Assembly (NCBI GenBank): GCA_024275915.1
Contig: JAJRYG010000090.1
Span: 1-64,000 of the forward strand
Reading direction: 5' to 3'
DNA: 64,000 nt
Source of the DNA: Gammaproteobacteria bacterium
GTDB taxonomy: Bacteria; Pseudomonadota; Gammaproteobacteria; UBA6429; Thiohalophilaceae
The position numbers and the translations under genes were made by a program. Under the pieces are notes generated by a model. The model did no database searches. It saw only the letters and a list, made by a program, of their open reading frames with translations, and was not told where the DNA came from. Positions 1 through 64,000 of the stretch are shown one piece after another. Within the stretch, counting starts at the first letter, position 1. Each line of letters starts with the position of its first letter.

Positions 1-1
1 C

Positions 2-124
2 CTGGGCGCCGGTACCACCCTGACCACCGATGCCCCGGAAAATGAACTGACGCTGAGTCGCAGCAAGCAGAGAACCATCAAGGGCTGGCAGCGACCTGTC
101 GAGAAAGGGACGAGTGACAAGTGA
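2..124 (+). CDS. glmU: GlmU C-terminal fragment (bifunctional UDP-GlcNAc pyrophosphorylase / GlcN-1-P acetyltransferase)
   Basis: Forty codons are open from the left edge to a TGA stop. They read [20 protein letters not shown] followed by a WQRPV end, which matches the last turns of the left-handed beta-helix acetyltransferase domain and the extreme C-terminus of GlmU. GlmU makes UDP-N-acetylglucosamine in the cytoplasm for peptidoglycan and LPS, and it lies directly upstream of glmS, as in many gammaproteobacteria. The start and most of the gene are outside the window. The last residues (EKGTSDK) are encoded by a heptameric GTGACGA-type repeat that also supplies the stop, so the native C-terminus appears to have been slightly extended by the repeat. 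Confidence 0.85.
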
Positions 125-134
125 CGAGTGACGA
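114..134. repeat. Heptamer repeat island (GTGACGA type) overlapping the glmU stop
   Basis: The stretch reads gacgagt-gacaagt-gacgagt as near-perfect 7-bp units. Because seven is not a multiple of three, successive units put TGA in every frame. A reverse-oriented degenerate array of the same unit lies at about 306-333, just before glmS. Confidence 0.6.
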
Positions 135-305
135 AATTTGGATTTGTTCAAGTCGTCACGTGTCGTACCGACATTAGAGTTAGGTTTATTGGCATAGTTA
201 CAAATCACAGGTGCTCGTTTATGATTCTGTTAGTGTACGAAGATTAGCATCGCCACCAGAATTTACTTAAATTTAGGAAAATCCATGTTCGATCCTGCAA
301 GACCT

Positions 306-333
306 CATCACTCGTCACTCATCAGTCGTCACT
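306..333. repeat. Heptamer repeat island, reverse orientation, upstream of glmS
   Basis: The stretch ctcgtcactcatcagtcgtc is the reverse complement of degenerate GTGACGA units. It sits immediately before the glmS start codon. The rest of the 125-343 gap has no ORF and no promoter that I can call with confidence. Confidence 0.5.
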
Positions 334-343
334 ATTTTTAACA

Positions 344-2176
344 ATGTGCGGTATCGTCGGAGCCATTGCAAAAACGGATGTCCTGTCCACCTTGGTGGAC
401 GGGCTCAAACGGCTTGAATATCGTGGTTACGATTCGGCCGGAATCGCGGTTCTGGATGAACATGCCTGTCTGCAGCGGGTGCGCAGCCCGGGAAAAATAA
501 AGAAACTTGAAGCGGCGCTGGAAAAGAGTCCGGCAGCCGGTGTTATCGGCATTGCTCACACCCGTTGGGCCACCCATGGCGAACCCACTGAAGCCAATGC
601 CCACCCCCATGTCTGCCGCAAGAGTGTGGCAGTGGTGCACAACGGCATCATCGAAAACTTCGAAGCCCTGAAGTCCCGACAGAAGGCAGAAGGCTTTACC
701 TTCACCTCGGAGACCGACACCGAGGTCATTGTTCACCAGCTTTACAAGTACCTGGACCAGGGCAAGGCCTTTGTCGATGCCGTGGTGGCCACCATTGGTG
801 ATCTGCAAGGGGCCTATGCACTGGGTGTGATCAGTACCGATCACCCTGACCAGCTGATCACCGCACGCCGGGGCAGTCCGCTGGTCATCGGCCTGGGTGA
901 GAAAGCCAATTATATTGCCTCGGATGTGGCGGCGCTGATTGCCAGGACCCAGGAGTTTATCTTCCTCGAGGAAGGTGATGTGGCGGTATTGACGCCGGAT
1001 TCAATAGAGATTCGAGACGCCGGCGGGCAGAAGGTGGAGCGCAAGGTGCATCACAGCAAGTTGAGCGCCGATGCCGTGGAGCGCGGTGAATATGCCCATT
1101 ACATGCTCAAGGAAATCTACGAACAACCCCATGCCATCGCCGAAACCCTGGAAGGCCGGATCAGTGAAAACCGGTTGCTCGAAGATGCTTTTGGACCGAA
1201 GGCGGGTAAGATCTTCGACAGCATCGAACACATCCAGATCATCGCCTGTGGCACCAGTTATCATGCCGGCCTCGTTGCACGCTACGGGTTCGAGGATCTG
1301 GCCGGGGTGAGCTGCAATGTGGAAGTGGCCAGTGAATTTCGTTACCGCAAGAGCGTGGTATTGCCCAATACCCTGTTTGTCACCATCTCCCAGTCGGGTG
1401 AGACAGCCGATACCCTGGCCGCCCTGCGCGTGGCCAAGGAGATGGGCTTCAGTCATACACTGAGTATATGCAACGTGGCAGAAAGCTCACTGGTGCGCGA
1501 ATCGGAACTGGTGCTCATGACCCGTGCCGGGCCGGAAATCGGCGTGGCGTCCACCAAGGCCTTCACTACCCAGCTTGTCGGCCTGCTGTTGCTGATCATC
1601 GCCATCGGTCGGCGCCATGAGCTCAAGGCCGAGACCGAGCAGAAAATCATCGAACAGCTGCGCCAGCTGCCGGCGATGATTGAAAATGCCCTGCAACTGG
1701 ACAAGCAGATCCAGGCCCTGGCCAGCCGTTTCGGCAAGAAACACAATGCCCTGTTCCTGGGCCGTGGCGCCCAGTTTCCGGTGGCGCTGGAAGGGGCGCT
1801 GAAACTCAAGGAAATTTCCTACATCCATGCCGAAGGCTACCCGGCCGGTGAACTCAAGCACGGCCCGCTGGCCCTGGTTGATGCAGAAACCCCCATTGTT
1901 GCGGTTGCCCCCAACGATGAACTGCTCGACAAGCTGAAGGGAAACCTGCAGGAAGTACGGGCCCGTGGCGGTGAGCTGTATGTGTTCGCCGACATCGACT
2001 CCGGCTTTGAGGAAACCGAGGGCATGACCGTGCTTCACGTGGCCCCCACCGACAAGGCCATTTCACCGATCATATTCACCATTCCCCTGCAACTGCTGTC
2101 CTACCACGTGGCCCTGATCAAGGGTACCGATGTGGATCAGCCCCGCAACCTGGCTAAATCCGTCACCGTCGAGTAA
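344..2176 (+). CDS. glmS: Glutamine-fructose-6-phosphate aminotransferase (isomerizing)
   Basis: The protein converts fructose-6-phosphate plus glutamine into glucosamine-6-phosphate, the first committed step to UDP-GlcNAc, in the cytoplasm. It is 610 residues, the normal family length. It starts MCGIVGAIA with the catalytic Cys2 of the class II glutaminase domain (about residues 2-220), followed by two SIS sugar-isomerase domains (CGTSYHAG near residue 300 and a second in the C-terminal half). It ends in the conserved DQPRNLAKSVTVE tail. The glutaminase HTRWATHG and HNGIIEN motifs are present. It follows glmU by about 220 bp, so both steps of UDP-GlcNAc synthesis are clustered. I see no glmS ribozyme core upstream, as expected for gammaproteobacteria. 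Confidence 0.98.
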   Translation: MCGIVGAIAKTDVLSTLVDGLKRLEYRGYDSAGIAVLDEHACLQRVRSPGKIKKLEAALEKSPAAGVIGIAHTRWATHGEPTEANAHPHVCRKSVAVVHNGIIENFEALKSRQKAEGFTFTSETDTEVIVHQLYKYLDQGKAFVDAVVATIGDLQGAYALGVISTDHPDQLITARRGSPLVIGLGEKANYIASDVAALIARTQEFIFLEEGDVAVLTPDSIEIRDAGGQKVERKVHHSKLSADAVERGEYAHYMLKEIYEQPHAIAETLEGRISENRLLEDAFGPKAGKIFDSIEHIQIIACGTSYHAGLVARYGFEDLAGVSCNVEVASEFRYRKSVVLPNTLFVTISQSGETADTLAALRVAKEMGFSHTLSICNVAESSLVRESELVLMTRAGPEIGVASTKAFTTQLVGLLLLIIAIGRRHELKAETEQKIIEQLRQLPAMIENALQLDKQIQALASRFGKKHNALFLGRGAQFPVALEGALKLKEISYIHAEGYPAGELKHGPLALVDAETPIVAVAPNDELLDKLKGNLQEVRARGGELYVFADIDSGFEETEGMTVLHVAPTDKAISPIIFTIPLQLLSYHVALIKGTDVDQPRNLAKSVTVE

Positions 2177-2256
2177 TCAACAGGCTGATCTGCAGAAACG
2201 GTCTGCCTGGCCGAAGGATGCCCTTTGCACGTGCAGGCCATCGAAGCCAGGCTGAT

Positions 2257-2670
2257 TTATTTGTAGGATTCCGGCTCTTTTACCGCAGAGAGGATCTTGC
2301 CGTTCATGAGTACGGCAAGATAATGGCGATGGGGTTTGTTTTTTGTGGTCTTCATCTGCACAAGATAGTACCAGCGATTCTGTTTTTCATGATGCTGGAT
2401 GGGCTTGAGTTCGATTTCATGCACAATGGCGCCGGCAAGTCTGGGGTCTCTGGTCTTGTACCTGTTGATATCTCTAATTAGTTTCTCGATGGTCAGGGGT
2501 GGAGCACCATCGGCAGGTGTCCAGGCCGGGGACTGTTCGATGTCCGTTTCGGATACATAGATGACGATTTTGGTTTCATCGAAGGGTTCGATGATGACCA
2601 GGGGAAAATGGGCGGCGAAAGCTTGCTGGCTGACAAGAAGCAGTACTCCAATAAATAATTTGTATGTCAT
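2257..2670 (-). CDS. Small exported protein of unknown function
   Basis: I do not recognise this 137-residue protein. The ORF track starts 12 codons earlier, but the ATG at 2670 has a good ribosome binding site (GGAGAAAATA) and opens with a typical signal peptide (MTYKLFIGVLLLVSQQAFA). The mature part has no Cys pair or transmembrane segment and ends in a basic, Tyr-rich half (RWYYLVQMKTTKNKPHRHYL). It looks like a small soluble periplasmic protein. It is convergent with glmS and divergent from the SulP gene, so it is probably a single-gene transcript. Confidence 0.7.
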   Translation of the reverse strand: MTYKLFIGVLLLVSQQAFAAHFPLVIIEPFDETKIVIYVSETDIEQSPAWTPADGAPPLTIEKLIRDINRYKTRDPRLAGAIVHEIELKPIQHHEKQNRWYYLVQMKTTKNKPHRHYLAVLMNGKILSAVKEPESYK

Positions 2671-2885
2671 TATTTTCTCCGCTGTTGAGTTGCTGCGTGA
2701 TCGCACAGGTGCCTGCAGGATGCGGCCACGAATTTTTCAGCTGCTGATTCTACTGCCTGGCAGGCTTCGCTGTCCAATATGACGGCAAATTGACAGGGAT
2801 TAGTATATGCAAGTGTGTTCGGCTGCTAAAATTGCTGTTTGAGTTTGATACGCTGGATCTGCAAGGATCAGCCCAACCGAGGTGG

Positions 2886-4622
2886 ATGATGGCAAGCATG
2901 ACACTGACACAATTTTTCCCCTTCCTGCAATGGTTCAAGAAGATCACGCCGGCCACGGTCAAGGCCGATCTGATTGCCGGTTTTACCGGTGCGGTGATCG
3001 TGCTGCCGCAGGGCGTGGCGTTTGCCGCCATCGCCGGTCTGCCGCCGGAATATGGCCTGTATACGGCCATGGTCACACCCATCATCGCGGCGCTGTTCGG
3101 TTCGTCCTACCATCTCATCTCCGGACCGACCACCGCCATTTCCATCGTGGTGTTCTCCGCCATCAGCCACTATGCCGAGCCAGGCTCCCCCGAATTCATC
3201 AAGCTGGCACTGACCCTGACCTTCCTGGCCGGGGTGTATCAGCTGGGCTTTGGCCTGGCCCGGCTCGGTGCCCTGGTCAACTTCGTTTCGCACACGGTGG
3301 TTATCGGTTTTACCGCCGGTGCCTCGATTCTGATCGCCACCAGCCAGATGAAACATGTACTGGGCATATCGGTACCCAAAGGTGAATCCTTCCTGCATAC
3401 CTGGATGGATGTCTTCAATCAGGCCGGCAGTTTCAACATGTACATCGTTGCCGTGGCGGCAAGTACCCTGGTGTCGGCCCTGCTGTTCAAGAAACTGATT
3501 CCAAAAATTCCCTACCTGTTGGTCGGCCTGGTGGTGGGCAGTATCGTCTCTCTGATGCTCAATGGCGAGGCCCACGGGGTACGTCTGGTCGGTGAGATTC
3601 CTGCACACCTGCCACCACCTTCGACACCGGATTTCTCCTTAACCACCATTCAGATGCTCGCACCGGAAGCCTTTGCTGTCGCCCTGCTGGGGTTGATTGA
3701 AGCGGTATCCATCAGCCGGGCAGTGGCAACCAAGTCGAATCAACGCATCAATTCGAACCAGGAATTCGTGGGTCAGGGGCTGTCAAACATGGTGGGCAGT
3801 TTTTTCTCCAGTTATGCAGGCTCCGGTTCCTTTACCCGTTCCGGTATCAACTATGCGGCCGGGGCGAAAACGCCATTGTCGGCCATTTTTGCCGCAGTAT
3901 TCCTGATGCTGATCGTCTTGTTGATTGCACCGCTGACGGCCTACCTGCCTGTTGCGGCAATGGGAGGGGTGATCCTCATCGTGGCATACAACCTGATCGA
4001 TTTTCACCATATCAGCAGTGTGCTGAAAAACAGCAAGGCGGAATCCTCCGTGCTGATCGTCACCTTTCTTTCCACCCTGTTCCTGGAGCTGGAATTTGCC
4101 ATCTATCTCGGTGTACTGCTGTCGCTGGTACTGTTCCTGGCACGAACCTCCAGCCCTGAGATCCCGACCCTGGGCGTGGATGTAGAAGATGAAAAGCGCC
4201 GACTGATCAATATCAACAAGAAGCCCATCAAACAGTGTCCACAGCTGAAGATCATTCGCATCGACATGTCAGTGTATTTTGGCTCATTGAACCATATCCA
4301 GAACAGGATTCACAATATCGTCGAACACCAGCAGATCTATCATATTCTGATTGTCGGTACAGGCATCAACTTTATCGATCTCAGTGGTGCCGAGATGCTC
4401 ATATCAGAAAGCAAGCGTCTCAAACGGCTGGGAGGGGGGCTGTATTTTACCGGACTGAAATCCAAGGTCTACGAATTTGTCGCCAAGACCTATTTCGTAA
4501 GGGAAATAGGCAATGATCACTTCTTCGACAGCAAGAGTGAGGCGATTCATGCGATTTATAATAAACTGGATAAAAAAGTGTGTTCGTCGTGCAATGCACT
4601 TGTTTTCAAGGAATGTAACTAA
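2886..4622 (+). CDS. SulP-family anion transporter with C-terminal STAS domain
   Basis: This is a polytopic inner-membrane transporter of about 578 residues. The N-terminal two thirds carry the SulP core with the signatures DLIAGFTGAVIVLPQGVAFA and GLPPEYGLYTA and the helix ISGPTTAISIVVFSAI. The C-terminal part (about residues 440-560) is a STAS domain with the LIVGTGINFIDLSGAEML switch region. SulP proteins move sulfate, bicarbonate or other anions; the substrate cannot be told from sequence. The track start at 2790 gives a Cys-rich, non-membrane leader. The tandem ATG codons at 2886/2889 follow a GAGGTGG ribosome binding site and are preferred. The stop codon TAA lies inside the terminal inverted repeat of the MITE-like element that follows. 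Confidence 0.9.
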   Translation: MMASMTLTQFFPFLQWFKKITPATVKADLIAGFTGAVIVLPQGVAFAAIAGLPPEYGLYTAMVTPIIAALFGSSYHLISGPTTAISIVVFSAISHYAEPGSPEFIKLALTLTFLAGVYQLGFGLARLGALVNFVSHTVVIGFTAGASILIATSQMKHVLGISVPKGESFLHTWMDVFNQAGSFNMYIVAVAASTLVSALLFKKLIPKIPYLLVGLVVGSIVSLMLNGEAHGVRLVGEIPAHLPPPSTPDFSLTTIQMLAPEAFAVALLGLIEAVSISRAVATKSNQRINSNQEFVGQGLSNMVGSFFSSYAGSGSFTRSGINYAAGAKTPLSAIFAAVFLMLIVLLIAPLTAYLPVAAMGGVILIVAYNLIDFHHISSVLKNSKAESSVLIVTFLSTLFLELEFAIYLGVLLSLVLFLARTSSPEIPTLGVDVEDEKRRLININKKPIKQCPQLKIIRIDMSVYFGSLNHIQNRIHNIVEHQQIYHILIVGTGINFIDLSGAEMLISESKRLKRLGGGLYFTGLKSKVYEFVAKTYFVREIGNDHFFDSKSEAIHAIYNKLDKKVCSSCNALVFKECN

Positions 4623-4830
4623 ATATCAGTTCCAAATACTAAGTCAAGTCATGCGAAAAGTCCCAGTTGTGGAAGAACCTGGCATGACCATCAGCCGCAG
4701 GGAAGCGGCTGTCAAGCTTACAGGGATGTATTTACAGTGTGTCATGCCAGGTTCTTCCGCATCTGGGACGGTGTTTATGAAAAAATAACTTACCAGAGAA
4801 ACTGACCTGGTATTTGGAACAGCTATTTAG
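4619..4830. mobile_element. MITE-like palindromic element, copy 1
   Basis: A 212-bp element bounded by inverted ends: CTAAATATCAGTTCCAAATAC on the left and GGTATTTGGAACAGCTATTTAG on the right. Inside is a second, larger inverted repeat, gtcccag..ggaagaacctggcatgac (from 4660) against gtcatgccaggttcttcc..ctgggac (to about 4769). A second copy lies at 8789-9044. No ORF is long enough for a transposase, so any mobility would be in trans. The left end supplies the stop codon of the SulP gene. Confidence 0.7.
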
Positions 4831-5095
4831 GTACACGCTGTTTATTTCAGAGACTGCAGCGCCACAGGCATGTGCCGCAAAATCAGTCATGGATACAGAC
4901 TTTTTTTTGAAAACGGGTATTCAGACCACATGATTAGACAGTTAGCAAGGATACTATAAGTGGTGAATTCATCCCGAGATGCTATAGTTGTCATTAAAGC
5001 CTCGTTAGAAAAATTTGTGGGCTGAGATGGTTGTGTTTGTGTTTCAAGTTGTTGATATTGTGATAATTAAAATGGCGCAATGTGACCTGTTTTCT

Positions 5096-5213
5096 TAACA
5101 GGATGTTGAAAAAGCCCATCCCTGGCCTTTTTCAACCCGGGAACGGCAAACGCGGATTGCCGTTCCCTCACACACAGGCTATCGAATAACGGCGTTTTTC
5201 AACAGCCTGCTAA
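5096..5213. repeat. GTTGAAAAA dispersed element, composite copy A
   Basis: It starts TAACAGGATGTTGAAAAAG and ends TTTTTCAACAGCCTGCTAA, which are inverted repeats. Between them is a hairpin gggaacggcaaac..ttgccgttccc. About 70 bp are nearly identical to the copy at 47845-47962, and the right third is nearly identical to the copy at 29217-29259. Confidence 0.75.
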
Positions 5214-5282
5214 GGGCAACCTGGTTTGAGCGTTTGGAATGCAGAGGGGTGTGTTTCATGGACCAAAACATCACAAAGGTTT

Positions 5283-5303
5283 CCCTCTCCCGCCGGGAGA
5301 GGG
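5283..5303. repeat. Short palindrome CCCTCTCCCGCCGGGAGAGGG
   Basis: A perfect inverted repeat of ten bases with a one-base centre. Palindromes of this type are widespread between genes in proteobacteria. Its function here is unknown. Confidence 0.6.
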
Positions 5304-5736
5304 GGTGAGGGAATCGAAACGACCGAGAACCTTGGTACGCGCACCACGTCGGCAAGCAGAACGTCTTCCCTGGAAACACATGCGTCGCCGTCAGCCAATG
5401 AGCTTCAGGTTTCGAGGCCAGGGGCGTCATTGAGTTCTGTATTGTTGATTTTTGTTTGCCTGGATGCCAGATTGATTATCGAAGCCGATGGCGGACAATA
5501 GGCTGAACAAATCGCCCAGGTTGCCAGACGAACAACCCGGCAGAAAGCAATGGGGTATCCGCTTATGCGTTTCTGGAAGCACGAAATACCAGGTGAACTT
5601 CACAGTGTGCTTGAACAAGGACAGTCTGCCCTGATTGCCCCCCCTCACCCCAGATCTCTCCAGGAGGGAGTGGGCGTTGGCACGGTGGCCACCCACAAAT
5701 TCTTCTGAAGAGTCTCATAAAAAACAGGTGACCAAT

Positions 5737-6243
5737 GTGCTAAGACAGATCACCAGACTTATCAAGGCGCTGAATTCCGATGTGGCACCGGAACAAATCA
5801 GCCTCGCAGTCTCGTTTGCCATGATAGTGGGCCTCACACCCTTCTGGAGCCTGCACAATCTTGTGGTACTGTTTCTGGTCATGATCCTGCGTGTCAATAT
5901 TGCGGCGTTCTTTGCTGTTGTTGGTCTGTTTTCTCTGCTCGCCTATCTGCTTGATCCCGTGTTCCACCAGTTTGGATACTCCCTGCTCAGGCTGGATGCC
6001 TTGAACAGCGTCTGGACGTCAATGTATAACTCGACGATCTGGCGTATCGAGAACTTCAACAACACCATCGTGATGGGTAGCCTTGTGTTTTCACTGCTTA
6101 GTTTTGTCCCTGTCTATCTGATGAGTCTGTGGGCAATAAAACGTTACAGAGAACAGTTCATGGTCTGGGTCGAAAAGCTCAAATTGACACGGTTTCTGAA
6201 AATTCAGGGTCTGGCCTCAACGATCGGTCCACATATCAAATAA
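5737..6243 (+). CDS. TIGR03546-type (DUF2062-like) membrane protein
   Basis: From the GTG at 5737 the protein is 168 residues and begins VLRQITRLIKALNSD, followed by QISLAVSFAMIVGLTPFWSLHN and several hydrophobic helices. From memory this matches the TIGR03546 family, which is encoded next to TIGR03545 proteins in gammaproteobacteria. The track start at 5635 adds a hydrophilic leader translated from repeat-rich intergenic DNA. GTG 5737 has an AGGTG ribosome binding site and aligns with the family N-terminus. The next gene begins 4 bp after its stop, so the two are surely cotranscribed. It is an inner-membrane protein of unknown biochemical role. Confidence 0.75.
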   Translation: MLRQITRLIKALNSDVAPEQISLAVSFAMIVGLTPFWSLHNLVVLFLVMILRVNIAAFFAVVGLFSLLAYLLDPVFHQFGYSLLRLDALNSVWTSMYNSTIWRIENFNNTIVMGSLVFSLLSFVPVYLMSLWAIKRYREQFMVWVEKLKLTRFLKIQGLASTIGPHIK

Positions 6244-6247
6244 GCCA

Positions 6248-8062
6248 ATGAAAAACTGGATTCGCTGGAAAGGACTGTTTGGATTTGCCATTACGGTGCT
6301 TTTGCTGGCTCTGTTTTTTGTGCTTTTTATCGATGGAATTATCAAAATCAATATTGAATCGGCAGCCAGCCGGATCGTTGGCGCCAAAGTAGAGCTGGAT
6401 AGCGCCGATTTTCATTTTTATCCACTGGCGATGGAGCTGGGCAGACTGCAGGTTACCGATCCGCAACGACCGATGCGCAATATTGTCGAGATCCAGAAAG
6501 TCAGCTTCAATCTCGATGGGCTGAATCTGCTCAGGCGCAAGATATTGATCAATGAAATGCAGGTGGATGGTGTCAGGTTCGATACACCGCGCAGGTCAAG
6601 TGGTGCGCTCAGTCAAGCAGGACATGCAGCGGGAACAAGGGCCTCGGAAAAAGCAAAAGAAAAATCTGGCAGACTGCCGGATATCCGTATCCCCGATGCG
6701 GATAAAATTCTGGCCCGCGAAGATCTGACAATCCTGAAACAGGCTGAAGATTTAAAGAAGAACATCGGTGAGAGCCAGAAGAAATGGGAAGCGATGAGGA
6801 AAAAACTGCCAACAAAAGGCCGCATTGACGAATATGGAAAACGACTGGAAAAGATAAGGAAAATAAATGTCAGGGACATCGGCCAACTTGCCAGTGCGGT
6901 AAAGGAACTCAATCAGCTAGAAAGGGACATTAAAGCCGATCTTGCCAACGTAGACAGATCCCGGAAGCAAATAAAGCAAGATTTGCAGAAGCTGGACATA
7001 CAGGTCAAGGCTCTGAAAGATTCACCCCAACAGGAATTAAGGCGCCTGCTTGACAAATATTCCCTGTCGGATGACCGCCTGGGCAATATCAGCGAGCTGC
7101 TGTTTGGAAACAGGGCCAAAAAATATGTCACCATCGCGCTTGCCTGGTATAAAAAGCTGGAACCCCTGTTAGCCTATGTGGATATAGCCAGTGAACAGCC
7201 ACAGCCCAGACAGCGAGGCAGGGGTGTGGACGTCCGCTTCAGGGAATTCAATCCCAGCCCCGATTTTCTGGCCAGGGAAATACGCGCCTCTATTGATACC
7301 AGGGCAGGCAGTTTCAGTGGCAAGATTCTGAATTTGACCAATGAACAGAATCTGATCCGAAAACCGCTGACACTGAACTTTGCCGGGCAAAATTTGCCAG
7401 GAATCGATTCGCTTCATGTTGCTGGCACATTCAACCGCATCGATCCAGCCGAGGCGAAAGATCGATTGAAATTATCGATGAAAAATTATCGGTTGACCGA
7501 GTATACACTTCTGGACAGTGTAGATTCAAGCCTGTCTCTAGACAGGGCAAAAGCAGATATCAGGCTGGATGCACAGCGTATCAACAAGAATATTATGGCG
7601 GATTTTAAAGTGTATATACATGCTATTGAATACAATACCAGGGACAGTGAAAATGAACTTGCCTCCATGTTTCTGTCATCGATAAGGAATAGCCGTGAAT
7701 TCAGGGTTGATGCAAGTCTGCAAGGCACCCTGGAAAGCTATACTGTACGTATCAGCTCGGATATGGATGAGCGCCTGAAAGCGAACATGAAAAAATACAT
7801 GGATACCCGTCTGGCAGGATTCAGGAAGGAGCTGAAAGAAAAAATAAACAGGCAGGTTGGCAAGTCTGTCAATGAAGTGAATCTTCAATATGCAAATCTG
7901 CAGTCAGAGGTTGAAAAGGAAATTTCTGCCCGCAGGAATGAACTGCAAAAGCAACTCAAATCCGTCGAGGCGGAAATCAGGAAGAAAGAGAAACAGGCAA
8001 CAGGTAAAGCCAGAGACAAGCTGGAAAAGAACATCAAGGGTCTGCTGGACAAATACAAATAA
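6248..8062 (+). CDS. TIGR03545-type membrane-anchored coiled-coil protein
   Basis: The protein is 604 residues. It has one N-terminal membrane helix (about residues 7-30, GLFGFAITVLLLALFFVLFI), then an AsmA-like beta segment (about 30-110), a Lys/Glu-rich coiled coil (about 130-270), a middle region with RLDKYSLSDDRLG-type sequence, and a second basic coiled coil from about residue 510 to the end. This order fits the TIGR03545 family, partner of TIGR03546 encoded just upstream. The bulk is predicted periplasmic. AsmA-like proteins with one anchor are often linked to lipid or envelope transport, but that role is only inferred here. Base composition is lower in GC than in neighbours such as polA. 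Confidence 0.75.
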   Translation: MKNWIRWKGLFGFAITVLLLALFFVLFIDGIIKINIESAASRIVGAKVELDSADFHFYPLAMELGRLQVTDPQRPMRNIVEIQKVSFNLDGLNLLRRKILINEMQVDGVRFDTPRRSSGALSQAGHAAGTRASEKAKEKSGRLPDIRIPDADKILAREDLTILKQAEDLKKNIGESQKKWEAMRKKLPTKGRIDEYGKRLEKIRKINVRDIGQLASAVKELNQLERDIKADLANVDRSRKQIKQDLQKLDIQVKALKDSPQQELRRLLDKYSLSDDRLGNISELLFGNRAKKYVTIALAWYKKLEPLLAYVDIASEQPQPRQRGRGVDVRFREFNPSPDFLAREIRASIDTRAGSFSGKILNLTNEQNLIRKPLTLNFAGQNLPGIDSLHVAGTFNRIDPAEAKDRLKLSMKNYRLTEYTLLDSVDSSLSLDRAKADIRLDAQRINKNIMADFKVYIHAIEYNTRDSENELASMFLSSIRNSREFRVDASLQGTLESYTVRISSDMDERLKANMKKYMDTRLAGFRKELKEKINRQVGKSVNEVNLQYANLQSEVEKEISARRNELQKQLKSVEAEIRKKEKQATGKARDKLEKNIKGLLDKYK

Positions 8063-8210
8063 ACAGTACTTCTGTATGGTCGGGCTCGGTTCCGGTTACC
8101 GCAGGATTGACACTGCCGTACCTGTTGCGCAGGACAGTCTGATTCGATGTTTTGACTCGTGAGCTGCGAGCCAGACAAATCTATTCAACCTTAAATAAAG
8201 GAAATGCATC

Positions 8211-8792
8211 ATGGCTAATGAACAAGAAGAATTATTCAATCAGATAATGGGTGACATGAAGAAGAAATGGGGCTGGATGCTGGCTCTGGGAATCCTGATG
8301 CTGGTGCTTGGCATTGCTGGCCTGGGAATGGAGTTTGCCCTGACCATAACCACCGTACTGTTTTTCGGTATCCTGTTTATCATTGGTGGCGTGGCTCAGC
8401 TCGTTGATGCCTTTCGTTACCAGGGCTGGAAATCGAAACTCGGCAACATCCTTATTGCAATTCTGTATATCCTTGCCGGGATAGTGATGATCTGGGATCC
8501 GGTCATGGCATCTGCAACCATCACCCTGGTGATTGCCTGGGCGCTGGTTGCCATTGGTGTGGTGCGCCTGTACATGGCGTTCCAGATGAAAGGCATCAAG
8601 GGCTGGGGCTTGACACTGCTCGGTGGTGTGGCAGCCATCGTGCTGGGGGTGCTGATCATGATCGACTGGCCGATCTCGGGCCTGTGGGTCATTGGCCTGT
8701 TCGTGGCCATCGAGCTGATCTTCAATGGCTGGTCGCTGATATTTATCGCCCTGGCCGCACGCAAGATGATCAAATCGGTCGATACACCCTAA
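8211..8792 (+). CDS. HdeD-family (DUF308) membrane protein
   Basis: This 193-residue protein has an N-terminal charged tail followed by six hydrophobic helices in pairs (LALGILMLVLGIAGLGMEFAL, VLFFGILFIIGGVAQLVDAF and repeats of the theme). That is the DUF308 layout of E. coli HdeD, an inner-membrane protein linked to acid resistance. Function in this organism is unknown. The start is supported by an AAGGAAA ribosome binding site 7 bp upstream. The TAA stop is inside the left terminal repeat of the second MITE-like element, the same arrangement seen at the SulP gene. Confidence 0.85.
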   Translation: MANEQEELFNQIMGDMKKKWGWMLALGILMLVLGIAGLGMEFALTITTVLFFGILFIIGGVAQLVDAFRYQGWKSKLGNILIAILYILAGIVMIWDPVMASATITLVIAWALVAIGVVRLYMAFQMKGIKGWGLTLLGGVAAIVLGVLIMIDWPISGLWVIGLFVAIELIFNGWSLIFIALAARKMIKSVDTP

Positions 8793-9044
8793 ATAGTGGC
8801 TCAAAATACCAGATCAAGTCATGCGAAGAGTCCCAGCTGCGGAAGAAGCTGGCATGACCGTCAGCCACAGGGTCGATGTGCAGGACGCACAAGTATCGCG
8901 AGAGGGCAGGATGCCCGACTGCGGCTGTCGAGCTTACAGGGATGCATTTACGGCGTCTCAAGCCAGGATCTTCCGCATCTGGGACGGTGTTTATTAAAAA
9001 TAACTTACCAGCCAACCGAGCGGGTATTTGGAACAGCTGTTTAG
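8789..9044. mobile_element. MITE-like palindromic element, copy 2
   Basis: The left end CTAAATAGTGGCTCAAAATACC and right end GGTATTTGGAACAGCTGTTTAG are imperfect 22-bp inverted repeats. Internal sequence (agtcaagtcatgcg.., gagcttacagggatg, cttccgcatctgggacggtgttta, aataacttacca) matches the copy at 4619-4830. Copy 2 carries about 44 extra bases in the loop (8872-8922 region). It occupies nearly the whole gap between the HdeD-like gene and the end of trkH. Confidence 0.7.
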
Positions 9045-9089
9045 TCCGACGTTCCGCATACCCTCCAGTGCAATTCAGCGGGGTCGTTA

Positions 9090-10544
9090 TCAGTTTCGCC
9101 AGAAGGCCGGTGTCAGCAGTACCAGCAGGGTAAAGATTTCCAGGCGGCCCATGAGCATGGAAAAACTCAGGATGGCCTTGGCCGAATCACTGAGTGACGT
9201 GTAGTTGCTGCCGACATCACCCAGACCTGGGCCAAGGTTGTTCATGCAGGCGGCGACTGCAGAGAAGGCCGTAACCTGATCCAGCCCGTCGAACATCAGC
9301 AACAGCATGGTAATACTGAAAATCCCCACATAGGCGGCAAAGAATCCCCAGACGGCGTCGAGGATCTTGTTGGGTACGGGCTTGCCACCCACCTTGATGG
9401 GGATCACCGCATTGGGGTGAATGACCCGCATCACCTCACGACGCCCCTGCTTGAGCAGCAACACAAAGCGGATCACCTTCATGCCGCCCCCTGTCGATCC
9501 GGCACAGCCACCGATAAAGCTGGTAAACAGCAACAATACAGGCAGAAAGCCCGGCCACAGATGATATTCATGAGTGGTGAAGCCCGTGGTCGTACCAATG
9601 GAAACGGTCTGAAACAGGCTGCTGATGATGGTCTGCTGGGTGGTTTCGAACTGGCCCTGAACATAAAGATAGCTGGTGGAGATGATAGCAACGACAACCA
9701 GAATCGTGACATAGGCCTTGAACTCGGTATCGACCAAGTAGCCGCGGATACTGCGCCGGCGCCAGGCGGTAAAATGCAGGGAGAAGTTGATGGCAGAAAG
9801 AAACATGAAAACGATGGCCACCACTTCCACCATGGGCATGTCGATGAAGTAGCCCATGCTGGCATCGTGGGTCGAGTAGCCGCCGATGGCAACAGTGGAA
9901 AAACTGTGTGATATGGCATCGAACAGGTTCATGCCTGCGGCCCAGTAGGCAAGGGCACAGGTTACCGTAAGGCTCAGATACAGATACCAGAGCGCCTTGG
10001 CGGTTTCGGTAATGCGCGGAGTGAGTTTGGTGTCTTTGACGGGGCCGGGGGTTTCCGCCCGATAAAGTTGCATGCCGCCGATGCCTAGCATGGGCATGAT
10101 AGCCACTGCCAGGACGATGATGCCCATGCCGCCAAGCCATTGCAGTTGCTGACGGTAGAACAGGATGGCTTTGGGCAGTTGATCGATGCCGGTGATGACG
10201 GTCGCGCCGGTGGTGGTCAGGCCGGAGATGGATTCGAAAAATGCATCCATGGCCGACATGTTCAGTTGCTCCGACAGGTAGAGTGGCAGGGCACCAAACA
10301 GACTCAGTACCGTCCAGAACAGCACAACGATAAGGAATCCATCCCGCAGCCGCAGTTCCTTGCGGTAGTTCTTTGCCGGCAACCACAGTACCATGCCGGT
10401 GATCAGCGTCACCGCAAAGGCATGAAAAAAGGGCACGAAGGCGCCATCAGCATACAATACGGACACCAGCATGGGTGGCAGCATGGCCGAGCTGAAGACC
10501 ATGAGCAGAATGCCGAGAATGCGCTGGATGACAAAAAGCTGCAT
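9090..10544 (-). CDS. trkH: Trk system potassium uptake protein TrkH
   Basis: TrkH is the ion-conducting subunit of the Trk/Ktr potassium uptake system in the inner membrane. From ATG 10544 it is 484 residues, the usual length, and opens MQLFVIQRILGILLM. Pore-loop signatures are visible (FESISGLTTTGATVI, SFSTVAIGGYSTHD, SIGTTTGFTTHEY, and the last P-loop VAACMNNLGPGLG). The track start at 10598 adds 18 residues derived partly from the GTGACGA repeat and is rejected. Its regulatory partner trkA lies directly upstream on the same strand, and the pair is probably one transcript. Confidence 0.95.
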   Translation of the reverse strand: MQLFVIQRILGILLMVFSSAMLPPMLVSVLYADGAFVPFFHAFAVTLITGMVLWLPAKNYRKELRLRDGFLIVVLFWTVLSLFGALPLYLSEQLNMSAMDAFFESISGLTTTGATVITGIDQLPKAILFYRQQLQWLGGMGIIVLAVAIMPMLGIGGMQLYRAETPGPVKDTKLTPRITETAKALWYLYLSLTVTCALAYWAAGMNLFDAISHSFSTVAIGGYSTHDASMGYFIDMPMVEVVAIVFMFLSAINFSLHFTAWRRRSIRGYLVDTEFKAYVTILVVVAIISTSYLYVQGQFETTQQTIISSLFQTVSIGTTTGFTTHEYHLWPGFLPVLLLFTSFIGGCAGSTGGGMKVIRFVLLLKQGRREVMRVIHPNAVIPIKVGGKPVPNKILDAVWGFFAAYVGIFSITMLLLMFDGLDQVTAFSAVAACMNNLGPGLGDVGSNYTSLSDSAKAILSFSMLMGRLEIFTLLVLLTPAFWRN

Positions 10545-10553
10545 CAGAATCCA

Positions 10554-10582
10554 GTGACGAGGGATGCGTGACGAGTGACTAG
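10554..10582. repeat. Heptamer repeat island between trkA and trkH
   Basis: The sequence gtgacga-gggatgc-gtgacga-gtgacta keeps a 7-bp register with the same GTGACGA unit seen at glmU and jetD. Confidence 0.55.
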
Positions 10583-10693
10583 GCTGTTTGCTGGACAACC
10601 CTGCTCTGTGGCATGAAAAGATATTTTATTGTTTCTTGAAAGCATGTTCGTTTCTTTTGTTTATGACCTCGACCCCTGGCCCTCGTGTCTTTT

Positions 10694-12067
10694 TTAAAAG
10701 AAGGTCAGATCCACCTGGAACAGGCGTTCGACTTCAGGGATGCGTGACTTATCGACCAGAAACAGGATGACGTGATCGTCGGACTGAATGACCGTGTCGT
10801 GATGGGCAATGATCACCTTGTCACCACGGACGATGGCGCCGATGGTAGCGCCCTTGGGCAGCCTGATGTCCTCGATGGCCCGACCAACCACCTTGGAGGT
10901 CTTCTCGTCGCCATGGGCAATGGCTTCGATGGCTTCGGCGGCACCACGGCGCAGGGAATGGACCTTGACCACGTCACCACGGCGGATGTGGGTGAGCAGG
11001 CTGCCAATGGTGGCCTGCTGGGGTGAGATGGCAATGTCGATGTCACCACTCTGGATCAGATCCACGTAGGCAGCACGGTTGATCAGGGTCATGACCTTAC
11101 GGGCACCGAGCCGTTTGGCCAGCATGGAGGAGAGAATGTTGGCCTCGTCGTCATTGGTCAGGGCACAGAATACATCGGTCTTGTCGATGTTTTCTTCCAA
11201 CAGCAGATCTTCGTCGGCGGCATCACCCTGCAGGACGATGGTTTTTTCCAGTTCGTTGGACAGGCTGCGGGCGCGGGCCGGATTGTGATCGATGATCTTG
11301 ACCTGGTACTTGTTTTCCAGTGCCTTGGCCACCCGCTTGCCGATGTTGCCGCCACCGACGATGATGATGCGCTTGTAGGGACGGTCGAGGCGGCGCAATT
11401 CGGCCATGATGGGCAGGATGTCCTTGGTGGCGGCAATGAAGAACACCTCGTCGTCGGCATCGATGACCGTATGGCCTTCGGGCAGGATGGCGCGATCACG
11501 CTTGTAGATGGCGGCCACGCGGGTATCGACCTTGGGCATGTGCTGGCGCAGCGTACGCAGTTCGTGGCCCACCAGTGGACCTCCATAGTAGGCCTTGATG
11601 CCCACCAGCTGTACCCGGCCATCGGCAAAGTCGAGTACCTGCAGGGCGCCGGGACGCTCGATGAGGCGTTTGACGTAGTCGGTGATCAGCTGCTCGGGGC
11701 TGATGATGAAGTCGATGGGCAGGGCATTGTTGTTGAACAGTTTGTGCTGCTTGATGTAGGCCGGTTCACGCACCCGGGCAATCTTGGTGGGGGTATGGAA
11801 CAGCGTATAGGCCACCTGGCAGGCCACCATGTTGGTTTCGTCGCTGTCGGTAACCGCCACCAGCATGTCGGCGTCTTCGGCACCGGCTGCCAGCAGTACA
11901 TCGGGGTGCGAGCCTCGGCCCTGTACGGTGCGCAGATCGAGTCGATCCTGCAACTGGGCCAGGGTATCCTCGTTGGTATCCACCACGGTGATGTCATTGG
12001 CTTCGCTGGAAAGGTTTTCGGCTAGTGAACTGCCAACTTGCCCAGCGCCGAGTATGAGGATTTTCAT
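10694..12067 (-). CDS. trkA: Trk system potassium transporter regulatory subunit TrkA
   Basis: This 457-residue cytoplasmic protein gates TrkH in response to nucleotides. It has two tandem RCK units, each a Rossmann NAD-binding domain followed by a TrkA_C domain: [18 protein letters not shown] at the N-terminus and [19 protein letters not shown] near residue 235. The [23 protein letters not shown] linker is typical. It is followed on the minus strand by trkH and preceded by ntrX. Confidence 0.96.
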
Positions 12068-12123
12068 GGTGTTGTTTCGCTAATCTGGCCGATAAAAAAA
12101 GTGCAATGCCTGGTTTACGAGTA

Positions 12124-13557
12124 TCAAGTCTCTGCAGACAGATTTTTCGGGTCGATGCCCAGGGTGCGTAACTTGCGGTACAGGTGGGTGCGTTCCAGGC
12201 CAACCACTTGGGCCATTTTTCCCACACTGCCTCCGGCGCGGCGCAACTGATATTCCAGGTAGTCGCGCTCGAACTGTTCTCGTGCCTGACGCAGTGGCAG
12301 ATCATAGTACTCGTTGAGGCCCTGTGTGGAAGTGGCATGCTGCGTCACACCTGCGCCAAGTGCCGCCTCGACTTCCTCAAGGCTGATTTCGCTGCCGGAG
12401 CCGACGATAAGTAGCCGTTGCACCAGATTCATGAGCTCCCGCACGTTACCGGGCCACTGGTAATTGCGCAAGCGGTTTTGTGCCGCCATGCTGAATTTGC
12501 GGTAGGGCAGGCTGTCCTGCTCGACAAACAGGTTGGTAAAGTAGTTGAGCAGTTCCGGCACGTCTTCTCGGTGGGTGCGCAGGGGAGGCAGGTGGATGGG
12601 TACCACATTGAGCAAAAAGAACAGATCCTTGCGGAATTTGCCGCTGTCGACCCTTGCCTCGATATCCTGATGGGTGGCAGCAATGATGCGTACATACAGT
12701 TCGACAGGCTGATCCCCTCCCTGGCGATGGAAGCTGCCGGTATCCAGGGCGGAAAACAGTCGTGCCTGGGTGTCGCTGTCCATGTCGGCAATGTCATGCA
12801 GCAACAGGGTACCGCCATTGGCCTGCTCCAGCAGTCCATAGTGTACGTGCTCGTCTTCCTCGAAACCGAACAGCTCGCGGCTCGAGGTGGCAGGGTCGAG
12901 GGAGGCAACATTGACTTCGATAAAGGGCCGATCATGCTGGACGCTGTTGTTGTGCAGGTAATGGGCGACCACGCTGATGCCGCAACCGGGCTCGGCGTGC
13001 ATCATCACCCAGCTATCGTGTTCGGCAATCCGCTTGACCTGCTCACGCAGGCGCAGCATGGTGGCACTTTTTCCCAGTGGCTCGCTGAGCGTGTGGCTGT
13101 GGCGGCGCAGGCCCTGGTTTTCGCGCTGCAGCTTGTCGGCTTCCATGGCGTGTTCGACAGTGAGCAGCAGCTTGGCCAGGGAAATGGGTTTTTCGATGAA
13201 GTCATAGGCGCCCAGGCGGGTGGCCTCGACGGCCGTTTCCACCGTACCGTGACCGGACATCATGATCACCGGCATGGGCAGACCGCCGTCTTCACTCCAT
13301 TCCTTGAGCAGGGTGATGCCATCCACATCGGGCATCCAGATGTCCAGCAGCACCAGATCGGGCCGCCGCGCGCGGTGGGCAAGGCGGGCAGCCGCACCGT
13401 TTTCAGCCACATCGACCTGATAGCCCTCATCCTGCAGGATTTCCTGCAATAGCTGGCGGATGTCCGGTTCGTCGTCGACCACCAGGATGTAGGGTGAGCC
13501 AGCTGTCTCGTTGTGTTGTTGATCAGGCATTTCAGGCTGCAGCATTTTCGTCATCAT
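12124..13557 (-). CDS. ntrX: NtrX-like response regulator with degenerate AAA+ domain
   Basis: The protein (477 residues from this start; ATG 13530 is a shorter option) has a receiver domain with the phospho-acceptor in LVLLDIWMPDVDG, an AAA+ domain of the sigma-54 activator type, and a Fis-type helix-turn-helix (SVGKMAQVVGLERTHLYRKL). It pairs with the NtrY kinase just upstream. The AAA+ core is abnormal. The Walker A position reads AEPGCGIS with no Lys, the Walker B position reads GGTLLLHDI instead of GGTLFLDEI, and where GAFTGA should be the sequence is ELFGFEEDEHVHYGLLEQA. Domain order and WPGNVREL remain. It probably cannot hydrolyse ATP or remodel sigma-54 holoenzyme, and may act as a plain DNA-binding switch. 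Confidence 0.9.
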   Translation of the reverse strand: MMTKMLQPEMPDQQHNETAGSPYILVVDDEPDIRQLLQEILQDEGYQVDVAENGAAARLAHRARRPDLVLLDIWMPDVDGITLLKEWSEDGGLPMPVIMMSGHGTVETAVEATRLGAYDFIEKPISLAKLLLTVEHAMEADKLQRENQGLRRHSHTLSEPLGKSATMLRLREQVKRIAEHDSWVMMHAEPGCGISVVAHYLHNNSVQHDRPFIEVNVASLDPATSSRELFGFEEDEHVHYGLLEQANGGTLLLHDIADMDSDTQARLFSALDTGSFHRQGGDQPVELYVRIIAATHQDIEARVDSGKFRKDLFFLLNVVPIHLPPLRTHREDVPELLNYFTNLFVEQDSLPYRKFSMAAQNRLRNYQWPGNVRELMNLVQRLLIVGSGSEISLEEVEAALGAGVTQHATSTQGLNEYYDLPLRQAREQFERDYLEYQLRRAGGSVGKMAQVVGLERTHLYRKLRTLGIDPKNLSAET

Positions 13558-15754
13558 TGTATGAGTTGTGCTTGTCCAGCTCGGGGGATTGCTGTTTCGT
13601 CCTTGTTACGGGTAAGCGTATCACGATCATCGCCCCGCCGCTTTCACTGTTTTGCGCCCACAGCATGCCACCGTGTTCCTCGATGATCTTCTTGACGATG
13701 GCCAGCCCCAGGCCGCTGCCCTTGGGCTTGCTGGTGATGTAGGGTTCGAAGATCTGGCCGGCCAGATCTTCGGGAAAACCGGGGCCGGTGTCGGTGATGC
13801 TGAGCTCGACGAAATGGCAGGCCTGTTCCTCGGTGCAGCGGGTATTGATGGTGACCTTGCCGGTTTCATCGGGCAGGGCCTCCATGGCGTTCTTGATCAG
13901 GTTGTGCATCACTTGGCGCAGGCGGCCGATATCGGCCTCGATGTGGGGGGTGGTCGGGTCCAGTTGCAGGGAAAATTCGATGCTGCTGCGGCTGCCTCGG
14001 TACAGGTCCATGATTTCACGGATCAGCTTGTTGATGTCCACCTCGGTCATCTGCAGGGTGGGCATGCGGGCATAGTCGGAGAAGGCCTTGACCATTTCCT
14101 TGAGGTTTTCCACCTGCTGGACGATGGTGTGGGTGGCGCGATCCAGCACCTGGGCATCTTCGGCAGGCATTTTTTTCAAATATTTGTGCCGTAGCCGTTC
14201 GGCAGAAAGCTGGATGGGCGTCAGCGGGTTCTTGATTTCATGGGCCAGGCGACGGGCCACTTCGCCCCAGGCGGCATTGCGCTGGGCCTGCAACTGGCTG
14301 GTAATGTCATCGAACACCAGCAGTCGGCCACCGGGGTTTTCACCACTTTCCGGCAGCCGACTGCCACGGCACATCAGCACCTGGCGGCCACCGGGGGTAA
14401 ACAGGGTGACTTCCTCCTGCCACTCGGCATGATCGTTTTCGATGTGCTGGTAGACCGTGTCGGCGAGACTTTGTAACGGGCTGTTGTCGTGTGCAATATC
14501 ATCCAGGGTTCTCCCGGCATAGCGCTCCAGCGACACATTGAGGATCTGCGAGGCGGCCGGATTGCTGGTGTACAGGCAGTAGCCGGCATCCAGGGTGATG
14601 ACCCCGGAGGTCAGGCCGGTCAGTACGGCCTCGAGATAGGCATGCTGGGCTTCGAGCTGTTTCTGGCTGGTCTTGGCCTGGTGCTGGGCCATGGCGATGC
14701 GGTGGGTCATCTCGTTGAAGGAGCGCACCAGAAAGCCCAGTTCATCGTGGCCAGGCAGGGGCAGGCGCTTGGCATAGTCACCGGCGGCCACGGCCCGGGT
14801 GCCGTCCACCAGATCGGTGATCGGCGAGACCATGCGCCGGGCGGCGAAAAAGGCCCCCCAGATGGCCAGCAGGATGGTGGACAGCAGCACCAGAGACAGG
14901 GTGAGAATGAAGCTGTATTTCAGCGGGATGCGCAGATAGGCAATTTCCCGGTAGCGGCCAAAGGCCGATTGCACGCTCTCGGCCAGGTTGCTGATGCGTT
15001 CGGGGATCGGATAAAAGGCCTGCAGAATGCGTCCGCTGCCGTCGGGCTGACGGTCGGGAACCCGCACGGCAACGTGAATGTGCAGGCCGGAATCCTTGCT
15101 CGGATACAGGCCGACATCCGATTCGGCAATGCGCAGCAGCAGCTGGGTACGATTTTCCAGCTGGTTGGGCAACAGGGTTTCGGTTTCGGCGCTGCTGGCG
15201 GCAATGATGCGGCCATTGAGACTGAACAGGGCCAGTTCGGACGCATCGGTCTGGTTGCGCAGGTCATTGAGGGCAAGGACTGCCATGCTGTTGTCGGTGG
15301 TTGCCAGGCTGTTGGCCATTTCGCGGGTTTCGTTGAGGACCTGGCTCATGCGCACGCCGAGGGAGGCCTTGCTCAGTTCCAGGGCATCGGTGAGGGCATT
15401 TTCCACCCGCACATCGAACCAGCTGTCGATGCCGCGCTTGATGAAATCCAGGGAAAAGTAATACACCACCGATACGGGTGTGACTGACAGCAGCACGAAC
15501 AGCAGTACCAGCTTGGTGGTCAGCCGCGAGCCGGTGACCTTGTTGCGGTACTGGAAAATGAGCCGCCAGACACTCTTGCCGATCAAAACGATGAACAGAA
15601 TGATGGTCAGGACGTTGATGCCCAGCAGCAACGAATAGGATTCGCCAAACAGGGTGGAGTTGTGGGTGGCATCACTCATCAGGTAGAGCGAGGTGAGCAG
15701 CAGCACGAACAGTGCAATAATGGGAGTGGCGCCAGTAAACAGCTTCTTGATCAT
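13532..15754 (-). CDS. ntrY: NtrY-like membrane sensor histidine kinase
   Basis: From ATG 15754 the protein is 740 residues. It has N-terminal membrane helices (about residues 10-95), a periplasmic or extracytoplasmic sensor region, another helix near 280-310, HAMP, PAS, a HisKA domain with H-box RLAHEIKNPLTPIQLSAERL, and an HATPase domain (LIKNAMEALP, DTGPGFPED, GSGLGLAIVKKI). The ATG overlaps the TGA of the DUF4390 gene by four bases (ATGA), which favours it over the track start at 15769. It would phosphorylate the NtrX-like regulator encoded next. The signal sensed is unknown; NtrY proteins in other proteobacteria respond to nitrogen or redox state. Confidence 0.93.
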   Translation of the reverse strand: MIKKLFTGATPIIALFVLLLTSLYLMSDATHNSTLFGESYSLLLGINVLTIILFIVLIGKSVWRLIFQYRNKVTGSRLTTKLVLLFVLLSVTPVSVVYYFSLDFIKRGIDSWFDVRVENALTDALELSKASLGVRMSQVLNETREMANSLATTDNSMAVLALNDLRNQTDASELALFSLNGRIIAASSAETETLLPNQLENRTQLLLRIAESDVGLYPSKDSGLHIHVAVRVPDRQPDGSGRILQAFYPIPERISNLAESVQSAFGRYREIAYLRIPLKYSFILTLSLVLLSTILLAIWGAFFAARRMVSPITDLVDGTRAVAAGDYAKRLPLPGHDELGFLVRSFNEMTHRIAMAQHQAKTSQKQLEAQHAYLEAVLTGLTSGVITLDAGYCLYTSNPAASQILNVSLERYAGRTLDDIAHDNSPLQSLADTVYQHIENDHAEWQEEVTLFTPGGRQVLMCRGSRLPESGENPGGRLLVFDDITSQLQAQRNAAWGEVARRLAHEIKNPLTPIQLSAERLRHKYLKKMPAEDAQVLDRATHTIVQQVENLKEMVKAFSDYARMPTLQMTEVDINKLIREIMDLYRGSRSSIEFSLQLDPTTPHIEADIGRLRQVMHNLIKNAMEALPDETGKVTINTRCTEEQACHFVELSITDTGPGFPEDLAGQIFEPYITSKPKGSGLGLAIVKKIIEEHGGMLWAQNSESGGAMIVIRLPVTRTKQQSPELDKHNSYNDDENAAA

Positions 15755-16335
15755 TGGGTTAGCGGCCACTCCACCCAGTCACTGTCCAGCGACCAGTCGG
15801 ACGACAGGTAAGCCATGGGGCGCATGGGTGCCGGCAGGGATTCGATATCCAGAAAGGTGCGCAGTCGCACCAGATAACGGCCGCCCTTTTTCAGCAGCTT
15901 GGCATCGATGAGGGGCAGCTTGTGGACATGGCCCAGCGTGGCCAGGGCGGTATCGAGGCTGCTGTAGCTATCCTGCGTGCCGCTGTTGAGGTTGTAGATG
16001 ATGAACTGCTCGGAAAGCGCGTGGTACAGCAGCAGATAACCCTGCTCCAGTTCGGCCAGGGTTTTGTCCCACCACCAGCTGCGGCTGCGTACCACTTCGA
16101 AGTCCATGAGGATCAGCAGGGGTACGCCATTTTTCAGCGCCAGCAGGGCTTCGTTGGAAAACCTGTAATCGATGTGGGCACTGACCAGGTAGACCCCCTC
16201 CTTGAGTTCGGTCTCCACCGACTTGATGACAAAGGCGTGCTGGGCGGACTCGGCTCTGGCAGGCAACAGCACGCTCAACCCGATCAGCATCGCGATCAGG
16301 AACAGGCGTAGTTCAGTCTTTGTACAGGCGGGCAT
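15751..16335 (-). CDS. DUF4390 family exported protein
   Basis: From ATG 16335 the protein is 194 residues. A hydrophobic signal or anchor (LRLFLIAMLIGLSVLLPARA) is followed by a beta-rich periplasmic domain with DYRFSNEALLALKNGVPL and RSRSWWWDKTLAELEQ, which I recognise as the DUF4390 pattern. The gene overlaps the 3' end of rsmB and is coupled by ATGA to ntrY. The conserved placement before ntrY suggests it acts in or near the sensor pathway, which is an inference. The track start at 16500 lies deep inside rsmB and is unlikely. Confidence 0.8.
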   Translation of the reverse strand: MPACTKTELRLFLIAMLIGLSVLLPARAESAQHAFVIKSVETELKEGVYLVSAHIDYRFSNEALLALKNGVPLLILMDFEVVRSRSWWWDKTLAELEQGYLLLYHALSEQFIIYNLNSGTQDSYSSLDTALATLGHVHKLPLIDAKLLKKGGRYLVRLRTFLDIESLPAPMRPMAYLSSDWSLDSDWVEWPLTQ

Positions 16336-17641
16336 AAAAAAATCCATCCATATTGTCATCCCCGGGCAGGATCTGACGTCCGGCAGGCATGGCCTGTCCC
16401 CAGTTTGCCTCGATGTCGAGCAGGCGGGCATCGTCATGCCGGGCGAGAAACTGCTCAATCTGTTGCGTGTTCTCCTGCTTAAGTATTGAGCAGGTGGCAT
16501 ATAAAAGGAAGCCCCCCGGTTTCAATGTCCGCCACAGGGCCTGCAAAATGGCCTGCTGGCGCTCGACCAGCACAGCAATGTCGTTCTGCCGGCGTAACAG
16601 GCGGATGTCCGGGTGGCGGCGGATCACCCCGGTGGCGGAACAGGGCGCATCGAGCAGAATGCGGTCGAAGGGCTGACCGTCCCACCAGCTGTCCGGAACC
16701 GCCGCATCGCCGACCAGACAGGTGGCATCGAGCTGCAGCCGTGCCAGGGTCTGTTCGACACGGGCCAGCCGGCCCGCTTCGATGTCCAGAGCCACCAGCG
16801 CCGCCAGCTCGGGCTGGTGCTCGCGCAAGTGGGCCGTCTTGCCACCGGGGGCGGCACAGGCATCGAGTACCCGCTCCCCGGGCCGGGGATCGAGCAGCGG
16901 GGCCGCCAGTTGGGCGGCACTGTCCTGTACCGACACCTGACCTTGGTCAAAGCCCGGTAGTTCACTGACATCAACAGGTTTATCGAGAGTAAGTGCTGAC
17001 TGCGCATGGGCGGCAGGTTGAGCGGAAAACCCCGCCGCTTGCAGCTGCTTCAGGTAGTCTGGGCGGGAAATCTGCTGCAGGTTGACCCGCAGGGTCATGG
17101 GCGGTGGCTGGTTGTTGGCCTCGCAAATGGCGGGCCAGTCATCGGGCCAGTCACGCCGAAACAGCGCCACCAGCCAGCCGGGGTGGCCGCTGGTGAATGC
17201 CGGCTTGTCCTGCATTTGCACCAGCAGGCTGTCCTGGTGGCGAAGATAATGGCGCAGCACCCCGTTGACCAGGCCCTTGGCCCAGGGTTTATTCAGTTTC
17301 TTCAGCAGCTTGACCGTTTCGGTCACCGCGGCGTGATCAGGAATGCGCATGGCCATGATCTGGTAAAGGCCGAGCATCAGTACCAGCTGCACATCGCTGT
17401 CCTTGGCACGCAGGGGCTTTGCCAGCAGCTCGGCGAGCAGGGCATCGAGCCGCCAGTAATCGCGCATCACGCCGTAGGCCAGTGCCTGGGCCAGTGCGCG
17501 GTCACGGCTGTCAGGGATCTTCGCCAGCTCCGGTTCCAGCGCATCGGGCAGATTGCGGCCATGCAGGACAACCTGCAACAGGGCGGCCAGGGCGGCGCGC
17601 CGTGGCGAGGGGCCAGGGTTGGCAGAGCGGGGCTTGTTCAT
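16313..17641 (-). CDS. rsmB: 16S rRNA (cytosine(967)-C(5))-methyltransferase RsmB
   Basis: RsmB methylates C967 of 16S rRNA using S-adenosylmethionine. The 442-residue protein has an N-terminal NusB-like domain (ALLQVVLHGRNLPDAL, RALAQALAYGVMRDYWRLDALL) and a C-terminal SAM methyltransferase domain. Key motifs are visible: VLDACAAPGGKTAHLRE, LLDAPCSATGVIRRHPDI with the PC catalytic pair, and LYATCSI with the TC motif. The start overlaps the fmt stop by four bases (ATGA), so rsmB is translationally coupled to fmt. Confidence 0.96.
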   Translation of the reverse strand: MNKPRSANPGPSPRRAALAALLQVVLHGRNLPDALEPELAKIPDSRDRALAQALAYGVMRDYWRLDALLAELLAKPLRAKDSDVQLVLMLGLYQIMAMRIPDHAAVTETVKLLKKLNKPWAKGLVNGVLRHYLRHQDSLLVQMQDKPAFTSGHPGWLVALFRRDWPDDWPAICEANNQPPPMTLRVNLQQISRPDYLKQLQAAGFSAQPAAHAQSALTLDKPVDVSELPGFDQGQVSVQDSAAQLAAPLLDPRPGERVLDACAAPGGKTAHLREHQPELAALVALDIEAGRLARVEQTLARLQLDATCLVGDAAVPDSWWDGQPFDRILLDAPCSATGVIRRHPDIRLLRRQNDIAVLVERQQAILQALWRTLKPGGFLLYATCSILKQENTQQIEQFLARHDDARLLDIEANWGQAMPAGRQILPGDDNMDGFFYARLYKD

Positions 17642-18630
17642 GGTGTGTTCACAGCCTTGTCACTCTGCTGGCCTAGCCGGGTGCCCACTGGCAGCAGATC
17701 GGCGTAACCATTATAGAAGGCTGCCACGTCCATGGCCTTTTTGCCGGGGGGTTGCAGGTTGAGCAGGCGCAGGACGCCCTGGCCACAGGCCACGTCGATG
17801 CCCTGCTTGCTGGCCGCGATGACGGTTCCCGGCTGGGCAGTAACATCGGCCTGTTGCAGGCTGGCGTCGCGAATACGCAGGTTCTGCCCTGCCACTTCGG
17901 TGTAGGCCACTGGCACCGGGTTGAAGGCACGGATCTGGCGGTGCAGCTCGGCCGCATCCCGGCGCCAGTCGAGCCGGCCTTCTTCCTTGCTGAGTTTGCG
18001 GGCGTAGGTGGCCTGGCTGTCGTTCTGGGCCTCGGGTTCGAGTTCATCGAGCCGGTCGAGTGCCTCGACGATGGCCTGGGCACCGAGGCTGGCCAGTTGC
18101 TCATGCAGACTGGCGGCAGAGGTGGTGTCGGTGATGGGGCAGGTTCTTTTCAGTAGCATGGCGCCGGTGTCCAGGCCTTCGTCCATCTGCATGATGGTGA
18201 CGCCCGTTTCCCGGTCACCGGCGAGAATGGCTCGCTGGATGGGAGCGGCGCCGCGCCAGCGTGGCAGCAGGGAGGCATGGATGTTCAGGCAGCCGCGTGG
18301 CGGGGTTTCGAGCACCGTCGGTGGCAACAGCAGGCCATAGGCGGCCACCACCATCACATCGGCGTCCAGTGCGCCAAGATCGGCCAGCGCCTGGGGCGAT
18401 TTGAAATCTGCAGGCTGATAGACCGGCAGGTGGGATTCCAGCGCCAGCTGCTTGACCGGGCTGGCCTTCAGTTTGCGGCCCCGTCCCGATGGCCGGTCCG
18501 GCTGGGTGTAGACGGCAATGACCTCATGACGAGAGTCAATCAGCGCGGCCAGGGCACGGGCGGCGAACTCGGGGGTGCCGGCAAAGATGACACGCAGCGA
18601 AGGGGATCGGGAGACGGAGGACGAGGTCAT
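17638..18630 (-). CDS. fmt: Methionyl-tRNA formyltransferase
   Basis: Fmt formylates initiator Met-tRNA. The 330-residue protein starts with the Rossmann motif VIFAGTPEFAARALAAL and carries the catalytic region LNIHASLLPRWRGAAPIQRA and GVTIMQMDEGLDTGAML, then a C-terminal OB-like domain. It sits in the usual def-fmt-rsmB order on the minus strand, with rsmB overlapping its stop. def lies about 110 bp upstream. Confidence 0.97.
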   Translation of the reverse strand: MTSSSVSRSPSLRVIFAGTPEFAARALAALIDSRHEVIAVYTQPDRPSGRGRKLKASPVKQLALESHLPVYQPADFKSPQALADLGALDADVMVVAAYGLLLPPTVLETPPRGCLNIHASLLPRWRGAAPIQRAILAGDRETGVTIMQMDEGLDTGAMLLKRTCPITDTTSAASLHEQLASLGAQAIVEALDRLDELEPEAQNDSQATYARKLSKEEGRLDWRRDAAELHRQIRAFNPVPVAYTEVAGQNLRIRDASLQQADVTAQPGTVIAASKQGIDVACGQGVLRLLNLQPPGKKAMDVAAFYNGYADLLPVGTRLGQQSDKAVNTP

Positions 18631-18741
18631 GGGCGGCTAATCGGGTTCAGGGTTTGTTTTAAGGGGGTGAGCTGGAATCGGTGGTCGGTCGCATGAATTC
18701 GGTGTTCATTTTCCCGGCACGCTCTGGCAGGCCGATTCGGA

Positions 18742-19245
18742 TCAGATGGCCATTTTCTGCTGCTTGAGCAGTTTCTTGCGGATCCGCTGGCGTTTCAGTG
18801 AGGAAAGGTAATCGACAAACAGCTTGCCCTTGAGGTGGTCCATTTCATGCTGGATGCACACGGCAAGCAGGCCGTGGGCCTCGAGCTGGAACTCCTCGCC
18901 CTCGCGGTTCAGCGCCCGCACCAGCACCTGCTCGGCCCGCTCCACCTGTTCGTGGATGCCGGGCACGGAAAGACAGCCCTCCTCGAAGGTCTGGATACCG
19001 TCTTTTTCGAGAATTTCCGGGTTGATGAAGATCAAAGGCTCGGACTTGTCCTCGGAAATGTCCATGACAATAATTCTTTTGTGGACATTGACCTGGGTGG
19101 CGGCCAGGCCGATGCAGGGGGCGGCGTACATGGTTTCGAACATGTCGTCGACCAGGGTAGCGATTTTTCCGTCGACATTGTCCACTTCTGTGGACTCTAT
19201 CCGGAGACGGTCATCGGGATAATTTAAAATATTGAGTAACGCCAT
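18742..19245 (-). CDS. def: Peptide deformylase
   Basis: This metalloenzyme removes the N-formyl group from nascent proteins. The 167-residue protein has all three active-site motifs: GLAATQVN (motif 1), EGCLSVPG with the metal-binding Cys (motif 2), and QHEMDHLKG with the two metal His and catalytic Glu (motif 3). The first gene of the def-fmt-rsmB-DUF4390-ntrYX run, it is divergent from the LysM gene across a 147-bp gap that must hold both promoters; I cannot place either with confidence. Confidence 0.97.
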
Positions 19246-19392
19246 ACAATTTCACGCTATACTTCTAGTACAATTGTAAAAAAAGCTGCTAACATTATGA
19301 TACTACAGGATAACAACATTGCCCGGATTTGTTTCTGACGGGTTTTATGGCTACACTGCAAAGACTAATCCTGCATTCCTATAGGGACGCAT

Positions 19393-20577
19393 ATGCTAAA
19401 TAATAAACCGTCCGGCCAGACTTGGATACGTTTTATCGGCCTTTTTACCATCACTGCTGTGCTGGGTGCCTGCAGTTCTGCACCGAAGCAAGAAGAAACC
19501 ACGTCCGAGGCCGTACCCGCCCCCGTGGTGATTGCCGAGGCCAAACCGGCTCCCGAAATGGAAGCACCGCCACCACCGCCTCCGGCCGAACCGGTTTTCA
19601 GGCCCGATTATCCCGAGCGCTATGTGGTCAAAAAGGGGGACACCCTCTGGGACATCGCCCAGCGTTTCCTCAAGGATCCCTGGTTATGGCCAAAAGTCTG
19701 GCATATCAACCCCGAAATACGAAATCCTCACCTGATTTACCCCGGTGAAGTGATTGCCCTGCATTATGTCGAAGGCAAGCCCTACCTGACCCTCGAAGGG
19801 GTGGGCGGACAGCCGCCACCCAAAGGGATCACCACGGTCAAGCTGTCCCCCACCCTGCGGGTGAGGAAGCTCGACAGTGCCATCGACACCATTCCCCGCA
19901 GTGCCATCGAGCCGTTCCTGCAGCGCCCTCGCGTGGTCACCGAGGAAGAACTGGAACGGGCGCCCTACATCGTCTCCAGTTTCGAAGGTCACCTCATCAG
20001 TGGTGAGGGGGGTACCATCTATGCCCGGAATATCACCAATACCCACATTGCCGCCTACGATGTGGTACGCCCGGGTGATTTCTACCGGGATCCCGAGACC
20101 AACGAGAAGCTGGGACTGGAAGTCATCAGCCTGTCCGATGCCCATCTGATCCGCGGCGGTGATCCGGCCACCCTGGTGCTGTCGAGAACAAAGATGGAAG
20201 TCCTCAACGGGGATCGCCTGATGCCCAGCGAGGAACAGCGCATGGACTTCAACTTCCTGCCCTTCCCGCCGGCCAAGAGCATCGATGGCCAGATCATTTC
20301 GGTGTTCGATGCCCTCAGCCAGATCGGCCAGTACGACGTGGTGGTGCTCAATCGCGGCCAGCGCGACGGGGTGGAAACCGGCAACATCCTGGCCATCTAC
20401 CAGCAGGGTCGCGAGGTGTTCGACAGTTACAGAAAGGGGCCCGTGAGCCGGGTCCAGCTGCCCGAGGAACGGGCAGGTCTGCTGATGGTCTTCCGCACCT
20501 ACGAAAAGGTCAGTTATGCGCTGATCATGGAGGCCACCCGTGCCATCCATGTCAACGACCGGGTGACCAATCCCTGA
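19393..20577 (+). CDS. LysM-domain envelope protein
   Basis: The protein is 394 residues. It has an N-terminal signal with a probable lipobox (LFTITAVLGACSS, Cys near residue 27), then a Pro-rich linker (PPPPPPAEP) and a LysM domain (RYVVKKGDTLWDIAQRFL..WPKVWHINP..IYPGEVIAL, about residues 75-130). A long C-terminal region of unknown fold follows. LysM binds peptidoglycan, so it is likely an outer-membrane lipoprotein facing the wall. A similar LysM gene sits between def and dprA in Pseudomonas (PA0020, from memory). An AGGGA ribosome binding site precedes the ATG. Confidence 0.9.
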   Translation: MLNNKPSGQTWIRFIGLFTITAVLGACSSAPKQEETTSEAVPAPVVIAEAKPAPEMEAPPPPPPAEPVFRPDYPERYVVKKGDTLWDIAQRFLKDPWLWPKVWHINPEIRNPHLIYPGEVIALHYVEGKPYLTLEGVGGQPPPKGITTVKLSPTLRVRKLDSAIDTIPRSAIEPFLQRPRVVTEEELERAPYIVSSFEGHLISGEGGTIYARNITNTHIAAYDVVRPGDFYRDPETNEKLGLEVISLSDAHLIRGGDPATLVLSRTKMEVLNGDRLMPSEEQRMDFNFLPFPPAKSIDGQIISVFDALSQIGQYDVVVLNRGQRDGVETGNILAIYQQGREVFDSYRKGPVSRVQLPEERAGLLMVFRTYEKVSYALIMEATRAIHVNDRVTNP

Positions 20578-20678
20578 TTTGAGGATTAAATTTTCCCCCG
20601 CCCCGGCGGGGATGTTATGATTCGATTCCGGGTGAAGGCATTCACCCCAGTCAGACGGAGCTGACCGGAATAAAATTC

Positions 20679-21827
20679 ATGGCCAATAAAGAAGACACAA
20701 TTCGCCACTGGCTGGCACTCCTTCGGGCTCCCCATATCGGGCCTGCCGGTTTCCGTACCCTCATCGAAAAATTCTCCCTGCCGGAAAATGTACTGTCCGC
20801 GAGCGAAGCACAGCTGGCACACCAGGGTTTGCGTCCGGAAACCATCCTCTATCTGCGAAAACCGGACTGGGCGAGGGTCGATGAGGACATGGCCTGGCTG
20901 CAACAGCCGAACGTTCACGTGTTGTTGCTGTCAGATGATGACTATCCGCGATTGTTGAAGGATATTGCCGACCCGCCACCGATGCTGTTTGTGCGCGGGG
21001 ACGTGGAACTGCTCGGTTTTCGCCAGCTGGCCATGGTGGGCAGCCGCAATCCCACCCCCGCGGGGCGGGAAACAGCCGCTGATTTTGCCCGTTACCTGGC
21101 TGCCAACGGCCTGGTGGTAACCAGTGGCCTGGCCCTGGGCATCGATGCGGTCAGTCACGATGGCGCGCTCAAGGCCGGTGGCGCCACCATTGCAGTGGCA
21201 GGCACCGGTCTGGATCGCATCTATCCGGCTCGCCACAAGGCGCTGGCCCACCGGATTGTCGAAAATGGCGCCATTGTTTCGGAGTTCCCGCCAGGTACCC
21301 CGCCGCTGACGCACCATTTTCCCCGGCGCAACCGCATCATCAGCGGGCTGTCCATGGGCGTGCTGGTGGTGGAAGCCGCCCTGCGCTCGGGCTCCCTGAT
21401 CACGGCACGGCAGGCTATCGAGCAGGGCCGTGAAGTGTTTGCCGTACCGGGGTCCATCCACAACCCGCAGGCCCGCGGCTGTAATGCGCTGATCCGCCAG
21501 GGCGCCAAACTGGTGGAAACTGCCCAGCACATCTTCGAGGAGCTGGGCGGCTATGGCGAAGGAACGCCGGGCTATACAAATAGTCCAAATGTGGATATAA
21601 AGGAAACCGAGACAGAAAATCTCGACCCGGAGTATAAAACTGTGATGGACAGTGTGGGTTTTGAACCCACCGCCGTCGACAAAATAGTCGAAAGAAGTGG
21701 ATTGACGGCCGATGCAGTTTGCTCCATGCTTTTGGTATTGGAATTGCAAGGTTTGATAGCCACAACTTCCAGCGGGCACTACTGCCGCAGTACAGAGGAA
21801 GGAAATAATGAAAGAAAACGTGCTTGA
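20679..21827 (+). CDS. dprA: DNA processing protein DprA
   Basis: DprA loads RecA onto incoming single-stranded DNA during natural transformation. The 382-residue protein has an N-terminal SAM-like helical region, the Rossmann core (LAMVGSRNPTPAGRETAADFA, VTSGLALGIDAVSHDGAL, FPRRNRIISGLS, VVEAALRSGSLITARQA) and a C-terminal winged-helix segment (about residues 310-370). Its 3' end overlaps the start of smg by 20 bp, so the two are coupled. Presence of DprA alone does not show competence; no other com gene is in the window. Confidence 0.95.
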   Translation: MANKEDTIRHWLALLRAPHIGPAGFRTLIEKFSLPENVLSASEAQLAHQGLRPETILYLRKPDWARVDEDMAWLQQPNVHVLLLSDDDYPRLLKDIADPPPMLFVRGDVELLGFRQLAMVGSRNPTPAGRETAADFARYLAANGLVVTSGLALGIDAVSHDGALKAGGATIAVAGTGLDRIYPARHKALAHRIVENGAIVSEFPPGTPPLTHHFPRRNRIISGLSMGVLVVEAALRSGSLITARQAIEQGREVFAVPGSIHNPQARGCNALIRQGAKLVETAQHIFEELGGYGEGTPGYTNSPNVDIKETETENLDPEYKTVMDSVGFEPTAVDKIVERSGLTADAVCSMLLVLELQGLIATTSSGHYCRSTEEGNNERKRA

Positions 21828-22287
21828 TGTGCTGATGTATCTCTTCGAGAACTACATTAACGACGATATCGAGTTCGATACAGACGAAGAGACCTTACGC
21901 GTCGAACTTCAGGAAGCCGGATTTCAGCAAATCGAGATCAGCAAGGCATTTGCATGGCTGGAAGGATTGTCGAGGTTACAGGATTCCCCCGAAGGGGTGC
22001 CGCTGGTCAACCCCGGCTCACTGCGGGTCTTCACTCTCATGGAACAGGAACGACTGGACATCGAAAGCCGTGGTTTTCTGCTGTTTCTGGAACAGACCGG
22101 CGTGCTGGACAATCACACCCGCGAAATGGTCATCGACCGGGTCATGGCGCTGGAAGAAGACGAGATTGACATGGAGCAACTCGGGTGGGTGGTACTCATG
22201 GTATTGTTCAATCAGCCCGGTCAGGAAGGAGCCTATGCCTGGATGGAAGACCTCGTATTCGAAGAGGCACCGGTCATTGTTCACTAG
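21808..22287 (+). CDS. smg: Smg protein (DUF494)
   Basis: This acidic 159-residue protein (MKENVLDVLMYLFENYI..) matches the Smg/DUF494 family found after dprA in many gamma- and betaproteobacteria. Its function is unknown. It overlaps the end of dprA and is preceded by an AGGAAATA ribosome binding site. A hairpin terminator follows at 22314-22330. Confidence 0.92.
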   Translation: MKENVLDVLMYLFENYINDDIEFDTDEETLRVELQEAGFQQIEISKAFAWLEGLSRLQDSPEGVPLVNPGSLRVFTLMEQERLDIESRGFLLFLEQTGVLDNHTREMVIDRVMALEEDEIDMEQLGWVVLMVLFNQPGQEGAYAWMEDLVFEEAPVIVH

Positions 22288-22313
22288 TTGACACACGACA
22301 GAAAATGAACCGT

Positions 22314-22340
22314 GCCCGCATATTGCGGGCATTTCTCTTT
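22314..22340 (+). terminator. Intrinsic terminator after smg
   Basis: The stem gcccgca / tgcgggc with a 3-base loop is followed by atttctcttt. It lies 27 bp after the smg stop and separates the dprA-smg unit from topA. Confidence 0.7.
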
Positions 22341-22462
22341 ATGTGAGATACAAGATAAGACTAACGAGTAGCAAAATTGCGTGACAGTGGAAAGCATCTC
22401 ATTCGGCAAGGCCATGACATCGGTGGCGGCTTGCTGATGCGTGAACAAACGGTGAAAAACTT

Positions 22463-24760
22463 ATGAGTAAAAGTCTGGTAATCGTCGAATCACCGGCCAA
22501 GGCCAAGACGATCAAGAAATACCTTGGCAAGGGATTCGATGTCCTGGCCTCGTACGGCCATGTGCGCGATTTGTTGCCCAAGGAAGGCGCGGTGGATCCG
22601 TCTCATGATTTTGCCATGAAGTACCAGCTCATCGAAAAGAATGAGCGGCACGTGGATGCCATCATCAAGGCGCTGAAAAAAGCCGACCACCTGTATCTCG
22701 CTACTGACCCGGATCGCGAAGGCGAGGCCATTTCCTGGCACCTGTACGAATTGCTGAAAGAACGCGGCCTGCTGAAAGACAAGGAAGTGTCGCGTGTGGC
22801 CTTCAACGAAATTACCAAGCGTGCTGTCAACGATGCAGTGGCCCATCCACGGGAACTGTCCGGCGACATGATCCATGCCCAGCTGGCCCGCCGTGCGCTG
22901 GACTTTCTGGTGGGTTTCAACCTCTCGCCGCTGCTGTGGAAAAAGATCCGCCGCGGCCTCTCCGCAGGAAGGGTACAGAGTCCGGCATTGCGCCTCATCG
23001 TCGAGCGCGAACTGGACATCGAAAAATTCGAAGCCCGTGAATACTGGACCGTGGAAGTCGAAGTCGAAGCCGACAAGCGGCCTTTTACCGGCAAGCTCAC
23101 CCACCTGCAAGGGGAAAAGATCAGCCAGTTCACCATCAACAACGAAAAGCTGGCAAAGGATGCCGAAAAGACCATCAGCAAGCAGGCCAGGGGTGAGCTG
23201 ACCATCATCAAGGTGGAAAAGAAAAAGCGCAGGCGCAATCCGGCCGCGCCGTTTACCACCTCGACCCTGCAACAGGAAGCCTCACGCAAGCTGGGCTTTA
23301 CCGCCAAGAAAACCATGAGTGTCGCCCAGCAACTGTATGAAGGCATCGATCTGGGTGGTGAAACCGTGGGGTTGATCACCTACATGCGTACCGACTCGGT
23401 CAACCTGGCCAATGAAGCACTGGATGAAATCCGGGGCTTCATCAAGGAAAAGTTTGGCAACGATGCCCTGCCCAAGGAAGCCCGGGTCTACAAGACCAAG
23501 GCCAAGAATGCCCAGGAAGCCCATGAAGCCATCCGTCCGACCTCGGTGCGTCACGAACCCGACACCATCAAGAAGCACCTGAGCAAGGATCAGTACCGCC
23601 TCTACGAACTGATCTGGAAACGCACCATTGCCAGCCAGATGATGCATGCGGTGATGGATACGGTGGCGGTGGACATGCAGGCCGGCAAAGACACCATATT
23701 CCGCGCCAACGGTTCCACCCTGGTGTCCCCCGGCTTCATGGCGGTCTACCAGGAAAGCACCGACGATGCCAAGGTCAAGGACGACAAGGATCGCCTGTTG
23801 CCGCCACTGAAGGAAGGTGACAAGGTCAAGCTGCTCAAGGTCATTCCCGAACAGCACTTCACCGAGCCACCCCCGCGTTACACGGAAGCCAGCCTGGTCA
23901 AGGCGCTGGAAGAATTTGGTATCGGCCGGCCGTCCACCTATGCCTCGATCATCTCCACCCTGCAGTCACGGGAATACGTGACCATGGACAAGAAACGCTT
24001 CGTACCCACCGATGTGGGACGCATCGTCAACAAGTTCCTCACCGAACACTTCAGCAAGTACGTGGACTACGATTTTACCGCTACCCTGGAAGACGAGCTG
24101 GATGCCATCTCCCGCGGCGAGAAGGACTGGATAGGTACGCTGCGGGAATTCTGGTCACCCTTCAAGGCACTGGTGGACGACAAGGACAAGTCGGTCGATC
24201 GCAAGGATGTCACCCACGAAGCCATCGATGAAAAGTGTCCCAAGTGCGAAGGCCCCCTTTCCATTCGACTCGGCCGGCGCGGCCGCTTCATCGGCTGCGA
24301 CAACTACCCCGAATGTGACTACACCCGCAACCTGGGTGAAGAAGCCAACGCCGAGCCCGAGGTCATCGAGGACCGCAAGTGCCCCGACTGTGGCTCGGAT
24401 CTGATCATCCGTCATGGCCGCTATGGCAAGTTCATCGGTTGCAGCAGTTACCCGAACTGCAAGCACATCGAGCCGCTGGAAAAACCCGAAGACACCGGCG
24501 TGCAGTGTCCCGAATGCAAACAGGCCAACATGCTCAAGCGTAAGTCGCGCAATGGCAAGATTTTCTTTTCCTGTCAGCGTTATCCCGACTGCAAGTATGC
24601 GGTATGGAACCAGCCGCTCAATGAAGCCTGCCCCGAATGCGGCTTCCCCATGCTGACCCTGAAGACCACCAAGCGCCGGGGTACCGAAAAAGTCTGTCCG
24701 CAAAAGGACTGCAGCTACAGCGAAAAGGTGGAAACCGAAGAAGTCGAAGAAGCCGAATGA
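22463..24760 (+). CDS. topA: DNA topoisomerase I
   Basis: Type IA topoisomerase that relaxes negative supercoils. The 765-residue protein opens with the TOPRIM domain (KSLVIVESPAKAKTIKKYLG; DPDREGEAISWHL) and has the active-site Tyr in YMRTDSVNLANEA near residue 309. The C-terminal part carries four Cys4 zinc-ribbon modules (CPKC..CDNYPEC, CPDC..CSSYPNC, CPEC..CQRYPDC, CPEC..CPQKDC) from about residue 590. The ribosome binding site is weak (gtgaaaaactt). A strong terminator follows. Confidence 0.98.
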   Translation: MSKSLVIVESPAKAKTIKKYLGKGFDVLASYGHVRDLLPKEGAVDPSHDFAMKYQLIEKNERHVDAIIKALKKADHLYLATDPDREGEAISWHLYELLKERGLLKDKEVSRVAFNEITKRAVNDAVAHPRELSGDMIHAQLARRALDFLVGFNLSPLLWKKIRRGLSAGRVQSPALRLIVERELDIEKFEAREYWTVEVEVEADKRPFTGKLTHLQGEKISQFTINNEKLAKDAEKTISKQARGELTIIKVEKKKRRRNPAAPFTTSTLQQEASRKLGFTAKKTMSVAQQLYEGIDLGGETVGLITYMRTDSVNLANEALDEIRGFIKEKFGNDALPKEARVYKTKAKNAQEAHEAIRPTSVRHEPDTIKKHLSKDQYRLYELIWKRTIASQMMHAVMDTVAVDMQAGKDTIFRANGSTLVSPGFMAVYQESTDDAKVKDDKDRLLPPLKEGDKVKLLKVIPEQHFTEPPPRYTEASLVKALEEFGIGRPSTYASIISTLQSREYVTMDKKRFVPTDVGRIVNKFLTEHFSKYVDYDFTATLEDELDAISRGEKDWIGTLREFWSPFKALVDDKDKSVDRKDVTHEAIDEKCPKCEGPLSIRLGRRGRFIGCDNYPECDYTRNLGEEANAEPEVIEDRKCPDCGSDLIIRHGRYGKFIGCSSYPNCKHIEPLEKPEDTGVQCPECKQANMLKRKSRNGKIFFSCQRYPDCKYAVWNQPLNEACPECGFPMLTLKTTKRRGTEKVCPQKDCSYSEKVETEEVEEAE

Positions 24761-24772
24761 TGTTCAAAACAG

Positions 24773-24810
24773 CAGGCCAGAATGCCGGCCAGGCATTCTG
24801 GCCTGTTTTT
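24773..24810 (+). terminator. Intrinsic terminator of topA
   Basis: A perfect 14-bp stem (caggccagaatgcc / ggcattctggcctg) with a 5-base loop is followed by five T. This is the cleanest terminator in the window. Confidence 0.9.
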
Positions 24811-24812
24811 GT

Positions 24813-24890
24813 AAACAGGCTGTTGAAAAGACACCGTTTTTACCCAGTCTGTGTTCGGTGCAGGGATGCACTTTGTCAACATCCTGTTAA
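24813..24890. repeat. GTTGAAAAA dispersed element, copy B
   Basis: It starts AAACAGGCTGTTGAAAAG and ends GTCAACATCCTGTTAA. It directly follows the topA terminator and is followed by agtgacgagg, a trace of the heptamer repeat. Confidence 0.65.
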
Positions 24891-25059
24891 AGTGACGAGG
24901 AGAAACGATGTGCCATAAACGGATCTTTGCCTCGCTCCTGTCTCGTCGCGGATTTCGCCATGGCATGGCCAGGCGGCAGTCTGGATTAAACGAAGATGCA
25001 ACTTTATTGCCTACAGATATCTAACCACATTCAACCTTAACAACAAACGAGATTCAATC

Positions 25060-25566
25060 ATGTCTGACCAAACCCCTTTTGTTGCGATTTTAATGGGCTC
25101 CGACAGTGACCTGCCGGTCATGCAGGCCACCATCGATGTGCTGAAAAAGCTGGACGTCCCTTGCGAAGTCAAGATTACCTCCGCCCATCGCACGCCCCAC
25201 GACACCCAGCGCTACATCACCGATGCCGAAGCGCGGGGCTGCAAGGTGTTCATCGCGGCCGCCGGCCTGGCCGCTCACCTGGCCGGTACCGTGGCGGCCC
25301 ATACCCTCAAGCCGGTCATCGGCGTGCCCATGGACGGTGGACCCTTGCAGGGCATGGATGCGCTGTTGTCCACGGTGCAGATGCCGGGGGGCATTCCTGT
25401 CGGCACCGTGGCCATCGGCAAGGCCGGCGCCAAGAATGCCGGCTACCTGGCGGCGCAGATCATCGCCATTACGGATGAGCAGCTGGCCAAACGGCTGCTG
25501 GCCGAACGCGAAGCCAATGCCCAGGCGGTGCGCGACAAGGATGCCGAGCTGCAAAAGCAGCTCTGA
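25060..25566 (+). CDS. purE: 5-(carboxyamino)imidazole ribonucleotide mutase
   Basis: PurE interconverts N5-CAIR and CAIR in purine synthesis. The 168-residue protein has [11 protein letters not shown] at the N-terminus, the catalytic SAHRTPHDT loop, and the substrate-binding region [25 protein letters not shown] with [23 protein letters not shown]. This looks like class I PurE, which needs PurK for its substrate, yet purK is not next to it; tsaC follows 9 bp downstream instead. The gene probably heads a purE-tsaC-hemF operon. Confidence 0.95.
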
Positions 25567-25575
25567 GTCGAGCCG

Positions 25576-26130
25576 ATGAGCCAGGCACTCGATGATGCCG
25601 TCGCCTGCCTGCGCAGCGGCGGCGTCATCGCCTATCCCACCGAGTCCGTCTACGGGCTCGGCTGTGATCCGGCCAATGAGCAGGCCATCGAAAAGCTGCT
25701 GGACCTGAAACAGCGATCTGCCGACAAGGGCCTGATCCTCATCGCCGCAAGCCTGGCCCAGCTTGAGCCCTGGCTGGGCGAACTGCCGGCGGAAAAAAAA
25801 CACGCCATCCTGGCCAGCTGGCCGGGACCGGTGAGCTGGCTGTGGCCAGCCCGGGAGGAGATATCCACCTTGTTGCGAGGTCGGCATGACACCCTGGCCG
25901 TGCGAGTCACCGCCCACCCCCAGGCCGCTGCCCTGTGCCAGGCCTTTGGCGGCGCGATTGTTTCCACCAGTGCCAACCTTGCGGGCGAGCCGGCGGCAAG
26001 AACACCGGCGCAGGTCACAAGGCAGTTTGGCCCACGCCTGGATTACATTCTCGAAGGCGAGCTGGGTGGCCGGCAAAACCCCAGCGAGATCCGTGATGCC
26101 CTCAGTGGCAAGGTGATCCGTGAATCCTGA
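25576..26130 (+). CDS. tsaC: Threonylcarbamoyl-AMP synthase (Sua5/YciO/YrdC family)
   Basis: TsaC makes threonylcarbamoyl-adenylate for the t6A37 tRNA modification. The 184-residue protein has the YrdC-fold signatures GGVIAYPTESVYGLGCD near the N-terminus, KQRSADKGLILIA, and VSTSANLAGEPAARTPAQV in the C-terminal half. It is the short TsaC form without the Sua5 C-terminal domain. It lies 9 bp after purE and 18 bp before hemF. Confidence 0.94.
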   Translation: MSQALDDAVACLRSGGVIAYPTESVYGLGCDPANEQAIEKLLDLKQRSADKGLILIAASLAQLEPWLGELPAEKKHAILASWPGPVSWLWPAREEISTLLRGRHDTLAVRVTAHPQAAALCQAFGGAIVSTSANLAGEPAARTPAQVTRQFGPRLDYILEGELGGRQNPSEIRDALSGKVIRES

Positions 26131-27057
<927 letters not shown>

Positions 27058-27061
27058 CCGG

Positions 27062-27178
27062 TTGTTTATTGCACCCAGCATCGGCACGACTCTGCCAGGG
27101 TAGGGCGCAATAACCGCAGGGCATTGCGCCATTCGAACCGCCCGGCATTGTTCCCGGCCGGAGCAATGCACGTTGTTT
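27062..27178. repeat. GCAATAA repeat element, copy 1
   Basis: The element runs from TTGTTTATTGCACC to a core GTAGGGCGCAATAACCGCAGGGCATTGCGCCATTCGAA and a further palindromic tail. The same ends and core occur in opposite orientation at 36449-36545. Confidence 0.7.
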
Positions 27179-27790
27179 ATTGTGGATTATCAGGATCGGG
27201 GCTTTTATGGATTCTGGTTTACTGGTGCAGTGGCAGATTTATCGCTTGAGGTGTCTTTAGTGATCCCGGCAGAACCGATTTCAGCAATTTCCTTTTTTCA
27301 CCCCCGGGCATTTGAACAGGCTGTGGGGGATTTCATAACCCAGCAATATGCCAAGATGATTACGTTTGGGCGATCAGACTGGATTGCACCAGTAAACTGG
27401 AGACCTGTGACAGGTCTGCCTTGTGTGGTAGTAACATTTGATGTATTTCCTGACCATGTGGCTAGTAATGCAGGTTATGTGCGCAGGTAACTGTTTTTCC
27501 CCGTAGACGACAAATATCTGCTGGTTTTTTCATTCTGGTTTGAGCAGCATGTAAATGCATTGCTGGATGAACGTGACCTGCTCGTCGGTCGTGCCTCCAT
27601 GGAACAACTGGCAGATGACATTATCAATAGTGTCAGGCTCAAGCTGTCTGCCGAAGCCGAGATGCAGAAAGAAAAAGCCTTGCGGGGTCTCGATGATCCT
27701 TCCCTGATCAAGGAATTTGCACCGATGAAGTGGACGACACCAGAGCTGGATATCGAGTGGCAAACGCATGTAAACCCAATTGTTGCATGA
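27173..27790 (+). pseudogene. Unrecognised gene interrupted by one in-frame TAA
   Basis: Two ORFs of the track (27173-27490 and 27560-27790) are in the same frame. The only interruption is TAA at 27488-27490; reading through gives a continuous protein of about 205 residues with VTFDVFPDH..YVRR before the stop and LFFPVDDKYLLVFSFWFEQHV just after it. The sense of the sequence carries smoothly across the stop, so a nonsense mutation, sequencing error or recoding is likely. The product looks soluble and mixed alpha/beta. I do not recognise it with confidence. The N-terminus abuts the GCAATAA element and may itself be truncated. Confidence 0.55.
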
Positions 27791-28356
27791 ATTTTTGGAT
27801 GCAGGGGCGTTTATGACAGTATTTTCAGGGTCGAGCACAGGTTTTTCAAACCGCAGCATAGCCCGGCCTATGTGAGGATGGGAAAAAACGAGTACGGCAC
27901 TGAAAATGCTGTCATGGAAGGAGCTACGCTATCCTGCGCCAAAATTCATGCAACGATTGGGTAAAGTTCTATGATGAATTGAGTAAGTCAGGTTAGTTCA
28001 CCGCTTGTTCAATCTGGACGTATCCATCAGGCATATTGGTTTGCCTGCGTTGCCCATGTTATTTGAACACGAAAAACATGAGGCAGCTGCTCTACAGATT
28101 TCGCTACCCCGGGAAGACGGTGATCCCCGTGGCCGTTCCTTGCCCTTGGCCGGACCATGGTCACGGAGATCGACGGCACCCGCCTGAACTTAACAGGATG
28201 TTGAAAAAGTCCAGGGTGGGATTTTTTTCAATATCCTGTTGAAGGGTTGCCAGTTGCTGTGAAGGCAGATCATTGAAAGTATAGAAACGATGAGTAGTGT
28301 ACCCGTGTTTGAAAAGGCCAGAGTGCTCGTTTTTGGACACGGACCTAAGGATAAAA
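27791..28356. other. Non-coding or decayed interval
   Basis: No intact gene is convincing. The short plus-strand ORFs at 28005-28242 overlap in two frames and could be a decayed coding remnant (for example RFRYPGKTVIPVAVP in one frame, then TMVTEIDGTRLN in another), but this is weak. A GTTGAAAAA element occupies 28191-28242. Confidence 0.4.
28191..28242. repeat. GTTGAAAAA dispersed element, copy C
   Basis: A short form: TAACAGGATGTTGAAAAAGTCC against TTTTTTTCAATATCCTGTTGA, an inverted pair with a GC-rich loop. Confidence 0.7.
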
Positions 28357-28390
28357 ACAGGGTTGGCATTGTATAGTGCCAACCCTGTTG
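28354..28390 (-). terminator. Intrinsic terminator of the Met-rich protein gene
   Basis: Read on the minus strand, a perfect 13-bp stem (aacagggttggca / tgccaaccctgtt) is followed by a T-run. It ends 8 bp beyond the stop of the gene at 28399. Confidence 0.85.
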
Positions 28391-28398
28391 GTCAGGAA

Positions 28399-28965
28399 TT
28401 ACTGCATCTGGCTCATGTTCATGCCTTTGCCTTTCATCTTCTTGGGCATGTCATTGAGTTTTTTCTTCTGGTCAGAACTCAGGGAGTTGTAGAATTTCTT
28501 GCCGGCCCTGGCGGTGGCAAGCATTTTTTCGCCGTGGTCCTGCATCATCTTCAGACGTTGTTCAAAGCTCATGCTGGACATCATCTGCATCATGCCGCCC
28601 ATCATCATGCCACCCTGGCCCTGCATGTTGCCCATCTGGCCGCCTTGCATGCCCTGATGGCCCTGCATGTTGCCCATCTGGCTACCTTTCATGTTTTTCA
28701 TCATGGCCTGCCTGTTCTTCATCATTTCCTGCATCATGGCCTGTTTCTGTCTGGCAAAGGCATCAAAGGCTTTTTCCTGTTCGGCATTGAGTTTGAGTTC
28801 GGATTTCATCATTTTCATGCGATCTTCCATCATCTTCTGCATCTGAGCGGGGTCACCCATCATTCCCTGGCTGGCCTGGTTACCATGGTGGTGCTGGCTG
28901 GCAAAGGCCAGGCTGCTGGCAAGAAAGCTTGCTGCAATAATTCCGGTTTTGATCGATGTTTTCAT
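28399..28965 (-). CDS. Met-rich periplasmic protein, Spy/CpxP-like
   Basis: From ATG 28965 (AAGGA ribosome binding site) the protein is 188 residues with a signal peptide (KTGIIAASFLASSLAFA) and an HHH cluster just after it. About one residue in five is Met, including runs such as GMMMGGMMQMM and a tandem-like GxMGNMQG segment near the middle. Two LTxxQ-like segments (LKLNAEQEKAF and LSSDQKKKLNDM) fit the Spy/CpxP helical family. Met and His clusters in periplasmic proteins often bind Cu(I) or other soft metals, so a role in metal handling or as a periplasmic chaperone is inferred. The track start at 29034 precedes the signal peptide and is rejected. Confidence 0.75.
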   Translation of the reverse strand: MKTSIKTGIIAASFLASSLAFASQHHHGNQASQGMMGDPAQMQKMMEDRMKMMKSELKLNAEQEKAFDAFARQKQAMMQEMMKNRQAMMKNMKGSQMGNMQGHQGMQGGQMGNMQGQGGMMMGGMMQMMSSMSFEQRLKMMQDHGEKMLATARAGKKFYNSLSSDQKKKLNDMPKKMKGKGMNMSQMQ

Positions 28966-29216
28966 AGTTTGGATCCTTGTTTGTTGATTATTAGACACGT
29001 TACAGATATAAGTCCAGGCTGGACTCGTCATCATGACCGATGGACAAGTTATAGCGTATTTGGTTTTCCATTACTCTTGTGTTGTCGTCGATTTAACGAA
29101 ACAGGCGTAAATTTCAGACTTTAGAATTGGCATGGACTGTAGTGCTTTTAATGATCAGGAACGGCAAGGGATATTTGGGCAAAGGTACAGGATGAAGGCG
29201 GTGCTTCCCTGCACCG

Positions 29217-29259
29217 CACACAGGCTGTCGAATAACGGCGTTTTTCAACAGCCTGTTAA
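29217..29259. repeat. GTTGAAAAA dispersed element, copy D
   Basis: The sequence CACAGGCTGTCGAATAACGGCGTTTTTCAACAGCCTGTTAA nearly equals the right part of composite copy A. It lies just beyond the 3' end of the dctM gene and could act as its terminator. Confidence 0.7.
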
Positions 29260-29277
29260 CCGTGGTTTTGCTGTGAT

Positions 29278-30666
29278 TCAGTTGCCATAGAGCAGTTTTG
29301 GCAGCCAGGTGGCCAGTACCGGCCACATTGCCAGCATGCCGAGCATGGAAACCTGGATGAGAATGTAGGGCATGACACCCTTGTAGATGGCGCGGGTGGT
29401 GACCTCGGGCGGTGCCACGCCACGCAGGTAGAACAGGGCAAAGCCGAACGGCGGGGTGAGGAAGGAGGTTTGCAGATTGATGGCGATCATCACCCCCAGC
29501 CACACGGGATCCAGCCCCATGGTCAGCAGGATGGGCGCGACGATGGGCACGACGACGAAGGTGATTTCGATGAAGTCGAGGATGAAGCCAAGCAGGAACA
29601 TGACCAGCATCACCAGCAGCATGGCACCGAAGACGCCACCGGGCAGATCGGTGAGCAGTTCGCGTACCAGGTCGTCGCCTCCGAAACCACGAAACACCAG
29701 CGAGAACAGCGAGGCACCGATGAATATCATGAACACCATGCTGCTCACTTCGGTGGTGTTGCGCACCACATGGCGCAGGATGCCCAGGTTGAACTGGCGC
29801 TGACTGATGGCCAGCAGGATGGCGCCCACCGCACCTACAGAGGCCGCCTCGGTGGGCGTGGCGGCACCGGCGATGATGGAGCCAAGCACGGCGAAGATCA
29901 GCAGCATGGGGGGCAGCAGGGCCTTGAGTACCCGCAGCCAGAGTGTCTTGCGATCGATCTGGCGTTCCTCGGCGGGAATGGCGGGCACCTTGGCGGGATG
30001 GAAGATGGTGATGGCCAACAGATAGAGCAGGTACAGTCCAACCAGCATCAGGCCGGGGATCAGGGCGCCGGCGAACAGGTCGCCCACGGAGACGGTTTCC
30101 GGCGAGAACAGACCCATGTCAAGCTGCGCCTGCTGGAAGGCAGAGGACAGCACGTCGCCGAGCAGGACCAGGACGATGGAGGGCGGAATGATCTGGCCCA
30201 GGGTGCCCGAGGCGCAGATGGTGCCGCTGGCAATGGCCGGGTCATAGCCACGGCGCAGCATGGTGGGCAGGGACAGCAGGCCCATGGTGACCACGGTGGC
30301 ACCCACGATGCCGGTGCTGGCGGCCAGCAGCATGCCAACAATGGTCACCGAGATCCCGAGGCCACCGCGCAGCGGGCCGAACATCAGGGCCATGGTGTCC
30401 AGCAGCCGGTCGGCCACTTTGGAGCGTTCCAGCATCACACCCATGAAGACGAACAACGGCACGGCAATGAGGGTGACATTGGTCATGATGCCGTACAGGC
30501 GGTTGGGCAGGGCCAGCAGGAAAGCCTCGTCGAAGCTGCCGGTGAGCACACCGAACAGGGCAAAGACCAGGGCCGTGCCGCCAAGCACGAAGGCTACCGG
30601 GTAACCGCTGAGCAGCACGATGCCGGCAAAGGCGAACATGATGAGCGGGATCCATTCGGCCATCAT
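29278..30666 (-). CDS. TRAP transporter large permease (DctM family)
   Basis: This is the 12-helix transport subunit of a tripartite ATP-independent periplasmic transporter. It has 462 residues with DctM signatures such as PLFVFMGVMLERSKVADRLLD, GATVVTMGLLSLPTMLRRGYDP, ICASGTLGQIIPPSIVLVLLG and LGFILDFIEITFVVVPIVAPIL. The start overlaps the end of the small permease gene by four bases. Substrates of TRAP systems are organic anions such as dicarboxylates or sugar acids; the specificity lies in the DctP protein, which is not encoded here. Confidence 0.93.
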   Translation of the reverse strand: MMAEWIPLIMFAFAGIVLLSGYPVAFVLGGTALVFALFGVLTGSFDEAFLLALPNRLYGIMTNVTLIAVPLFVFMGVMLERSKVADRLLDTMALMFGPLRGGLGISVTIVGMLLAASTGIVGATVVTMGLLSLPTMLRRGYDPAIASGTICASGTLGQIIPPSIVLVLLGDVLSSAFQQAQLDMGLFSPETVSVGDLFAGALIPGLMLVGLYLLYLLAITIFHPAKVPAIPAEERQIDRKTLWLRVLKALLPPMLLIFAVLGSIIAGAATPTEAASVGAVGAILLAISQRQFNLGILRHVVRNTTEVSSMVFMIFIGASLFSLVFRGFGGDDLVRELLTDLPGGVFGAMLLVMLVMFLLGFILDFIEITFVVVPIVAPILLTMGLDPVWLGVMIAINLQTSFLTPPFGFALFYLRGVAPPEVTTRAIYKGVMPYILIQVSMLGMLAMWPVLATWLPKLLYGN

Positions 30667-31181
30667 TTCACCTCCCGCTTCGGTGCCAGCAGGGTGGTCA
30701 GGCTGCCCAGCATCCAGGCACTGCCCTGGATCAGCAGCAGGGTGGGCATCACCAGCAGCAGGGACTTGAGCAGGTAGACAGCTTCCAGTCCACCGGCTTC
30801 GCCGGAGCCTTCGTGTACTGCCCAGGCGGCACTGACATAGTCCCAGCTAACCCAGAATATGAAAATGGCGACGGGAAACAGCAACAGCAGGGTGCCAAAC
30901 AGATCCACCCAAGCCCGGGATCGGATCGAGAACTTCTGGTAGAAGATGTCCACCCGCACATGCTTGTCACGCTGCAGGGTGAAGGCGGCGCCAATCATGA
31001 AGTTCATGGCATGCAGGTAGATGACAGATTCCTGCAGGGCGATCCAGCCCGTGTCCAGGGTGTAGCGCAGAACCACCACCAGGAAGGTGATCAGCACCAT
31101 GGCCAAGCTAAGCCAGGCGATCAGCTGGCCGGTGAAGCGGCTGATGGATTCCAGTTTTTCCTGCAGTGTGGGCATGCTCAT
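30663..31181 (-). CDS. TRAP transporter small permease (DctQ family)
   Basis: The 172-residue protein has four hydrophobic helices and the DctQ pattern (LAMVLITFLVVVLRYTLDTGWIALQESVIYLHAMNFMIGAAFTLQRDKHVRVDIFY). It forms the membrane complex with DctM, encoded immediately downstream with a four-base overlap. No solute-binding DctP gene lies upstream; the 262-bp region up to 31443 is AT-rich and presumably holds the promoter, but no hexamers stand out. Confidence 0.92.
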   Translation of the reverse strand: MSMPTLQEKLESISRFTGQLIAWLSLAMVLITFLVVVLRYTLDTGWIALQESVIYLHAMNFMIGAAFTLQRDKHVRVDIFYQKFSIRSRAWVDLFGTLLLLFPVAIFIFWVSWDYVSAAWAVHEGSGEAGGLEAVYLLKSLLLVMPTLLLIQGSAWMLGSLTTLLAPKREVK

Positions 31182-31443
31182 GGGCGATGAAATGATAGTA
31201 AGTAACTGCTAACCATTAAAGGCTGATCATCAGCTTTTGCTAAAGTTATGCACAGTCCTGAAAAATCAAGGATTTACGTAATAATTTTGTCAAAAATCTG
31301 TCATTGCTCTGTAAAAACAATGTAAGTTGTTGATTAAAAAGGTTGTTAGTGTTTGCTTCTGGTGTTGTGAAGTGCATCACATTCAACCTGTTCTGCCTGA
31401 TCTGCCAGCCGGACCCGGCTTTTCCACAAAGTTATCTACAGTG

Positions 31444-32397
31444 TTATGCACTTGCCGGGTTGGATATCAGCGGTGCGCAGGCGATGCGTTGCTCAAGGAT
31501 ATGCTGGAATACGGTCGGATCCTTGATGTGGGTAAGTTCGCCCTCGCGGGGGAAGTGCTTGTCCTTGAGGCGTGACAACCAGAAACGCAGGGCCGCGGCA
31601 CGCAGCATGATCGGCCAGGCGGCCCGCTCGCTCTCATCCAGTGGGCGCTCCTGCTGGTAGGCGTCCATGAATGCCGTCAGGCGTGCCTCGTCCAGGCGGC
31701 CGTCGTCATGGCAGCACCAGTCATTGACGGTGACGGCCACGTCGTAGAGCAGGACATCGTTGCAGGCATAGTAGAAGTCGATGATGCCGGTCAGGTGGTC
31801 ATTTACGAACAGGGCATTGTCACGGAACAGATCGGCATGAATAACCCCACGGGGCAGGGTGTCGTGGCTATGCTGTTTCTGGAAGGCCAGCTCGGCGTCA
31901 AGCAAGCGACGTTCCCTGGCGCTGAGCCGGTCGTGTACCTCCCGGGCCGTGACCTGCCACCAGTGGGGACCGCGCTGGTTGCTGCGCTGGCCGGAAAAGT
32001 CTTGGCCAACCACGTGCATGTGTGCCAGGGCGGCGGCCAGTTCGGCGCACTGGCAGGGATTGGGCTGCTCCACGTTGCGCCCGTCCAGCTTTTGCACCAG
32101 GGCCGCCGGCTTGCCCTTGAGCTGGCGCAGGAAGTGGCTATTGTCATCGGCCATTGGGTGGGCGCTGGGCACGTTGTGTTCGGCCAGGTAGGCCATCAGA
32201 TCGAGAAAATAGGGCAGCTCGTCGCGGGACAGAGCCTCGAACAGGGTCAGCACATATTCGCCCTGGTCGGTGGTGACGAAATAATTGGTATTTTCGATGC
32301 CCGCGGAGATCCCTTGGAAATCAACGAGTTCGCCAAGCTGGTAATGGCGTAAAAATTCCTCGAGCTCGTGGCGCTCGACACAGGTATAGACGGACAT
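31444..32397 (-). CDS. thrB: Homoserine kinase (APH-fold type)
   Basis: Phosphorylates homoserine in threonine synthesis. The 317-residue protein is the aminoglycoside-phosphotransferase-fold form found in Pseudomonas, not the GHMP form of E. coli. Visible motifs are the N-lobe GISAGIENTNYFVTTDQGEYVLTLFE, the catalytic loop VIHADLFRDNALFVND and the metal-binding GIIDFYYACND. It lies next to a DUF2782 gene and close to polA, as in Pseudomonas (from memory of that gene order). Confidence 0.94.
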   Translation of the reverse strand: MSVYTCVERHELEEFLRHYQLGELVDFQGISAGIENTNYFVTTDQGEYVLTLFEALSRDELPYFLDLMAYLAEHNVPSAHPMADDNSHFLRQLKGKPAALVQKLDGRNVEQPNPCQCAELAAALAHMHVVGQDFSGQRSNQRGPHWWQVTAREVHDRLSARERRLLDAELAFQKQHSHDTLPRGVIHADLFRDNALFVNDHLTGIIDFYYACNDVLLYDVAVTVNDWCCHDDGRLDEARLTAFMDAYQQERPLDESERAAWPIMLRAAALRFWLSRLKDKHFPREGELTHIKDPTVFQHILEQRIACAPLISNPASA

Positions 32398-32435
32398 AGG
32401 TTATGTGATCAGCTTGGGTTCAGAGGGAGGGTGAT

Positions 32436-32819
32436 TTACCATCGAAAGAGAATCCATTGGGCAATGGGGGGATTCTCCAGATTATCGAACTGCTGATCAA
32501 GTACTCCATCACCGTCGGTGTCGACTATATAATAAGGAACACCGTGGCGTGGCGTGACCTTGATATAACGCAGCTGGCCATTGACCGAATATTCTTCAAT
32601 GGTCTTGTCATCACGCTGGATGATGTTGACTTCCGGCTCGGGCATGGCCTGCTGCTCGTCATCACCGTTGGGCAGGGGGGGGGGCGGGGTGACGGCTTTT
32701 TGACTGGTATCGGTGGAGGATTTGCCGCTGATGAGATCGGGGGGGGCATCAGCACCGGCAGCCAGGACAGACAGGGGCAGAGCCAGCAGGGACATAAGAA
32801 GGGGCAAGTGGCGTAACAT
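32436..32819 (-). CDS. DUF2782 family exported protein
   Basis: From ATG 32819 the protein is 127 residues, with a signal peptide (LRHLPLLMSLLALPLSVLAAG), a Pro-rich linker, and a C-terminal domain EYSVNGQLRYIKVTPRHGVPYYIVDTDGDGVLD typical of DUF2782. Function is unknown. It lies between the LOG gene and thrB on the minus strand, in the position it holds near polA in other gammaproteobacteria. Confidence 0.85.
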   Translation of the reverse strand: MLRHLPLLMSLLALPLSVLAAGADAPPDLISGKSSTDTSQKAVTPPPPLPNGDDEQQAMPEPEVNIIQRDDKTIEEYSVNGQLRYIKVTPRHGVPYYIVDTDGDGVLDQQFDNLENPPIAQWILFRW

Positions 32820-32835
32820 GGTCTGACTCCAGAGT

Positions 32836-33555
32836 TTACAAATCCAGTAGAATTTCGGCTTCTTCCGCCGACGGTTCAAAGCCGCGTTTTTCATAGTGGG
32901 CAAAGATGGCGTCTAGTATATCATCGGGTTTGTCCAGAATCTGGATCAGATCCAGATCTTCGGGTGAGATGACCTTTTCCTCCACCAGGCTGGTTTTGAA
33001 CCAGTCGATGAGGCCTTTCCAGAAGGGTTCATGCACCAGGATGATGGGGATCTTGCGGGTCTTGCCGGTCTGTACCAAGGTGAGGATTTCCGCCAGTTCG
33101 TCCAGCGTGCCGAAGCCGCCGGGCATCACCACATAGGCGGCGGCATATTTGACGAACATCACCTTGCGGGAAAAGAAATGCCGGAAAGACAGGGAGATGT
33201 CCTGATAGGGATTGCCCACCTGTTCGTGGGGCAGCTGGATGTTCAGGCCGATGCTGGGTGACTTGCCCTCGAAGGCCCCCTTGTTGGCCGCTTCCATGAT
33301 GCCGGGTCCGCCACCGCTGACCACCGAGAAACCGGCATCGGACAGACAGCGAGTGATGTCGACGGTGAGCTGGTAATAGGGGTGATCCTCCGGAGTGCGG
33401 GCCGAGCCGAAGATGCTCACCGAGGGCCGTACCCGCGCCATGCGCTCGAAACCTTCGACGAACTCGGCCATGATCTGGAAGATTTTCCAGGATTCACGGG
33501 TCAGGCGGGTGTCATTGATGGGGTGGAGACCGGGGTGCTGGGACTTGTTGGGCAT
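32836..33555 (-). CDS. LOG-family nucleotide phosphoribohydrolase-like protein
   Basis: The 239-residue protein from ATG 33555 has the Rossmann-like LOG signatures SVSIFGSARTPEDHP, VVSGGGPGIMEAANKGAFEGKS and the active-site PGGFGTLDELAEIL. Members hydrolyse nucleoside 5'-monophosphates (cytokinin-riboside or AMP/purine type); the exact substrate is not predictable. The track start at 33645 includes 30 residues from a dispersed repeat and is rejected. Confidence 0.9.
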   Translation of the reverse strand: MPNKSQHPGLHPINDTRLTRESWKIFQIMAEFVEGFERMARVRPSVSIFGSARTPEDHPYYQLTVDITRCLSDAGFSVVSGGGPGIMEAANKGAFEGKSPSIGLNIQLPHEQVGNPYQDISLSFRHFFSRKVMFVKYAAAYVVMPGGFGTLDELAEILTLVQTGKTRKIPIILVHEPFWKGLIDWFKTSLVEEKVISPEDLDLIQILDKPDDILDAIFAHYEKRGFEPSAEEAEILLDL

Positions 33556-33609
33556 GTTTTTCCAATTTTGTATTGAATGGCTTGGGGAATCGGTTTGTAT
33601 CTGGTGGTC

Positions 33610-33652
33610 TGTGGAAAAATGCCATGCAGGGACTTTTTTCAACATCCTGTTA
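33610..33652. repeat. GTTGAAAAA dispersed element, copy E
   Basis: A short, left-degenerate form (gtggaaaaatgcc..gacttttttcaacatcctgttag) lying in the divergent promoter gap between the LOG gene and polA. Confidence 0.6.
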
Positions 33653-33738
33653 GAATACTAATCCAAATTCACCCGCTGCGCCTGTGCCAGGGTCATGTTT
33701 TTTTGCCGCACGACGCGCCACACCGAAACCAAGCCAAG

Positions 33739-36444
33739 ATGCCAGAAAAATCGACCAGCCCCCTCGTTCTCGTGGACGGATCCTCCTACCTGTTCCGTGC
33801 CTTCCATGCCATGCCCAGCCTCACCAATTCAAAGGGGGAGCCCACCGGCACCATCTATGGCGTGATCAACATGATCCGCAAGCTGCTCAAGGACTACCAG
33901 CCCGAACACATCGCCGTGGTGTTCGACGCCAAGGGCAAGACCTTCCGCAACGACATGTACGAGGACTACAAGGCCAATCGTCCGCCCATGCCCGAGGAAC
34001 TGGCCGCCCAGATCGAGCCGGTGCACAGAATTGTCCAGGCCATGGGGCTGCCCCTGCTGGTAGTGGACGGGGTGGAGGCGGATGACGTCATCGGTACCCT
34101 GGCCCGTCAGGCCACGGAACAGGGCATCGAAACGGTGATCTCCACCGGCGACAAGGACATGGCCCAGCTGGTCAACGAACATGTCCGGCTCATCGACACC
34201 ATGACCGACCGGGTCAGTGACGTCAAAGGGGTGGAAGAAAAGTTCGGCGTACCGCCCGAACTCATCATCGACTACCTGACCCTCATCGGTGACAAGGTGG
34301 ACAACATCCCTGGCGTCAACAAGTGCGGGCCCAAGACCGCAGTCAAGTGGCTCAAGCAGTACGGCTCGCTGGACGGGGTCATGGCGCATGCCGACGAGAT
34401 CAAGGGCAAGGTGGGCGAATACCTGCGCGAGGCACTGGAGTGGCTGCCGCTGTCCAAACAGCTCATCACCATCAAGACCGACGTGCCGCTGGCATTCACG
34501 CCCGAAACCCTCAGGCGCAGCGAGCCAGACAAGGAAGCCCTGCGCGATCTGTACCGCCAGTACGAATTCAAGAGCTGGCTGTCGGACATCCTCGACCAGC
34601 AGGAAAAGCAGGACGCCGGCATGGGTGACTGCAACGACGACAGAAATTACCAGACCCTGTTCACCCAGGCGGAGCTGGCTGCCTGGATAGAGCGGCTCAG
34701 ACAGGCCGAGCTGTTTGCCTTCGACCTGGAAACCACCAGCCTCGACTACATGCAGGCCGAGATCGTCGGCTGCTCCTTTGCGGTGCAGGCGGGTGAGGCC
34801 GCCTATGTGCCATTGGCCCACGACTACGTGGGCGCACCCGAGCAGTTAAAGCTACAAGCCGTGCTCGAACAGCTCAAGCCCCTGCTGGAAGATCCCGGGC
34901 AGGCCAAGCTGGGCCAGAACCTCAAGTACGATGCCAATGTGCTGAGCCTGTACGGCATCCAGATGCGGGGCATCGCCTTCGATACCATGCTCGAATCCTA
35001 TGTGCTGGACACCAACGGCCGCCATGACATGGACACCCTGGCTCTCAAGTACCTGGGCCTCAATACCATTCATTTCGAAGACATCGCCGGCAAGGGTGCC
35101 AGGCAGATCAGCTTCAACCAGATCGACATCGACAGCGCAGGCCCCTACGCCGCCGAGGATGCCGACATCACCCTGCAACTGCACCAGACCCTGTGGCCGA
35201 AGCTGCAGGAACTGCCGGGCCTGAAGAAGGTCTTTGTCGACATCGAGATGCCCCTGCTGCCGGTGATCGCCCGCATGGAACGCCGCGGCGTGCGGCTGGA
35301 TCGTGACATGCTGGAAAAGCAGAGCGGCGAACTGGCCAGGCGCCTGGACGAACTGCAACAACAGGCCTGGGACGAAGCGGGCGAGGAATTCAACCTCGGT
35401 TCGCCCAAGCAGTTGCAGCTGATCCTGTTCGAAAAGCTGCAACTGCCGGTGATCAGCAAGACCCCCAAGGGCCAGCCCTCCACCGCCGAGTCGGTACTGC
35501 AGGAGCTGGCCCACGACTACCCGTTGCCGCGGATCATTCTCGAACACCGTTCCCTGAGCAAGCTCAAGTCCACCTACACCGACAAGCTGCCACAGATGAT
35601 CGATCCGGACACGGGCCGGGTACACACCTCCTACCACCAGGCGGTCACCGCCACCGGCCGCCTGTCCTCCTCCGATCCCAACCTGCAGAACATCCCGGTG
35701 CGCAGCGGTGAGGGACGGCGCATCCGCCAGGCCTTCGTGCCCGAACCCGGCTACCGCATGCTGGCCGCTGACTACTCGCAGATCGAACTGCGCATCATGG
35801 CCCACCTGTCCGGCGACGAAGGCCTGCTGGCCGCCTTCGCCGAAGGCCGCGACATTCACCGCGCCACCGCCGCCGAGGTCTTCGGCGTCGAGCTGGACAA
35901 GGTCACAAAAGATCAGCGCCGCTCGGCCAAGGCCATCAACTTCGGACTCATCTACGGCATGTCCGCCTTCGGCCTGGCACGGCAACTGGACATCGGCCGC
36001 GCCGAAGCCCAGCAATACGTGGATCTGTATTTTGCCCGTTATCCCGGCGTCAAGGCCTTCATGGAACAGACCAAGGAAAAGGCCCGCGAACAGGGCTATG
36101 TGGAAACCGTGTTCGGCCGCCGCCTGTATCTTCCCGAAATCAACTCGCGCAACGGCATGCGCCGCCAGTATGCCGAACGCACCGCCATCAACGCACCCAT
36201 GCAGGGCACCGCCGCCGACATCATCAAGCGCGCCATGATCAGCTTGGATCGGGCCATCGAAGAACAGCAGCTGGACATCCGCATGATCATGCAGGTCCAC
36301 GACGAACTGGTGTTCGAAGTGGCCAGGGACAAGACCGACGCCGCCAGTGCAATCATCGTCGACAACATGGTCAACGCCGCCGAACTGAAAGTCCCCCTAG
36401 TGGTGGACGTGGGCATCGGCGACAACTGGGACGAGGCACATTGA
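33739..36444 (+). CDS. polA: DNA polymerase I
   Basis: The 901-residue enzyme has all three activities. The 5' nuclease is at about residues 1-290 ([39 protein letters not shown]). The 3'-5' exonuclease has an intact FDLETTSLD Exo I motif near residue 328 and [11 protein letters not shown]. The polymerase has motif [18 protein letters not shown], motif [20 protein letters not shown] and motif [15 protein letters not shown] 33739 aligns with the family start; the track start at 33577 reads through a repeat. It ends 182 bp before the Wadjet operon. Confidence 0.97.
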
Positions 36445-36448
36445 CGGG

Positions 36449-36545
36449 AAATTCGAATGGTGCAATGCCCTGCGGTTATTGCGCCCTACCGACGGGGCAT
36501 GGTTCGCTGGTACAGGGAGAAGATGTAGGGTGCAATAAACAACGT
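36449..36545. repeat. GCAATAA repeat element, copy 2 (inverted)
   Basis: The stretch AATTCGAATGGTGCAATGCCCTGCGGTTATTGCGCCCTAC .. GGTGCAATAAACAACG is the reverse complement of the core and end of copy 1 at 27062-27178. It sits between polA and the jetA promoter region. Confidence 0.7.
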
Positions 36546-36591
36546 ACATTGCACCGGCTGGCTTGTTGCACATACAGGGCGCAATTACCGT

Positions 36592-36597
36592 TATAAT
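36592..36597 (+). promoter_or_regulatory. Possible -10 box of the jetABCD operon
   Basis: A perfect TATAAT lies 29 bp upstream of the jetA ATG. TTGCAC at 36566-36571 is a possible -35 but the 20-bp spacer is long, so the assignment is tentative. Confidence 0.35.
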
Positions 36598-36625
36598 GTG
36601 GCACACATTCCAGCAGATCGGTTCC

Positions 36626-38080
36626 ATGTTCTTCTCTGACCAGCGCAAGCACTTTTTCCGCCCCTTCTTCGGCAAGTACCGGGAGCAGGTGGTGGAATGT
36701 CTGCGTATCCTGTACGCCCGTCTGTACGGCTCGCTGGCCGACTACAACCGGGCCTTCACCCGCGACCAGGTGCTGGAGGCGTTCAGCGAGGCCATCACCC
36801 GCACCCCGGTGCTGAACGAGGACGAGGAGGACTTCAGCGCGCCGGTACGCACCGAGCGCGAGCAGGCCAACTGGATCCTCAACCTGTTGCTGGAGCATGG
36901 CTGGGTCGAGCGGCACGCCGACGAGGCCACCTTGCAAAGCAGTTATGCTTTCAGCCGGGTGGGGCGCCTGTTTACCCAACCCATGGTGGAGACCGCCGGT
37001 GGCGGCTTTCGCACCCGCCACCGCAATACGCGCAATACCCGCAATGCCCTGCAGTCCTTTCTGGAACGGGGCGAGGTCTATGATCTGCTCGACGCCTACG
37101 AATACTCGGAGCGCATCATCAGCGACTTCAGTGACGTGATCGCCGAGCTGGATGAACGCAAGCGCATGCTGGTGCGTGAAGTGGAAGCCCAGCAGGTGAT
37201 CCAGCAGGCCAGTGACGAGTTTTTCGATTTCATGGAAAAGCGCTTCATGCCCGATCTGTCGGTGCGCCTGTCGGCCGACAGCGTGGAGAAGTACCGTGAC
37301 GAGATCCAGGCCCTGATCAGCAAGGCACGGCGCAAGCAGAAGAAGTTCAAGGCCAGCGCCGAGATCGAACTGCGCAAGCTGGCGCCGGAATTATTACAGG
37401 ATAAAAACGTCTCGCTGTATTTCCGGGTACTCGACAACATCGAATCACGCATCCACAGCGCCAGTGCCATCATGCTGCCGGCACTGCGCAATGCCCTGCA
37501 CAGCTTCACCCGCCGCGCCGACATCATCATCCGCCAGCTCAGCTACACCCTCGGTGGCGAGCAGGGGGATCTGCTCAGTCTGTGCCAGCAGCTGGGCCAG
37601 TTGCCCGAAGAACGCCAGCAACGGGCATTGGCATCGGTAGCCGAGCCCATGGCCACGCTGAACGTCGCCGTGGCGGATCCGACCTCGCTGCGGCTGTTTG
37701 TCGGGCGCCAGCGGCGAGTGGTAAACACGGCCACCGAGGAACATGCCCCCATGGACAAGGCCTCGCGGCGTGAGCTGTTCATCGAGCAGGCCCTGCAGAA
37801 GGCCTTTGTGGTCAACAATCGTGAGGTGGGTCAGTTCATCCTCGGCGCCCTCAAGAGTGGCCACCGCATTCACAGCAAGCAGTTGCCCGTACAAAGTGCC
37901 CGTGACCTGCTCATGGCGGCGCATGCCATCGAGGCCGGTGCCGCGGGACGCACTTCCAGTGAATTCCGTTTTTGCGTCGAGCCTACCGGCGACCGGGTGC
38001 GGACCGATTACTATGCCATGACCGACGACTTCGTCATCGAGCTGGTGGAACGGGATAGCGAGGAGCGCCATGCTGACTGA
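36626..38080 (+). CDS. jetA: Wadjet system JetA-like (kleisin, MksF/MukF analogue)
   Basis: From ATG 36626 the protein is 484 residues and begins MFFSDQRKHFFRPFFGKYREQVVECL, which I recognise as the JetA family of Wadjet systems. It is largely alpha-helical, with a winged-helix-like N-terminal part and a predicted coiled middle (ELDERKRMLVREVEAQQVIQQ). In Wadjet the kleisin bridges the SMC heads of JetC and carries JetB. Its 3' end overlaps jetB by 11 bp. The identity rests on the N-terminal signature plus the complete jetBCD context. The track start at 36563 is a TTG upstream of the -10 box and is rejected. Confidence 0.85.
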   Translation: MFFSDQRKHFFRPFFGKYREQVVECLRILYARLYGSLADYNRAFTRDQVLEAFSEAITRTPVLNEDEEDFSAPVRTEREQANWILNLLLEHGWVERHADEATLQSSYAFSRVGRLFTQPMVETAGGGFRTRHRNTRNTRNALQSFLERGEVYDLLDAYEYSERIISDFSDVIAELDERKRMLVREVEAQQVIQQASDEFFDFMEKRFMPDLSVRLSADSVEKYRDEIQALISKARRKQKKFKASAEIELRKLAPELLQDKNVSLYFRVLDNIESRIHSASAIMLPALRNALHSFTRRADIIIRQLSYTLGGEQGDLLSLCQQLGQLPEERQQRALASVAEPMATLNVAVADPTSLRLFVGRQRRVVNTATEEHAPMDKASRRELFIEQALQKAFVVNNREVGQFILGALKSGHRIHSKQLPVQSARDLLMAAHAIEAGAAGRTSSEFRFCVEPTGDRVRTDYYAMTDDFVIELVERDSEERHAD

Positions 38081-38771
38081 AGTCCTTGCCCGGGAACTGG
38101 AAAAGCAAAACCTCGGACTCGACGAGTTTCGCGAGCTGGTCATTCGCCTGCTCAACTACGGCGTGCTGTGCCGTGACGAGAGCCAGACCGAGCAGCAGCT
38201 CTACGACCGTTACCTGCGCATCGCCGATTTGGTGCAGGACTACCTGGCCGTCATGGACATTCGCGTGTTTCACGATTCCCGCTTCGAATACCTGCGCCTG
38301 TATCCGCCAGGCAGCCAGGTGCCGGGCATGGACGAGGCAGAAACCTCGGCCTTTGCCGGCAGCCTGCGCCAACGCCTCAGCCAGCAGGAAGTGGCCATGG
38401 TGCTGGTGCTGCGCCTGCAGTACGACAAGGCTCTGCGTGAGGGCCAGGTGGATGACAAGGGCTATGTAACCGAGTCCATCGAGGCCCTGGGCATTGCCAT
38501 GAAGAATATCCTTGCCCGCAGCCTGCCGGAAAAGCTCACCGAGCGAAAGCAGCTGTTTACCCGCCTGCGCCGTCTGCGGCTCATCGAGTTTCGCAGCGAG
38601 GAAGATCTGATCAGCGGCGAAGCCTGGTTGAAGATCCACCCCATGATCGTCAACTTCGTCAACGACGAAGCCGTGGCGGCACTGGCGACTGCCATCACAG
38701 GCGGGTCCGAAGGCGATGACAAAGAAGCGCCGGTCGAAGATATCCTGCTCGATACGCCACTGGACGGTTAA
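38070..38771 (+). CDS. jetB: Wadjet system JetB-like, DUF4194 (KITE, MksE/MukE analogue)
   Basis: The 233-residue protein is helical with a tandem winged-helix pattern, including LRLQYDKALREGQVDDKGYVTESIEAL and LTERKQLFTRLRRLRLIEF, typical of DUF4194. It is the MukE/KITE-like subunit that binds the kleisin. The gene overlaps jetA by 11 bp and ends 3 bp before jetC, so the three are translated as a unit. Confidence 0.87.
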   Translation: MLTEVLARELEKQNLGLDEFRELVIRLLNYGVLCRDESQTEQQLYDRYLRIADLVQDYLAVMDIRVFHDSRFEYLRLYPPGSQVPGMDEAETSAFAGSLRQRLSQQEVAMVLVLRLQYDKALREGQVDDKGYVTESIEALGIAMKNILARSLPEKLTERKQLFTRLRRLRLIEFRSEEDLISGEAWLKIHPMIVNFVNDEAVAALATAITGGSEGDDKEAPVEDILLDTPLDG

Positions 38772-38774
38772 ACC

Positions 38775-41700
38775 ATGTTTCTGAAAAAATTCATCTTCGT
38801 CAACTGGGGCAATATTCCCAATCTGGAATTCGAGCTGGGTCCCATCAACCTGCTGTCTGGCGGCAACGGCTCGGGCAAGACCACCGCCGCCGATGCCATC
38901 CAGACCATCATGACAGCAGCCCACGAAAACCTGTTCCAGTACAACCCCGGTCAGGACGAGACCACCCAGCGCGGCCGGGGTGGCAAGCGGGTGCGTACCC
39001 TGGCCTCCTATGTGCTCGGTTGTGACGACGGCAGTTATGCGCGGCTGGATCCCACCGATGGGTACCTGGCCGCGGTGTTCAGCCCCACCCGTGGTGAGTC
39101 GGCGGAAGTGTTTACCGCCGTGATCGGCATCCGTGCTTTTCTGGACAATACCGGCGGGCAGAGCGTGGCCCGTCAGGACGAGCTGTTGTTTCTGATCCTG
39201 CCCGGTGAGGAGCTGGGCCTCGGCCACTTCGTGCGCGAAGACAAGGCGGGCAAGTACGTTACGCCCCTGGACAAGATCCAGCACCTGCTGATCCGCGAGT
39301 TCGGCAAGCGCCATGAGAAGTACGACACCAAGAAGGCCTATCTGCGCCGCCTGTACGGCGCCCTGCGCGGCCTGCCCGACAGTGTTGCCGAGCAGGAGGC
39401 CACGGCTGCGGCACGGGCCTTCTCACGCTTCATGGCCTACAAGCCGGTACGCAGCATCAACGACTTCGTGGCCCACGAGATCCTCGAACGCAGGGATCTG
39501 GGTGAGGCCATCCGCTCCATCTCCGGCCAGCTCAAGACCATCCATGCCATGGAGCGCGATGCGGCACGACTGGTGGAATCCATCGAAATCCTGGAGACCG
39601 CCGAGCAGTACGCCAGCCGCTACATCGGGCAGTGGATAGAACTCAACACGCTGGATTTCACCTTGGCCCAGCACGATTACCTGCAACGCCAGCGCGAGTA
39701 TGTCAAGGCCAAGAAGCAGCAGGGCGACTACCGTCGTTCCCTCAAGGAAAACGAGGCCGAGACCGAGCTGGCCGAACAACGCCTGCAGCAACTGCATGAA
39801 CAGCGGGTGCAACTGGAAGCTCAGCGCATGGGAATCAGCGCCCTGCAGCAAAAGGATGAACTGGAACAGCAGCGTGAACAGCAACAGAAGACCCTCATCG
39901 GCATGGCCCGCGTATTACTGGAGCAGGACAATGCGCTGGAAAAAAACCTGCAGGCAACCCGCACCATCGAAGCGGACCTGCAGGATGCCAGCCTGAGCGA
40001 AGATCTGCCCACGGTGGTGGATCTGCAGATCCGCCAGCTGGCCCACAGACTGGTGCAGGAAGGTGGACGCGGTGATCTGGACATCCATGCCCTGCTGCAA
40101 AAGGACATGATGAACGACCTGTCGCCACTGGAGCAGCATCTGGATCAGGCCCAGGCTGCCCAGCGTCTGCACAATCAGTGGCTCGAGCAATGGCAACAGC
40201 AGGCTGAACAGATCGGGGGTCCGTCCCTGCTCGACCAGCTTGCCGAGCTGGCGCACAAGCGCAAGAGCCGTTACGAGCAGTTGAAGAGCCAGGTGCGGCA
40301 GAAGGAACAGGACATCGAGCGCCTGCAGGCGAAGAAGGTCAGCTACCCGGCCTTCGTCGAGCGGGCCCTGGCCGCCATCGTTCGCGACTGTCCCCAGGCC
40401 GATCCGCGCGTGCTGTGTGATCATGTGGAAGTCAGCGATCCCCGCTGGCAGATGGCCATCGAGGGCTATCTTGGCATGGCGCGGTTTTCCATCCTCGTCG
40501 ATGCCGATTACGAGGCCGAAGCCATTCGCATCGTCCGCGCCCTGCCGGGGCGGGACAACCGCGCCCGTATCATCCAGGGCAGCAAGGCCCAGCGCGATGC
40601 CGAGCGGATGAAACTGCCGGCTGATTCCATCATCCACCTGCTGGACTTCAGCCACGCCACCGCCCGCCACTACCTGGTTGCCAGCTATGGCAACGTGGTG
40701 CAGGTGCCTTCTGCCGAGGAACTTCGCCACACCCGCCGCGGGCTTACCGCCGACGGCATGGGTGCCGGCGGCTACAGCATGTTCCGCTGCGACCTGCCCG
40801 ATGGTGAGCTGGTGTTCGGGGTCGCAGCCCGCGAACGGGCGCTCAAGGCCAAGCAGGACGAACTGGCCAGTCTGCAGGAACAGTGGCAGCAGGCCAATGA
40901 CCGCATGCAAGTGGTGGCGCGCCTGCTGGACAACGTGAAAAGACTGCAACCGCTGGACTATGCCGACACCATCACCCGGATGCTGACGGTGCACCGTGAA
41001 CTGCAGACGCTGGAGAACCTGCTGGCTCAGCTGGATCTTTCCGAGCACAAGGATCTGGAAGACAAACTGCAAAACCTGCGTGAACAGACAAGAACCCTGC
41101 AGCAGCAACTGGACAGCCTGAAGGTGGCAAAGGGCGAGTTGCAGGAAAAGATGCGCAAGACCACCGAGCGTTGCAAGAAGCTGGCCGATGAGCAGGATGC
41201 CACCCAGCAGGTGGTGGAAAGCTGCGAACAGAATCTGCGTGCCATCGTCACCCAGTGGCCCGAATTCGATGCCGACGCCCGTCTCGCCGAGGCCGAACAG
41301 GAAGCCGAAAATCTCAATGCCGAGATCGCCCGCAACGCCCATGAGGAGATCGAGCACGATCTGCGCACTCTGGAACGGCGCATGGACGAGGCCATACAGC
41401 AGCACAACCAGCACTGTCAGCCCGGAGATGCCATCGTCTACCACAGCTTCAATGGCGACTACGATGTAACCCTGTTCGGTGCCATCTGCGGTCTGCAGCA
41501 GGATCTGGACCGGGTCTACAACCGACTCAAGAACAACATCCTGGTGGAAAAATACAATCAGCTGCGTGAGCTCAAGAACAGCTTCAACAACGCCTTTGTC
41601 ACCCATTTCTGCCATACCATCCATCAGGCCATCAATGATGGCAAGCGCCAGATCGATCTGCTCAACAAGGAGCTGCAGCACCACAGATTCGGTGATGACC

Positions 41701-42419
41701 GCGAGAGCTTCCGCTTTGGCAGTGACTGGATACCCGAGTTCAAGGACTATGCAAATTTCTTCAAGGATGTGATCAAGCAGCCGGGAGTGGGCGATGAGGT
41801 GGATCTGTTCGAGATGGAACTGTCCGCCAGGTCACAGAAGGTCAGAGAAGAACTGATGCAGATGCTGCTCGATGAAGACGAGAACAAGGCCCTGCGCGAA
41901 CTGGATCGTATCGGCGACTACCGCAACTATCGCAAGTACGAAATCTACAAGGAAGTACAAGGCAAGGAACCCATCGCCCTGAGTGAATACGGTACCGGCA
42001 GCGGTGGGCAGCTGGAAACCCCGGCCTATATCATCCGCTCCGCCGCCATCACCTCCGCCTTCCGTTTTGCCGAAGGCAGCAGCCACCTGCGCATGGTGCT
42101 GGTGGATGAAGCCTTTTCCAAGATGGATGAAACCCGCTCCCGGGAAGTCATCGACTACCTGACCGGGACCCTGGGCCTGCAACTGATCTTCATCATGCCC
42201 ACCAGCAAGTGCGGCCCCTTCATGGATCTGATCAGCAACGAATTCGTCTTTGCCAAGTGCCCAAGCGAACAGCCACGCGGCCAGCTCCACACCCGCGTAC
42301 TGGTGGACCGCAAGCAATGCAACACCGAAAAGATCCAGCAGCTCTGGGCCAACCACAAACGCACTGTCTACCAGCAGGCGGAGCTGGATTTCATGGACGA
42401 GGTGTTGGAAGCAGAGTAA
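38775..42419 (+). CDS. jetC: Wadjet system JetC-like SMC ATPase (MksB/MukB analogue)
   Basis: The 1214-residue ATPase has a Walker A GGNGSGKTT at residues 29-37, long Gln/Glu-rich coiled coils (about 290-520 and 690-930), a hinge-like globular segment around 530-690 (HVEVSDPRWQMAIEGYLGMA), an ABC signature YGTGSGGQLE near 1075 and Walker B MVLVDEAFSKMDETR near 1107. This is the SMC/MukB head-coil-hinge layout. In Wadjet, JetC uses ATP to extrude DNA loops, and small circular DNA is then cut by JetD. All catalytic motifs are intact, so the motor should be active. Confidence 0.92.
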   Translation: MFLKKFIFVNWGNIPNLEFELGPINLLSGGNGSGKTTAADAIQTIMTAAHENLFQYNPGQDETTQRGRGGKRVRTLASYVLGCDDGSYARLDPTDGYLAAVFSPTRGESAEVFTAVIGIRAFLDNTGGQSVARQDELLFLILPGEELGLGHFVREDKAGKYVTPLDKIQHLLIREFGKRHEKYDTKKAYLRRLYGALRGLPDSVAEQEATAAARAFSRFMAYKPVRSINDFVAHEILERRDLGEAIRSISGQLKTIHAMERDAARLVESIEILETAEQYASRYIGQWIELNTLDFTLAQHDYLQRQREYVKAKKQQGDYRRSLKENEAETELAEQRLQQLHEQRVQLEAQRMGISALQQKDELEQQREQQQKTLIGMARVLLEQDNALEKNLQATRTIEADLQDASLSEDLPTVVDLQIRQLAHRLVQEGGRGDLDIHALLQKDMMNDLSPLEQHLDQAQAAQRLHNQWLEQWQQQAEQIGGPSLLDQLAELAHKRKSRYEQLKSQVRQKEQDIERLQAKKVSYPAFVERALAAIVRDCPQADPRVLCDHVEVSDPRWQMAIEGYLGMARFSILVDADYEAEAIRIVRALPGRDNRARIIQGSKAQRDAERMKLPADSIIHLLDFSHATARHYLVASYGNVVQVPSAEELRHTRRGLTADGMGAGGYSMFRCDLPDGELVFGVAARERALKAKQDELASLQEQWQQANDRMQVVARLLDNVKRLQPLDYADTITRMLTVHRELQTLENLLAQLDLSEHKDLEDKLQNLREQTRTLQQQLDSLKVAKGELQEKMRKTTERCKKLADEQDATQQVVESCEQNLRAIVTQWPEFDADARLAEAEQEAENLNAEIARNAHEEIEHDLRTLERRMDEAIQQHNQHCQPGDAIVYHSFNGDYDVTLFGAICGLQQDLDRVYNRLKNNILVEKYNQLRELKNSFNNAFVTHFCHTIHQAINDGKRQIDLLNKELQHHRFGDDRESFRFGSDWIPEFKDYANFFKDVIKQPGVGDEVDLFEMELSARSQKVREELMQMLLDEDENKALRELDRIGDYRNYRKYEIYKEVQGKEPIALSEYGTGSGGQLETPAYIIRSAAITSAFRFAEGSSHLRMVLVDEAFSKMDETRSREVIDYLTGTLGLQLIFIMPTSKCGPFMDLISNEFVFAKCPSEQPRGQLHTRVLVDRKQCNTEKIQQLWANHKRTVYQQAELDFMDEVLEAE

Positions 42420-42437
42420 ATGTGATAACCACCGATT

Positions 42438-42463
42438 CAAGGTACAAGATGAAAGATACAAGG
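42438..42463. repeat. A-rich heptamer-like repeat between jetC and jetD
   Basis: The stretch ggtacaagatgaaagatac repeats an AAGATRM unit at about 7-bp spacing and resembles the array at 62109-62143. No terminator is seen in the 117-bp gap. Confidence 0.35.
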
Positions 42464-42536
42464 GGAGTTACCACCGCTGGCATCAGGGCCATGCCTGAAT
42501 CCGGTTGCATTTACCTTGTGCCGGAGCACTGAACCC

Positions 42537-43682
42537 ATGTCTGCGCCCCCTGCCTGGCTGGACGATGCCCCCGAACTTCGCAAGCTGCTGGGAACCTTTC
42601 TTGACCGGCTGGATCGGCAGCCAGCCAGCGCGCGTAAAAATGCCTTGGCCCTGACCTTGAACGACAAGACCCTGCCCGAGCTGTTCGGGCCGGGCGAGCA
42701 GGCCGACAGGTTGTGGGACTGGCTGCGCAGTCTGGCCGAGGATCACGGTGTCCTTGCGATCCGGCCTGACGACAAGCGCAACCCGCTGGACCCAGAATAT
42801 CTGGGTGCGCGCTTGCGCCTGCGCAAAGGGGGGGAGGCGATCCTGCGCGCCTGGCTGGGACGCCCGGCGGGCCGCTCGCCCCTGCAGCAGTGGAGGAAGA
42901 GCGTGACGGCGGCGGGGCAGTTTGCCGGCAGCGTTGCGAAGCTGGCGGCTCATCGCATCGTTCTGCCGGGCTGGAGCGACGCCCAGGTGGTGGCAGGCTT
43001 CGTCTGCCTGGGCCGCCAGCCCGGTGGCCTGAGCCTGCGCCAGTTGAGCAGCCGCTGCTTTGCCGGCGATTCCAAGTTTCTCGACAACCGCGAGGATCTG
43101 ATCCGTGAACTGTACCCGGAACGGGTCATCGCACCACGGCCGGTGATGGTCAGTGTGTTTCTGCCAGCCAGGATCGAGGGCGTGCTGTTCATCGAAAACC
43201 AGGACAGTTACCTGCAGGCCGTGAGCGACGAATTGGGCACACGGCACAAGTTCGCTCTGGTGTACGCGGCGGGTTTCCGTGGCAGCGCAGGGCGGATACG
43301 CCAGCGTGAAGGTGTGAGCCTGCACTACCACGGTGCCAGCGCCATGAACGGGCAGGCGCAACTGGAGGCCTGGTGGTTCGGGCCGGACACCGCCGGCTGG
43401 CCCTGCTGGTTCTGGGGTGACCTGGACTATGCCGGCATGGGGATCCTCAAGGCCTTCAGACAGCGCTTCGGCAACATGCAGGCCTGGCAGCCGGGCTACC
43501 GGCCCATGCTCGACCGGCTGCAAAAGGGCCAGGGCCACGCCCCGGCCATGACCGACAAACAGGCCCAGACCGATCCCGGCAGCACCGGCTGCGACTATGC
43601 CGATACCGTACTGCTACCGCTCATGCGCCAGCATGGCATGTTCGTGGATCAGGAAGGCACGCAAGGGGTGAGTGACGGGTGA
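42537..43682 (+). CDS. jetD: Wadjet system JetD-like TOPRIM nuclease (DUF3322/DUF2220, MksG analogue)
   Basis: From ATG 42537 the protein is 381 residues. The N-terminal half is an arm-like DUF3322-type region. The C-terminal DUF2220 domain is TOPRIM-like, with the acidic residue in LFIENQDSYLQAV near 219 and the DxD in FWGDLDYAGMGIL near 296. JetD cleaves plasmid-sized DNA trapped by the JetABC motor. The gene starts 117 bp after jetC, unlike the tight jetABC spacing, and the gap contains A-rich heptamer-like repeats. The last codons (GVSDG) and stop are supplied by a GTGACGA heptamer island. Confidence 0.88.
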   Translation: MSAPPAWLDDAPELRKLLGTFLDRLDRQPASARKNALALTLNDKTLPELFGPGEQADRLWDWLRSLAEDHGVLAIRPDDKRNPLDPEYLGARLRLRKGGEAILRAWLGRPAGRSPLQQWRKSVTAAGQFAGSVAKLAAHRIVLPGWSDAQVVAGFVCLGRQPGGLSLRQLSSRCFAGDSKFLDNREDLIRELYPERVIAPRPVMVSVFLPARIEGVLFIENQDSYLQAVSDELGTRHKFALVYAAGFRGSAGRIRQREGVSLHYHGASAMNGQAQLEAWWFGPDTAGWPCWFWGDLDYAGMGILKAFRQRFGNMQAWQPGYRPMLDRLQKGQGHAPAMTDKQAQTDPGSTGCDYADTVLLPLMRQHGMFVDQEGTQGVSDG

Positions 43683-43690
43683 CGAGGATC
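43666..43690. repeat. Heptamer repeat island overlapping the jetD stop
   Basis: The stretch gtgagtgacgggtgacgagg keeps the 7-bp GTGACGA register and provides the TGA stop of jetD. Confidence 0.5.
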
Positions 43691-43703
43691 AGGGATATTC
43701 CGT

Positions 43704-43840
43704 CATGCCAGCGCAGGCTGGCATCTAGGAAGGGGTGGGATTGAGAAAAAGGGCAAATTCGTTGCCACGAACCCCCTTGTTGCCATCGACAAGCCACCAT
43801 GCCCGCCGAAGCCTCCCTGGATTCCGGCCTTCGCCGGAAT
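43704..43840. repeat. Two REP-like palindromes after jetD
   Basis: ATGCCAGCGCAGGCTGGCAT (43704-43723) and ATTCCGGCCTTCGCCGGAAT (43821-43840) are short perfect or near-perfect palindromes of common proteobacterial types. The 293-bp gap between jetD and the convergent cytochrome-porin gene holds no ORF of merit. Confidence 0.65.
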
Positions 43841-43975
43841 GACGATGGAACATGGTACCGTCAGGGTTCCCGCGACCGATGCGCCTCCATGCGTCGGCAC
43901 ATCCTGCAAGAATATAATCCGGCGGTAGGATGCCGCTGAGCAAGTCGAAGCGCATCGAACGTCCGCCAGGGGGGG

Positions 43976-45268
43976 TCAGAACGCTGCGTCGAAGCCTACC
44001 AGGGCGTAGTTCTCCGAGGTCAGGTGGCCGGTCCAGTACTGGCCGGTTTTATCCTGTACGTCGAGGAAGTCGCCATTGACTTCGATAATGCCCTTGACGT
44101 TGCGCATGAAGTAATAGGATGCCGTGAAGGTCAGCGCGTTGATGTCAATGCCTTCATAGACCGTGTCGGTATTTTTCAGATCGCCGGCATCGGCATAGTT
44201 GTAGAGGAAGGAAAAGACCCAGCGCTGGCTATGTACGTAATCCACCCCGGCAAAGCTACCAAACCAGTCATAGCTCTTGCCTACATCTATGAAGTCATCC
44301 CACTGATTCCAGATGGCCTGCACGAACCAGTAGACCTTGGCGTTGACGTTACCCGAAAGATCCACGCCATAGGCGATCTTCGGCGTATCCCGCGTTCCGC
44401 TGCTGGAGATCCCCGCATAGTTCTTCTGGGTACCGGCATAGCCGAACAGGCCGATACTGACCGGGCCGGCATCACCACCGAGGCGGCAGTAGAAAGCCTT
44501 GCCGTTGTCGTTGTCGAACAGATGGTCGGGACGTTTGTAGCCGGGACTGTTGATGGCGTAGTTCTGGTCGATGCCATTGCCATTGACCCAGCCCAGTGCC
44601 AGGTCGACCACATTGAAGTCGTAGTTGAAGGTGACGCCACGATCATAGGTCAGGCCGGCCATGCGGTAGACCATGAAATCCTGGAAGGTGAGGCGGGTTT
44701 CGCGGGGGAACATCAGATCGGACACCTGGTACTGGCCCAGCATCATGCCAATCTTGCTGCCAAACAGATCGTCATGGCTGAACCAGGCATCCTCGACGAT
44801 CACCTCACCATTGCCGCCCTTTTCGGCAAAGATGGCATAGAAGTAGTAGCTGATATGGTCCGACAGGGGTGCGCTGGAGAGCAGCTTGATGAGGTAGGGG
44901 CCCTGGAAGTCGGTGTTGGCGCTGACTTCCTCGCCGGTTTCGATGTTGATGTTCCTGGCTTCGCGCTGCTGCACATAGGCCTGGGCGCGGATGGCCAGGG
45001 GCACGCTGTCGGGCAGGGCCAGCATGTCGTCCCCGGTGGGGGTGGTGCTGTCTTTCCAGTTGGGCAAGCGGTAGTTGGACTTGACGAAATTTTCTCCAAA
45101 TTCATTCAGGCGCGGGAAGGCGGCGTGACAGGCGGTACAGGTCAGGCTGTATTTTCGGGCAAAGGCAGGAATGGCCTCGCTGCTGGTGGGGAGCATGCTC
45201 AACAGCAGTGCAATGAGCAGGCTGCCGAGAATCCAGTGACGTGAATGGATATTGTTCAGATATGGCAT
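43976..45268 (-). CDS. Cyc2-like outer-membrane monohaem cytochrome-porin
   Basis: The 430-residue protein has a signal peptide (WILGSLLIALLLSMLPTSSEA), then at the start of the mature chain AIPAFARKYSLTCTACHAAF with one CxxCH haem site (residues 44-48) and FPRLNEFGENFVKSNYRLP. The rest is a run of amphipathic aromatic beta strands ending in FDAAF, the C-terminal Phe expected of an outer-membrane barrel. A haem domain followed by a porin in one chain is the architecture of Cyc2, the iron-oxidising outer-membrane cytochrome, whose N-terminus is similar. Related proteins of unknown function also exist, so electron transfer across the outer membrane is inferred. A GGAGAGAG ribosome binding site supports the start. 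Confidence 0.75.
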   Translation of the reverse strand: MPYLNNIHSRHWILGSLLIALLLSMLPTSSEAIPAFARKYSLTCTACHAAFPRLNEFGENFVKSNYRLPNWKDSTTPTGDDMLALPDSVPLAIRAQAYVQQREARNINIETGEEVSANTDFQGPYLIKLLSSAPLSDHISYYFYAIFAEKGGNGEVIVEDAWFSHDDLFGSKIGMMLGQYQVSDLMFPRETRLTFQDFMVYRMAGLTYDRGVTFNYDFNVVDLALGWVNGNGIDQNYAINSPGYKRPDHLFDNDNGKAFYCRLGGDAGPVSIGLFGYAGTQKNYAGISSSGTRDTPKIAYGVDLSGNVNAKVYWFVQAIWNQWDDFIDVGKSYDWFGSFAGVDYVHSQRWVFSFLYNYADAGDLKNTDTVYEGIDINALTFTASYYFMRNVKGIIEVNGDFLDVQDKTGQYWTGHLTSENYALVGFDAAF

Positions 45269-45730
45269 GATGAATACTCTCTCCGGGTATTGGGTTATGG
45301 GCAGGGCAAGCGCTTACTCACCTTGCGCCGGCCACGAACCGTCTATGAGGCAGTATGATCTTGCCCTGGGGAATGGGCAGATCATGGCAGTGCCTTGTCG
45401 AACTACGCCATAAGCATAGCCATAATTGCTGAATTTAACCTTAAATCGGTTTTTGCCGGGTAAAAATACTTTTTGTCGCTTCAATAGTAAGGGTAATTTG
45501 TATAGGCTGAGGGCTCTGAATGCATCGCGGGAGGTATGTGTCAGGCCGGTTTCTGTGCCGTTCGATAACGAAAGGTTGCAATTACAAATCTGTAAATACA
45601 TTCGCAGTGTCTTAAATGGTATATTGATGACGCTTTATCAGGCTGTTGAAAAAGTCCCGCCGTGGGCATTTCCAGCCGTATCCTGGAGGTAGGAATGTCA
45701 AGCCAGGTTTTACAAGTGAGGGGAGTGATC
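45269..45730. other. Divergent promoter region with a dispersed repeat
   Basis: This 462-bp gap separates two divergent outer-membrane protein genes. It is AT-rich at 45420-45630 and contains a GTTGAAAAA element at 45636-45687. No ORF is convincing and no promoter pair can be placed with confidence. Confidence 0.5.
45636..45687. repeat. GTTGAAAAA dispersed element, copy F
   Basis: The left arm TATCAGGCTGTTGAAAAAGTCC is clear; the right arm (tttccagccgtatcctgg) is degenerate. Confidence 0.55.
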
Positions 45731-46555
45731 ATGACAACAAGAATACGCAAACAACTGGCAATGGCGTGCCTGTTTACCGCCGTGACAGGTCTGGCAATGG
45801 CCGAGGTGGTACCCGACAGGCTCAAGGTGATGCTGGGCGGTTACAAGGTGCAACGTTATGACACCCAGGTTGCCTGGAACAGCCCGGGTATCATCGGTGT
45901 GACCATCGACCTCGGCAAGGATCTGGGGGTTTCTGCCGAAAGTGTGGTTCTCAGATTTGATGGCTACTACCGTTTTACCCCCGAGCACCGCATCGAATTT
46001 GGCTGGCTTTCGATTAATTCCAGTGGTTCACGAAACGTGACAGGTGAGATTCCCTGGCCACCGGACGACCCGATCCCTGTGGGAACGCGGGTAGATTCAT
46101 ATCTGGATACGGATACCTACCGGGTTGGCTATGCCTGGTCCTTTTACCACAACGAAAAGGTCGAGCTGTCCCTTGCTGCCGGTTTGCACATTACCCAGGT
46201 AAGTGTCGGGATCAGGGCTGAAGTCACCGGTGGCGGTACTGTCGGCAGTGGCGCAGAAGCCCTGGAGGTGACGGCGCCCCTGCCCGTAGTGGGTTACCGT
46301 GTCAGCTATAACGTCAATCCCCGTCTCAAGGTCATGTTGCTCTCTGACGTGTTCTCCATGAATTACAGTGACACCAGTGGTACCTACCAGGACATGAGCA
46401 TCCTGGCCGAGTACCGGGTTATCCACAACATGAGCATCGGCGGTGGTTTCAACTACAATGTCCTGAATGTGACATCGAATGCTGATGATGGTACCTCCCT
46501 GTCATTCAAGAACACCGTATCGGGTTTCATGTTGTACCTGGCGGCAGGTTTCTGA
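45731..46555 (+). CDS. Outer-membrane beta-barrel protein of unknown function
   Basis: From ATG 45731 (GAGGGGAG ribosome binding site) the protein is 274 residues. A signal peptide (KQLAMACLFTAVTGLAMA) is followed by alternating beta strands with aromatic girdle residues (RFDGYYRFTPEHRIEFGW, YRVGYAWSFYHNEKVELSLAAGLHI) and a C-terminal YLAAGF ending in Phe, all typical of a small outer-membrane barrel. The family is not identified. It is divergent from the Cyc2-like gene, and both products are outer-membrane barrels, so joint regulation is possible. Confidence 0.75.
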   Translation: MTTRIRKQLAMACLFTAVTGLAMAEVVPDRLKVMLGGYKVQRYDTQVAWNSPGIIGVTIDLGKDLGVSAESVVLRFDGYYRFTPEHRIEFGWLSINSSGSRNVTGEIPWPPDDPIPVGTRVDSYLDTDTYRVGYAWSFYHNEKVELSLAAGLHITQVSVGIRAEVTGGGTVGSGAEALEVTAPLPVVGYRVSYNVNPRLKVMLLSDVFSMNYSDTSGTYQDMSILAEYRVIHNMSIGGGFNYNVLNVTSNADDGTSLSFKNTVSGFMLYLAAGF

Positions 46556-46653
46556 ATGCCCGGACAGTGGTAACCGACCGGCACAGGCAGGGCTGCGGAT
46601 ACCCGCATTGCCGCCTGCTGAAGTGAGATAGCCAACCTGTCTGTTGAGTCATC

Positions 46654-47847
46654 ATGCGTATTCTGCTTTTTTCCAGCCTCTATCCCAGCTCCATCAAGCC
46701 ACGCCATGGCGTGTTTGTTGAACATCGGCTGAGAAAGCTGCTGTCATCGAATCAGGTGGAGGCGCGGGTGATGGCTCCGGTGCCGTGGTTTCCTTCCAGC
46801 AACGAACGGTTTGGCAGTTATGCCGAGTTTGCCAGAGTGCCGGCCAAGGAAGTGCGCCACGGCATCGATGTGTACCATCCACGCTACCTGCTGTTGCCAA
46901 GGATCGGCATGACCAGCGCTCCTTTTTTTCTAGCCTCCAGTGCCATTGCCAGCATCAGGAAGCTGAACCGTCAGGGTCATGATTTCGATCTCATCGATGC
47001 CCACTATTATTACCCGGATGGTGTGGCTGCGGCGATGGTGGCCCGTTACTTCAACAAGCCGCTGGTCGTGACGGCACGGGGGACCGACATCAACCTTATC
47101 CCACGATACCGCTTGCCCCGGCGCATGATCCGCTGGGCAGCCGGGACGGCCGATGCCAGTATCACGGTCTGTCAGGCGCTCAAGGACGAAATGGTCTCCA
47201 TGGGTATCGATTCGCAGAGCATTACGGTGTTGCGAAACGGTGTGGATCTGCAACTGTTCCGGCCCGTCGAGGACCGGAGTGCACTTCGGGCCAAACTGGG
47301 TATCAAGGGACGGACCCTGCTGTCGGTGGGGCATCATATAGAACGCAAGGGCCACCATCTGATCATCGAAGCCATGCAAAAGCTGCCGGACATGAACCTG
47401 CTGATCGCGGGTGACGGAGAAGAGGAAGCAAGGCTAAAGGCCCTGACCGGCAAGCTGGGTCTTGAGCAACGGGTACGCTTTCTGGGTGCCGTTTCACAGG
47501 AACAGTTGCGGAACTACTATGGGGCTGCGGATGCCTTGGTGCTGGCTTCCAGTCGAGAAGGCTGGGCCAATGTACTGCTGGAATCCATGGCCTGTGGTAC
47601 ACCGGTTGTGGCCACTCGTGTCTGGGGCACTCCGGAAGTGGTGGCGGTCCCGGAAGCCGGGGTGCTGATCGCGCAAAGAACAGCCGATGCCATTGCCGCA
47701 GGCACTCAGGCACTGTTCGCCAGCTATCCTGATCGCAAGGCCACCCGGCGGTATGCCGAGCAGTTCAGCTGGGACTTTACGACCCAGGGGCAACTGGATC
47801 TGTTTCGCAGGATCATCGCGCAACATGAGTCAAAAGCCATCCCTTAG
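46654..47847 (+). CDS. Glycosyltransferase, family 4 (GT-B fold)
   Basis: The 397-residue protein starts MRILLFSSLYPSSIKPRHGVFVEHRL and has an N-terminal glycosyltransferase-4 domain and the C-terminal nucleotide-sugar-binding signature ALVLASSREGWANVLLESMACGTPVVATRVWGTPEVV. That is the GT4 pattern of retaining transferases building LPS, capsule or exopolysaccharide. The sugar and acceptor cannot be inferred. It stands alone, with a composite repeat after it, and is not part of an obvious polysaccharide cluster. Confidence 0.9.
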   Translation: MRILLFSSLYPSSIKPRHGVFVEHRLRKLLSSNQVEARVMAPVPWFPSSNERFGSYAEFARVPAKEVRHGIDVYHPRYLLLPRIGMTSAPFFLASSAIASIRKLNRQGHDFDLIDAHYYYPDGVAAAMVARYFNKPLVVTARGTDINLIPRYRLPRRMIRWAAGTADASITVCQALKDEMVSMGIDSQSITVLRNGVDLQLFRPVEDRSALRAKLGIKGRTLLSVGHHIERKGHHLIIEAMQKLPDMNLLIAGDGEEEARLKALTGKLGLEQRVRFLGAVSQEQLRNYYGAADALVLASSREGWANVLLESMACGTPVVATRVWGTPEVVAVPEAGVLIAQRTADAIAAGTQALFASYPDRKATRRYAEQFSWDFTTQGQLDLFRRIIAQHESKAIP

Positions 47848-47962
47848 CAGGATGTTGAAAAAGCCCATCCCTGGCCTTTTTCAACCCGGGAACGGCAAAC
47901 GCAGTTTGCCGTTCCCTCACAGGCTGTCGAAAAAGTCCTTCCGTGGACTTTTCAATACCGGA
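47845..47962. repeat. GTTGAAAAA dispersed element, composite copy G
   Basis: It starts at the stop codon of the glycosyltransferase gene (TAGCAGGATGTTGAAAAAG). It contains the hairpin gggaacggcaaac..tttgccgttccc and is nearly identical to copy A over about 70 bp. A second half aggctgtcgaaaaagtcc..ggacttttcaataccgg forms another hairpin. Confidence 0.75.
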
Positions 47963-48227
47963 AACAAAAGATGCGATGAATCGTTTCCTTATGTTTTCAA
48001 TGACTTGCGATCATTGTAAACGCACAGGATCCCTTGTCGCCAACAGGGGGCCAGATCGTGCCTCCTTCGCTGTTTTGACATGCTCATCCCGGCTTTTGCG
48101 TTTTTTTGCCAAATATTCCACTAATTACCGGCTTTGAACTGCATTATGGAAAATATGATCTAGATTTATAACATGGGCAGTTCAAATGCCGTTGACGAGT
48201 TGCAGTTAAGAGGGATCATTGCCGATT
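47963..48227. promoter_or_regulatory. Leader region of the sucAB-lpd operon
   Basis: No gene is seen. The AT-rich stretch 48100-48180 (ttatggaaaatatgatctagatttataac) probably holds the promoter, but I cannot pick a well-spaced hexamer pair: TTGAAC at 48134 and TATGAT at 48154 are only 14 bp apart. Confidence 0.35.
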
Positions 48228-51071
48228 ATGGATCAGAAAGTATTCGACGAAAGCCTTGAGTCGCGCTGGCGAAGCTCGCCACTGGCCGGCAGCAATGCAG
48301 CCTATGTGGCACAGATGTACGAGGCTTATCAGCGTGATGCCGAGGCTCTCGACAAGGCCTGGCGCGAGTATTTCGATGGCCTGCCGGCGCAGCATGAAGA
48401 GGGAAGTGAAACCGCCCATGAAGCCGTGCGCGAGCAGTTTCGCCAACTGGCCATGCAGCCTGCCCGTGGTGGTGTTTGCCGGGTACCCGAAGACGAATTG
48501 CACGATGCCAAGCAGGTTCGCGTCCTGCAGCTGATCAATGCCTACCGGTTTCGTGGTCACCAGTGGGCAAGCACCAACCCGCTCTACCCGAAAAGTGAAA
48601 CGCCCATCGCCGAGCTGACCCTGGAGCATTACCAGCTTGAAGAACACGATCTGGATACCGTGTTCAATACAGGTTCACTTATGGGGCCGCCCAGGGCAAC
48701 ACTGGGTGAGATCCTCGACATCATACAGGCGACCTATTGCGGCTCCATCGGTGCCGAGTACATGCACATTACCGACACTGTGGAAAAACGCTGGATCCAG
48801 CAATACCTGGAAAGCGGTCAGGGCAAACGGCATTTTTCGGCCCAGACCCGGCAACGCCTGCTCAGACAGTTGATGGTTGCCGAGCAGTTCGAAAAGTACC
48901 TGCACAACCGCTATGTAGGACAGAAACGGTTTTCCCTCGAAGGTGGGGAAAGCCTGATCACCATCCTCAGGGAGCTCATTTGGCGCGGTGGTGAAAAGCA
49001 CGAGGTCAAGGAAGTGGCCATCGGCATGGCACACCGTGGCCGGCTCAATGTGCTGGTCAATATCATGGGCAAGACACCGGCGGAACTGTTCCAGGAATTC
49101 GAGGGGACGGCGGAAAACCATGTGGGCACCGGCGACGTGAAATACCACTCGGGTTTCTCCTCCAATCTTTCCACGGGCAACGGTCAGGTGCATGTGATCA
49201 TTGCCTTCAACCCCTCCCACCTGGAGATCGTCAGCCCGGTGGTGGAAGGTTCGGTGCGGGCCCGCCAGGATCGCCGGGATGATCGCTACGGTTGCCAGGT
49301 GGTGCCGGTGGTGGTGCATGGTGATGCGGCCTTTGCCGGGCAGGGAGTGGTGATGGAAACCTTCAACATGTCCCAGTCACGGGGTTACTCCACCAAGGGT
49401 ACCGTGCATGTGGTGATCAACAACCAGATCGGCTTTACCACCAGCAACCAGGAAGATGCGCGCTCCACCCTCTACTGTACCGATGTGGCAAAAATGGTCA
49501 ATGCCCCCATCTTCCATGTCAATGGTGATGATCCCGAAGCGGTGCTACTGGTAGCAAGGATGGCGCTGGATTACCGCATGCGTTTTTCCAAGGACGTGGT
49601 CATCGACCTGGTCTGTTATCGCCGTCATGGGCACAGTGAGGCGGATGAGCCCATGGCCACCCAGCCGATGATGTACCAGCGCATCCGTCAGATGCCCACG
49701 ACTTTCGAACTGTTCTGTAAAAAATGCCTGGCACAGCAGGTCGTCACGCAAGCCGAGGTTGATGAACAGATCCGTGGTTACCATGAAAAACTGGACAGCG
49801 GTGAAATCGTTGCCGACAACTTCATCAACAGTCACAAGGCAGCCTATGCCTTCGAGCCGGCTTGGCACGAGTTTGCCAACCAGTCATGTACCACCTGTAT
49901 CGAGACCGGCGTGGAATATCAGCGCCTGCTGGATTTGTCCATGCAGTTGCAGAGCCTGCCCGATGGCTTCATCCTGCATCCTGCGGTGGAAAAGATCCGT
50001 ATAGCCCGGGTCAAGATGGCGCGGCGGGAAATACCCATGGACTGGGGGGCGGCCGAAACCCTGGCCTATGCAACCCTGATGGAAGAGGGCTATTCGGTAC
50101 GGCTGTCGGGCCAGGACAGTGCACGGGGCACCTTTTTCCACCGCCATGCCGCCCTGCACAACCAGAAAGATGGCGAGATTTATATTCCATTGCGAAACCT
50201 GAAAAATATAGATGCCCGTTTTCTGGTGATCAATTCCCTGCTGTCCGAAGAAGCGGTGCTGGCCTTTGAATACGGTTATGCCACCACAGATCCCAGTACC
50301 CTGACCATCTGGGAAGCCCAGTTCGGTGACTTCGCCAACAATGCCCAGGGAGTGATCGATCAGTTCATCAGCGCCGGAGAGCAGAAATGGGATCGCCTCT
50401 GCGGTCTGGTGCTGTTGTTGCCACATGGTCTCGAAGGCCAGGGGCCGGAGCATTCCTCGGCACGGCTGGAACGTTATCTGCAGCTGTGTGCCCAGCAGAA
50501 CATGATGGTCTGTATTCCCACCACTGCGGCACAGATCTTTCATCTGTTACGTCGGCAGATGCTCATGACCTGCCGCCGGCCCCTGATCGTCATGTCACCG
50601 AAGAGCCTGTTGCGCCACCATGTGGCACAAAGTCCCATCGATGAGCTGACCGAAGGCAGTTTCCGCGAGGTGATCGGCGAAGTGGATCCCCTGCCTGAAG
50701 ACAGGGTGGAACGGCTCATCATGTGCAGTGGCAAGGTGTATTATGATCTGCTGGCGCAGCGGCGCAAGGACAAGCGTGACGATGTGGCGATCATTCGTAT
50801 CGAGCAGCTTTATCCATTCCCTGTCGAGCAGGCGCAACAGGAGATCCGCCGTTATCACAATGCCCACAGCTTCGTCTGGTGCCAGGAAGAACCCCAGAAC
50901 CAGGGCGCCTGGTATTCCAGCCAGCATCACATGCGCTCGGTGATCAGCAATCCCGCCAATCTCGAATATGCCGGTCGGCCCTTCCTTGCGGCACCGGCAG
51001 TGGGCTATCCCAGCCTGCACGTCAAACAGCAGCGTGATCTGGTGATGGCTGCACTGGGTGAACGCAAATAA
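48228..51071 (+). CDS. sucA: 2-Oxoglutarate dehydrogenase E1 component
   Basis: The thiamine-diphosphate-dependent E1 subunit decarboxylates 2-oxoglutarate in the TCA cycle. The protein is about 947 residues, the normal length. Motifs visible are LQLINAYRFRGHQWASTNPL, the ThDP region IGMAHRGRLNVLVNIMGK, FNPSHLEIVSPVVEGSVRARQD, and VCYRRHGHSEADEP. ATG 48228 is conventional, but the AGAGGG ribosome binding site is 13 bp away from it and only 4 bp from an in-frame TTG at 48219, so the TTG could be used. The gene heads a sucA-sucB-lpd operon with gaps of 27 and 6 bp. Confidence 0.97.
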   Translation: MDQKVFDESLESRWRSSPLAGSNAAYVAQMYEAYQRDAEALDKAWREYFDGLPAQHEEGSETAHEAVREQFRQLAMQPARGGVCRVPEDELHDAKQVRVLQLINAYRFRGHQWASTNPLYPKSETPIAELTLEHYQLEEHDLDTVFNTGSLMGPPRATLGEILDIIQATYCGSIGAEYMHITDTVEKRWIQQYLESGQGKRHFSAQTRQRLLRQLMVAEQFEKYLHNRYVGQKRFSLEGGESLITILRELIWRGGEKHEVKEVAIGMAHRGRLNVLVNIMGKTPAELFQEFEGTAENHVGTGDVKYHSGFSSNLSTGNGQVHVIIAFNPSHLEIVSPVVEGSVRARQDRRDDRYGCQVVPVVVHGDAAFAGQGVVMETFNMSQSRGYSTKGTVHVVINNQIGFTTSNQEDARSTLYCTDVAKMVNAPIFHVNGDDPEAVLLVARMALDYRMRFSKDVVIDLVCYRRHGHSEADEPMATQPMMYQRIRQMPTTFELFCKKCLAQQVVTQAEVDEQIRGYHEKLDSGEIVADNFINSHKAAYAFEPAWHEFANQSCTTCIETGVEYQRLLDLSMQLQSLPDGFILHPAVEKIRIARVKMARREIPMDWGAAETLAYATLMEEGYSVRLSGQDSARGTFFHRHAALHNQKDGEIYIPLRNLKNIDARFLVINSLLSEEAVLAFEYGYATTDPSTLTIWEAQFGDFANNAQGVIDQFISAGEQKWDRLCGLVLLLPHGLEGQGPEHSSARLERYLQLCAQQNMMVCIPTTAAQIFHLLRRQMLMTCRRPLIVMSPKSLLRHHVAQSPIDELTEGSFREVIGEVDPLPEDRVERLIMCSGKVYYDLLAQRRKDKRDDVAIIRIEQLYPFPVEQAQQEIRRYHNAHSFVWCQEEPQNQGAWYSSQHHMRSVISNPANLEYAGRPFLAAPAVGYPSLHVKQQRDLVMAALGERK

Positions 51072-51098
51072 CAAGATCATGTAATCAAGGAATCAGGC

Positions 51099-52307
51099 AT
51101 GAAAGAAATCAAGGTCCCGGTTTTCCCAGAATCCGTGCAAGACGGCATATTGACGCGTTGGCACAAGCTGCCTGGCGATGAAGTTCATAGCGGTGACATC
51201 ATCGCCGATGTCGAAACCGACAAGGTGGTCTTCGAGGTGCCGGCCCAGGCCGATGGCCGGATCACCGAGCGGCTGGTCGAGGAAAAGACCACGGTGATGG
51301 CCGAGCAGGTGATTGCCCGCATGGAAGAAGGCGAGGTCACGGCCACAACAAAGACCGATGCCGAAAAAAAGCAAGTCGAACAAGGTGCAGCAAAACAACC
51401 ACGGCCGGAAAAAACAGCGACGGAGCCAGTGGCCGAAACGGTTGCCGTGATGCCGGCGGCAAAAAGGATCATCGAGGAAAACCTGCTCGATGCAACACAG
51501 ATAAGTGGTAGCGGCAAGGGAGGCCGCATCCTCAAGCAGGATGTGCAAAAGTTCCTGCAGGACAGTTCCGCAAGTGAGGAAAAAGCGCCAGACTACATCG
51601 GGGGTGAACGGCCGGAAAGACGCCTGCCGATGACCCGCCTGCGCCAGCGCATTGCCGAGCGCCTGCTCGAGGCCCAGCAGTCGGCGGCCATCCTGACCAC
51701 ATTCAACGAGATCGACATGCAGCCGGTGATGGACCTGCGCCAGCGCTACCGGGACGAGTTCGAAAAACAGCACCAGGTCAGGCTGGGCTTCATGTCCTTT
51801 TTCGTTGCCGCAGCCGTTGAAGCACTCAAGCGTTTCCCCGAGGTCAATGCCTCCATCGAGGGTGATGACATCGTCTACCACGGTTTCTTCGACATTGGCG
51901 TCGCCGTGGGTACACCGCGAGGCCTGGTGGTGCCGATTCTGCGTAATGCGGATCAGATGAGCATGGCCCAGGTGGAAAAGAAGATTGCCGACCTGGCAAG
52001 CCGGGCCCAGGATGGCAAGCTGGGGCTGGAGGAGATCACCGGTGGCACCTTCAGCATCACCAACGGAGGGGTATTCGGTTCCCTGCTGTCCACGCCGATC
52101 ATCAACCCGCCACAGAGCGCCATCCTCGGCATGCACAAGATTGAAAAAAGGCCGATGGTGGTGCAGGATGAAATCGTCATCCGGCCGATGATGTATGTTG
52201 CCCTGTCCTATGACCACCGGCTCATCGACGGGCGCGAGGCGGTGCAGTTCCTGGTCACCATCAAGGACTTTCTTGAAGAACCAGCACGCATGTTACTGGA
52301 GATATGA
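51099..52307 (+). CDS. sucB: Dihydrolipoyl succinyltransferase E2 component
   Basis: The 402-residue core subunit of the 2-oxoglutarate dehydrogenase complex has one N-terminal lipoyl domain with the modified Lys in [13 protein letters not shown] charged linker follows, then a peripheral-subunit-binding domain ([30 protein letters not shown]) and the catalytic acyltransferase domain with [20 protein letters not shown] carrying the active His. It lies between sucA and lpd. Confidence 0.97.
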
Positions 52308-52313
52308 AGATTC

Positions 52314-53738
52314 ATGGACACTTATGATGTGGTGGTGATCGGTGCCGGCCCGGCCGGCTATGTGGCAGCCATACGCTGCGCCCAGCTGGGTCTGAAGACG
52401 GCCTGCGTGGATGACTGGCTCAACGAGCAGGGTGAACCGTCTCCCGGCGGTACCTGTCTGAACGTGGGCTGTATCCCTTCCAAGGTGCTGCTCGAATCCA
52501 CCCGGCTCTACCAGCATGCCCAGACCGGCCTGGCCGAGCATGGCATCGTCAGCCAGGGTGTGAGCATGCAACTGGATACCCTGCTTGCACGCAAGCAGCG
52601 CGTCGTCGGTGAACTGACTGGTGGTGTGCGGCTGCTGCTCCAGGCCAATGGGGTTACACTGATCAGCGGGCGGGGAAAACTGCTCGCCGCCGACCGGGTC
52701 GAGGTCAGCCACAATGGCAACACTCAAACCCTGTCGGCCAGGCACGTCATTCTGGCGCCGGGCTCGCGGCCCCGCGAGCACAAGCTGCTGCCGGTGGACC
52801 AGGAGCGTATCGTTGATTCAACCGGTGCCCTGGCCTTCGAGGCGGTACCCGAATCCCTAGCGGTGATCGGCGCCGGTGTGATCGGTCTGGAGCTGGGCAG
52901 TGTCTGGCAGCGGCTGGGCAGCAAGGTTCATCTGTTCAAGACCAGCGGCGGGTTTCTTTCTGCGGCGGACCGTGACCTTGCCGAACAGTTGCGAACGGAT
53001 TTTGCCGGCCACGGTTTTGCCTTTCATTTTGAGAGCTACATCACGGGCTGCAAGGTCGACGACCAGGGTGTCACGCTGGAGTACAAGACCAAGGAGCAGA
53101 CTTTCCGCGAAACATTCGACCGGGTTCTGGTTGCCATTGGCCGGGTGCCCAATACCGAGGACCTGTTTGCCAGTCAGACAGGCCTGCAATGTGATCCGCG
53201 AGGCTTCATCAAGGTGGATGAACAGTGCCGAACTTCACTGGCCAACGTGTATGCCATCGGCGACGCGGTACCCGGGCCGATGCTGGCCCACAAGGGTTCG
53301 GAAGAAGGCCTGATGGTCGCCAGTCTGATTGCCGGCCAGTTTGCCGAAGTGAATCACGACACCATTCCCTTCGTGATTTATACCCACCCGGAAGTGGCCT
53401 GGGTGGGGGCCACGGAGCAGGCTCTTCAGGACAGTGGCCGAGCCTACCGGGTGGGCAACTTTTCCTTCGCCGCCAATGGCCGGGCCCGGGCCATTGGCGA
53501 AACGACAGGCCTGATCAAGGTACTGGCCGATGCGCAAAGCGACCAGATCCTCGGTGTGCACATCATCGGTCCGCAGGCGGCCGAGCTGATCAGCCAGGCG
53601 GTGCAGGCCATGAACTTTGGCGCCAGCAGTGAAGACATCGCCCTGACCCTGTTTGCCCACCCCTCCCTGTCGGAAGTGCTGCACGAAGCCGCCATGGACG
53701 TGAACCTCATGGCCATCCACAAGGCCCGGCCACGCTGA
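52314..53738 (+). CDS. lpd: Dihydrolipoyl dehydrogenase E3 component
   Basis: The 474-residue flavoenzyme reoxidises dihydrolipoyl groups with NAD. It has the N-terminal FAD motif VVVIGAGPAGYVAAIRCAQLG, the redox-active disulfide GGTCLNVGCIPSK, the NAD-binding IGAGVIGLELGSVWQRLGS, and the C-terminal catalytic HPSLSEVLHEA. It is the third gene of the suc operon, starting 6 bp after sucB, and is followed by a terminator. Confidence 0.97.
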   Translation: MDTYDVVVIGAGPAGYVAAIRCAQLGLKTACVDDWLNEQGEPSPGGTCLNVGCIPSKVLLESTRLYQHAQTGLAEHGIVSQGVSMQLDTLLARKQRVVGELTGGVRLLLQANGVTLISGRGKLLAADRVEVSHNGNTQTLSARHVILAPGSRPREHKLLPVDQERIVDSTGALAFEAVPESLAVIGAGVIGLELGSVWQRLGSKVHLFKTSGGFLSAADRDLAEQLRTDFAGHGFAFHFESYITGCKVDDQGVTLEYKTKEQTFRETFDRVLVAIGRVPNTEDLFASQTGLQCDPRGFIKVDEQCRTSLANVYAIGDAVPGPMLAHKGSEEGLMVASLIAGQFAEVNHDTIPFVIYTHPEVAWVGATEQALQDSGRAYRVGNFSFAANGRARAIGETTGLIKVLADAQSDQILGVHIIGPQAAELISQAVQAMNFGASSEDIALTLFAHPSLSEVLHEAAMDVNLMAIHKARPR

Positions 53739-53911
53739 AACGGGCCTTCGTCACAATTTCAGTGGGTGAAAAAAAGGGAAAATAATTTTTCGTTTGCGCT
53801 GAACTTTCCCCAACCCCCCCGGTCAGACTCTACAGTGTTCATATGCACTATTCCCGCAACCCTCCCAGTGGGAATTCAAGCCCGGTTTCCCCAAAGCCGG
53901 GTGTATATTCA

Positions 53912-53953
53912 CCCCGGAACCCTTCTATCCCCAAATGTTCCGGGGTTTTTTTT
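53912..53953 (+). terminator. Intrinsic terminator of the suc operon
   Basis: The 9-bp stem ccccggaac / gttccgggg is followed by eight T. It lies about 175 bp after the lpd stop. Confidence 0.85.
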
Positions 53954-54035
53954 GTCTGGAATTTACAAAGGTTCACAGATCCCGGCTGCGCCCTGGAGAC
54001 AAGCCGCCTATGCTTTGAGGGCACATGAATGCTCT

Positions 54036-54060
54036 GGCGTCTGCCCGCTGGGCAGACGCC
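54036..54060. repeat. Perfect hairpin between lpd and engB
   Basis: An 11-bp perfect stem ggcgtctgccc / gggcagacgcc with a GCT loop. It has no T-run on either side. A further short CCCCG..CGGGG hairpin with a T-rich tail abuts the engB stop at 54094-54112. The rest of the 53739-54106 gap holds no gene. Confidence 0.7.
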
Positions 54061-54106
54061 TTCGACCCCGGAATCGATTACCCCTCATCCCTGCCCCGTT
54101 CCGGGG

Positions 54107-54754
54107 TTATTTTTTGTCACTGGCAAAATCCAGCCAGTCGTCAAGCACCTGCTGAGCCTCGTCGATGCCCATTTTTTTCAGGGCCGAAAACTGCTGCACA
54201 CTGACCTGGGGCTGGTTCTCGACAGCTTTCTTGACCTTGAGGTAGGCACTGGCGGCGGCACCGCGCTTGAGCTTGTCGGCCTTGGTGAGCAGGATGTGCA
54301 CCGGCAGTTCACGCCATTGGCACCATTCGAGCATCTGCTGGTCGAAGTCGGTGAGTGGATGGCGAATGTCCATCAGCAGGATCAGGCCACGCAGGGACTG
54401 GCGCTCGACCAAGTAACGGGACATGGCCTGGCCCCACTGGGCACGGATCCGGTCGGGCACCCTGGCGTAGCCGTAGCCGGGCAGATCCACCAGACGGCGC
54501 TGTTCGTCCAGTGCAAAGAACACCAGATGCTGGGTGCGGCCGGGGGTCTTGCTGGTGCGGGCCAGGGCCTTGCGCTGAGTCAGGGTGTTGAGGGCGCTGG
54601 ACTTGCCGGCGTTGGAGCGGCCGGCAAAGGCCACTTCCTGACCTAGATCAGGTGGTGCCTGTTCCGGTTTTGGTACGCTGACAAGGAATTGTGCCTTATT
54701 ATATCGAGCCGGGTTGTTCCGGGGTTTCTGTGGGGGGTTCTGTGTTGAATTCAC
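54107..54754 (-). CDS. engB: Ribosome biogenesis GTP-binding protein EngB (YsxC/YihA)
   Basis: EngB is a small essential GTPase needed for 50S assembly. From GTG 54754, which has a GGAG ribosome binding site 9 bp upstream, the protein is 215 residues, the usual size. G motifs are intact: G1 [18 protein letters not shown], the switch SKTPGRTQ, G3 [11 protein letters not shown]4 LLTKADKL and a G5-like SALKK. The track start at 54844 (also GTG) would overlap the strong divergent promoter and adds a poorly conserved leader, so the shorter start is preferred. Confidence 0.95.
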
Positions 54755-54810
54755 TGGGGAAAACTCCGGAAAAATTGGCTCTGATATCAAAAAGGATTTA
54801 GCCTCTGGGC

Positions 54811-54838
54811 TTGAGTGGATTGCCGGTGCTGTTATAAT
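54811..54838 (+). promoter_or_regulatory. Sigma-70 type promoter for the cytochrome c5 gene
   Basis: TTGAGT (54811-54816) and a perfect TATAAT (54833-54838) are separated by 16 bp. Transcription would begin near 54845 and give a leader of about 130 bases before the cytochrome c5 ATG. Confidence 0.65.
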
Positions 54839-54976
54839 GCCCACCGACTTGACCGTATCAGGCCCGGATTAAGAAGGATGTGCATTTTTTGCCCTGGTGC
54901 CCGGAGTCGAGTTTAACATGACGAAAAATTTCCGTGGTACCAAATAATCACCTAATATATTTTGGAGCAAGTAAAT

Positions 54977-55297
54977 ATGAACAAGATCGTTACTATCGCC
55001 GCTGCTGTTACCCTGATGGGTGCTTTTTCTACTGCCGCCATGGCCGATGCCGGTGAAAAAACCTACAAGGCGGCCTGCTTTGCCTGTCACGGTACGGGTG
55101 CAGCCGGTGCCCCCAAGTTCGGTGACAAGGCAGCATGGGGCCCCCGTATTGCCAAGGGTCTGGATACGCTGCATACCCATGCCATCAAGGGCTTCAAGGG
55201 CAAGAAAGGCTTCATGCCTGCCAAGGGTGGTCGTGCCGATCTGAGCGATGCCGATGTCAAGGCAGCTGTCGACTACATGGTTGCTCACAGCAAGTAA
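54977..55297 (+). CDS. Monohaem cytochrome c5-like protein
   Basis: The 106-residue periplasmic cytochrome has a signal peptide (KIVTIAAAVTLMGAFSTAAMA), one CFACHGTG haem site and a Met ligand in FMPAKGG, the cytochrome c5 pattern. It would carry electrons between the bc1-type complex and a terminal oxidase or another acceptor. ATG 54977 has a GGAG ribosome binding site 9 bp upstream; the track start at 54962 is an upstream TTG. The cytochrome c4 gene follows after 72 bp, which include a small cccggt-ta-accggg hairpin. Confidence 0.92.
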   Translation: MNKIVTIAAAVTLMGAFSTAAMADAGEKTYKAACFACHGTGAAGAPKFGDKAAWGPRIAKGLDTLHTHAIKGFKGKKGFMPAKGGRADLSDADVKAAVDYMVAHSK

Positions 55298-55369
55298 GTC
55301 GTACTTACCCAAACCCGGTTACCGGGACTTTGAAATTTTCCCACAACATTTAGCGATGGTTGATACCCC

Positions 55370-55978
55370 ATGAAGTATACAGCACTTATTTCCATGTTCA
55401 CCCTGTTTGCTCTGGCCACAGGAGCCCAAGCGGCAGGCAATGCAGCGGCAGGGCAGACCAAGGCCCAGAACTGCGTTGGTTGTCACGGCGTGAACGGTAA
55501 CAGTACTAATCCTGCCTGGCCAAAACTGGCAGGGCAGCATGAGGGATATCTTGTTAAACAGTTGGGCGATTTCAAAGCAGGCAAGACCCGCCAGGACCCT
55601 CTGATGAGTGCCCAGGCGGCAGGCCTGTCTGACCAAGACATGGCAGATCTCGGTGCCTATTTTTCCAGCCAGAAAATGAGCCCTGGCGTTGCGGATGAAG
55701 CCAAGCTGGAACTGGGCCAGAAAATCTACCGCGCAGGCAACAAGGCCAGTGGCGTTTCTGCCTGCATGGCCTGTCACAGCCCCACCGGTGCCGGCAACCC
55801 GCCCGCCAAATTCCCGCGCCTGAGTGGTCAGCACGCGGCCTATGTGGCCAAGGCGCTGAAAGACTTCCGCAGTGGTGCCCGCAGCAATGATGCCGGCAAG
55901 ATGATGCGTAATGTAGCTGCGCACATGACTGACGAAGAAATCGAAGCGGTTGCCTCGTATGTACAGGGCCTGAAATAA
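55370..55978 (+). CDS. Dihaem cytochrome c4
   Basis: The 202-residue protein has a signal peptide and two homologous cytochrome domains with haem sites CVGCHGVNG (first half) and CMACHSPTG (second half), each followed by a Met-ligand region (MSAQAAGLSDQDM; MMRNVAAHMTDEEI). This is the cytochrome c4 family, a periplasmic or membrane-associated electron carrier to cbb3 or aa3 oxidases. In Pseudomonas a cytochrome c4 gene lies between engB and dsbA (from memory), the same context as here. Confidence 0.94.
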   Translation: MKYTALISMFTLFALATGAQAAGNAAAGQTKAQNCVGCHGVNGNSTNPAWPKLAGQHEGYLVKQLGDFKAGKTRQDPLMSAQAAGLSDQDMADLGAYFSSQKMSPGVADEAKLELGQKIYRAGNKASGVSACMACHSPTGAGNPPAKFPRLSGQHAAYVAKALKDFRSGARSNDAGKMMRNVAAHMTDEEIEAVASYVQGLK

Positions 55979-55996
55979 GCACAATCACATGAATTT

Positions 55997-56050
55997 TACC
56001 ACCTTCGGGTGGTATCCAGGCAGGGGCGGTCAAACCGCCCCTTCTTTTTG
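55997..56050 (+). terminator. Tandem hairpins and terminator after cytochrome c4
   Basis: A UUCG-loop hairpin taccacc-ttcg-ggtggta (55997-56014) is followed by a second stem ggggcggt-caa-accgcccc (56023-56041) and ttcttttt. The second is a standard intrinsic terminator. Confidence 0.85.
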
Positions 56051-56143
56051 GCCGGCAAAAGGCCGTTGTTTCCCGAAAGCAACAGCCTGTCAGGTGAAAT
56101 GCTGGCCTGGCCATGAGGAATATGCCGGCGAGATGTGCTGAAA

Positions 56144-58237
56144 ATGGATAATCGTGATCCGCGCCGCCTGATCCGGCATAATCGACATTCCTCCAGCCAT
56201 GACAGACCGACCGTGACCCAGTCCCCGCATAAAAAACACCCCCAACACCTGAGCCTGCTGGAATTCCTCGGTTCCATGAACCTGGCGATCACCATTCTTG
56301 TGGTGCTGGCCATTGCTTCCATCATTGGTACCGTGTTGCAGCAGAATCAGCCCTACACGGACTACATCATCAAGTTCGGACCCTTCTGGCATGAGGTGTT
56401 CAAGGCCCTGGATTTGTACGATGTCTATGGTTCACTGTGGTTCCTGGGCCTGCTGGGCTTTTTGCTGCTCAGCACCAGTGTCTGCATCTATCGCAATGCC
56501 CCGGTGATGTGGCGTGACATGCGTGTTTTCCGCATGAAGGTCACACCCAAATCCCTGCGCCTGATGCACAACGTGCACGAACTGGAAACCGATCAGCCCT
56601 CAGAAACGGTCCGTCAGAAGGCCGAGCAGTTTTTGACCCGGCAGGGGTTTCGTTTCAAAAGCAGGCAGGATGGGGAACTGACCATTCTTTCGGCCATGAA
56701 AGGTGGCTGGAACCGCATGGGCTATATCTTTACCCATACGGGCATCGTGGTGATCTGCATCGGTGGTCTGATGGACGGTAACCTGATCTTCACCATCAAG
56801 GAATGGCGTGACCAGATCCGTCTGGAAACCCGCAACATTCCGGTTTCGGAAGTCCCGGCCATCAGTCGCCTGAAACCTGACGAGAGTTTTTCCTTCCGGG
56901 GCTCCGTGTCGATCCCCGAAGGTGAGCGGGCCAATGTGGTCTTTCTCAACGTGCGTGACGGCTACCTGGTGCAGGAGCTGCCCTTTGCCATCGAACTCAA
57001 GGATTTTCGTATCGAGCATTATCCATCGGGTCAGCCCAAGTCCTTCGAAAGTGACCTGGTGATCCACGATGATCAGCTGGACAAGCCGCTGGAAAAGACC
57101 ATCGCCGTCAATCATCCGCTGATCTATCGGGGCTATGCCATCTACCAGGCCAGCTTTGCCGATGGGGGCTCGAAACTCGAATTTCGCCTCTGGCCCTTCT
57201 ATGAACGACAAGACGAGACCACCGATCTGGAGATGACCGTCAACAGCAGTGTCGAACTCGATACCCCTGCCGGCCCCATGACCCTGGAGCTGGACAGTTT
57301 CAAGGAATTCAACGTCTTTCCTGCCAGCGAGCCGGAGCAGAAGGGCAAGCAGTTCGTCAACTACGGTCCCAGCGTGGTGTTCCGACTGCGTGATGCCAGC
57401 GGTCAGGCCCGTGAATACCAGAACTACATGTCGCCGATCCTGCAGGATGGACGCTATGTGTTCGTCACCGGGGTACGCGAATCTTCGGCTGAGCCGTTTC
57501 GTTTTCTCTCCATTCCCGCCGACAGGGACATGAGCCTGAAGCGCTTCATGGCGTTCCACCGTCTGATCCAGGATACTGATCGAGTCCGGCAGATCGCCGT
57601 CATGAGTACCCGTGCCGCCATGAGCACGGCCAACCTGCAGGACGAGAAGCTGCAGGCCAATGTGGTCAACTCGATGATGCGTCTGCTCAAGCTGTTCAAT
57701 GAGGGGGGCTATGTGGCGCTGGATGACTTCATCCGTCAGAGCGTGCCGGAAGAAAAACAGATGAATGTCGGCCAGGCCTACATGAAGATCCTGCAGAACC
57801 TGCTGCGGGATCTGTACATGCAGCTGCTCATCGATGAAGGCGTGGATCTGAGTCAGGGGGTGAGTGATCAGGATGCGGCATTCTACGATGATGCGGTCAA
57901 CAACCTGGCCGGTATCGGGGCCTATGGGGCGCCTTTCTACCTGCAACTCACCGATTACGAACTGCGCGAGGCCACCGGCCTGCAGATCACCCGTTCACCG
58001 GGCAAGGATCTGGTCTATCTGGGCAGTTTTCTGTTGATCGTGGGTATTTTCATGATGTTCTACATTGCCCACCAGCGCCTGTGGATCCTCATCTGGCCGG
58101 GCAACGAGGGCAAAACGGCGGTACTGTTCAGTGGAGCCGGTGATCGCAACCGGCGGGATTTCACGGAACGATTCGTCTTGCTGGCAGACAAACTTGCCGG
58201 ATTGTTGCAAAAAAATCGTTCCGGGACGGGGGACTGA
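56144..58237 (+). CDS. resB: Cytochrome c biogenesis protein ResB (CcsB-like, system II)
   Basis: One half of the system II haem-attachment machinery in the inner membrane. The protein (about 697 residues; GTG 56213 is an alternative start) has early helices in LGSMNLAITILVVLAIASIIGTVLQQNQP, SLWFLGLLGFLLLSTSVCIYRN and MGYIFTHTGIVVICIGGLMDG. A very large periplasmic domain (about residues 220-620) follows, then a last helix VYLGSFLLIVGIFMMFYIAHQR. It lies upstream of the ccsA partner and downstream of two cytochrome genes, its likely clients. Confidence 0.95.
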   Translation: MDNRDPRRLIRHNRHSSSHDRPTVTQSPHKKHPQHLSLLEFLGSMNLAITILVVLAIASIIGTVLQQNQPYTDYIIKFGPFWHEVFKALDLYDVYGSLWFLGLLGFLLLSTSVCIYRNAPVMWRDMRVFRMKVTPKSLRLMHNVHELETDQPSETVRQKAEQFLTRQGFRFKSRQDGELTILSAMKGGWNRMGYIFTHTGIVVICIGGLMDGNLIFTIKEWRDQIRLETRNIPVSEVPAISRLKPDESFSFRGSVSIPEGERANVVFLNVRDGYLVQELPFAIELKDFRIEHYPSGQPKSFESDLVIHDDQLDKPLEKTIAVNHPLIYRGYAIYQASFADGGSKLEFRLWPFYERQDETTDLEMTVNSSVELDTPAGPMTLELDSFKEFNVFPASEPEQKGKQFVNYGPSVVFRLRDASGQAREYQNYMSPILQDGRYVFVTGVRESSAEPFRFLSIPADRDMSLKRFMAFHRLIQDTDRVRQIAVMSTRAAMSTANLQDEKLQANVVNSMMRLLKLFNEGGYVALDDFIRQSVPEEKQMNVGQAYMKILQNLLRDLYMQLLIDEGVDLSQGVSDQDAAFYDDAVNNLAGIGAYGAPFYLQLTDYELREATGLQITRSPGKDLVYLGSFLLIVGIFMMFYIAHQRLWILIWPGNEGKTAVLFSGAGDRNRRDFTERFVLLADKLAGLLQKNRSGTGD

Positions 58238-58359
58238 TTCAGTCCAGGTTCAGCAAAGCTTGCTAGAATCACAACCAGGCCGACAACAGCGGCAGAAAAA
58301 TAACCCCTGACAAGACAGGGACTTACCGCAACAGGCGGACAATACAACGAGGCATTCCA

Positions 58360-59538
58360 ATGTCAGTACCCGAAAGTGTCATGAATGAAAACAGCGAGCA
58401 GGGCGGTTTTCTCGCCCGCCACAGCGTCTACGACTGGATTTTTGCCGTGCTGCTGCTGGCCGGCTCTGTGGTGGCCTGGCGCAAATACACCTACCTGATG
58501 GATGGTTACGAGGTGGGGATCCTGTTTGGGACCGCCGTGTCACTGGTGGGTCTGGGCTGGTTCTGGAAGCCGGTGCGCACCCTGATGCTGGCGGTGGCGG
58601 CCCTGAGCCTGTTTGCGGTGTGGCTGTATGGCAATGATCTGGCCCTGGCCGAGAGCAATTTCTTCCTCAAGTTTCTCATCTCCAGCCAGTCGGCCATCAT
58701 GTGGATGAGTGCCCTGTTCTTCATGGCCACGGCAGCGTATTTCATCCACCTGTTCAGCCGCAACGAATTCGTCGGCAAGGTGGCCACGGCCATGGTCTGG
58801 TCGGCCACCACCCTGTGCTTCGTCGGTCTAATGGTGCGCTGGCGTGAGTCCTACCTCATCCATATCGATGTGGGCCACATACCGGTCAGCAACCTGTATG
58901 AAGTGTTCATCCTGTTCGCCATCATTACCGCCCTCATCTATCTGTATTACGAAGCCCGCTATCGAACCAGGACCATGGGTGCCTTTGCCCTGCTGGTGAT
59001 CTCCGCTGCGGTGGGCTTTCTGCTCTGGTACCATTTTGCCAAGGATGCCAGTGGCATCCAGCCGTTGGTACCGGCACTGCAGAGTTACTGGATGAAAATC
59101 CATGTACCGGCCAACTTCGTTGGCTATGGCGCTTTTGGCCTGGCGGCCATGCTGGGGCTGGCCTACCTGATCAAGGACAGCGCCGTGCGGCGCAACCCGG
59201 AAGGCCTGCTGGCCAGGCGTCTGCCGGAGCTGGACATGCTTGATGACGTGATGCACAAGGCCATTGCCCTTGGGTTCGCCTTCTTTACCATTGCCACGGT
59301 GCTGGGTGCCATGTGGGCCGCCGAAGCCTGGGGGGGGTACTGGTCCTGGGATCCCAAGGAAACCTGGGCGCTGATCGTCTGGCTCAACTATGCTGCCTGG
59401 CTGCACATGCGCCTGACCAAGGGCTGGCGTGGCCGGCCACTGGCCTGGTGGGCGGTGATCGGTCTGTTTGTCACCACCTTTGCCTTTCTGGGGGTCAACA
59501 TGTTCCTCTCGGGTCTGCATTCCTACGGCGAGCTGTAG
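58360..59538 (+). CDS. ccsA: Cytochrome c biogenesis protein CcsA (ResC)
   Basis: The 392-residue membrane protein carries the haem-handling WWD signature WGGYWSWDPKETWALI near residue 320 and the conserved His-containing helices (WLHMRLTKGWRG; VPANFVGYGAFGLAAMLGLAYL). With ResB it exports haem and attaches it to apocytochromes c. The gene starts 122 bp after resB, and the ACGAGG ribosome binding site supports the ATG. Confidence 0.95.
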   Translation: MSVPESVMNENSEQGGFLARHSVYDWIFAVLLLAGSVVAWRKYTYLMDGYEVGILFGTAVSLVGLGWFWKPVRTLMLAVAALSLFAVWLYGNDLALAESNFFLKFLISSQSAIMWMSALFFMATAAYFIHLFSRNEFVGKVATAMVWSATTLCFVGLMVRWRESYLIHIDVGHIPVSNLYEVFILFAIITALIYLYYEARYRTRTMGAFALLVISAAVGFLLWYHFAKDASGIQPLVPALQSYWMKIHVPANFVGYGAFGLAAMLGLAYLIKDSAVRRNPEGLLARRLPELDMLDDVMHKAIALGFAFFTIATVLGAMWAAEAWGGYWSWDPKETWALIVWLNYAAWLHMRLTKGWRGRPLAWWAVIGLFVTTFAFLGVNMFLSGLHSYGEL

Positions 59539-59772
59539 GTTAAGCGTCGTTGCCGGAACAAGATATGTGGAACGTTTTTCCGCTGGCATGGCCTGATTGA
59601 ACAGGCGGAAGACAGGCACAGCGCCAGCGTTCACACCTCGAGTCGGGAGCGAGACAAAGCCGGCGGGCGTGGTGTTCATGCCGATGCCGGCTGGATGACG
59701 GCCTCGCCAGTCCATTTGCGGCGAAGCGTGATGTGCCAACAAGTCATGAAAATCAATCTGGAGAACAGAAAA

Positions 59773-60399
59773 ATGAAGCAAGTCCGTTTTTTTACCCTTT
59801 TCCTGCTGATGCTGGTGCCCTTTACCATGGCGCAGGCCGAATTCGATGAAGGTATCGAATACAAGCGTCTGAGCAACCCGGTACCCACCGAGGACCCGGG
59901 GCGGATCGAGGTGGTGGAGCTGTTCTGGTATGGTTGTCCGCACTGTTACCGTGCCGAACCTTATGTGAAGCGCTGGCTGAAAACGAAGTCGAAAAATGTC
60001 TATTTTAAGCGCATCCCCGCCGTCTTCAACAGCAAGTGGGCGTTTCATGCCAAGGCCTTCTACACCGCCGAAGCCCTGGGCGTGATGGACAAGTTCCACC
60101 CCGCCATGTTCGATGCCATCCAGGTTCAGCACCGCAAGATGGCCACTCCCGAGGAATTGCGCAAGCTGTTCGCCAGCCTGGGGGTCTCGGAAGCCGATTT
60201 CAACAAGGCCTTCAACTCCTTCATGGTCGACAGCCGGGTACGCCGTGCCACGGATCTGACCCGCCGTTACGGGATCAGCGGTGTACCCTCGCTGGTGGTC
60301 GATGGCAAGTACGTCACCGATGGCCCCATGGCCAACGGCCATGCAGGCATGTTCAAGGTGGTGGATTACCTGATCGGCCTGGAATCGGGTAAAAAATAG
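59773..60399 (+). CDS. dsbA: Thiol:disulfide interchange protein DsbA
   Basis: Periplasmic oxidase that introduces disulfides. From ATG 59773 (GGAG ribosome binding site) the protein is 208 residues, with a signal peptide (FFTLFLLMLVPFTMAQA), a thioredoxin fold with the active site WYGCPHCYRAEP, and the cis-Pro loop SGVPSLVV. DsbA next to cytochrome c maturation genes is logical, since haem-site cysteines pass through its redox cycle. The 59539-59772 gap shows no clear feature. Confidence 0.95.
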   Translation: MKQVRFFTLFLLMLVPFTMAQAEFDEGIEYKRLSNPVPTEDPGRIEVVELFWYGCPHCYRAEPYVKRWLKTKSKNVYFKRIPAVFNSKWAFHAKAFYTAEALGVMDKFHPAMFDAIQVQHRKMATPEELRKLFASLGVSEADFNKAFNSFMVDSRVRRATDLTRRYGISGVPSLVVDGKYVTDGPMANGHAGMFKVVDYLIGLESGKK

Positions 60400-60480
60400 T
60401 CACTATCAAGCCCCGGACCCCGGGGCCGATAAAAACCGGTATCAGGTTCTGCCGCCACTGGCGGCTTACAAGGAGAAGCC

Positions 60481-62112
60481 ATGAAAGCAGCCAAGCTGTT
60501 TGTCAAATGTCTGGAAAACGAGGGCGTGGAATACATTTTCGGGATTCCAGGCGAAGAGAACCTCGACCTGATGGATGCCCTGCTGGAATCGAACATCACC
60601 TTCATCACCACCCGCCATGAGCAGGGGGCCGCCTTCATGGCCGACGTCTACGGCCGGCTGACCGGCCGGGCCGGAGTCTGCCTGGCCACCCTGGGGCCGG
60701 GGGCCACCAACCTGATTACCGGCGTGGCCGATGCCAACATGGACCATGCCCCGGTGATAGCCATTGCCGGGCAGGCCAGTACCCACCGGCTGCACAAGGA
60801 GTCCCACCAGGTGCTGGATCTGGAACTGCTGTTTCAGCCCATTACCAAATATTCCTCGCGCCTGCTGACCCCCGACGTGATCAACGAGGTGGTACGCAAG
60901 GCCTTCAAGGTGGCACAGACGGAAAAGACCGGCGCCTGCTTCATCGAATTTCCGGAAAACATTGCCGAAATGGAAGTGGACGATGTGCCCCTGCCGGTCA
61001 AGTATTCCCATGCCCCGGAGCCGCCCCAGGAGCGGGTCGAGGCCGCGGCTGAAATCATCTCGGAAGCCAAGAACCCGATGATCCTCGCCGGCAACGGTGT
61101 GATCCGGGGCCGGGCCTGGCAGCAACTGGCCGATTTTGCCGAAAAGATGCGCATCCCGGTGGCCAATACCTTCATGGCCAAGGGCGTGATCCCCTTCAAG
61201 CACCCCATGGCGCTGGGCAGCGCCGGCCTGCAGGCCAACGACTACATCAGTTGCGGTTTCAACAAGGCCGACGTGATTATCTGCGTGGGCTACGACCTGG
61301 TGGAATACCATCCCTATCTGTGGCACCCCACCCGGGACCGCAAGATCATCCACATCGACCGCTCACCCGCCGAGGTGGATGCCAATTATTCGGTTACCGT
61401 GGGAGTCAGTGGTGACATCAAGCACAGCCTGTTGCGGCTCATGGAGCTGGCCAGCCCACATACCGGTAATTCCATGCGTGCCCTGCGCCGGGCACTGATC
61501 GAGGACATGAACCAGCACAAGGACAACAACGCCGTGCCCATGAAACCACAGAAAATCATCTGGGATCTGCGTACGGCCATGGAGCTGGAAGACATCGCCA
61601 TCTCCGACGTGGGCGCCCACAAGATGTGGATGTCACGCATGTTTCGCTGTGAATACCCCAACACCTGTCTGATCTCCAACGGTTTCGCCAGCATGGGCAT
61701 CGCCGTACCCGGCGCCATTGGTGCCAAGCTGGCCGAGCCGGACCGCCGAGTGGTGGCGGTGACCGGCGATGCCGGTTTTTTGATGAATTCACAGGAAATC
61801 GAAACCGCGTTGCGCTACAAAATCCCCATGGTCATCCTCATCTGGAGTGACAGCGCCTATGGTCTCATCGAATGGAAGCAGATGAACCATTTTGGCCGAA
61901 CCTCGAATATCAGTTTCAACAACCCGGATTTCGTCAAATATGCTGAGTCGTTCGGAGCAAAGGGCTACCGCATCGAAAAAGGGGAAGATCTGTTGCCGAT
62001 CTTGAAAAAGGCGCTGGCCGACGACACCGTAAGTATTATCGACTGTCCGGTGGATTACAGCGAGAATCTCAAGCTGACCAGCAAGCTGGGGGAAATGGTC
62101 TGTCCGATATAA
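60481..62112 (+). CDS. Acetolactate synthase large-subunit-like ThDP enzyme
   Basis: The 543-residue protein is a thiamine-diphosphate enzyme. The N-terminal PYR domain has GIPGEENLDLMDALL and the catalytic Glu in TTRHEQGAAFMADVYGRLTG. A central Rossmann domain follows, and the C-terminal PP domain has the ThDP/Mg motif VTGDAGFLMNSQEIETAL..ILIWSDSAYG. It resembles the FAD-independent, catabolic AlsS-like branch (KQMNHFGRTSN near the C-terminus) that condenses two pyruvates. No small regulatory subunit (ilvH) or decarboxylase (alsD) is next to it, so its pathway is uncertain. An AAGGAGAAG ribosome binding site precedes the ATG. Confidence 0.88.
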   Translation: MKAAKLFVKCLENEGVEYIFGIPGEENLDLMDALLESNITFITTRHEQGAAFMADVYGRLTGRAGVCLATLGPGATNLITGVADANMDHAPVIAIAGQASTHRLHKESHQVLDLELLFQPITKYSSRLLTPDVINEVVRKAFKVAQTEKTGACFIEFPENIAEMEVDDVPLPVKYSHAPEPPQERVEAAAEIISEAKNPMILAGNGVIRGRAWQQLADFAEKMRIPVANTFMAKGVIPFKHPMALGSAGLQANDYISCGFNKADVIICVGYDLVEYHPYLWHPTRDRKIIHIDRSPAEVDANYSVTVGVSGDIKHSLLRLMELASPHTGNSMRALRRALIEDMNQHKDNNAVPMKPQKIIWDLRTAMELEDIAISDVGAHKMWMSRMFRCEYPNTCLISNGFASMGIAVPGAIGAKLAEPDRRVVAVTGDAGFLMNSQEIETALRYKIPMVILIWSDSAYGLIEWKQMNHFGRTSNISFNNPDFVKYAESFGAKGYRIEKGEDLLPILKKALADDTVSIIDCPVDYSENLKLTSKLGEMVCPI

Positions 62113-62143
62113 GATATAAAGAAACAAGATTAAAGATTAAAAC
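62109..62143. repeat. A-rich heptamer-like array
   Basis: The stretch tataaga-tataaag-aaacaag-attaaag repeats an A-rich unit in 7-bp register immediately after the acetolactate-synthase-like gene. Confidence 0.45.
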
Positions 62144-62216
62144 GAGAGCAGGAAGACACAACGTGAAACCGATTTCAGACCCCGGCCATGGCCGGCAACA
62201 GTAGCGTGGTATCGAC

Positions 62217-63062
62217 ATGTCTGAAAACCTGATAGATTTGCCGCGAGAGCGGAAACTGCGGGTCATGAGTTACAACGTGCAGGTGGGGATTCACACCCGC
62301 AAGGCACGTGACTACCTGCTGGGCAGCTGGAAACACGTGCTGCCCCATTCACAGCGTCTGCCCAACCTGGATCGGGTGGCACAGCTGATCCATGACTATG
62401 ACATCATTGGCCTGCAGGAAGTCGATGCCGGCAGTATCCGCAGCAATTTCATCAATCTGACCGAATACCTGGCCGAGCGTGGTGACTTTCCCTACTGGTA
62501 CCACCAGGTCAACCGCAACCTCGGGCAGTTTGCCCAGCACAGCAACGGCTTTCTGAGTCACTACAAACCCGACTGCGTGGAGGATTTGCGCCTGCCGGGT
62601 TTCATTCCTGGCAGACAGGCCCTGCTGGCCTATTATGAGGCCGGCAAGGACTCGCTGGCAGTCATCGTCCTGCACCTGGCCCTGAGCCGCCGAGCCCGAC
62701 TGGCACAGCTGGACTATGTGGCCGATATCGTCAACCAGGTTCCTCATGCCATCGTCATGGGAGATCTCAACTGCCGCATCCACAGCCGTGAGTTGCAACG
62801 CCTGTTCGGGAAAACCAGCCTGCGTGAGCCTGCTGGCAACCTGTGTACCTTTCCCAGCTGGCGTCCGGTGCACAACATCGATCACATTCTGGTCAGTGCC
62901 GAACTCGAAGTACTCAATGCCTGTGTACTGGATTATCAGGTCTCCGATCACCTGCCCATCATGACGGAAATCAAGTTGCCCGAGGGCTTGCATCTGCAAC
63001 GCCTCGAACGGGGACAGGGCCTGACACTGGAAAATTACGTGCAGAATCTGGCCGGCAAGTAG
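62217..63062 (+). CDS. Endonuclease/exonuclease/phosphatase (EEP) family protein
   Basis: The 281-residue protein has the EEP metal-dependent hydrolase motifs: LRVMSYNVQVGIHT (Asn), IGLQEVDAGSIRS (Glu), VMGDLNCRIHS (Asp/Asn) and the final VSDHLPIMTEI (Asp-His). The substrate may be DNA, phosphoinositide-like lipid or another phosphoester and cannot be assigned. A similar gene lies between dsbA and a diguanylate cyclase gene in Pseudomonas (from memory), the same order as here apart from the inserted acetolactate-synthase-like gene. Confidence 0.88.
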   Translation: MSENLIDLPRERKLRVMSYNVQVGIHTRKARDYLLGSWKHVLPHSQRLPNLDRVAQLIHDYDIIGLQEVDAGSIRSNFINLTEYLAERGDFPYWYHQVNRNLGQFAQHSNGFLSHYKPDCVEDLRLPGFIPGRQALLAYYEAGKDSLAVIVLHLALSRRARLAQLDYVADIVNQVPHAIVMGDLNCRIHSRELQRLFGKTSLREPAGNLCTFPSWRPVHNIDHILVSAELEVLNACVLDYQVSDHLPIMTEIKLPEGLHLQRLERGQGLTLENYVQNLAGK

Positions 63063-63076
63063 GCAGGTGATGAGCC

Positions 63077-64000
63077 ATGGCCGCTGAGCGTACAGACAGG
63101 AAGGATAGCGAGCACTGGCGGCGCAAATATTATGACAGCCTGGATGAGCTGGAGGAAAAGGAAAAGGAATGGACGGCACTGGAAAGCCAGCTGAGAAAAC
63201 TTGCAACCCGCCTGTCGCTGGCTGCCGACCAGTACGATAAGAGCTTCAGCCACAAGCTCGATCAGTTGCGCGATACACTGCGCAATGAAAAAAATCCCTT
63301 GCGTCTCGGCAAGATCATCGATGATGTGGCGCAGACCATCTCCCGGCTTGACATGGAGCGGCAGGACCACAATGAAGCCGCTCCCGCCAAGCATGACTAT
63401 GCCCTGCTGCTCGACAGCCTGAATATACCCGAATCCCTGCAACGTCAGGAACGCTACGTGCGCAAGAACCTGGCACGCTACAGTGACGCGAACATCGATG
63501 AAGCCGTCAAGGACATGGTCGAACTGCTTTCCCTGATCATCGATGTGATTGCCAGCAAGAGGGCAGAAAAGCTGGCAACAGCCGAGCCGGCAGAACGGCA
63601 ATCGCCACAGGATGCAAAGAGCGGAGAAACGGGACTGCTGGCTGGGCTGTTTCGGCGCAGGGAAAGAAAGCCAGAGGAAAAGCCGGCCAGTGACAAGGAG
63701 CCAGACAAAACATCGCAGACGCCAGCTCCCGGCCCGGATTCGACAGGTGAAGAATCCAGTCTGGACAACGAGTTGAACTATGCCTCTGAAACACTCATTC
63801 ATCTGCTGGAAAAACTTCGCCTGCCCGATGATCTGTATGTACAGGCTGACCTGATCAAGGCCCGGCTGCAGCCCTGTGCCGATCCGGAACGGTTGCTGGA
63901 AGGCCTGGAAAGCACGGCCGATGTGATCCTGGAGATGAGTCAGCGGGTACAGCAGGAAAAGAAGGAGCTGGAAGCCTTTTTACTGCAGCTGACCGAGCGC
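63077..64000 (+). CDS. N-terminal part of a probable diguanylate cyclase (truncated by window edge)
   Basis: This ORF is not in the track because it has no stop in the window. From ATG 63077 it is open for 308 codons to the right edge. It begins with a charged coiled coil (WRRKYYDSLDELEEKEKEWTALES), then helical segments, a low-complexity Lys/Glu/Pro linker near residues 180-230 and a second helical region ending EEKKELEAF-like. The N-terminal pattern and its position after an EEP gene match the Pseudomonas diguanylate cyclase DgcH (PA5487), so a GGDEF domain is expected beyond the edge, but it is not seen here. Confidence 0.65.
   Translation, partial: MAAERTDRKDSEHWRRKYYDSLDELEEKEKEWTALESQLRKLATRLSLAADQYDKSFSHKLDQLRDTLRNEKNPLRLGKIIDDVAQTISRLDMERQDHNEAAPAKHDYALLLDSLNIPESLQRQERYVRKNLARYSDANIDEAVKDMVELLSLIIDVIASKRAEKLATAEPAERQSPQDAKSGETGLLAGLFRRRERKPEEKPASDKEPDKTSQTPAPGPDSTGEESSLDNELNYASETLIHLLEKLRLPDDLYVQADLIKARLQPCADPERLLEGLESTADVILEMSQRVQQEKKELEAFLLQLTER

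Follow-up and report, generated by a model that had tools for sequence, protein, structure and literature searches.

The 64,000-nucleotide stretch of DNA analysed here (the window) carries on its minus strand, at 43976..45268, an open reading frame for a Cyc2-type cytochrome-porin of 430 aa, with an ATG start and the stop codon within these coordinates; a plus-strand frame over 43976-45268 was rejected as a shadow frame. The translation contains a single CXXCH (C44-H48), found in AIPAFARKYSLTCTACH, and the chain runs from a hydrophobic signal peptide, ending between SSEA and IPAF, through IPAFARKYSLTCTACHAAFPRLNEFG and then a barrel-like part that continues to the C-terminal GFDAAF. From its N-terminus onward, the gene is organized as follows, all on the minus strand:

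45173..45268, minus strand: signal peptide, residues 1-32, predicted as read from the sequence, with cleavage probably after SSEA
45149..45175, minus strand: AIPAFARKY, corresponding to the AXPXFAR[Q/K][T/Y] consensus (translation compared with PMC8406198)
45125..45139, minus strand: CTACH haem-attachment site, residues 44-48, invariant in 67 of 67 aligned rows
45107..45115, minus strand: PRL, corresponding to the PXL motif, four residues past CXXCH (translation compared with PMC8406198)
44996..45172, minus strand: mature haem domain, residues 33-91, helical in the predicted model and aligned by hhalign to Mariprofundus Cyc2 up to ...DDxLxLP
44636..44737, minus strand: conserved segment GQYQVSDLMFPRETRLTFQDFMVYRMAGLTYDRG, residues 178-211, with two short helices between strands
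43979..44995, minus strand: predicted 16-strand porin barrel, residues 92-430, with a terminal Phe (AlphaFold2, Foldseek)

Searches of Pfam, NCBIfam and PDB sequences with this protein returned no match. The earlier note had described a chain with one haem site near its start and a barrel ending in Phe, and this description is borne out by the minus-strand translation, the alignment and the AlphaFold2 model. The same note had pointed to c4 and c5 cytochromes and to System II cytochrome c maturation, all of which were indeed identified between 54.9 and 59.5 kb of the window:

54962..55297, plus strand: monohaem c5-type cytochrome, candidate periplasmic partner (Cytochrome_CBB3, 1.1e-17)
55370..55978, plus strand: dihaem c4-type cytochrome, candidate periplasmic partner (two Cytochrom_C stretches; PdsA at 2.8e-19, below its cut-off)
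56135..58237, plus strand: ResB, System II cytochrome c maturation (PF05140, 1.3e-136)
58360..59538, plus strand: haem-handling System II subunit, named CcsB in NCBIfam (TIGR03144, 259 bits, over the cut-off)

Elsewhere in the window genome, whose assembly is 77% complete, RuBisCO, SoxB and several haem-copper oxidase subunits are encoded. As to the immediate surroundings, PADLOC recognizes a complete type I Wadjet system (JetA-JetB-JetC-JetD) at 36563-43682 on the plus strand, the end of which adjoins the 3' end of the cytochrome-porin gene, on the opposite strand. The short palindromes CGTCATGCCAGCGCAGGCTGGCATC and ATTCCGGCCTTCGCCGGAATGAC, each present once in the window, lie between jetD and this 3' end, at 43701-43844. 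On the other side, a divergent gene (45662-46555, plus strand) encodes a 297-aa outer-membrane-like protein. A homolog of the latter, 35% identical, was found 267 bp downstream of one ortholog (L104); since this is the only other locus where the two adjoin, and the orientation there is opposite, its product is not claimed as a partner.

Twenty homologs with 51-71% identity were found in the searched genomes, a few of them incomplete at contig ends; they come from the window's family, from across the class and, in a single case, from a genome of another class in the phylum. Public species genomes, in which loci were recruited via the patterns SDLMF[PA]RE and YFY[GA]I[FL]AE, added 80 ortholog loci, nearly all aligned along the mature chain, and the agreement of both sets over this part identifies 43976-45268 as a real gene. 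Hosts include Thiohalophilus thiocyanatoxydans, Thiohalobacter thiocyanaticus, Thiobacillus MAGs, Thioalkalivibrio sp. XN8, Microbulbifer (five genomes) and Wenzhouxiangella; MAGs labelled Arcobacter, Persephonella, Bdellovibrionales and Deltaproteobacteria were left out of the distribution evidence as possible contamination. On plasmids, tblastn retrieved two Caballeronia records only, matching the haem domain. Conservation of the haem site among homologues, on which the earlier note had made its reading depend, is complete: C44, C47 and H48 are invariant in the 21 rows of the first alignment and throughout the 67-row ortholog alignment. S183, D184, L185, M186, R189 and E190 are likewise invariant in the first alignment, whose 21 rows were recruited without the SDLM/RE pattern, while conservation at SDLMF[PA]RE and YFY[GA]I[FL]AE in the 67-row alignment is inflated, the loci having been recruited by these very patterns.

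Cyc2 is recognized by the AXPXFAR[Q/K][T/Y] motif, which is described as unique to it, by CXXCH and PXL, by a length of at least 365 residues and by a fused porin (PMC8406198). The window protein reads AIPAFARKY-SLT-CTACH-AAF-PRL, with the unique motif upstream of a single CXXCH and PXL four residues downstream, and at 430 aa it exceeds the minimal length; the fused porin, of 16 strands in strain PV-1, is present as a prediction (AlphaFold2, Foldseek). Among species-genome orthologs, the motif is found in its strict form in 47 of 78 and in a relaxed form in all 78. With one detected Cyc2-type protein from each of two f207 genomes, taken as Mariprofundus CP-5 and CP-8, as the Cyc2 reference, the haem domain gave 61% identity over 36 aa by blastp (E 2e-11), and hhalign of the approximately 90-residue domain gave E 6.4e-15 over 89 columns. 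An HMM built on Mariprofundus Cyc2 and relatives, ten sequences in total, scored 51 bits, nearly all contributed by the haem domain, and a profile comparison restricted to the barrel detected no significant homology with Mariprofundus Cyc2, the barrel not being alignable. By these sequence comparisons, the haem domain is homologous to that of the Cyc2 of these Mariprofundus iron oxidisers.

The fold predicted by AlphaFold2 from the 67-row alignment (mean pLDDT 79, pTM 0.76) has helices within residues 35-74, followed by 16 long strands spread over residues 92-429. Foldseek against the PDB matched 16-strand porins such as OmpF, OmpC and OmpU (E about 1e-10 to 1e-12, TM-score by target about 0.61-0.67) and also AlgE, and a search of a viral fold library returned nothing further than porins. 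The 16-strand barrel that the earlier note had expected is thus supported by prediction, but the haem plug that it had placed inside is not confirmed: residues 29-60, the haem region, have low pLDDT and the model is without haem, so that it does not position the cofactor. Within the conserved segment 178-211, helices were modelled at 182-185 and 199-204; this segment may form an inner loop facing the haem, with M186 as a candidate distal ligand.

In a maximum-likelihood tree of 57 proteins, midpoint-rooted, with Mariprofundus CP-5/CP-8 as the Cluster 1 reference and without named Gallionellaceae or Chlorobium sequences, the window protein belongs to a 22-row clade (support 100/100) whose stem measures 1.19 changes per column and which lies apart from Mariprofundus. 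With this reference it thus falls outside Cluster 1, the clade of neutrophilic iron oxidisers. On the aligned sequences the unity of the 22-row clade is well supported, while the deep branching order is unsure because of the midpoint rooting and the poorly alignable barrel columns. To our knowledge, this clade contains no characterised protein. Relatedness to Cyc2, proposed in the earlier note, therefore stands as regards architecture, hallmarks and haem-domain homology, but not as regards the barrel, which has no detectable sequence homology, or membership of the Mariprofundus clade. In one MAG (L153), two Cyc2-type genes lie side by side (4671-5948 and 6188-7444), one in the window's clade and the other on the side of the tree that holds Cluster 1.

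Gene neighbourhoods in other genomes show two recurrent arrangements. Thirteen loci have, immediately downstream and at -20 to +29 bp, a gene for a product of about 170-200 aa, and the two members of this group that were scanned both match the PEGA domain. The PEGA-type gene of L129 (9241-9786), for instance, is operonic with the cytochrome-porin gene, the other loci being L058, L121, L127, L130, L138, L143, L144, L145, L148, L154, L157 and L159. This PEGA-type protein has a conserved C-terminal segment, RRLRQLQVLQELLDEGLIS in most. The partner was sought and not found in the window genome (assembly 77% complete). Such a tight operon, together with the porin fold returned by Foldseek, would suit a substrate porin or a sensor, in which the haem would be structural or would sense gas or redox state instead of carrying current and the PEGA protein would provide a tie to envelope structure. 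However, the haem site is invariant, the haem domain is homologous to that of a demonstrated redox protein, and no signalling partner is conserved throughout the clade, making this explanation quite improbable.

The second arrangement involves redox genes. In L101 and L126, whose orthologs are 66% identical, the cytochrome-porin gene abuts an operon encoding b561, SHP, the dihaem cytochrome DHC, a PepSY protein, a response regulator and a sensor kinase, located upstream in one case and downstream in the other, and b561 adjoins the gene in L132 and L137. SHP operons with a b-type cytochrome, a dihaem cytochrome and two-component genes are known, with quinol as their presumed reductant (PMC2909971). 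In Allochromatium vinosum grown on pyrite, genes for a dihaem cytochrome and b561 are strongly up-regulated (PMC11267869), and these may correspond to the SHP operon. The protein could accordingly serve an outward or two-way conduit, from quinol via b561 and dihaem cytochrome, or via c4/c5, to the haem and then to acceptors outside the cell (Fe(III), humics, O2 chemistry), for redox balance in heterotrophs and lithotrophs alike, which would also agree with hosts ranging from sulfur oxidisers to Microbulbifer. However, the full SHP operon adjoins in only 2 of 86 loci, a minority pattern and an association noticed after the fact; most loci are without b561, SHP or DHC neighbours, and DHC is missing from 11 of the 15 ortholog-bearing genomes checked, as it is from the window genome in its 77% complete assembly. 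In addition, a single haem in a narrow pore would fit a soluble partner only (after PMC8406198). We regard outward or two-way transfer as unlikely. In two relatives from the window's own family (L053 and L054), the cytochrome-porin gene adjoins yihA, followed by c5.

The distribution of the clade also bears on the donor. When 15 ortholog-bearing genomes, of unstated completeness, were searched for RuBisCO, there was no match in the five Microbulbifer genomes and Thioalkalivibrio sp. XN8, and the matches in three others were weak (52-71 bits). The clade, also present in sulfur and thiocyanate oxidisers, is therefore not tied to autotrophy and, given its Microbulbifer members, is no marker of iron lithotrophy. 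Cyc2 itself serves as a genomic marker for iron oxidation. Since the window clade carries the published motif and yet stands apart, with Microbulbifer hosts lacking a RuBisCO match, calls of iron lithotrophy that are based on the motif could be wrong for its members.

These data have to be weighed against a true Fe(II) oxidase serving lithotrophy in the window organism, like the Cyc2 of Mariprofundus and Acidithiobacillus. The haem domain and motif held in common with Cyc2 are in its favour, as are RuBisCO and oxidases in the window genome. Cluster III Cyc2 has moreover been reported from Thiohalomonadales, the order that includes Thiohalophilus, in a MAG with RuBisCO proposed to be an iron oxidiser (PMC9769843), and Ca. 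Siderophilus nitratireducens, from a related candidate order, has a Cluster 3 cyc2 and is also proposed to oxidise iron (PMC10993476). On the other hand, the clade is separate from Mariprofundus Cyc2 with a non-alignable barrel, orthologs occur in the Microbulbifer genomes without RuBisCO, and the function of Cluster 3 is the most uncertain according to the authors who verified Cyc2 (PMC8406198). Overall, such an Fe(II) oxidase appears rather doubtful, and iron is a putative electron donor.

The interpretation that we consider likely is that of a Cyc2-type outer-membrane cytochrome-porin acting as a one-haem electron conduit, with an inward route to periplasmic cytochromes and oxidase. Architecture, haem-domain homology, conservation, a predicted barrel and partner genes in the genome all provide computed support. 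The yihA-c5 neighbourhood in relatives, the b561-SHP-DHC operon abutting the gene in L101 and L126, and a 77% complete assembly with no MtrA/MtoA-type decahaem above the cut-off also speak in its favour. According to this model, the protein would be exported and receive one covalent N-terminal haem from the System II proteins, whose genes lie about 11 kb from its own. Its 16-strand barrel would be plugged at the periplasmic mouth by the haem domain, a position suggested by the analogy to Cyc2. Electrons could then come from a small reduced solute that enters the barrel and gives them up to the haem; the next acceptor would be a periplasmic cytochrome, in the simplest case the c5/c4 pair, and the last a haem-copper oxidase. 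The host encodes SoxB and RuBisCO, and the conduit might provide it with auxiliary electron uptake beside sulfur oxidation. Fe2+ is the leading single guess for the donor, albeit a tentative one with somewhat less than even chances. The distance of the clade and the lack of recognisable barrel homology with Mariprofundus Cyc2 count against the inward conduit, as do the rarity of adjacent redox genes and the frequent absence of DHC, and the five Microbulbifer genomes argue against a dedicated lithotrophic role. One could also envisage, with fairly low probability, that the clade is a general one-haem electron gate of gammaproteobacteria and not an iron oxidase, used by heterotrophs and sulfur oxidisers; in some lineages it would be connected to the quinone pool via b561 and dihaem cytochromes, and in others it would have the PEGA protein as a companion.

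As Cyc2-type proteins had already been reported in Thiohalomonadales, this is a known kind of protein. What is added here is a delimited clade, its Microbulbifer hosts without RuBisCO and two recurrent neighbourhoods, for which a limited literature search found no description. Cultured hosts (Thiohalophilus, Thiohalobacter, Microbulbifer, Wenzhouxiangella) make the function of one Cyc2-type branch directly testable.

Among known systems, Cluster 1 Cyc2, for which function has been shown biochemically in the case of strain PV-1, is the natural reference. The Mariprofundus proteins and the window protein share a signal peptide, AXPXFAR[Q/K][T/Y], one CXXCH, PXL, DDxLxLP after a homologous haem domain, and a porin of 16 predicted strands in about 400-430 aa. 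They differ in motif detail, the window protein having ARKY/AFPRLN where Cluster 1 has ARQT/SFPALN, and the window clade is set apart by its long stem, its unalignable barrel and hosts that extend beyond iron oxidisers and autotrophs. Cluster 3 homologs (Leptospirillum Cyt572, Ca. Tenderia electrophaga, Ca. Siderophilus and the Thiohalomonadales MAG), compared through the descriptions given in the papers, are alike in architecture; in Ca. Tenderia, cyc2 has been found to respond to the potential of the cathode (PMC5371394). Many probable Zetaproteobacteria (L070-L094, family code f207) possess, besides the Cluster 1 type, a paralog of the type EAIPVFARKYGMxCNSCHTMFPKLTKMG. This paralog gives the best profile-profile match (E 8.5e-19 over 392 columns, the whole chain), which is not significant once the haem domain is removed; it forms a distinct clade, yet one on the same side of the midpoint-rooted tree as the window protein. 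As for decahaem systems, the best MtrA/MtoA (DmsE)-type match in the window genome (assembly 77% complete) reached 36.7 bits against a cut-off of 192.2. MtrAB, MtoAB and PioAB likewise move electrons over the outer membrane via a barrel but, unlike the window protein, do so with separate decahaem and larger porin chains, the latter of 26 strands (PMC10654088).
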